DNA of 33,382 bases from Multifurca ochricompacta (taxonomy: Eukaryota > Basidiomycota > Agaricomycetes > Russulales > Russulaceae). A model generated the notes under the pieces. The model ran no database searches. It was not told where the DNA came from and worked only from the letters and a program-made list of their open reading frames with translations. A program made the position numbers and the translations under genes. The stretch covers positions 1 to 33,382 of the forward strand of contig WTXG01000346.1 of assembly GCA_022496185.1 (NCBI GenBank), in the 5' to 3' direction. Each line of letters begins with the position of its first letter. Within the stretch, counting starts at the first letter, position 1. Below, piece by piece: positions 1 to 33,382 of the stretch.

Positions 1-1
1 C

Positions 2-229
2 CACTGTGACAACAAGGGTGCCGTAGATCTGGCATTAAACCCTGTCACAGGAAGGTGGTCAAAGCACATACCCATCAAGTACCATGCCATTAGGGGATAC
101 ATAGAATCGCACATAATTGAATTAGTGCGAACTCCCACTGGCAAGATGCTGGCAGATGGCTTCACAAAGTCGCTGCCAAGAGCATCCTTTGACATTATGG
201 TCAATGGACTTGGATTAGTGCTGGAATGA
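2..229 (+). pseudogene. Ty1/copia pol, C-terminal end (RNase H tail), partial
   Basis: Reading from base 2 gives about 75 residues starting HCDNKGAVDLA and ending LGLVLE before TGA at 227-229. The DNK..A..L start, the KHI.I.YH..R motif and the ADGFTKSLP motif are the usual end of copia-type RNase H, which removes the RNA strand during reverse transcription. The rest of the element lies upstream of the window, so only this tail can be judged. The reading frame is open to its natural stop with no visible damage. It differs in type from every other coding segment here, all of which are Ty3/gypsy. Confident in family; the element cannot be named. Confidence 0.85.
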
Positions 230-527
230 GAGAGCTGGAATCTGGAGACTTGAATACCATTTTCACTCTCCCACCATGAGCATGTTCTTGACCTTGAGAG
301 TGATGCAAGAGATGTGTACAGTTTCAGTTTGCATAAGCGAATCACTTCGATATGCCTTTGAACCCTACACTTCTCGTCAACTCATCTCTGTCAAGTTGTT
401 GACTCTTTCTCAACATTGACAACCTGAGGCATGCTCCTGGCTGGCGATATGCTCATTCAATTGTGATGGCAGTATGTTCATCCAATTCATTACCCATCTA
501 TGACCAGATGCCTTCAGCATGGAGGGA
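230..527 (+). other. 3' untranslated region of the copia element, with polypurine tract
   Basis: No credible reading frame lies between the pol stop and the LTR. The purine run GGAGGGA at 521-527 immediately precedes a TGTTGA start, which is the standard place for the plus-strand primer of reverse transcription. Nothing else recognised in this stretch. Confidence 0.55.
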
Positions 528-1591
528 TGTTGAACACAGGATGTGTTTGGTGATGCTTCAGACATCAGGAGATTAGATTAGCTACTTAGTGGACTAGATT
601 AGATATTGGAGTTTCAGACTATTTACCATATCATTATTACTTTCTTTCTCACCTTCTGCAGTAGCTGACTGATGTACCTTAGTAATGATGTACAAGCATG
701 TGATTTGTGACAGTTTAAATTTCCTTTTGTTTTTGTCTGACTAGTGAATAACCACATGACTTATATCAGCTAATCTATCTAACTAGATTAACTGACTGTA
801 CACTATAGAGGGCGTAACCCCTCTGTTGCTTACTTATACATTGATCTAGCCCCCTCCTCTGCATTTACATGATGAAGTATGACATAGTTATGAGATCACT
901 GTGATGCAGCATGACATCATTCTATTGCACATACCTGTTTACTTTACTGGCTAGACCCTTGTTTCTGATAGTAGCCCAACTGTATTTAAACCTGCTTAAG
1001 TCCTAGAGAACAGACCTTAAGTCTGTTCTCCTGTGTCAATACAGGTGTTTCACTTGACTCACAGAAAGATTCCTCTTGAACCCTCTTAAGTCGCGACTTG
1101 GAGGGACTTTGAACCCCAGTAACTTGTGACAGGACTTAGTGTCGCTGTTCGATCTCGTATCTTGCACGCGCCCCTCTATCTTGTGTGGGCTTGATTCGAC
1201 TTAGTTGTGGTCTTGATCCTGACATAGTTATCTTGAATCCGAACGACTCTCTGGTCTTGACACAGCACGCACCTGGCTGTGACATGATTCCTTACTGGCC
1301 AATGGCCTTTATCCCTCTTGTTTATTGTCTGGCACTTGTGGACTTATTCCCAGTGTGCACAGACCATTTCCCTTGGCCCTATGGTATATAAGGGTGTCTG
1401 TTTCGTCTCTTACACTTCAGAGTTTACTTCACCTCTGAAGCATAAGTTCCTTATACATTACTTCCTACTTATACCTTTGACTAACTGCTCTCTGTAGTGA
1501 ACTTGTCTTTTAGGTCAGTAGTATAGTAATATAGAGTTTACTTCACCTCTGAAGCTGAACTTGTCTTTTAGCCTGACCTGCTAACCTTACA
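528..1591 (+). repeat. 3' LTR of the copia element, split by a solo LTR
   Basis: It starts TGTTGAACACAGG after a polypurine tract and has a TATA box (TATATAAG) at 1385-1392. A possible end is CTAACCTTACA at 1591. Without the solo LTR at 706-1284 and one copy of its 5-bp duplication, the length is about 480 bp, normal for copia. The R/U5 part holds a degenerate duplication: a 23-bp block at 1419-1441 recurs at 1533-1555, and a 15-bp block at 1499-1513 recurs at 1557-1571. The right end is uncertain because the upstream LTR and target duplication are outside the window; an end at 2213 is the alternative. Confidence 0.5.
706..1284 (+). mobile_element. Solo LTR, family LTR-S, in the copia LTR
   Basis: A 579-bp block starts TGTGACAG and ends ACCTGGCTGTGACA. 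It is flanked by a perfect 5-bp duplication TGATT at 701-705 and 1285-1289. It shares with the LTR-S copies at 13345 and 13906 a GAGGGCGTAACCCCTC-like palindrome, a TATTTAA box near 984, an AGACCTTAAGTCTGTTCTC segment and the terminal GGCTGTGACA. It has no internal region, so it is a solo LTR left by LTR-LTR recombination. It is more diverged from the other two copies than they are from each other. The coding family of LTR-S cannot be told from this window. Confidence 0.85.
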
Positions 1592-1638
1592 GTCAGTATG
1601 CTGCACCTCATGCCTGTTCACATCATGTGCACAGTGTA

Positions 1639-2213
1639 TGTCATGAACTGACACCCTAGAAAACCTCCTGACCCCCCAGAAACCCCAGACGCTCCCAGAG
1701 ACCTTGTAGAACCCTCAGAGACGAAGATAACCCTAGATTAAGACCAGAGAAGGGCCAGTCCGGACCAGGGCCGGACTCCTGCCAAATTGGAGACCTGTGG
1801 GAAGAGTACTAACAGAACCCCACAATGCCTAAACAGCAGTCCACAAACTGCGGACTGCGGACTGTGGATTTCTAAGCCCAAAAGTGGGGCTATTCTCATT
1901 GGTGGATCAGTAGGGAGTTAAAGCGAAGTTAACCTCCCCTAAAGTGGTGCACAGACCAAAGTCCCAGTTGTAATTATGTATATAAACCCTTTGGGAATAG
2001 AATGGACAGCTCCAGACTGTCCACTTGTGATCTGGTTCCTGATTACCTAGGAGATTAGCCCCACCTTGTGGAAGGCTTCTCATCCCTTGCCCTTGAGCTG
2101 TTTGCTTTGTCTCCCTTGCACTTTCCCCCTCACTCTCACCTTTTTGCCCACTTCCAAATCCCTTTCCCTTGCATACAACCCACTGTCCAGGCAGTTGACA
2201 GTGAGTTGTAACA
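1639..2213 (+). repeat. LTR-like block (LTR-X), boundaries uncertain
   Basis: The right end AGTTGTAACA abuts Gyp-0 pol coding sequence, so 2213 is a firm junction. A TATA box TATATAAA lies at 1979-1986, and AGACT begins at 2014. This matches the TATA-to-AGACT spacing of the gypsy LTRs here to within 1 nt. The left end is guessed: TGTCATG at 1639 or TGACACCC at 1650. A 7-bp stem TGGACAG/CTGTCCA surrounds the presumed transcription start. No matching TTATT duplication was found on the left. Either this is the right-hand LTR of something inserted in Gyp-0, or it belongs to a copia LTR running from 528 to 2213. Confidence 0.4.
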
Positions 2214-2785
2214 TTATTTCTCCAAATGCTACAAACAGTTAAACACCCCTTCCCATCTGACCTGCTAGTGCAATGGGACATTCTCCGACATTATCATGAC
2301 CATGTCCTCGCAGGACACCCGGGTATTGAAAAGACTACACGAAAGGTATTAGCCAATTACGACAGCATCGGTCTTAGGGAATTCATCCGAGAATATGTTC
2401 AGGGTTGCGCGACATGTCAAGAAAATAAACCAAAGTTAACTAAGAAAGCCCCTTTGTTTCTGTTTGATGTACCAGCCTCGGCCGGCCCCTTTCAGTATGT
2501 CGTGATGGATCTTATCACAGATCTCCTGCCCTCAGGACATTACAATGCAGTACTCACAATTGTGGACCAAGGCTGCTCCAAATCAGCAAAATTCATTCCC
2601 TGCTCGAAAGATATCACAGGGGAAGGGATTGCTACCCTGTATTATCGACATGTTTTTCCGACCTTTGGTGTCCCACGACATATCATCTCTGATCGGGATC
2701 CCCGGTTTACCTCACACTTTTCCCGTGAACTTGCCCGCATACTGGGTATCCAACAAAACCTGTTGACCACTTTTCACCCCCAAAT
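2214..2785 (+). pseudogene. Gyp-0 Ty3/gypsy integrase, N-terminal half (interrupted)
   Basis: This is an open frame in an old gypsy pol. It shows the zinc-binding HHCC module (HYHDHVLAGH then CATC), the first catalytic Asp in VVMDLITDLL and the second in ISDRDPRFTS. It stops at FHPQ where Gyp-1a is inserted, with target duplication CAAAT at 2781-2785 and 10244-10248. The frame continues directly at 10249. The left edge at 2214 is also an insertion junction, so RT and RNase H are missing from this window. The sequence is clearly different from Gyp-1, -2 and -3. It is the oldest visible layer, yet its frame is still open. Confidence 0.88.
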
Positions 2786-3102
2786 TGTTACGAACCCCAT
2801 CTTCGCCTGTATTCTTTTTCCTGCCCAGCGATGACCCCTCCTTGCCGCCTACTTTACACTTCTCGATCACGTCTCCATCGTGGGACCCCTCACGTGCCCT
2901 GCTCCCATCCCCGTGACCCAGTTTACATCCGTTGACGCACTGTTTACTTATGCTTGCCCTCGTTATCTTCTTATCTCCTTATCTTAAGATCGGACACTTA
3001 CTTAGTACCCTATCAGAAGCTAGGCTTTACGCCCTCCGCTTTCGTATATTTGGGCCCACCTGACTCTGTACTCTTATCTCGTAGACGCCCGACTGAGTTA
3101 CG

Positions 3103-3147
3103 TATATAAGTCCGCTGTAGCTACCCTGTAGACCTCAGACTTGACTT
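3103..3147 (+). promoter_or_regulatory. Gyp-1a LTR promoter and self-primer sequence
   Basis: TATA box TATATAAG at 3103-3110 is followed 34 nt later by AGACTTGACTT at 3137-3147. That 11-mer is the exact reverse complement of the primer site at 3373-3383. I infer that the RNA begins at 3137 and its own 5' end primes reverse transcription. The same 34-nt spacing recurs in Gyp-1b and Gyp-2. Confidence 0.75.
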
Positions 3148-3207
3148 ATTGAATACATCGGTGCCTGTCTTCTGGACATCCCCTTTGATCTTCGACTCAG
3201 TTGTCTC

Positions 3208-3346
3208 AAGTGCTTCTGGCACTTCTCCGCTCAACATCGTCTTAGGGAAGCGTCCCTTTGACTTTGACTCGTCCCTCTTACACTCCAAGAAGCCCCATTG
3301 GTTTCTTATCTGACTCTACGAATTACGCTGTCACACAAGTCGTGTG
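3208..3346 (+). other. Three predicted RNA hairpins in the Gyp-1a R-U5 leader
   Basis: Stem 1 is at 3208-3224 (AAGTGC, loop TTCTG, GCACTT). Stem 2 is at 3287-3307 (AAGAAGCC, loop CCATT, GGTTTCTT). Stem 3 is at 3332-3346 (CACAC, loop AAGTC, GTGTG). Gyp-3 keeps all three, with paired changes in stems 2 and 3. Gyp-2 clearly keeps stem 1. They probably fold the leader for priming or packaging; the role is inference. Confidence 0.55.
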
Positions 3347-3372
3347 GAACGTCCTGCATCGGACGTAACATC

Positions 3373-3383
3373 AAGTCAAGTCT
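3373..3383 (+). other. Gyp-1a primer-binding site (self-primed type)
   Basis: AAGTCAAGTCT begins two bases after the LTR. It does not end in the TGG expected for pairing to a tRNA 3' CCA end. It is perfectly complementary to 3137-3147. Confidence 0.75.
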
Positions 3384-3389
3384 CTCATC

Positions 3390-4901
3390 GTGGCTTCCAG
3401 CCGCAGTCAGACCTTGTTTAAAGAAGAACTCATCGAACGTCGAGAAGAGAATAATCTTCCACAGCGGACACTTGGCTCTGCCACCTGGAAAGACTTTGAA
3501 TCCGAGTTTGGATACTACGTCTATCACGACGGAAGATACCAACCAGTAGAATACGACGACGAGAAAAGGGTTTGGTATCGGATCCGATATTCGGATAGCC
3601 GACACTCTTGGGTCACCACAGGACCCGCCCCACCTGAATTTGGATTAGGACCGTGGAGAGAAAATCCCCCGGCCATTGTTACGGACTCTGAACCAGAAGA
3701 GTACGTAGAAGAACATAGCGAAGAAGCACTGGTATTAGCGTCGACTACAACCCCAGTTGCACCGGCAGTTGTCACAATCAGAGCCCCTGCTTTGACAACT
3801 CCTCAGAGATCCACACAGTCCACCAGCACCGTCACTCCATCAAAAATGTCTACCATCGCCGCTCAACTCCCAGACCCAGTCCCTCCTCCCCCGCCGCCTC
3901 CGCCGGCAATGATGCCACCAAACATACCCCCACCCTCTGGACGGCTGTCGGGAGTACTGCCCCAGACATTTACTGGAGATCGCTCCCAGAGCAAGAAATT
4001 TATGTTGGAATTCACAACATTCAAAAATTTCAACCACGATGTTCCCCAGATTATCAACCCCTTTCAACGCGCCAATCTTTTCCTATCTTTGATATGAGGA
4101 GACGCAGTAGATGACTGGACAATGGAGCAGCTGGAGTGGCTGAACGAAGAAGTCGAAAGTGGTCGTCGTACCACTAGTGAAGGTCTTTGGGAAACGGTTG
4201 CCCAGAGATTCAAGGATGCGTTCACAGACGGGCAAGCCAAGCAGAAGGCTGCCCGAGAGCTGAAGTCCCTCAAAATGGAAAAGGGAGAGTTGGATGCCTA
4301 TGTGGCGAAATTCAGAAGCCTGGCTAATAGGGCTGGGTATGACACGGATGAAGAGGCTACGTTAGACCTCTTCTCGCAGGGGTTGCCCAACCCGCTGGTC
4401 AAAAACATCATCCAGTTCCATCACCCCCAGGACTGGGATGCATGGGTCGATGCTGCCAGACGACAGCAACAAGATTATCTCGACTTCCAAACACGTTTCG
4501 GAGTCGACACTAAGAAGGGAAAAACCCGCGACCAGTGGAAGGCCGCCTTTGGAGTTAAACCCGCCCACGCCTCTCAAAGGGATCCAAATGCGATGGACAC
4601 CTCCGCTGATAGAACCAGAGCGCGAGTGGCGCTTACTGAAGACGAGAGACAAACGCTGATGAAGGAGGGGAGATGCTTTCGCTGCAAAGCATTGGGCCAC
4701 ATATCGAGGGAATGCCCAAGGAAAGGGGCACGAGTGGCGGAAGCAACGGTCTCACCTATCCGTAACAATCCACCCACCGTTGACAAGAAAACGCCGACAA
4801 AAGAAGAAAAGGCGCAAGAAATATGGGCAAATATGATGAAGGAGAGTGAGGAAGTACGAGCCATCTTGGTAGAGAAAGCGTTCGCCAAAAAGGATTTTTG
4901 A
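3390..4901 (+). pseudogene. Gyp-1a gag (capsid/nucleocapsid), one in-frame stop
   Basis: The gag frame runs from GTG at 3390 to TGA at 4899-4901, about 503 codons. A single TGA at 4095-4097 interrupts it; Gyp-1b has CGA there, so this is an Arg-to-stop CpG transition. Order: a conserved N-terminal domain (about residues 28-95), a proline run near residue 165, a capsid-like retrotransposon gag domain (about 235-345), and a CCHC zinc knuckle CFRCKALGHISREC (429-442). No ATG lies upstream in frame: TAA at 3366-3368 closes the frame, and the first ATG in any frame after the presumed transcript start is at 3846 (MSTIAAQ). Start by GUG is inferred from conservation of GTGGCTTC in Gyp-2 and Gyp-3. 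Confidence 0.88.
4895..4901 (+). promoter_or_regulatory. Gyp-1a gag-pol junction, probable -1 frameshift site
   Basis: gag ends GAT TTT TGA, and the pol frame enters as TTG ATT one base back. A tRNA on TTT can slip -1 and still pair fully on the TTTTT run. The same GGATTTTTGA stands in Gyp-1b and Gyp-2. Just downstream, GGCTC and GAGC can close a stem around CCC/GGG. Confidence 0.6.
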
Positions 4902-7900
4902 TTGGCTCTACCCCATCGGCCTGGGCACGAGCATTACATGTAACCTCTGTGTACACTAGTCGCTTCAAATCACTGAAAATACCAGTACATTTCGAGACTA
5001 CGCAGAGGACGGCCGACCGAGATATCCTGATAGATTCAGGAGCCACTGATAACTTCATCAGTCCGCGGATGGCAAGGACTATGGGGTTGGGGATGCTGGA
5101 ACTTCCCCAAGAAAAGAATATTTGGAATATAGATGGGACGGCCAACAGAGCCGGGAAAATCACTCATTATACCGACCTCAACGTCCAAGTAGGAGAAAGA
5201 ACAAAAGCAATTCGATTCCTTGTCACCAATCTAGGGAGTGAAGATCTGATCCTAGGGTATCCGTGGTTGGCTGCGTTTGAACCAAAAATCAATTGGAGCG
5301 ATGCAACCATGGACAAGGAGTGTTACCCTGTTCTCATCACGTCCTTGGGATACGATTATGCCATCAGACATGCGAAGACGGTAGAAGGGACGAAGGTCGC
5401 TGTTATGCTACCAAGGCATCGAACTTGCTCAGAAGGCAGTGGAGGGGCATACTGAGAAGACCTTTGAAGAAGTAGTGCCGACAGTATATCACCAGCACTG
5501 GAAGGTGTTCTCGGAAGAGGAATCGCAACGTTTCCCACCTACGCGACCTTGGGATCATGCTATCGAATTTACACCTGACACCCCATCTGCCATCGACTGC
5601 AAGATCTACCCATTATCCCCAAAGGAGCAGACCGCCCTCACAGCATTCCTCGAAGAGCACCTCGCAAAAGGCTACATCCGTCCATCCAAATCACCATATG
5701 CATCGCCCTTCTTCTTCATCAAGAAGAAGGATGGTAAACTCCGACCAGTCCAGGATTACCGACGAATAAACGCTCATACCATAAAGAATGCTTACCCCCT
5801 TCCTCTTATCTCTGAACTCATCGATACCATGCGGGACAAATCCCTCTTCTCCAAGATGGACGTCCGATGGGGGTACAACAACATCAGAATTAAGGAAGGA
5901 GATCAATGTAAAGCCGCGTTCAAAACCAACCAGGGACTCTTCGAGCCAAATGTCATGTTCTTCGGCCTTACCAACTCGCCTGCCACTTTTCAATCTATGA
6001 TGAACCACATTTTCCGCGACCTCATCCTCACAGGTGAAGTAGTGGTATACATGGATGACATCCTTGTGGCGACGACGGACGATTTGGCTCATCATCGAGA
6101 ACGAGTCCACCAGGTATTGGGAATTCTACACGAACACGATCTATATCTCAAACCAGCCAAGTGCTCGTTTGAACAACGAAGTGTGGAATACCTAGGGGTC
6201 ATCCTGGAAGGAGGATGTGTCCGCATGGACCCAGTAAAAGTGCAAGGGATCCGGGAGTGGCCCATACCGACGTGTATCAAGGATGTGCGATCCTTCATTG
6301 GATTCTGCAATTTCTACCGACGGTTTGTACGGGATTCTCCGGAATTGCCCAACCGTTGAATGGGCTACTGAAGAAGGATGTACCCTGGCACTGGGGAGCT
6401 GAACAGCAACGAGCCTTTGAACAGATCCGAGATATCGTGGGCTCAGAGCCAGTTCTTCTGCAGCCGGATCTCGAGAAGCCCTTCGAACTTGAAGTTGATG
6501 CGTCCCACTTTGCAAATGGAGCGGTACTGAATCAACGGACACGACCGGCCTACTTCACCCGGTTGCCTTTTATTCGGAAACATTCTCACCGGCAGAACGA
6601 AACTACGACATTTGGGATAGAGAACTGCTCGCTATTGTAAAAGCGTTACGACATTGGCGACCATACCTAGCAGGAACTCCCCACAAAACCATCATTCATA
6701 CTGACCACTCCAACCTATTGTACTGGAAAGAGCCCCACAAGATTAGTCGACGGGTTGCCCGTGAAGTCCTAGAGTTAGAAGAATACAACTTCATGTTAAA
6801 ACACATTGCAGGAGTCGCAATGCCGCGGCGGATGCCCTGTCACGACGACCTGACTTGAACAGTGGCGAAGAGGACAATAATGATGTCACGTCCTCCTGAA
6901 GAGGTGTTCGCAAAAACCGCGTCGTGAGCCTCCATGACATGGATTATGGGCTCAAGTGTCACAAAATATGAACCACAATTATGCGAGTCATGGGCAGACG
7001 CACATAATCTAAAGAAGATTGATGGCCTTTGGTGGAAGGAGGGGACGACTCGTTGTCACCGGTGGCGACAACATTAAGAGGGGGGTGATCCATTTTCACC
7101 ATGACCTCCCTTCTGCGGGACACCCGGCATTGCTAACACGTATGCTTTGGCCAAACGAGACTACTGGTGGCCAAACATGAAGAAGGATGTGGAAGATTAT
7201 GTGAAGGGATGTGCGGACTGCCAAGCCAACAAAGTAAACACGCACCCGCACCCACCAGCACTATTCCCAATCACGCCAACAGCCTCACTCCCATTCCAGA
7301 CCATCGCAATGGACTTCATAGTCAAACTCCCCGTCTCCAGAGGATTTGACTCCGTCTTGACCATCACCGACCATGATTGCTCTAAAGCGGCACTGTTCAT
7401 ACCCTGTAATGAGTCCGTCACAGCGGAAGGGGTAGCCAAGCTTTACCTGGATCATGTCTATAGACACTACGGCCTCCCAGAAAAGATCATCTCTGACCGG
7501 GACCCGCGCTTCACCTCCGCATTCGCCAGAGCGCTTTGTAAGACCCTGGACATCACCCAAAACATCTCGACTGCCTATCACCCACAGACGGATGGACAAT
7601 CAGAAAGGACAAACCAGTGGCTAGAACAATACCTTCGGTTCTGGTGCAATGGACGACAGGACGACTGGGCCGACTGGTTGGCAATGGCGGAGTTTGCACA
7701 CAACTCATGGCCTAACGGGACCACTAAAACCCCTCCCTTCTCACTTATCATGGGATGGATGCCACGGACTAACTGGACTAAGAAACCCACAAACGTCCCA
7801 TCTGCTGCGCAGCATATCAGCCAGTGGGAAGAGATCCGGAAATCGGCCAATGAGAACCTGCTCAAGGCGCAAAGAACCTTATCCGAAAGACCATCGAAGT

Positions 7901-8352
7901 TTACGCCTTATCGGACCAATGACCTCGTCTGGCTAGAAGGAAAGAACATCCATACGTCACACCCCACGGCAAAGTTAGCCCCCCGCCGTCACGGGCCCTT
8001 CGAGATAACAAGGAAGCTGTCAGACGTGTCATATGAACTCAAACTTCCGCCCACATGGAGGATTCATCCGGTCTTCCATGCTAGACTTCTGATGCCTTAC
8101 AAAGAAACATCCCTACATGGGGAAAACTTCCCGAGACCCCCTCCTGAACTGATCGATGGAGAAGCGGAGTGGGAAGTGGAGCGAATTCTAGACTCCTCAC
8201 GTAAAGGCCGAGGGCGCAAGTTGCATTACCTAGTCAAGTGGAAGGGATTCCCAGACTCTGACAGCTCGTGGGAGCCAGCAGGGGATATCTTTGCCCCGGT
8301 CCTTATCTCGGAGTTCCACGCCCGACATCCTGAGGCGCCCAAGAATAGTTAA
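4898..8352 (+). pseudogene. Gyp-1a pol: protease, RT, RNase H, integrase, chromodomain (frameshifted)
   Basis: Same polyprotein as the intact copy in Gyp-1b. Visible motifs are protease [36 protein letters not shown] and YMDD, RNase H EVDAS, integrase SDRDPRFTS and QSERTNQ, and a chromodomain starting EWEVERIL. Against Gyp-1b it lacks one base near 5390 and another near 5425, one near 6334, one near 6537, and about ten more between 6800 and 7130. Almost all are single-base losses, many in short homopolymers. From 7147 to TAA at 8350-8352 the integrase and chromodomain frame is open (401 aa). The density of losses in about 330 bp is odd for so young a copy and may be a sequencing or assembly error. 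Confidence 0.9.
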
Positions 8353-8388
8353 AAGGATGACCCACACCCCAAGTAAAATCCCTAGTAC

Positions 8389-9627
8389 ATGCTTCCCCAG
8401 CAACGTCCTACCACTATCGAATCTATCATGTCTTTTGTCGCTGCCAACGCCGCCGTCGATGCCTTCACCTCTCCCATCATCACTGTCGAGAACTTTCCCT
8501 CTGCCCATCCCTCCACACGTCCCTCTTCCCCCATTGATTACGAAGCCACCGAAGCTCGAGTCAAGAATCAATCCCCCAACCCCAATGAAGACTTCGAGCA
8601 CAGCGAGGAACCACACCCGAACGACCTTGTAGGTATGGAGTCGGATGATGAAGCCCCCGAGTTCCCCTTTTTCACCAACAACCCCAACTCCTCCACGTAC
8701 TACCCACTGGAGATCACCATGGGCGATGGGACCGTTAAAACCGCTAAGTACATCTTCTACACTAATGGAGGAATGGATGTCGCCGGGTGTATGAAGAAGG
8801 ACGGCCCCGTCTATGGAGCTCCGGTCTATCTGGAGGAAAGGTACACCGGTCGCCTGCATCACACAATGACCGACGAACAATTGGGGCACTTGGCTGCTGA
8901 AGATCCCAGGGCCTTCGCTATCGATGAAGTAATGAGTGACATGCGACTTCCGCGCCTCAAAGCCGAGGTAATGAGGCTGCGGAAGAACCTAACCTTGCGC
9001 AACACACTCAACCGACAGTATAAAGAACATGCCAAGATGATGGCCCAGTTGACCAACGGGATGTTCCAAATTGAGCAGGAGTTAGTGGAGATCCGGAAGA
9101 GGTTGGAGAAGGGGGACGCATACCAAACGATTGCTGAGAGGTACGCCGACACTTATGCCCGACCTCTCCCACCGCGATCGCTAGGGGCTGCCCCGGTGCT
9201 GCTGCCAAACCGATTTGAAATGCCGCGCATGCACGAGAATCCTCGGGGGGAGACATGCTGGAGGTGCGACAGTAAGTACCACATTAGCTGGAACTGCCCC
9301 CTCAATCGCAAGTGGTGCCGGCACTGTCGTAGCAATCTGCATTGGAGCAGGTTCTGTATCTTCCGCCGAGTAGGAGTCGCCCCGACCATCAGCAACCCGT
9401 CCGGGTGGTGTGGCAAGTGCCTGCGTCACAATTCAGGACACCGGGAGTTGGACTGCCCCATCCATGACGTGTGCCACTTGTGCAGGCAGCGGGGCCCCTA
9501 TGGATTCCTCCGTACGCACAGATGCCCCCAGGATGATGACAAAGAGAATTACACCATGGACGATCGTAATGTAGCCGACGATTACCTGGAGTTGGTACAG
9601 GATGATGACGGTACGAATCGTTTCTAG
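8389..9627 (+). CDS. Gyp-1a ORF3: coiled-coil protein with four C-terminal zinc-knuckle motifs
   Basis: An intact 412-residue frame (399 if it starts at the second ATG, 8428, which aligns with the Gyp-3 start MSSF). Order: Ser/Pro-rich acidic N-terminus; a conserved block around residues 92-150 (TNNPNSSTYYPLEIT, YIFYTNGGMDVAGCMKKD); charged, leucine-rich, probable coiled coil 188-242; then Cys/His motifs at 290-303 (CX2CX4HX4C), 310-323 (CX2CX4HX4C), 341-356 (CX2CX6HX4C) and 362-379 (CX2CX11HXC); acidic tail. The first two match retroviral nucleocapsid knuckles, so nucleic-acid binding is likely. No signal peptide or membrane segment is seen, so it is not an envelope. It follows pol by 36 nt, with three stops between them in the shared frame, and ends 31 nt before the 3' LTR. 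I do not recognise the family; function unknown. Confidence 0.85.
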   Translation: MLPQQRPTTIESIMSFVAANAAVDAFTSPIITVENFPSAHPSTRPSSPIDYEATEARVKNQSPNPNEDFEHSEEPHPNDLVGMESDDEAPEFPFFTNNPNSSTYYPLEITMGDGTVKTAKYIFYTNGGMDVAGCMKKDGPVYGAPVYLEERYTGRLHHTMTDEQLGHLAAEDPRAFAIDEVMSDMRLPRLKAEVMRLRKNLTLRNTLNRQYKEHAKMMAQLTNGMFQIEQELVEIRKRLEKGDAYQTIAERYADTYARPLPPRSLGAAPVLLPNRFEMPRMHENPRGETCWRCDSKYHISWNCPLNRKWCRHCRSNLHWSRFCIFRRVGVAPTISNPSGWCGKCLRHNSGHRELDCPIHDVCHLCRQRGPYGFLRTHRCPQDDDKENYTMDDRNVADDYLELVQDDDGTNRF

Positions 9628-9644
9628 CCGGGTCTGCTAGAACC

Positions 9645-9658
9645 AGAAGAGGGGGTGA
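9645..9658 (+). other. Gyp-1a polypurine tract
   Basis: AGAAGAGGGGGTGA directly abuts the 3' LTR and is the expected plus-strand primer. Gyp-1b and Gyp-3 have matching tracts (the latter GGAAGGAGGGTGA). Confidence 0.8.
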
Positions 9659-10243
9659 TGTTACGAACCCCGTCTTTGCCTGTATTCTTTTTCCTGCCCA
9701 GCGATGACCCCTCCTTGCCGCCTACTTTACACTTCTCGATCACGTCTCCATCGTGGGACCCCTCACGTGCCCTGCTCCCATCCCCGTGACCCAGTTTACA
9801 TCCGTTGACGCACTGTTTACTTATGCTTGCCCTCGTTATCTTCTTATCTCCTTATCTTAAGATCGGACACTTACTTAGTACCCTATCAGAAGCTAGGCTT
9901 TACGCCCTCCGCTTTCGTATATTTGGGCCCACCTGACTCTGTACTCTTATCTCGTAGACGCCCGACTGAGTTACATATATAAGTCCGCTGTAGCTACCCT
10001 GTAGACCTCAGACTTGACTTATTGAATACATCGGTGCCTGTCTTCTGGACATCCCCTTTGATCTTCGACTCAGTTGTCTCAAGTGCTTCTGGCACTTCTC
10101 CGCTCAACATCGTCTTAGGGAAGCGTCCCTTTGACTTTGACTCGTCCCTCTTACACTCCAAGAAGCCCCATTGGTTTCTTATCTGACTCTACGAATTACG
10201 CTGTCACACAAGTCGTGTGGAACGTCCTGCATCGGACGTAACA
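9659..10243 (+). repeat. Gyp-1a 3' LTR
   Basis: 585 bp, paired with 2786-3370; three differences, all at CpG. Followed by the target duplication CAAAT at 10244-10248. Confidence 0.95.
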
Positions 10244-10248
10244 CAAAT

Positions 10249-10905
10249 GGACAGTTCGAGTGAATGTATGAATCTATGGCTTGAACAATACCTCTGCCTT
10301 TGGCTTGGTGATGATCAATCTCGATGGCCAGACTACTTGCCATTAGCCGAATTCGTCCATAATTCATGGACCCATGACAAATCCAAGCTATCTCCGCATG
10401 CACTAATACACAGTGTTTCGTTCGATTGGAACGGACAATTATCTGAGTCTAGTGTTCCCCAAGTCGACACCCATCTCCGCAACCTTCAGGCTGCACATAC
10501 CCACACTGAACTAGCACTTCAAACCCCCATGAGTCACCTGACGCGACCTCCTCTCGCAGTGGGCACTCAGGTTTGGTTGGAGGGGCGCAACCTGAAGACC
10601 CATTTCCCATCGACTAAGTTAGCCCCCCACCATTACGGCCCCTTCCGCATTTTGAACTGTATCTCCCCTGTGGCGTATCGCTTGTCCCTGCCTTCCCACA
10701 TGAATATCCATGATGTGTTTCATATTGATCTTCTATCTCCCTATCTAGAAACTGTTGCACATGGCCCCAATTACCTCAGGCCCCCACCAGAGCTTGTTGA
10801 TCAGGAAGAAGAATATGAAGTGGCAGCTGTCCTTAATCACCGGCTCCATGGGTGTTCTAAGAAGCTCCAATTTCTGGTCAGCTGGGTTGGCTATCCTGCC
10901 AGTGA
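10249..10905 (+). pseudogene. Gyp-0 integrase C-terminal half and start of chromodomain (interrupted)
   Basis: This continues in frame from 2785 across Gyp-1a. The segment opens with MDSSSECMNLWLEQYL, where the Glu of SSSEC aligns with the third catalytic residue of D,D-35-E integrases. It then has the HNSW motif, a GPY/F-like module (KLAPHHYGPFRIL) and the start of a chromodomain (LQFLVSWVGYP). The frame is open over its whole length. It ends where Gyp-2 is inserted, with AGTGA at 10901-10905 as the left target duplication; the right copy is beyond the window. The chromodomain is cut through its middle. Confidence 0.88.
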
Positions 10906-11501
10906 TGTTACAAACCCCATTGCGTCGTCTTGTTTCCTTTTTTCTTCCCCATGTGACGTGCCATTTGGCCATGCTTGTCCTTTGTTGACTATGTTATGAC
11001 CTCCTTTTGTACATATTTGTTCCTTATCTCTGACCCGGGCTGTGCTTATCTCTGACTCATACTTTACACAAAGACACTTACGTATTTTCCCACCAGAATC
11101 ATGACTATACTGGATTCATCTACGTATATTCTCATCTGGCCCACTTGACCCTGTTCCCTCTTGGATATATTACGACTTCGTTGATACATCAAGTACGATA
11201 CTCCGATTCAGACTCCAACCTCTATTACGTATATAAGGCCTGCCTAGATAGCCTGTATACCTTAGACTCAACTTCTTAATTGACTTGGTGCATTACCTTC
11301 AGGGTGATCTCTAAAGACCTGACTCTTGAATCATCTCAGTGCTTTTGGCACTTTTCCGCTCACCGATACTAGGGGATTAGCTCCTTAGTATTGACTTCTC
11401 ACCTGAACTCTGTGTGCTTGAAAGACAGTACACACCTGACTTCATAGTTTTGCTACGCGACTTATCACACATCGTGACGAACACCCGCACCAGGCGTTAC
11501 A
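10906..11501 (+). repeat. Gyp-2 5' LTR
   Basis: 596 bp, TGTTACAAACCCC to CACCAGGCGTTACA. TATA box TATATAAG at 11230-11237. The presumed R start AGACTCAACTT at 11264-11274 is again 34 nt from the TATA box. It keeps the AGTGC/GCACT stem of Gyp-1 and Gyp-3, and R-U5 has no ATG. The partner LTR is not in the window. Confidence 0.88.
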
Positions 11502-11503
11502 TT

Positions 11504-11514
11504 AAGTTGAGTCT
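11504..11514 (+). other. Gyp-2 primer-binding site (self-primed type)
   Basis: AAGTTGAGTCT, two bases after the LTR, is the exact reverse complement of AGACTCAACTT at 11264-11274. It differs from the Gyp-1 site at two bases, and the LTR copy carries the matching changes. Confidence 0.75.
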
Positions 11515-11523
11515 CTCCCCACT

Positions 11524-13053
11524 GTGGCTTCATCCAGCCGCAGTCAGACCTTGCACAACGAAGAACTTATCAACCGTTGAGATGAGGATAATCTTTCACA
11601 ACAAGTCCTTGGCTCTGCCATCTGGAAAGATTTTGAAACCGAGTTTGGATACTACATCTATCACGACGATCAGTACCAGCCAGTTGAATACGACAAACAG
11701 AAACAGGTCTGGTACCGTATCCGTTACTCTAGAAGCCATCGTTCCTGGGTTACCACAGGACCTGCCCCACCAGAGTACAGCCTAGGACCTTGGAGAGAGA
11801 ATCCTCCAGCCATCATCACCGATTCAGAAACAGAAGAATACATCGAAGAAAGCAGCGAAGACACACAAGTCATAGCCACAAGTTTTACAGCTCAGACAGT
11901 TGCACCCAAGAGTACTACGTTCAGAACATCTGCTTTAGTCTCTCCCCAGATTATACAACAAACCTCAGACACCCCGACCATCATGTACCCAACAATGTCG
12001 ACCTTTGCTGCACAGTTACCAGATCCTGCTCCAGTTGTCCCTGCTCCGAACCTCCCTCCCCCATCAGGACACCTTACGGGAGTCCTGCCGACCATGTTCA
12101 CCAGTGATCGATCTCAGAGCAAAAAATTCATGCTCGAATTCGAGATGTTCAAAAACTTCAATCATGACATCCCGCAAATCGTGAACCCTTTCCAATGGAC
12201 CAACCTATTCCTCTCACTTATCAGAGGGGATTCCGTCGATGATTGGACAATGGAGCAGATAGAATGGCTGAACGACAGAATAACAGTCGGAACCAGAACT
12301 ACAGATGAAGATCTGTGGGATACAGTGGCGCAAAGATTTAAAGACGCCTTCACGGATGGGCAGGCCAAGCAGAAGGCTGCCAGAGAACTGAAGTCCCTCA
12401 AAATGGAGAGAGGGGACTTGGATGGCTATGTAGCCAGATTCCGCAATCTGGCCAAGAGAGCAGGGTATGATGTGAATGAAGAGGCCACGCTCAACCTCTT
12501 CTCCCAGGGGCTGCCCAACCCCCTGGTGAAAAATATCATTCAATTCCATCACCCTGAATCATGGAGCCAGTGGACGAGTGCTGCCAGGACGCAGCAGCAG
12601 GATTATTTGGACTTCCAAACGCACTTTGGAGTAGACACAAAGAAGGGCAAGACCCGCGATCAGTGGAAGGCGGCGTTTGGGGCAAAACCTACTACTTCAC
12701 AAGACCCCAACGCCATGGATATGTCAGCAGATCACACCAAAGCCCGTGCAGCCCTCACCGACGATGAAAAAAGAAACCTTATGAAGGAAGGGCGTTGCTT
12801 TCATTGCCGAGCACAAGGGCATATGTCGCAATTTTGCCTGAAGAAAACAGTCCGTGCTGCCGAAGCAACAGTAGCCACTACCACCACAACACTGCCAGTA
12901 CAGAACTTGCCCACGCCAGTAAAAGAAAACCCAGTAACCGCCCCAAAAACTAAAGAACAGAAAGCGGCAGCAATATGGGAACATATGATGAATGAAGACG
13001 AAGCAGTATGTGCCCTCATTGTCGATAAAGCCTTTGGCCAGAAGGATTTTTGA
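11524..13053 (+). pseudogene. Gyp-2 gag, one in-frame stop
   Basis: From GTG at 11524 to TGA at 13051-13053 the frame is 509 codons. One TGA at 11578-11580 replaces an Arg codon present in Gyp-1 (CGA). The N-terminal domain is conserved (GYYIYHDDQYQPVEYD, then VWYRIRYS and SWVTTGPAPPE). It is followed by a Pro-rich linker, the capsid-like domain and a CCHC knuckle CFHCRAQGHMSQFC. The first in-frame ATG is at 11983 (MYPTMSTF), so as in Gyp-1 the conserved N-terminal domain has no AUG. The end KKDF-like tail and GGATTTTTGA junction match Gyp-1. Confidence 0.87.
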
Positions 13054-13344
13054 TCGGCTTGACCCCATCGGCCTGGGCAAGAGCACTCCATGTAACTTCT
13101 GTGTACACTAGTCGTTTCAAGTCTTTAAAAATACCAGTACACTTTGAAACCAAACAGAAGACGGCCGACAGACGGATATTGATCGACTCTGGAGCAACGG
13201 ACAACTTCATCAGTCAGAGACTTCAGAGGACGTTAGGACTGGGGACACAGTTACTTCCCCAGGAGAAAAACATTTGGAATATAGATGGGATGGCTAACAA
13301 AGCCGGAAAGATCACACATTGCTGTGACCTGGAAGTACAGGTTG
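13050..13344 (+). pseudogene. Gyp-2 pol part 1: protease
   Basis: The frame enters at TTG 13050, overlapping the gag stop (-1 frame). It encodes the aspartic protease with DSGATDNFIS. It breaks at DLEVQV, where the solo LTR-S is inserted (duplication GGTTG at 13340-13344 and 29551-29555), and resumes at 29551 with VGERTKQLHFLI. Confidence 0.88.
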
Positions 13345-13881
13345 TGTGACGGTCTGTGATGTTTTTGTGACACCGGTTGTGACAAGAATGTGACGTTTTT
13401 CGAGTTGTGCACGCACACGCATTCGGTTTCGGTTTTGTTAATCTCTGCCCTGAGTCATGTGACTAGGGGCTGATATTCTTACTTTGTGATTGTCTAAGTG
13501 CACACCACGCTTGTGCTACAGAGGGTGCAACCCCTCTTACTAATTCTCATCTCAGCTCAGGGCATAACCCCTGGAGCATATGGTTACTTGGATACTTCTT
13601 GGAACTTTCTAGTTAGCTTACATTTACTGATTGTGCCTCACTCAAGATGTACTTAAGCTACTAGATTCACTGGAACAGACCTTAAGTCTGTTCTCTTGTA
13701 CCTAATACAGGTGTATTCGACTTCACAAAGACCCCTTTGAACTCCCTAAGTAGCAGCTTAGAGAGCCTTCTCCCCCAGTGACTCTAGCAGGGCTGATTGC
13801 CACTGCTCCCGACTCGTTTCCTGTGCGCGCCCCCTCCATAACGTCGTGGGCACCTGAAACTTTGACCTGAGCTAGGCCTTC
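13345..13881 (+). mobile_element. Solo LTR-S in Gyp-2, left part
   Basis: Starts TGTGACGG next to the target duplication GGTTG and is cut at TAGGCCTTC by Gyp-3. Joined to 29457-29550 it makes a solo LTR of about 631 bp, closely similar to 13906-14525. The tip carries several GTGAC repeats. It has the GAGGGTGCAACCCCTC palindrome, the ACAGAC/GTCTGT inverted repeat around CTTAA, and a TTAAG promoter-like box. No internal LTR-S sequence exists in the window. Confidence 0.85.
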
Positions 13882-15098
13882 TGTTACGTCCGGTGTGAGA
13901 CGTCCTGTAACGGTTTGTGACGGGTCACGACACGGTTTGTGACAAAATGTGACGTTTTTTGAGTCGTGCACGCGCGCGCGTTCTGTTTCGACTTGGCTGT
14001 AATCTCTAGCTCCAAGTCATATGACTGGAGCTAGTACTTCTTTTATCAGATCACTTAGTTGCACACGATAGAGGGCGCAACCCCTCCTACTTATTCTCAT
14101 CTCAGTTCAGGGCATAACCCCTGGAGCATATGACTACCTGGATACTTACTACAGCCTTCTTGTTAGCTTATATTCATTTGATTGTACCTCACTCAACATG
14201 TATTTAAGCTGCTAGGTTACTGAGACAGACCTTAAGTCTGTTCTCTTGTATCTAATACAGGTGTATTCGACTTCACAGATATCTACTTGAACTCCCTAAG
14301 TGGCAGCTTAAGGAGCCTTCCTCCTCAGAAACTCTGCAGGGCTGATTGCCGCTGCTCCCGACTTCGTTCCCTGCACGCGCCCCCTCCTTATCATCGTGGG
14401 CACTTGAAATCTTGAACTGGACTAGGCCTTCTTAGTTGGACCTTGAATCTTGAGTGCGCTGCATACCTCGAGAGCCTTTGGACATCGAAAACGCAATTAG
14501 ACACAGTCGACACCTGGCTGTGACACGTCCTGCACGACTTGTGCGACAGCTTTGGTACGTTTGTTCAGATAAGAAGTCAATAGGACTTCTTGGAGTTTGT
14601 TAGAATGAAAGAGTCAAAGTCAAAGGGGCTGTTCCCTAGTGACGATGTTAAGCGGAAAGTGCCGAAAGCACTGAGACGATCGAGTCAAAGGTTTCAAGGG
14701 GAAGTCCAGAAGACAAACACCAATGTATACAATAAGTCGAGTCTGGGGTCTACAAGGTAGCTACCACGGACTTATATACGTAACTCAGTGGGCGTCTAAG
14801 AGATAAGGGTACGGAGTCAAGTGGGCCCAAATATCTGAAAGCGGAGGGTGTAAAGCCTGGCTTCTGATAGGGAACTAAGTAAGTGTCCGATCATAAGATA
14901 AGAAGATAACAAAGTAAGAAAGACAAGCATAGGTAAACAGTTCATATACAAGTCCAAACAGCAATCACGGGGATGGGAGGAGTGCATGTGAGGGATCCCA
15001 CGATGGAGACATAATAAGGAAGTGTAGCGTTGGTGGGCGAGTGGGGTCTCTGTTAGGGAGGGTAAAGAAAATGGGGCTGCTGGGCCCTGTTTGTAACA
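13882..15098 (-). repeat. Gyp-3 3' LTR, split by a solo LTR-S
   Basis: LTR sequence is 13882-13905 and 14531-15098, about 592 bp once the solo LTR and its extra CGTCC are removed. It pairs with 28862-29451. It retains AGACTCGACTT (minus strand of 14734-14744), exactly complementary to the Gyp-3 primer site. Confidence 0.92.
13906..14525 (+). mobile_element. Solo LTR-S inside the Gyp-3 3' LTR
   Basis: 620 bp, TGTAACGG to CACCTGGCTGTGACA, with a perfect duplication CGTCC at 13901-13905 and 14526-14530. It is inserted 24 bp into the Gyp-3 LTR and splits that LTR's CGTCCTGCACG sequence. It has a TATTTAAG box at 14201. It is the least decayed LTR-S here (CGCGCGCG retained where the 13345 copy has CGCACACGC). 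Confidence 0.92.
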
Positions 15099-15114
15099 TC
15101 ACCCTCCTTCCTGG
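15099..15114 (-). other. Gyp-3 polypurine tract
   Basis: On the minus strand CCAGGAAGGAGGGTGA abuts the 3' LTR, aligning with the Gyp-1 tract. Confidence 0.75.
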
Positions 15115-15129
15115 CTCAAGCTGACCCAG

Positions 15130-16320
15130 CTAGAAATGTGCACCATCGTCATCCTGGATCAAGTCCACATAGTCATCTGCCAAATTCCAATCCTCCACCG
15201 TGTAAGTTTCATCTGCGGCACATTGATGCGTGCGCAGAAACCCGTATGGGCCGCATCGTCCGCACTGGCGACACAGGTCGTAGACAGGGCAGTCGAGCTC
15301 GCGATGTCCCGCGTTATGTCGTAGACATTTTCCGCACCAACCTGAGGGATTGACGATGGTGGGAGCAACACCCAGACGTCGGAAAATGCAGAACCGGCTC
15401 CAATGTAAATTACTTCGGCAGTGATGACACCATTTGCGATTGAGCAGGCAGTTCCAACTGATGTGATACTTGCTGTCACATCGCCAGCAAGTCTCTCCGC
15501 GGGGATTTTTGTGCATGCGTGGCATCTCGAATCGGTTTGGCAATAGTTGTGGCACCGCTCCTAATGATCGTGGGGGAAGGGGTCGTGCGTAGGTGTCTGC
15601 GTACCTCTCGGCAATTGTCTGATATGCGTCCCCCTTCTCCAGTCTCTTCCGAATCTCTGTCAACTCCTGCTCCACTTGGAACATCCCCCTTGTAAGCCTT
15701 GTCATCTGTTTGGCATATTCTTTGTACTGGGTGTTGAGTGTGGTGTGAAGTGTGAGGGTTTTCCGCAGCCTCATTACTTCGGCCTTGAGGCGCGGGAGTC
15801 GCATGTCGTTCATCACCTCATCAATGGCAAAGGCTCGGGGGTCGTCAGCTGCAAGGTGTCCTAACTGTTCATCACTCATCGTGTGGTGGAGATGGCCTGT
15901 GTACCGTTCCTCCAAATAAACCGGGGCCCCATAAACAGGTCTGTCCTTTTTCATACATCCCGCGACATCCATCCCTCCATTGGTGTAGAATATATATTTT
16001 GCTATGGCCTTTGTTCCGTCAGCCATGGTGATTTCGAGGGGGAAGTACGTTGATGAGTTGGGATTGTTGGCAAAGAATGGGAATTTGGGTACTTCGTCGT
16101 CTTGTTCCATACCGATGAGGTCGTTGGGGTGGGGTTCTTCGGCATGAGTGAAGTCGTCGTCGGGATTGGGTGACTGGTTCTTGACTCGTTCTTCTGTGGC
16201 CTCGTAGTCAATGGGGGAGGAAGGGCGAGTGGAGGGGTGAGCGGAGGGGAAAGCCTCTACAACCACATGAGTGGTAGAGAAGGCGTCGATAGCGGCGGAG
16301 GCAGTGATGAAGGAAGACAT
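15130..16320 (-). CDS. Gyp-3 ORF3: coiled-coil, four-zinc-knuckle protein
   Basis: 396 residues from ATG at 16320 (MSSFITASAAIDAF). The open frame extends upstream into the end of pol, but this ATG aligns with the internal Met of Gyp-1 ORF3. The whole protein aligns with Gyp-1 ORF3: the NNPNSSTYFPLEIT block, YIFYTNGGMDVAGCMKKD, the coiled coil, and all four Cys/His motifs (CWRCDSKYHISWNC, CHHCRSNLHWSRFC, CGKC..., CRQC...). In a 15-codon sample (Gyp-1 residues 97-111) I count six synonymous changes and one replacement. That indicates selection on the protein. Remarkably, it is intact in an element whose gag and RT are broken. Function unknown. Confidence 0.85.
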   Translation of the reverse strand: MSSFITASAAIDAFSTTHVVVEAFPSAHPSTRPSSPIDYEATEERVKNQSPNPDDDFTHAEEPHPNDLIGMEQDDEVPKFPFFANNPNSSTYFPLEITMADGTKAIAKYIFYTNGGMDVAGCMKKDRPVYGAPVYLEERYTGHLHHTMSDEQLGHLAADDPRAFAIDEVMNDMRLPRLKAEVMRLRKTLTLHTTLNTQYKEYAKQMTRLTRGMFQVEQELTEIRKRLEKGDAYQTIAERYADTYARPLPPRSLGAVPQLLPNRFEMPRMHKNPRGETCWRCDSKYHISWNCLLNRKWCHHCRSNLHWSRFCIFRRLGVAPTIVNPSGWCGKCLRHNAGHRELDCPVYDLCRQCGRCGPYGFLRTHQCAADETYTVEDWNLADDYVDLIQDDDGAHF

Positions 16321-16391
16321 ATCAGTTGTGGTTAGGACGTTGCTAGTGAAGCGGTGTTCTGGGGAAGAAGAGGTCGGGAATCCGTCCTCTT

Positions 16392-17466
16392 TTAATTGTT
16401 CTGGGGCGCTTGGGGATGTCGTAAATGGAACTCTGCGATCAGGTCCAGAGCAAAGATGTTCCCGGCTGGTTCCCACGAATTGTCAGAGTCTGGGAAACCC
16501 TTCCACTTGATCAGGTAATACAGCTTGCGCCCTCGGCCTCGATAGGCGGAGTTTACAATCTGCTCCACTTCCCATTCCTCTTCTCCATCCACTAATTCCG
16601 GTGGAGGTCTCGGGAAGTTTTCCCCATGAATGGACGTTTCCTTATATGGTGTGAGGAGCTTGGCATGGAAGACCGGGTGAATCTTCCATGTGGGGGGGAG
16701 ATCGAGCTCATATGACACGTCTGACAGCTTCCTTGTGATTCTGAAAGGTCCGTGACGTCGGGGTGCCAGTTTAGCTGTGGGGTGTGACGTATGGATGTGC
16801 CTCCCTTCCAGCCAAACCCGTTCATTGGCTTGATAAGGTGTGAATTTCGAGGGCTTATCCGATAGGGTTCGTTGCGCCTTCAGCATGTTTTCATTGGCTG
16901 ATTTCCGGATCTCGTCCCATTGGCTAAGCCGTTGTGAAGTCGTGGGGACGTTTGTTGGCTTATCAGTCCATGTGGTGTGTGGTACCCAGCCCATGATAAG
17001 GGAAAATGGGGGGGTCTTTGTTGTGCCATTAGGCCAGGAGTTATGCGCAAACTCTGCTGTTGCCAGCCAGTCTGCCCAGTTGTCCTGTCGTCCGTTGCAC
17101 CAGAATCGGAGGTATTGCTCCAGCCATTGATTGGTACGCTCTGACTGTCCGTCTGTTTGGGGGTGATAGGCTGTCGAGATGTTCTGCTGTATGTCCAGAA
17201 CCTTGCATAGTGCTCTGGCAAATGTCGAGGTAAAGCGTGGGTCTCGGTCAGAGATAATCTTCTCTGGGAGGCCGTAATGTCGGTAGACGTGGTCGAGATA
17301 AAGTTTAGCCACTCCTTCAGCTGTGATCGACTCCTTGCATGGTATGAAGAGTGCTGCTTTAGAGTAGTCATGGTCCGTGATGGTCAGAATGGAGTCAAAG
17401 CCCCTAGAGTTGGGTAGCTTGACTATGAAATCCATGGCAATTGTCTGGAATGGCAGAGATGTAGTG
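16392..17466 (-). pseudogene. Gyp-3 pol, integrase core to chromodomain (3' part)
   Basis: An open frame after the Gyp-1b insertion. It starts TSLPFQTIAMDFIVKLP (first catalytic Asp), then SDRDPRFTS (second Asp) and QSERTNQWLEQYL (Glu), with the 35-residue Asp-Glu spacing. Next come the KLAPRRHGPFRI module and a chromodomain (EWEVEQIV...KGFPDSDNSWEP). It ends HPQAPQNN. The upstream part of the same gene is at 24942-27347; the break has duplication TAGTG (17462-17466 and 24937-24941). No damage is seen in this half. Confidence 0.9.
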
Positions 17467-18051
17467 TGTTACGTCCGATGCAGGACGTTCCACACGACTT
17501 GTGTGACAGCGTAATTCGTAGAGTCAGATAAGAAACCAATGGGGCTTCTTGGAGTGTAAGAGGGACGAGTCAAAGTCAAAGGGACGCTTCCCTAAGACGA
17601 TGTTGAGCGGAGAAGTGCCAGAAGCACTTGAGACAACTGAGTCGAAGATCAAAGGGGATGTCCAGAAGACAGGCACCGATGTATTCAATAAGTCAAGTCT
17701 GAGGTCTACAGGGTAGCTACAGCGGACTTATATATGTAACTCAGTCGGGCGTCTACGAGATAAGAGTACAGAGTCAGGTGGGCCCAAATATACGAAAGCG
17801 GAGGGCGTAAAGCCTAGCTTCTGATAGGGTACTAAGTAAGTGTCCGATCTTAAGATAAGGAGATAAGAAGATAACGAGGGCAAGCATAAGTAAACAGTGC
17901 GTCAACGGATGTAAACTGGGTCACGGGGATGGGAGCAGGGCACGTGAGGGGTCCCACGATGGAGACGTGATCGAGAAGTGTAAAGTAGGCGGCAAGGAGG
18001 GGTCATCGCTGGGCAGGAAAAAGAATACAGGCGAAGACGGGGTTCGTAACA
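17467..18051 (-). repeat. Gyp-1b 3' LTR
   Basis: 585 bp, paired with 24352-24936. On the element strand it is preceded by the purine tract at 18052-18065 (AGAAGAGGGGGTGA), as in Gyp-1a. Confidence 0.95.
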
Positions 18052-18082
18052 TCACCCCCTCTTCTGGTTCTAGCAGACCCGG

Positions 18083-19320
18083 CTAGAAACGATTCGTACC
18101 GTCATCATCCTGTACCAACTCCAGGTAATCGTCGGCTACATTACGATCGTCCATGGTGTAATTCTCTTTGTCATCATCCTGGGGGCATCTGTGCGTACGG
18201 AGGAATCCATAGGGGCCCCGCTGCCTGCACAAGTGGCACACGTCATGGATGGGGCAGTCCAACTCCCGGTGTCCTGAATTGTGACGCAGGCACTTGCCAC
18301 ACCACCCGGACGGGTTGCTGATGGTCGGGGCGACTCCTACTCGGCGGAAGATACAGAACCTGCTCCAATGCAGATTGCTACGACAGTGCCGGCACCACTT
18401 GCGATTGAGGGGGCAGTTCCAGCTAATGTGGTACTTACTGTCGCACCTCCAGCATGTCTCCCCCGAGGATTCTCGTGCATGCGCGGCATTTCAAATCGGT
18501 TTGGCAGCAGCACCGGGGCAGCCCCTAGCGATCGCGGTGGGAGAGGTCGGGCATAAGTGTCGGCGTACCTCTCAGCAATCGTTTGGTATGCGTCCCCCTT
18601 CTCCAACCTCTTCCGGATCTCCACTAACTCCTGCTCAATTTGGAACATCCCGTTGGTCAACTGGGCCATCATCTTGGCATGTTCTTTATACTGTCGGTTG
18701 AGTGTGTTGCGCAAGGTTAGGTTCTTCCGCAGCCTCATTACCTCGGCTTTGAGGCGCGGAAGTCGCATGTCACTCATTACTTCATCGATAGCGAAGGCCC
18801 TGGGATCTTCAGCAGCCAAGTGCCCCAATTGTTCGTCGGTCATTGTGTGATGCAGGCGACCGGTGTACCTTTCCTCCAGATAGACCGGAGCTCCATAGAC
18901 GGGGCCGTCCTTCTTCATACACCCGGCGACATCCATTCCTCCATTAGTGTAGAAGATGTACTTAGCGGTTTTAACGGTCCCATCGCCCATGGTGATCTCC
19001 AGTGGGTAGTACGTGGAGGAGTTGGGGTTGTTGGTGAAAAAGGGGAACTCGGGGGCTTCATCATCCGACTCCATACCTACAAGGTCGTTCGGGTGTGGTT
19101 CCTCGCTGTGCTCGAAGTCTTCATTGGGGTTGGGGGATTGATTCTTGACTCGAGCTTCGGTGGCTTCGTAATCAATGGGGGAAGAGGGACGTGTGGAGGG
19201 ATGGGCAGAGGGAAAGTTCTCGACAGTGATGATGGGAGAGGTGAAGGCATCGACGGCGGCGTTGGCAGCGACAAAAGACATGATAGATTCGATAGTGGTA
19301 GGACGTTGCTGGGGAAGCAT
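18083..19320 (-). pseudogene. Gyp-1b ORF3, frameshifted before the zinc knuckles
   Basis: Identical in plan to Gyp-1a ORF3 through MHENPRG. There a run of six G in Gyp-1a is five G here (near 18470). The shifted frame ends at 18337 after 327 residues and loses all four Cys/His motifs. The downstream sequence still encodes them in the other frame up to the TAG at 18083-18085. A programmed shift is unlikely because the Gyp-3 ORF3 has no G run at this place. A one-base homopolymer error in the assembly is a real alternative. Confidence 0.85.
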
Positions 19321-19356
19321 GTACTAGGGATTTTACTTGGGGTGTGGGTCATCCTT

Positions 19357-22300
19357 TTAACTATTCTTGGGCGCCTCAGGATGTCGGGCGTGGAACTCCG
19401 AGATAAGGACCGGGGCAAAGATATCCCCTGCTGGCTCCCACGAGCTGTCAGAGTCTGGGAATCCCTTCCACTTGACTAGGTAATGCAACTTGCGCCCTCG
19501 GCCTTTACGTGAGGAGTCTAGAATTCGCTCCACTTCCCACTCCGCTTCTCCATCGATCAGTTCAGGAGGGGGTCTCGGGAAGTTTTCCCCATGTAGGGAT
19601 GTTTCTTTGTAAGGCGTCAGAAGTCTAGCATGGAAGACCGGATGAATCCTCCATGTGGGCGGAAGTTTGAGTTCATATGACACGTCTGACAGCTTCCTTG
19701 TTATCTCGAAGGGCCCGTGACGGCGGGGGGCTAACTTTGCCGTGGGGTGTGACGTATGGATGTTCTTTCCTTCTAGCCAGACGAGGTCATTGGTCCGATA
19801 AGGCGTAAACTTCGATGGTCTTTCGGATAAGGTTCTTTGCGCCTTGAGCAGGTTCTCATTGGCCGATTTCCGGATCTCTTCCCACTGGCTGATATGCTGC
19901 GCAGCAGATGGGACGTTTGTGGGTTTCTTAGTCCAGTTAGTCCGTGGCATCCATCCCATGATAAGTGAGAAGGGAGGGGTTTTAGTGGTCCCGTTAGGCC
20001 ATGAGTTGTGTGCAAACTCCGCCATTGCCAACCAGTCGGCCCAGTCGTCCTGTCGTCCATTGCACCAGAACCGAAGGTATTGTTCTAGCCACTGGTTTGT
20101 CCTTTCTGATTGTCCATCCGTCTGTGGGTGATAGGCAGTCGAGATGTTTTGGGTGATGTCCAGGGTCTTACAAAGCGCTCTGGCGAATGCGGAGGTGAAG
20201 CGCGGGTCCCGGTCAGAGATGATCTTTTCTGGGAGGCCGTAGTGTCTATAGACATGATCCAGGTAAAGCTTGGCTACCCCTTCCGCTGTGACGGACTCAT
20301 TACAGGGTATGAACAGTGCCGCTTTAGAGCAATCATGGTCGGTGATGGTCAAGACGGAGTCAAATCCTCTGGAGACGGGGAGTTTGACTATGAAGTCCAT
20401 TGCGATGGTCTGGAATGGGAGTGAGGCTGTTGGCGTGATTGGGAATAGTGCTGGTGGGTGCGGGTGCGTGTTTACTTTGTTGGCTTGGCAGTCCGCACAT
20501 CCCTTCACATAATCTTCCACATCCTTCTTCATGTTTGGCCACCAGTAGTCTCGTTTGGCCAAAGCATACGTGTTAGCAATGCCAGGGTGTCCCGCAGAAG
20601 GGAGGTCATGGTGAAAATGGATCACCCCCCTCTTAATGTTGTCGCCACCGGTGACAACGAGTCGATCCCCGTCCTTCCACCAAAGGCCATCAATCTTCTT
20701 TAGATTATGTGCGTCTGCCCACGACTTGCATAATTGCTGGTTCATATTTTGTGACACTTGAGCCCATAAATCCATGTCATGGAGGCTCACGACGGCGGTT
20801 TTTGCGAACACCTCTTCAGGTAGGACTGTGACATCATTATTGTCTTCTTCGCCACTGTTCAAGTCAGGTCGTCGTGACAGGGCATCCGCGCGTGCATTGC
20901 GACTCCCTGCAATGTGTTTTAACATGAAGTTGTATTCTTCTAACTCTAGGACTTCACGGGCAACCCGTCGACTAATCTTGTGGGGCTCTTTCCAGTACAA
21001 TAGGTTGGAGTGGTCAGTATGAATGATGGTTTTGTGGGGAGTTCCTGCTAGGTATGGTCGCCAATGTCGTAACGCTTTTACAATAGCGAGCAGTTCTCTA
21101 TCCCAAATGTCGTAGTTTCGTTCTGCCGGTGAGAATGTTTCCGAATAAAAGGCAACCGGGTGAAGTAGGCCGGTCGTGTCCCGTTGATTCAGTACCGCTC
21201 CATTTGCAAAGTGGGACGCATCAACTTCAAGTTCGAAGGGCTTCTCGAGATCCGGCTGCAGAAGAACTGGCTCTGAGCCCACGATATCTCGGATCTGTTC
21301 AAAGGCTCGTTGCTGTTCAGCTCCCCAGTGCCAGGGTACATCCTTCTTCAGTAGCCCATTCAACGGTTGGGCAATTCCGGAGAATCCCCGTACAAACCGT
21401 CGGTAGAAATTGCAGAATCCAATGAAGGATCGCACATCCTTGATACACGTCGGTATGGGCCACTCCCGGATCCCTTGCACTTTTACTGGGTCCATGCGGA
21501 CACATCCTCCTTCCAGGATGACCCCTAGGTATTCCACACTTCGTTGTTCAAACGAGCACTTGGCTGGTTTGAGATATAGATCGTGTTCGTGTAGAATTCC
21601 CAATACCTGGTGGACTCGTTCTCGATGATGAGCCAAATCGTCCGTCGTCGCCACAAGGATGTCATCCATGTATACCACTACTTCACCTGTGAGGATGAGG
21701 TCGCGGAAAATGTGGTTCATCATAGATTGAAAAGTGGCAGGCGAGTTGGTAAGGCCGAAGAACATGACATTTGGCTCGAAGAGTCCCTGGTTGGTTTTGA
21801 ACGCGGCTTTACATTGATCTCCTTCCTTAATTCTGATGTTGTTGTACCCCCATCGGACGTCCATCTTGGAGAAGAGGGATTTGTCCCGCATGGTATCGAT
21901 GAGTTCAGAGATAAGAGGAAGGGGGTAAGCATTCTTTATGGTATGAGCGTTTATTCGTCGGTAATCCTGGACTGGTCGGAGTTTACCATCCTTCTTCTTG
22001 ATGAAGAAGAAGGGCGATGCATATGGTGATTTGGATGGACGGATGTAGCCTTTTGCGAGGTGCTCTTCGAGGAATGCTGTGAGGGCGGTCTGCTCCTTTG
22101 GGGATAATGGGTAGATCTTGCAGTCGATGGCAGATGGGGTGTCAGGTGTAAATTCGATAGCATGATCCCAAGGTCGCGTAGGTGGGAAACGTTGCGATTC
22201 CTCTTCCGAGAACACCTTCCAGTGCTGGTGATATACTGTCGGCACTACTTCTTCAAAGGTCTTCTCAGTATGCCCCTCCACTGCCTTCTGAGCAAGTTCC

Positions 22301-22824
22301 GATGCCTTGGTAGCATAACAGCGACCTTCGTCCCTTTCTACCGTCTTCGCATGTCTGATGGCATAATCGTATCCCAAGGACGTGATGAGAACAGGGTAAC
22401 ACTCCTTGTCCATGGTTGCATCGCTCCAATTGATTTTTGGTTCAAACGCAGCCAACCACGGATACCCTAGGATCAGATCTTCACTCCCTAGATTGGTGAC
22501 AAGGAATCGAATTGCTTTTGTTCTTTCTCCTACTTGGACGTTGAGGTCGGTATAATGAGTGATTTTCCCGGCTCTGTTGGCCGTCCCATCTATATTCCAA
22601 ATATTCTTTTCTTGGGGAAGTTCCAGCATCCCCAACCCCATAGTCCTTGCCATCCGCGGACTGATGAAGTTATCAGTGGCTCCTGAATCTATCAGGATAT
22701 CTCGGTCGGCCGTCCTCTGCGTAGTCTCGAAATGTACTGGTATTTTCAGTGATTTGAAGCGACTAGTGTACACAGAGGTTACATGTAATGCTCGTGCCCA
22801 GGCCGATGGGGTAGAGCCAATCAA
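19357..22824 (-). CDS. Gyp-1b pol polyprotein (protease-RT-RNase H-integrase-chromodomain), intact
   Basis: 1155 codons, entered at TTG 22824 by a -1 shift from gag, not by its own AUG. Domains in order: aspartic protease, DSG at 46-48; reverse transcriptase with [38 protein letters not shown] and YMDD at 385-388; RNase H with EVDASHF, HTDHSNLLYW and NARADALSR; integrase zinc module HFHHDLPSAGH...CADC; catalytic Asp 810, Asp 871 and Glu 907 (35 residues between the last two); the LAPRRHGPFEI module; chromodomain about 1095-1150 ending in a helix before HPEAPKNS. All catalytic residues are present. The chromodomain probably steers insertion to heterochromatin, as known for chromoviruses, which fits the nesting seen here. 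Confidence 0.95.
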   Translation of the reverse strand: MIGSTPSAWARALHVTSVYTSRFKSLKIPVHFETTQRTADRDILIDSGATDNFISPRMARTMGLGMLELPQEKNIWNIDGTANRAGKITHYTDLNVQVGERTKAIRFLVTNLGSEDLILGYPWLAAFEPKINWSDATMDKECYPVLITSLGYDYAIRHAKTVERDEGRCYATKASELAQKAVEGHTEKTFEEVVPTVYHQHWKVFSEEESQRFPPTRPWDHAIEFTPDTPSAIDCKIYPLSPKEQTALTAFLEEHLAKGYIRPSKSPYASPFFFIKKKDGKLRPVQDYRRINAHTIKNAYPLPLISELIDTMRDKSLFSKMDVRWGYNNIRIKEGDQCKAAFKTNQGLFEPNVMFFGLTNSPATFQSMMNHIFRDLILTGEVVVYMDDILVATTDDLAHHRERVHQVLGILHEHDLYLKPAKCSFEQRSVEYLGVILEGGCVRMDPVKVQGIREWPIPTCIKDVRSFIGFCNFYRRFVRGFSGIAQPLNGLLKKDVPWHWGAEQQRAFEQIRDIVGSEPVLLQPDLEKPFELEVDASHFANGAVLNQRDTTGLLHPVAFYSETFSPAERNYDIWDRELLAIVKALRHWRPYLAGTPHKTIIHTDHSNLLYWKEPHKISRRVAREVLELEEYNFMLKHIAGSRNARADALSRRPDLNSGEEDNNDVTVLPEEVFAKTAVVSLHDMDLWAQVSQNMNQQLCKSWADAHNLKKIDGLWWKDGDRLVVTGGDNIKRGVIHFHHDLPSAGHPGIANTYALAKRDYWWPNMKKDVEDYVKGCADCQANKVNTHPHPPALFPITPTASLPFQTIAMDFIVKLPVSRGFDSVLTITDHDCSKAALFIPCNESVTAEGVAKLYLDHVYRHYGLPEKIISDRDPRFTSAFARALCKTLDITQNISTAYHPQTDGQSERTNQWLEQYLRFWCNGRQDDWADWLAMAEFAHNSWPNGTTKTPPFSLIMGWMPRTNWTKKPTNVPSAAQHISQWEEIRKSANENLLKAQRTLSERPSKFTPYRTNDLVWLEGKNIHTSHPTAKLAPRRHGPFEITRKLSDVSYELKLPPTWRIHPVFHARLLTPYKETSLHGENFPRPPPELIDGEAEWEVERILDSSRKGRGRKLHYLVKWKGFPDSDSSWEPAGDIFAPVLISEFHARHPEAPKNS

Positions 22825-22827
22825 AAA
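22821..22827 (-). promoter_or_regulatory. Gyp-1b gag-pol -1 frameshift site
   Basis: TTTTTGA on the minus strand, with gag reading TTT TGA and pol entering at TTG. Same motif and context as at 4895-4901 and 13047-13053. Confidence 0.6.
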
Positions 22828-24332
22828 TCCTTTTTGGCGAACGCTTTCTCTACCAAGATGGCTCGTACTTCCTCACTCTCCTTCATCATATTTGCCCATA
22901 TTTCTTGCGCCTTTTCTTCTTTTGTCGGCGTTTTCTTGTCAACGGTGGGTGGATTGTTACGGATAGGTGAGACCGTTGCTTCCGCCACTCGTGCCCCTTT
23001 CCTTGGGCATTCCCTCGATATGTGGCCCAATGCTTTGCAGCGAAAGCATCTCCCCTCCTTCATCAGCGTTTGTCTCTCGTCTTCAGTAAGCGCCACTCGC
23101 GCTCTGGTTCTATCAGCGGAGGTGTCCATCGCATTTGGATCCCTTTGAGAGGCGTGGGCGGGTTTAACTCCAAAGGCGGCCTTCCACTGGTCGCGGGTTT
23201 TTCCCTTCTTAGTGTCGACTCCGAAACGTGTTTGGAAGTCGAGATAATCTTGTTGCTGTCGTCTGGCAGCATCGACCCATGCATCCCAGTCCTGGGGGTG
23301 ATGGAACTGGATGATGTTTTTGACCAGCGGGTTGGGCAACCCCTGCGAGAAGAGGTCTAACGTAGCCTCTTCATCCGTGTCATACCCAGCCCTATTAGCC
23401 AGGCTTCTGAATTTCGCCACATAGGCATCCAACTCTCCCTTTTCCATTTTGAGGGACTTCAGCTCTCGGGCAGCCTTCTGCTTGGCTTGCCCGTCTGTGA
23501 ACGCATCCTTGAATCTCTGGGCAACCGTTTCCCAAAGACCTTCACTAGTGGTACGACGACCACTTTCGACTTCTTCGTTCAGCCACTCCAGCTGCTCCAT
23601 TGTCCAGTCATCTACTGCGTCTCCTCGTATCAAAGATAGGAAAAGATTGGCGCGTTGAAAGGGGTTGATAATCTGGGGAACATCGTGGTTGAAATTTTTG
23701 AATGTTGTGAATTCCAACATAAATTTCTTGCTCTGGGAGCGATCTCCAGTAAATGTCTGGGGCAGTACTCCCGACAGCCGTCCAGAGGGTGGGGGTATGT
23801 TTGGTGGCATCATTGCCGGCGGAGGCGGCGGGGGAGGAGGGACTGGGTCTGGGAGTTGAGCGGCGATGGTAGACATTTTTGATGGAGTGACGGTGCTGGT
23901 GGACTGTGTGGATCTCTGAGGAGTTGTCAAAGCAGGGGCTCTGATTGTGACAACTGCCGGTGCAACTGGGGTTGTAGTCGACGCTAATACCAGTGCTTCT
24001 TCGCTATGTTCTTCTACGTACTCTTCTGGTTCAGAGTCCGTAACAATGGCCGGGGGATTTTCTCTCCACGGTCCTAATCCAAATTCAGGTGGGGCGGGTC
24101 CTGTGGTGACCCAAGAGTGTCGGCTATCCGAATATCGGATCCGATACCAAACCCTTTTCTCGTCGTCGTATTCTACTGGTTGGTATCTTCCGTCGTGATA
24201 GACGTAGTATCCAAACTCGGATTCAAAGTCTTTCCAGGTGGCAGAGCCAAGTGTCCACTGTGGAAGATTATTCTCTTCTCGACGTTCGATGAGTTCTTCT
24301 TTAAACAAGGTCTGACTGCGGCTGGAAGCCAC
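22821..24332 (-). CDS. Gyp-1b gag, intact, non-AUG start
   Basis: 503 codons from GTG 24332 to TGA 22821-22823. It has the conserved N-terminal domain (WKDFESEFGYYVYHDGRY, EYDDEKRVWYRIRYS, SWVTTGPAPPEFG), a Thr/Ser-rich stretch and a proline run near residue 165. The capsid-like domain is at about 235-345 (DDWTMEQLEWLNE, RFKDAFTDGQAKQKA, LFSQGLPNPLVKNII) and the CCHC knuckle at 429-442. The frame is closed upstream by TAA in the LTR end and has no ATG before residue 152. Either GUG initiates, or the mature protein starts at MSTIAAQ, or an unseen splice supplies an AUG. Conservation of the first 100 residues in three families argues that they are translated. Confidence 0.92.
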   Translation of the reverse strand: MASSRSQTLFKEELIERREENNLPQWTLGSATWKDFESEFGYYVYHDGRYQPVEYDDEKRVWYRIRYSDSRHSWVTTGPAPPEFGLGPWRENPPAIVTDSEPEEYVEEHSEEALVLASTTTPVAPAVVTIRAPALTTPQRSTQSTSTVTPSKMSTIAAQLPDPVPPPPPPPPAMMPPNIPPPSGRLSGVLPQTFTGDRSQSKKFMLEFTTFKNFNHDVPQIINPFQRANLFLSLIRGDAVDDWTMEQLEWLNEEVESGRRTTSEGLWETVAQRFKDAFTDGQAKQKAARELKSLKMEKGELDAYVAKFRSLANRAGYDTDEEATLDLFSQGLPNPLVKNIIQFHHPQDWDAWVDAARRQQQDYLDFQTRFGVDTKKGKTRDQWKAAFGVKPAHASQRDPNAMDTSADRTRARVALTEDERQTLMKEGRCFRCKALGHISRECPRKGARVAEATVSPIRNNPPTVDKKTPTKEEKAQEIWANMMKESEEVRAILVEKAFAKKDF

Positions 24333-24338
24333 GATGAG

Positions 24339-24349
24339 AGACTTGACTT
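24339..24349 (-). other. Gyp-1b primer-binding site (self-primed type)
   Basis: Minus strand AAGTCAAGTCT, two bases after the 5' LTR. It is an exact complement of the presumed RNA 5' end AGACTTGACTT (minus strand of 24575-24585). Confidence 0.75.
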
Positions 24350-24351
24350 GA

Positions 24352-24936
24352 TGTTACGTCCGATGCAGGACATTCCACACGACTTGTGTGACAGCGTAAT
24401 TCGTAGAGTCAGATAAGAAACCAATGGGGCTTCTTGGAGTGTAAGAGGGACGAGTCAAAGTCAAAGGGACGCTTCCCTAAGACGATGTTGAGCGGAGAAG
24501 TGCCAGAAGCACTTGAGACAACTGAGTCGAAGATCAAAGGGGATGTCCAGAAGACAGGCACCGATGTATTCAATAAGTCAAGTCTGAGGTCTACAGGGTA
24601 GCTACAGCGGACTTATATATGTAACTCAGTCGGGCGTCTACGAGATAAGAGTACAGAGTCAGGTGGGCCCAAATATACGAAAGCAGAGGGCGTAAAGCCT
24701 AGCTTCTGATAGGGTACTAAGTAAGTGTCCGATCTTAAGATAAGGAGATAAGAAGATAACGAGGGCAAGCATAAGTAAACAGTGCGTCAACGGATGTAAA
24801 CTGGGTCACGGGGATGGGAGCAGGGCACGTGAGGGGTCCCACGATGGAGACGTGATCGAGAAGTGTAAAGTAGGCGGCAAGGAGGGGTCATCGCTGGGCA
24901 GGAAAAAGAATACAGGCGAAGACGGGGTTCGTAACA
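24352..24936 (-). repeat. Gyp-1b 5' LTR with promoter
   Basis: 585 bp. TATATAAG is on the minus strand at 24612-24619, and the presumed RNA start at 24585 is 34 nt downstream. R-U5 carries the same three hairpins as Gyp-1a and no ATG. Confidence 0.93.
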
Positions 24937-24941
24937 TAGTG

Positions 24942-27347
24942 GGAGTGATGGGAAATGTCGCCGGGGGATGTGGGTGCGTATTTACTTTGTTAGCCTGGCA
25001 GTCTGCACATCCCTTCACGTAAGCTTCAACGTCCTTCTTCATGTTGGGCCACCAGTAGTCTCGTTTGGCAAGGGTGTAAGTGTTGGCAATGCCCGGGTGG
25101 CCAGCAGAGGGGAGATCGTGGTGAAAATGGATCACCCCCCTCTTAATGTTGTCGCCACTGGTGACAACAAGACGATCTCCGTCTTTCCACCAAAGACCAT
25201 TAAGTTTTTTCAGGTTATGCGCGTCAGCCCATGAACGGCAGAGTTCTGGGTTCATGTTTTGTGAGACTTGTGCCATAGGTCCATGTCATGAAGGCTGACT
25301 ATGGCTGTTTTGGCAAACACTTCTTCTGGGAGGACGGTTACATGGTCATTGTCGTCTTCCTCTGTGTGCATGTCTGGCCTTCGTGACAATGCGTCCGCTT
25401 GTGCATTCTGGCTTCCTGCAATATGCTTCAGGATAAAGTTGTATTCCTCGAGCTCTAAGACCTCTCGTGCTACGTGTCGACTAATTTTATGGGGTTCCTT
25501 CCAGTATAACAGGTTAGAGTGATCCGTATAGATGACAGTTTTATGGGGGTTCCTGCAAGGTACGGCCGCCAATGTTGTAATGCTTGACTATGGCGAGGAG
25601 TTCCCGATCCCAAATGTCATAATTTCGTTCAGTGGACGAGAAGGTTTCCAAGTAGTATGCCACTGGGTGAAGTGCTTGCAAGCCGTCTCTTTGATATAGT
25701 ACGGCCCCATTCGCGAAATGGGAGGCGTCCACTTCTAACTCGAAGGGACGGCTCAGGTCGGGTTGGATAAGTACTGGTTCTGAGCCAACTAGATCTCTAA
25801 TCCATTCAAATGCCTGTTGCTGTTCGGCACTCCAATGCCAGGGCACATCCTTTTTCAGGAGGTCATTCAAGGGCCGTGCTATGCCCGAGAATCCTTTGAC
25901 AAAGCGCTGGTAAAAGTTACAAATCCAATAAAGGATTGGACGTCCTTGATGCAAGTTGGTGTCGGCCATTCCCGAATTCCCTGCACCTTGACAGGGTCCA
26001 TGCGCACTTGTCCTCCCTCCAGAATTACTCCTAGGTACTCGACGCTGTGCTGTTCAAAGGAACATTTTGCAGGCTTGAGGTACAAATCATGCTCATGCAA
26101 TATGTCCAGCACCTGATGCACTCATTCTCGGTGGTGGTTTAAATCATTGGTGGTGGCAACCAGGATGTCGTCCATGTAGACTACCACTTCGCCGGTAAGG
26201 ATGAGATCCTGAAAGACGTGGTTCATCATGGATTGGAATGTCGCTGGCGAGTTCGTAAGTCCAAAGAACATGACGTTTGGTTCGAACAATCCTTGATTCG
26301 TTTTGAATGCCGCCTTGCATTGGTCACCCTCTTTGATTCTCACATTATTGTAACCCCAGTGTATGTCCATTTTCGAAAAGAGGGATTTATCCCGCATGGT
26401 GTCAATAAGTTCAGAAATGAGGGGTAAGGGATAGGCATTCTTCACAGTATATGTATTGATTTTCCGGTAGTCCTGGACTGGTCGTAGCTTGCCATCCTTC
26501 TTTTTGATAAAGAAGAAGGGTGAGGCATACTGCGACTTGGATGGGCAAATGTACCCCTTGGCTAAATGTTCTTCGAGAAACTCCATGAGTGCTACCTGTT
26601 CGGTCTGGGACAGAGGATAGACTTTGCAGTCTATGGCGGCTGGCGTGTCCGGGAGGAGGTCAATGGTGTGATCCCATGGTCGTTCTGGGGGAAAGCAATG
26701 TGATTCCTCTTCCAAGAATACTTTCCAGTGCCGCTGATAGGCACTCGGCACTACGTCTTGGTAGGTCTTCTCGGCTTGTCCCTGCATGGCCTTTTGGGCC
26801 AGTTCCGATGCTTTGGTGACGTAACATTGACCAGGGTCATCCCCTTCTTCTGTCTGTGTAGCCCTGACTACTGGATGCCTGATTGCATAATCATAGCCCA
26901 GCGACGTGATAATGGTTGGGTACGAGTCCCGATCCATGGTCGCATCGGCCCAGTTAATCTTGGGTTCGAAAGCTGCAAGCCAGGGATACCCCAAGATGAG
27001 ATCTTCATCTCCTAAGTCCGTAATCAAGAAGCAAATGACCTTCGTCATCTCCCCAACCTGGACTTTTAGGTCCGTGTAGTGAGTGATCCTTCCAGCGCGA
27101 TTGGCTGTTCCGTCGATATTCCAAATATTTTTGCCTGGGGAAGCACCAGTCTTCCCAAGCTCATTGTTTTGATTAGTCGTGGGTGAATGAAATTGTCTGT
27201 GGCTCCAGAGTCCACTAAGATATCTCGGTCGGCCGTCCTCTGTGTAGTCTCAAAATGAACTGGTATTTTTAACGACTTGAATCGACTAGCATACACAGAG
27301 GTGACATGGAGTGCTCTTGCCCAGGCCGATGGGTTCGAGCCTAACAA
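24942..27347 (-). pseudogene. Gyp-3 pol, protease to integrase zinc module (5' part), damaged
   Basis: Starts in the -1 frame after gag (LGSNPSAWARAL), protease DSGATDNF. A frameshift falls in LPQAK near 27130. A long open stretch 27048-26122 covers the end of protease and most of RT, including [27 protein letters not shown] and YMDD. It is ended by TGA at 26122-26124 where Gyp-1 has CGA. Further shifts lie near 25925 (after SFIGF), near 25590 (before the RNase H HTDH-like motif) and near 25276. The integrase zinc module (HFHHDLPSAGH, CADC) is at the end, and the gene breaks at FPITPT where Gyp-1b is inserted, continuing at 17466. Non-functional. Confidence 0.88.
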
Positions 27348-28842
27348 AAATCCTTTTTTGCAAACACCTTCTCTACCAAAATGGCGCGCACTTCCTCACT
27401 TTCTTTCATCATATTCGCCCATATATCCTGGGCTTTCTCCTCCTTTGACCTTTTGTCCATGGTTGGCGGGTTGTTCTGAGTGGGACTTTCTGGCGCAGCG
27501 GTTGCCATGGCGACACGCGCCCCCTTCTTGGGGCAGTCCCGGGACATATGCCCTAACGCTCTGCAGCGAAAGCATCGCCCTTCCTTCATTAATGTCTGCC
27601 GCTCATCTTCTGTGAGTGCTGCCCGGCTGGGCTCGATCCGCAGAGGTATCCATAGCGTTTGGATCCCGCTGGGTATGCTGGGCAGGTTTTACTCCGAAGG
27701 CGGCTTCCACTGGTCTCGGGTTTTCCCCTTCTTAGTGTCAACTCCAAACCGTGTTTGGAAGTCCAGATAATCTTGCTGCTGTCTCGGGCAGCATTGACCC
27801 AGGTATCCCAGTCGTGAGGATGATGGAACTGTATGATGTTTTTGACTAGTGGATTGGGTAGTCCTTGCGAGAAGAGGTCCAGTGTGGCCTCTTCATCCGT
27901 ATCGTAGCCGGCTCTATTGGCCAGGCTTCTGAACTTGGCTACATACGCGTCAAGTTCCCCTTTCTCCATTCTGAGGGATTTCAGCTCCCGCGCTGCCTTT
28001 TGTTTGGCCTGCCCGTCTGTGAAGGCATCTTTGAATCTTTCGGCTATGGTCTCCCAAAGACCTTCGCTTGTAGTTCATCACCCACCTTTCGACCTGCTCA
28101 TTCAGCCACTCCAACTGTTCCATAGTCCATCATCCACTGCATCCCCTCGAATCAGGGAAAGAAACAGATTGGCACGTTGGAATGGGTTGACAATCTGTGG
28201 GACATCGTGGTTGAAGTTTTGAACGTCGTGAACTCCAACATGAATTTTTGCTTTGAGAACGGTCCCCTGCGAATGTTTGGGGCAACACTCCTGACAAGCG
28301 TCCCGAAGGGGGGGAATGTTTGGAGGTGGTGCCACAGGGGCTGGTGGGGCGGGTCTGGAAGTTGGGCGGCAATGGTGGACATGATTGGTGGGATGGGGTG
28401 ATGGTATCTGTGGATCGTATCGATATCTGGGGAGTTGTCAAAGCAGGGGCTCTGATCGTGACAACTTCGGGTGCAACTGGAAACGTAGGCGCTGCTAATG
28501 CCGGTGCTTCTTCACTAAGTTCTTCTATGTACTCCTCTGGTTCGGAGTCCGTGACAATGGCCAGGGGATTTTCTCTCCAGGACCTAGTCCAAATTCAGGT
28601 GGGGCAGGTCCTGTAGTGACCCAAGAGTGTCAGCTGTCCGAGTATCAGATGCGATACCAAACTCTCTTTTCGTCGTCGTATTCTACCGGTTGGTATCTTC
28701 CATCGTAATAGACGTAGTATCCAAACTCGGATTCAAAGTCTTTCCAAGTGGCAGAGCCAAGTACTTGCTGTGAAAGATTATTCTCGTCTCTGCGCTCAAT
28801 GAGTTCTTCCCGGAAGAGGGTCTGACTGTGGCTGGAAGCCAC
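27341..28842 (-). pseudogene. Gyp-3 gag, damaged
   Basis: Starts GTG at 28842 (GTGGCTTCCAG as in Gyp-1). The first 65 codons are open (WKDFESEFGYYVYYDGRYQ) to a TGA at 28645-28647, where Gyp-1 has CGA. Several 1-nt losses between 27600 and 28340 break the capsid part. The knuckle CFRCRALGHMSRDC is in an open stretch 27589-27341. At the junction the usual TGA has become TGT followed by TAG. The first in-frame ATG before decay again corresponds to MSTIAAQ (28382). Confidence 0.85.
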
Positions 28843-28848
28843 TGTGAG

Positions 28849-28859
28849 AGACTCGACTT
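28849..28859 (-). other. Gyp-3 primer-binding site (self-primed type)
   Basis: Minus strand AAGTCGAGTCT is the exact complement of AGACTCGACTT in the Gyp-3 3' LTR. The 5' LTR now reads AGACTCAACTT, a CpG transition after insertion. Confidence 0.72.
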
Positions 28860-28861
28860 GA

Positions 28862-29451
28862 TGTTACGTCCGGTGTGAGATGTCCTGCACGACTTGTGCG
28901 ACAGCTTTGGTACGTTTGTTCAGATAAGAAGTCAATAGGACTTCTTGGAGTTTGTTAGAATGAAGAGTCAAAGTCAAAGGGGCTGTTCCCTAGTGACGAT
29001 GTTAAGCGGAAAGTGCCGAAAGCACTGAGACGATCGAGTCAAAGGTTTCAAGGGGAAGTCCAGAAGACAAACACCATGTATACAATAAGTTGAGTCTGGG
29101 GTCTACAAGGTAGCTACCGTGGACTTATATACATAACTCAGTGGGCGTCTAAGAGATAAGGGTACAGAGTCAAGTGGGCCCAAATATCTGAAAGCGGAGG
29201 GCATAAAGCCTGGCTTCTGATAGGGAACTAAGTAAGTGTCCGATCATAAGATAAGAAGATAACAAAGTAAGAAAGACAAGCATAGGTAAACAGTTCATAT
29301 ACAAGTCCAAACAGCAATCACGGGGATGGGAGGAGTGCATGTGAGGGATCCCACGATGGAGACGTAATAAGGAAGTGTAGCATCAGTGGGTGAGTGGGGT
29401 CTCTGTTAGGGAGGGTAAAGAAAATGGGGCTGCTGGGCCCTGTTCGTAACA
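28862..29451 (-). repeat. Gyp-3 5' LTR
   Basis: 590 bp, TGTTACGAACAGG to CACCGGACGTAACA on the element strand. Paired with the split copy at 13882-15098. Confidence 0.92.
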
Positions 29452-29550
29452 CCTTCTATAGTAGTCCTTGAATCTTGAACGTGCTCCGCATCTTGAGAGC
29501 TCTTGCCCCTTTGAAACGCAATCTGACGCAGCAGACACCTGGCTGTGACA
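29452..29550 (+). mobile_element. Solo LTR-S in Gyp-2, right end
   Basis: After the duplicated CCTTC (29452-29456) the LTR-S sequence resumes, aligning with 14430-14525, and ends ACACCTGGCTGTGACA. It is followed by GGTTG (29551-29555), the second copy of the Gyp-2 target duplication. Confidence 0.85.
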
Positions 29551-30654
29551 GGTTGGGGAGCGAACCAAACAACTCCACTTTCTCATCATGGATTTAGGAG
29601 ATGAAGACATGGTTTTGGGGTACCCATGGCTAGCAGCATTTGAACCCAAGATCAACTGGGCAGAAGCAACAATGGATAAAGATTTCTACCCAGTTCTCAT
29701 TATGTCCCTGGGATATGACTACACTGCGTGACACCCCCTGACCCATGCTATCATTATGGGATCAGCCGTCACCTGGAATGACGTGGAACCTGTGGATCAG
29801 GTATATTGCTATGTTACGAAGGCATCAGAACTGGCCCAGGCAGAGGCACAGAAAAATCCGGAAAAGACATTTGAAGAGGTAGTACCAACAGAATACCACC
29901 GACACTGGAAGGTTTTCTCAGAAGAGGAGTCGCAACACTTCCCTCCTTCTCGACCTTGGGATCACACCATTGACTTCGTCCCGAATGCTCCACAATCGGT
30001 AGATTGTAAGATCTACCCACTGTCCCAACCTGAGAAAGAGGCACTCTCCACCTTCTTGGAGGAGCACCTGGCGAAAGGATATATACGACCCTCCAACTCG
30101 CCCTATGCTTCACCTTTCTTTTTCATCAAAAAGAAGGATGGGAAACTGTGACCGGTACAAGACTACAGACGGATTAATGAACTCACAGTGAAGAATAATT
30201 ACCCCCTCCCTCTGATCTCAGAAATCATCAATAAAATGTGCGACAAGGCCCTGTTCTCGAAAATGGACGTTTGCTGGGGTTACAATAACATTCGTATTCG
30301 AGAAGGCGACCAGCCCAAAGCTGCCTTTAAGACCAATCAAGGACTCTTTGAACCCAACGTTATGTTCTTTGGCTTGACGAATTCACCGGCAACCTTCCAA
30401 TCTATGATGAATCACATTTTCTGAGACCTGATCCTTACAGAAGAAATCGTGGTGTATATGGACGACATCCTAGTGGCTACAAAAGACAACATTCACCACC
30501 ACCGGGCCCGAGTTCACGAAGTACTAGAAATTCTGGCGAAACATGACCTTTATTTGAAACCTGCCAAATGCTCCTTCGAACAGAAGACTGTTGAATATTT
30601 GGGAGTTATCCTTGAAGGGGGGCAAGTACGCATGGACCCTGTAAAAGTACAAGG
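29551..30654 (+). pseudogene. Gyp-2 pol part 2: end of protease and reverse transcriptase, damaged
   Basis: Continues VGERTKQLHFLIMDLGDED and GYPWLAAFEPKINW, then the RT with [25 protein letters not shown] and YMDDILVAT. In-frame TGA codons at 29728-29730, 30149-30151 and 30422-30424 stand at or next to Arg positions of Gyp-1b, consistent with CGA to TGA. The motif order and spacing are otherwise normal. The gene breaks at RMDPVKVQG, where solo LTR-F is inserted (duplication CAAGG at 30650-30654 and 31562-31566). Confidence 0.88.
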
Positions 30655-31561
30655 TGTAATGGGTGAAGCTCCGTGTACACTTAGAAACAGGAAGGGCAAA
30701 GGTTGGTGACCTAAGTCGTTGGGCATACCGCGGAGGCAAACGTCACACGTCAAGCAATGACCAGGAACTGTGTCACCCACTGTGGTTTGTGCAACCACAA
30801 TGACGGCGTTCTGAAACTGGAAGAAGCTGCAGCCCCAAGAGGACAAGATCCAAAGGATCAAGTCACACAGGGAGGCAGTATACCATTAGCACTATGTATC
30901 GAACTCGTGTAGACAGTTACTCACCTGCAGCCCCAAGAGGACAAGATGGGGGCTACAGGCTGTTACAGAGGGTCTTATATACATTTCTCAGTGTAACGAG
31001 GTAAGCGACAAGTGTAAGCAAGAATCAGCAAGTATCAGTCAGCTGTATTGCTGACTGAGCCTTATCTTTTGTGATTCGTAAGCTGCTTTACTCTGCTGAC
31101 TGATCATGCTCCACAGTGTGATGTCATAATGACGTCACTGTGGAGTAGATAACTGATATGTAGTCTAGCCCTTTGGTCTGGAACACGTCTATCTACTGAT
31201 ACATGTGATTCTGTGCTAAAATTGGCCATGGCCCAACCTGGGCCCTTATCTAGAGCTCCACTTACCTAGAACCTTCTAGGCTGGACTCCTCTTATCTTGA
31301 TAACAGCTCCACTTGGTCTAGAACCGTCTAGACTGTGGGGCTTTGCCTATTGTGGTAAACACAATAGAGAATCGACTTGTTATTGTTGAGTGGCTCTTGT
31401 GCTGACTAAGCAGCATGTGACTATTACATGTGACTTGGTCACATGATCCATGTCACGACTACATTCCCATGATCACGTGTTGAGACTGCTGGGTAATCTT
31501 CCCACAGTCATGTGATCCAAAAGGGAGAAAAGAAAAGGAAAAATAAAATAGAGCCGTGACA
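30655..31561 (-). mobile_element. Solo LTR, family LTR-F, in Gyp-2 RT
   Basis: 907 bp with TG...CA ends (plus strand TGTAATGGG to GAGCCGTGACA) and a perfect 5-bp duplication CAAGG. A TATA-like TATATAAG on the minus strand near 30980 suggests minus orientation. Internal structure: a 23-bp direct repeat (30827-30849 and 30925-30947), a near-perfect 37-bp palindrome at 31109-31145, and two imperfect copies of an AGCTCCACTT...CTAGAACC unit near 31254 and 31306. No coding sequence. It is unlike the other LTRs here. The size fits an LTR, but without an internal region the superfamily is unknown. Confidence 0.75.
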
Positions 31562-33382
31562 CAAGGCATTTGAGAATGGACTGCCCCTCAGTGTACCAAA
31601 GATGTCAGGTCATTCATTGGATTTTGCAACTTCTACCGACACTTTGTCAAGGGATTCTCGGCCATCACCCGACCGCTCAATGACCTGTTAAAGAAAGACA
31701 TGCCCTGGCACTGGGACGAACTACAGCAGAAAGCATTTGACCAGATAAAAGCGATCATTAGCTCCGAGCCAGTTCTTATTCAACCCGACTTAGCCAAACC
31801 CTTCAAACTGGAAGTCAATGCTTCCATGTATGCCAACAGCACAGTTTTATCGCAAAGAGATACTGGAGGGATCCTTCACCCCGTTGCATTCTACTCAGAA
31901 ACGTTCTCATCAGCAGAAAGAAACTATGACATTTGGGACAGGGAGCTATTAGCTATTGTAAAAGCATTACAACACTGGCAACCATATTTGGCTGGATCCC
32001 CACACAAAACCATCATCTATACGGACCACTCCAATCTTCTTTACAGGAGAGAACTGCACAAGATCAGTAGACGAATAGCACGAGAAGTCTTGGAGCTCGA
32101 AGAGTACAACTTCATGCTCAAACATTTACCTGGGGCTTGTAATGCACGAGCTGATGCCCTGTCCAGACCAACCGGACGTGACGAAGGGGAAAACGACAAT
32201 GACAATATCATCGTTTTACCAGAAGATGTCTTTGCAAAGACCGCTGTCATTAGCCTCCACAACATGGATCTATGGGCCCAAGTGATGCAGAATATGAATC
32301 AGGAGCTGTGCAGATCCTGGGCAGAGCCACACAACATAAAAATGAAAGACAGCCTCTGGTGGAAAGACAGCGATCGATTGGTTGTCACCGGTGGCAACAA
32401 CATTAAGAGGGGGGTGATCCATTTTCACCATGACCTTCCCTCTGCAGGACACCCAGGAATTGCAAATACTTATGCCCTCGCCAAACGAGACTACTGGTGG
32501 CCAAACATGAAAAAGGACGTCAAAGCATATGTCAAAGGATGCGCAGAATGTCAGGCAAATAAAGTAAACACACACCCAAGACCGCCGGCACTTTCACCCA
32601 TCACACCAATTGCGACAGCTCCCTTCCAGACCATCGCCATGGACTTCATTGTCAAACTTCCACAGTCACAAGGATACGACTCGATACTCACTATTACGGA
32701 CCATGACTATTCAAAAGCTGCCCTCTTCATCCCCTGTAACGAGACAATATCAGCGGAAGGGGTTGCGAAACTCTACCTGGATCATGTCTACCGACATTAC
32801 AGACTCCTGCAGAAGATTATTTCTGACCGAGACCCATGATTTGCTTCCATGTTCACCCAAGCCCTCTGTAAACGTCTCAACATTCAGCAGAATATCTCTA
32901 CCGCGTATCACCCTCAGACGGATGGTCAATTGGAACGAACAAATCAATGGCTAGAACAATACCTTTGATTTTGGTGTAACGAACGACAGAATGACTGGGC
33001 AGAGTGGCTGGCGACAGCAGAGTTTGCGCACAATAGTTGGCCAAACAGAACAACAAAGGCCACCCCTTTCTCTCTTATTATGGGATGGGACCCTCACACC
33101 ACATGGACAAACAAACCTACAAATGTACCATCTGTAACACAGCGTATCGGCCAATGGGAGGAAATACGGGAATCAGCCAATAGAAACCTTCAGAAGGTGC
33201 AAAGGACCCTAGCCGAGAAGCCTACTAGGTTTACGCCTTACCAGGTCGGAGATCAAGTCTGGTTAGAAGGGCACAATATCCACACATCACACCCAACGGC
33301 AAAATTAGCTCCCAGACGCCACGGCCCCTTTGTAATTGAACAGAAGCTTTCAGACGTCATGTACAAGCTCATGTTACTACAC
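31562..33382 (+). pseudogene. Gyp-2 pol part 3: end of RT, RNase H, integrase (runs off window), damaged
   Basis: Resumes with a TGA at 31571-31573 for an Arg, then [29 protein letters not shown]. RNase H follows, but its first catalytic Asp is changed (EVNAS instead of EVDAS), which fits another CpG transition. A long open stretch 31700-32839 covers RNase H, the integrase zinc module (HFHHDLPSAGH, CAEC) and the first Asp (MDFIVKLP). TGA at 32837-32839 and 32966-32968 replace Arg after SDRDP and in EQYL. The GPF module (KLAPRRHGPFVI) is the last thing seen. The chromodomain and 3' end are beyond the window. Confidence 0.88.

What the first reader, a model, noticed from the sequence alone, without database searches (positions are those of the whole stretch)
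8389..9627. A third gene after pol: coiled-coil protein with four zinc-knuckle motifs, conserved between two chromovirus families
Gyp-1 and Gyp-3 both carry ORF3 between pol and the polypurine tract. It has two canonical CX2CX4HX4C knuckles, then CX2CX6HX4C and CX2CX11HXC, a predicted coiled coil, and a novel-looking N-terminal block with no signal peptide or membrane span. In 15 aligned codons I see six synonymous and one replacement difference, so the protein was selected while the families diverged. Most Ty3/gypsy elements stop after pol. An env-position gene that looks like a nucleic-acid binder could act as a second nucleocapsid, an RNA chaperone for self-priming, or a regulator of silencing. 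The function is unknown.
Basis: partly seen in the sequence, partly recalled or inferred. Interest (0 to 1): 0.87.

Follow-up and report, generated by a model that had tools for sequence, protein, structure and literature searches.

The report
Retrotransposon accessory gene with own promoter
A large clan of jumping genes in a fungus (likely a mushroom) carries a third gene that selection has preserved as strictly as its replication enzymes; it is predicted to make a nucleic-acid-binding helper protein and is likely switched on by its own conserved start signal inside the element.

Summary
ORF3 lies between pol (chromodomain) and the polypurine tract in both window families. Gyp-1 and Gyp-3 ORF3 are 80% identical in protein while synonymous sites are saturated (about 210 synonymous, 100 replacement differences in 395 codons). 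Over 42 copies the median dN/dS is 0.04, against 0.056 for pol. In the window's own genome 38 of 38 ORF3 loci sit just behind a chromodomain and 29 of the 30 best chromodomain loci have ORF3 beside them; three loci of two related other families lack it. All four knuckle motifs are there.

New here: the 70-80 nt between pol stop and ORF3 ATG hold a conserved cassette, TTAAAAG, about 25 variable bases, CCCCAGWAC, CAGCAACGTCCTA, ATG. Its spacing matches TATATAAG-to-CYCAGACT in the elements' LTRs; 585 exact matches in the genome, 0 for the reversed pattern. Branch-point motifs are rare and no donor is shared by the two leaders examined. I read it as an internal core promoter giving ORF3 its own mRNA, the protein being an RNA-binding accessory factor. 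Transcription, RNA binding and function are untested.

The parts
8389..9627 (+). ORF3 of Gyp-1(+), 412 codons from the first ATG; likely start is the second in-frame ATG at 8428 (alignable with the Gyp-3 start)
8349..8355 (+). TATA-like TTAAAAG (overlaps the pol stop codon 8350-8352)
   Evidence: TTAAAA present in 63 of 64 distinct copies; cross-group identity 0.99
8380..8388 (+). initiator-like block, CCCCAGWAC in most copies; this copy reads CCCTAGTAC
   Evidence: 35 nt from the first T of TTAAAAG to the A of the AG, the commonest spacing
8398..8410 (+). conserved block CAGCAACGTCCTA upstream of the ORF3 ATG
8659..8859 (+). conserved N-terminal part of ORF3 (residues 91-157), predicted strands, no known fold
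   Evidence: models are of low confidence
8941..9156 (+). predicted long helix / coiled coil (residues 185-256)
   Evidence: heptad periodicity over 185-245, model helix 188-256
9256..9297 (+). zinc knuckle 1, CX2CX4HX4C (residues 290-303)
9316..9357 (+). zinc knuckle 2, CX2CX4HX4C (residues 310-323)
9409..9456 (+). knuckle-like motif 3, CX2CX6HX4C (residues 341-356)
9472..9525 (+). knuckle-like motif 4, CX2CX11HXC (residues 362-379)
7147..8352 (+). 3' part of pol of Gyp-1(+): integrase C-terminus and chromodomain
   Evidence: domains called on the near-identical minus copy
9645..9658 (+). polypurine tract before the 3' LTR
   Evidence: read
2786..3370 (+). 5' LTR of Gyp-1(+)
   Evidence: 582 of 585 identical to the 3' LTR; 5-bp target duplication CAAAT
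9659..10243 (+). 3' LTR of Gyp-1(+)
15130..16320 (-). ORF3 of Gyp-3 from the likely ATG (open frame reaches 16476)
16389..16395 (-). TTAAAAG of Gyp-3
16359..16364 (-). CCCCAG of Gyp-3
16333..16345 (-). TAGCAACGTCCTA of Gyp-3 (one mismatch to the block)
16392..17435 (-). 3' part of pol of Gyp-3 with chromodomain
18337..19320 (-). broken ORF3 of Gyp-1(-); its upstream block CAGCAACGTCCTA at 19299-19311

Best explanation
ORF3 is a protein-coding accessory gene kept under strong purifying selection by one clade of chromoviruses; it is likely transcribed from its own TATA/initiator-type promoter inside the element, and its product is predicted to bind nucleic acid through four zinc knuckles and to self-associate through a coiled coil. 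Shown: the open frame in many copies, its place between pol and the polypurine tract, dN/dS of about 0.04, the four knuckle motifs, and a conserved cassette before the ATG with the same spacing as the LTR core promoter. Inferred: that the cassette starts a short ORF3 mRNA with a leader of about 40 nt, and that the protein works in trans as a nucleocapsid-like RNA-binding partner of the element's RNA (packaging, strand annealing or RNA fate), made in amounts that Gag-Pol synthesis does not fix. Untested: transcription, RNA binding, dimers, and any effect on transposition.
For: Selection: Gyp-1 vs Gyp-3 synonymous sites saturated, protein 80% identical, codon-position differences 63/37/210, the other two forward frames give dN/dS of 1.6 and 2.3; 42 copies with at most two stops, median dN/dS 0.040 at dS 0.6-1.0 (85 pairs) and 0.039 at dS 1-3 (337 pairs), pol of 30 copies from the same loci (20 shared) 0.056 and 0.057. 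Linkage: chromodomain end within 350 nt upstream in 38 of 38 ORF3 loci; ORF3 beside 29 of 30 chromodomain loci, two of the 29 only with its first 60-75 residues. Motifs: all four in 18 of 19 aligned frames (the 19th, L055, leaves the frame within motif 3); knuckle block net charge +11 between acidic ends of -12 and -8; over the knuckles the PDB matches up to E 10 are nucleocapsids/Gag and Lin-28, all weak, best E 0.016. Cassette: TTAAAA in 63 of 64 distinct copies; first T to CCCAG 29-37 nt in 62 of 63, CCCAG to ATG 43-47 nt in 61 of 63; LTR TATATAAG to CYCAGACT 31 nt in 41 of 43 distinct LTRs; across the two groups of copies motif identity 0.99, 0.85, 0.89 against 0.38 (ORF3) and 0.47 (pol) at four-fold sites and 0.24-0.31 in the spacer; 585 exact genome matches with all three blocks, reversed control 0, but for the first two blocks only 2 matches at spacing 33-62 and 4 at 1-17.
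Against: No RNA data, so no start site is shown. The copies are related, so spacing may be partly inherited; the blocks were located by fuzzy matching (TTAAAA exact), which raises their identity figures. Neither window family matches the strict genome pattern: both Gyp-1 copies read CCCTAG and Gyp-3 has one mismatch in the third block; whether each of the 585 places precedes an ORF3 was not checked. CCCCAG also looks like a splice acceptor. In most copies TTAAAAG contains the pol stop codon, so part of its conservation may be coding; in five printed loci (L024, L028, L035, L038, L045) pol stops just before it and it is still kept. 8 of 63 copies have an out-of-frame ATG between initiator and ORF3 ATG. 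12 of 82 chromodomain matches had no recognisable ORF3 start and were not followed up. No solved structure, Pfam family or confident model supports a function; the element's Gag already has one zinc knuckle.
Confidence: 0.5

Rival explanations
1. ORF3 is translated from the full-length genomic RNA by termination and reinitiation or by an IRES, the conserved blocks being a ribosome-recruiting RNA element.
For: Pol stop to ORF3 ATG is about 70-82 nt in most printed loci, and TTAAAAG overlaps or abuts the pol stop. The block next to the ATG is kept in both groups although only one of them has an in-frame ATG before it (26 of 28 against 0 of 36).
Against: The gap is long for known termination-reinitiation (recalled); the narrow 29-37 nt range between TTAAAA and CCCAG across an unalignable spacer has no obvious meaning for a ribosome. 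Complementarity to 18S rRNA could not be tested: searches did not complete.
Confidence: 0.2
2. ORF3 is expressed from a spliced subgenomic mRNA, as retroviral env is, with CCCCAG (or the following CAG) as the acceptor.
For: Pyrimidine-rich run and CAG at the right place in many copies of one of the two groups.
Against: Branch-point motif CTRAY in the 45 nt upstream in only 2 of 63 copies, shuffles give 7.9 on average; no GTRNGT-type donor shared by the Gyp-1 and Gyp-3 leaders, the only two examined (Gyp-1 alone has a GTACGT; the shared GTAA is the LTR terminus); the other group mostly has no pyrimidine tract. Consensus motifs are recalled, not taken from this genome's introns.
Confidence: 0.12
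3. The protein is a self-encoded regulator (copy-number control or anti-silencing) and not a nucleocapsid-like helper of replication.
For: Precedent: Ty1 makes the Gag-derived inhibitor p22 from an internal promoter (PMC5834202 passages; PMC8458377 abstract start); foamy viruses express bel1/bel2 (tas, bet) from an internal promoter (PMC8003144 passages).
Against: No similarity of ORF3 to the element's Gag beyond a knuckle, unlike p22; no DNA-binding or activation domain found.
Confidence: 0.25
4. ORF3 is a decayed or atypical envelope gene.
For: Env position, a coiled coil, and a mildly hydrophobic stretch just behind the likely start (mean 1.45 at residues 13-31).
Against: No membrane span by hydropathy and zinc knuckles instead; no Pfam env match. 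No signal-peptide predictor was run.
Confidence: 0.02

Closest known systems
Fungal chromoviruses (Ty3/gypsy, Metaviridae)
   Same: gag, pol with protease, RT, RNase H, integrase and chromodomain, LTRs, 5-bp target duplications
   Different: a third conserved gene after the chromodomain; Novikova et al. [quoted passage not shown]
Bdelloid rotifer LTR elements with non-env ORF3 (PMC5408684, passages read)
   Same: family-specific ORF3 in env position, not an envelope
   Different: those encode GDSL esterase or DEDDy exonuclease or membrane proteins; the word zinc does not occur in that text
Ty1 internal promoter and p22 (PMC5834202 passages; PMC8458377 abstract start)
   Same: a second promoter inside a fungal LTR element gives a short RNA for a separate protein
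   Different: Ty1i lies within GAG and lacks a consensus TATA element; here the cassette lies after pol, has a TATA-like box and precedes a distinct gene
Foamy virus internal promoter and bel1/bel2 (tas/bet) genes (PMC8003144 passages)
   Same: accessory genes before the 3' LTR expressed from an internal promoter
   Different: that promoter lies in env (recalled), and there is no env here; similarity of the proteins was not compared
Retroviral nucleocapsid zinc knuckles, Lin-28
   Same: two canonical CCHC knuckles, weak sequence match
   Different: four motifs, two of unusual spacing, on a separate protein without a capsid domain match

Membership tests
Chromovirus (Ty3/gypsy) | integrase followed by chromodomain in pol | tested here: met
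   PF00385 E 1.6e-14 and integrase domains in the Gyp-1(-) pol; PF00385 7.1e-14 in Gyp-3
Chromovirus (Ty3/gypsy) | LTRs and target-site duplication | tested here: met
   LTR pairs 582/585, 583/585, 565/590; duplications CAAAT and TAGTG for the two Gyp-1 copies; none looked for beyond the printed flanks of Gyp-3
Envelope-bearing retroelement (errantivirus type) | membrane span / fusion protein in ORF3 | tested here: not met
   highest 19-residue hydropathy 1.45 and 1.22 in the two proteins; no Pfam env match; signal peptide not tested with a predictor
Nucleocapsid-type zinc-knuckle protein | CX2CX4HX4C motifs | tested here: met
   two canonical, two variant motifs; Pfam zf-CCHC itself is not reached for ORF3
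Nucleocapsid-type zinc-knuckle protein | nucleic-acid binding / chaperone activity | not testable with these tools
   needs protein
Gag duplicate | capsid domain homologous to the element's Gag | tested here: not met
   BLASTP of ORF3 with Gag: best match a knuckle stretch, E 0.017; no Retrotrans_gag hit in ORF3
Internal-promoter accessory gene (as in foamy viruses, Ty1i) | conserved core-promoter-like elements at fixed spacing before the gene | tested here: met
Internal-promoter accessory gene (as in foamy viruses, Ty1i) | subgenomic RNA starting there | not testable with these tools
   no RNA data
Spliced subgenomic gene (retroviral env type) | branch point, acceptor and donor | tested here: not met
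   branch-point motif in 2 of 63; no shared donor in the two leaders examined

The most novel reading that the evidence does not exclude
A clade of Ty3/gypsy chromoviruses has evolved a second transcription unit: a TATA/initiator cassette that reuses the pol stop codon region and copies the LTR promoter's geometry, driving a dedicated zinc-knuckle, coiled-coil RNA-binding protein that the element needs as much as its integrase.
Probability: 0.45. Interest if true: 0.75.

Novelty: new variant of a known kind. Interest (0 to 1): 0.58.

Why it matters
Ty3/gypsy elements outside the env-bearing groups are usually described with gag and pol only. Here a clade keeps a third gene at the same stringency as pol, with a promoter-like cassette of its own that occurs hundreds of times in one genome. 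That makes two questions testable: what a chromovirus gains from a free knuckle protein, and whether complex-retrovirus-like separate expression of accessory genes arose in fungal elements too.

Tried and rejected
Protein homologues: ORF3 alone gave none at E 0.001 among 2549 candidates; the profile of 19 copies gave one at E up to 10 among 7879 candidates, a 209-residue fragment from Multifurca ochricompacta, Russulaceae, 67% identical over 41%. Control: the pol of the same clade gave 5005 proteins at E 0.001 among the 7984 candidates scored, the best about 61-62% identical in the 120 rows listed, so the collection holds chromoviruses and ORF3 looks confined to a narrow lineage; the contigs of those pol hits could not be read, and longer fused gene models would escape the length limit. 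Plasmids and viral contigs: no match.

Structure: two AlphaFold jobs with three sequences each gave mean pLDDT 38 and 49; no fold search was made on them. Pfam at a loose cut-off gave only weak, scattered matches, best E 0.017.

Readthrough of the pol stop was rejected for the two window families: in Gyp-1 the pol stop and two more in-frame stops precede the ORF3 ATG (read), and in Gyp-3 ORF3 is in another frame. A count of stops directly before TTAAAAG ignored the reading frame and is discarded. A central polypurine tract was considered for TTAAAAGGAG; only TTAAAAG is strongly conserved.

Full report
What is there. The window holds Gyp-1 twice, in opposite orientation: a plus copy with LTRs at 2786-3370 and 9659-10243, and a minus copy with LTRs at 17467-18051 and 24352-24936, nested in Gyp-3 (minus, about 14507-29451). 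Pol of the minus copy is one open frame with protease, RT, RNase H, integrase and chromodomain. Behind the chromodomain follows ORF3: 8389-9627 in Gyp-1(+), 15130-16476 on the minus strand in Gyp-3, and a broken frame at 18337-19320 in Gyp-1(-). In Gyp-1(+) ORF3 ends about 17 nt before the polypurine tract (read). The LTR pairs of Gyp-1 differ at 3 and 2 of 585 sites, those of Gyp-3 at 25 of 590, so Gyp-1 moved recently.

Selection. Gyp-1 and Gyp-3 ORF3 proteins are 80% identical over 402 residues, yet synonymous sites are saturated: about 210 synonymous and 100 replacement differences in 395 codons, and 63, 37 and 210 differences at codon positions 1, 2 and 3. The other two forward frames give dN/dS of 1.6 and 2.3, the antisense frames 1.6, 0.14 and 3.4; the low one is the frame whose third positions fall on those of ORF3. 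From 57 single-stretch ORF3 copies in 68 fetched loci I kept 42 with at most two stops and dropped 15. Median dN/dS falls from 0.27 (4 pairs, dS below 0.1) to 0.087, 0.044, 0.040 and 0.039 (22, 27, 85 and 337 pairs) with growing dS; 362 of 861 pairs were saturated and are not in these medians. Pol (30 copies, 20 of them shared) behaves alike, 0.19 to 0.057. In the 112 of 190 shared pairs with usable dS in both genes ORF3 is at 0.038 and pol at 0.056. So ORF3 is kept as tightly as the integrase end of pol, with the usual laxness among the youngest copies.

Distribution. A search of the genome (53.8 Mb, 605 contigs) scored 101 ORF3 copies, 86-100% identical, of 2206 candidates; 70 of these 101 best-scoring copies have no internal stop (counted by eye). 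All 38 ORF3 loci cut out have a chromodomain end within 350 nt upstream on the same strand, and 36 of 38 hold the first two cassette blocks. Of the 30 best-scoring chromodomain loci 29 have ORF3 alongside; in two of them only the first 60-75 residues remain, and L060, the exception, runs into another element's gag. Six stretches behind pol genes found with a distant ascomycete pol were fetched: L071 and L072 hold ORF3; L069, L073 and L074 show none by profile in about 3 kb; L070 is uninformative, as it runs into another element. L073 and L074 are one family (94% over 1.1 kb) and L069 a related one (chromodomain end 65% identical). ORF3 thus goes with one clade. Outside this genome one relative was found, a fragment in the Russulaceae fungus Multifurca ochricompacta, which suggests but does not prove that the host is a relative of it. 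In the same collection pol of this clade finds thousands of relatives, up to about 62% identical in the rows listed.

The protein. Four cysteine-histidine motifs, an acidic N-terminus (-12), a conserved block of predicted strands (residues about 91-157), a helix with heptad periodicity (about 185-256), a basic knuckle block (+11) and an acidic tail (-8). All four motifs are in 18 of 19 aligned frames; L055 leaves the frame within the third. The knuckle part matches nucleocapsids and Lin-28 weakly, best E 0.016; the other PDB matches fall on the helix region. No Pfam family for Gyp-1 ORF3 at E 0.1 and one chance-level match for Gyp-3. With the element's Gag the best match is one knuckle stretch. 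A role beyond nucleic-acid binding cannot be read off.

The cassette. Among 82 chromodomain matches in the loci and window, 70 had a recognisable ORF3 start, giving 64 distinct stretches; the other 12 were not followed up. They share TTAAAA (63 of 64), then 29-37 nt to CCCAG (62 of 63; one at 19), then 43-47 nt to the ORF3 ATG (61 of 63). Between the two groups of copies (27 and 36 with all blocks) TTAAAAG is 99% identical, the initiator block 85%, CAGCAACGTCCTA 89%, four-fold sites 38% in ORF3 and 47% in pol, and the spacer 24-31%. In five printed loci pol ends at a TAG just before TTAAAAG, which is then wholly non-coding and still present. In one group an in-frame ATG precedes the CAGCAACGTCCTA block (26 of 28 copies), in the other none does (0 of 36) and in 16 of 36 an in-frame stop follows it before the ORF3 ATG, so it is kept as nucleotides whether translated or not. 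The composite pattern occurs 585 times in the genome and its reversal never; with the first two blocks spaced 33-62 or 1-17 there are 2 and 4 matches, close to the reversed controls (3 and 1). The window's own copies miss the strict pattern by one base each, and adjacency to ORF3 of all 585 was not checked. The LTR promoters of these elements have TATATAAG and, 31 nt on, CYCAGACT in 41 of 43 distinct LTRs. From the first T to the A of the AG this is 34 nt in the LTR (read) and 34-36 nt in 39 of 63 cassettes. Such spacing fits a TATA box and start site (established knowledge of RNA polymerase II core promoters, recalled); I therefore read the cassette as an internal promoter. The three ORF3-less loci and L060 lack the first two blocks at this spacing.

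Rivals for expression. Splicing: the branch-point motif CTRAY stands upstream of CCCCAG in 2 of 63 copies, less than in shuffles, and no donor is shared by the two leaders examined. Reinitiation or IRES is not excluded; the 18S test could not be run. Readthrough does not fit the stops and frames of the two window families.

Literature. In the listings of searches (titles and abstract starts; 20 of 55 papers shown, 6 of 45) I saw no paper on a knuckle-bearing ORF3 of a fungal chromovirus or on an internal promoter for one; subscription papers and Repbase entries are not covered. Novikova et al. 2010 (PMC2864245; section 5 and passages read) mention an additional ORF of unknown function in a figure legend on fungal elements, so a prior sighting cannot be excluded. 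Muszewska et al. 2011 (PMC3248453, passages) describe two ORFs, gag and pol, as usual. Bdelloid ORF3s (PMC5408684, passages) show that non-env ORF3s exist; Ty1i (PMC5834202, passages) and foamy viruses (PMC8003144, passages) show that internal promoters do.

Verdict. A real, strongly selected accessory gene of a chromovirus clade with a conserved promoter-like cassette: a new variant of a known kind. Coding and selection are shown; separate transcription is likely; RNA binding is predicted; the role in the life cycle is inference.

Noticed in passing
window 23880-24332 (-), also 3390 (+), 11527 (+), 28842 (-), L042, L060, L020, L050: In the eight places read, the gag frame after the stop at the LTR end has no in-frame ATG before codon 97, yet that stretch is conserved as protein (dN/dS about 0.1-0.2 between families), which points to a non-AUG or spliced-in start of Gag.
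   Followed up: partly
own genome: Of 31 stop-bearing ORF3 copies among the 101 scored, 28 carry TGA stops only, as expected from C-to-T decay of CGA codons; among Gyp-3-like copies TAA stops are common too, perhaps because that query includes the stretch before the ATG.
   Followed up: no
window 17467-24936 and 2786-10243: Two nearly identical young Gyp-1 copies in inverted orientation, one nested in Gyp-3, with 5-bp target duplications TAGTG and CAAAT.
   Followed up: partly
window 8230-8889 (-) and 18820-19479 (+): An antisense open frame of 219 codons overlaps the pol/ORF3 junction in both Gyp-1 copies. Its third positions fall on ORF3 first positions, and that antisense frame gives dN/dS 1.6 over the ORF3 alignment, so there is no sign of selection on it.
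   Followed up: partly
own genome, C379 (L069), C35 (L073), C315 (L074): Two related further chromovirus families without ORF3 in about 3 kb behind the chromodomain.
   Followed up: partly
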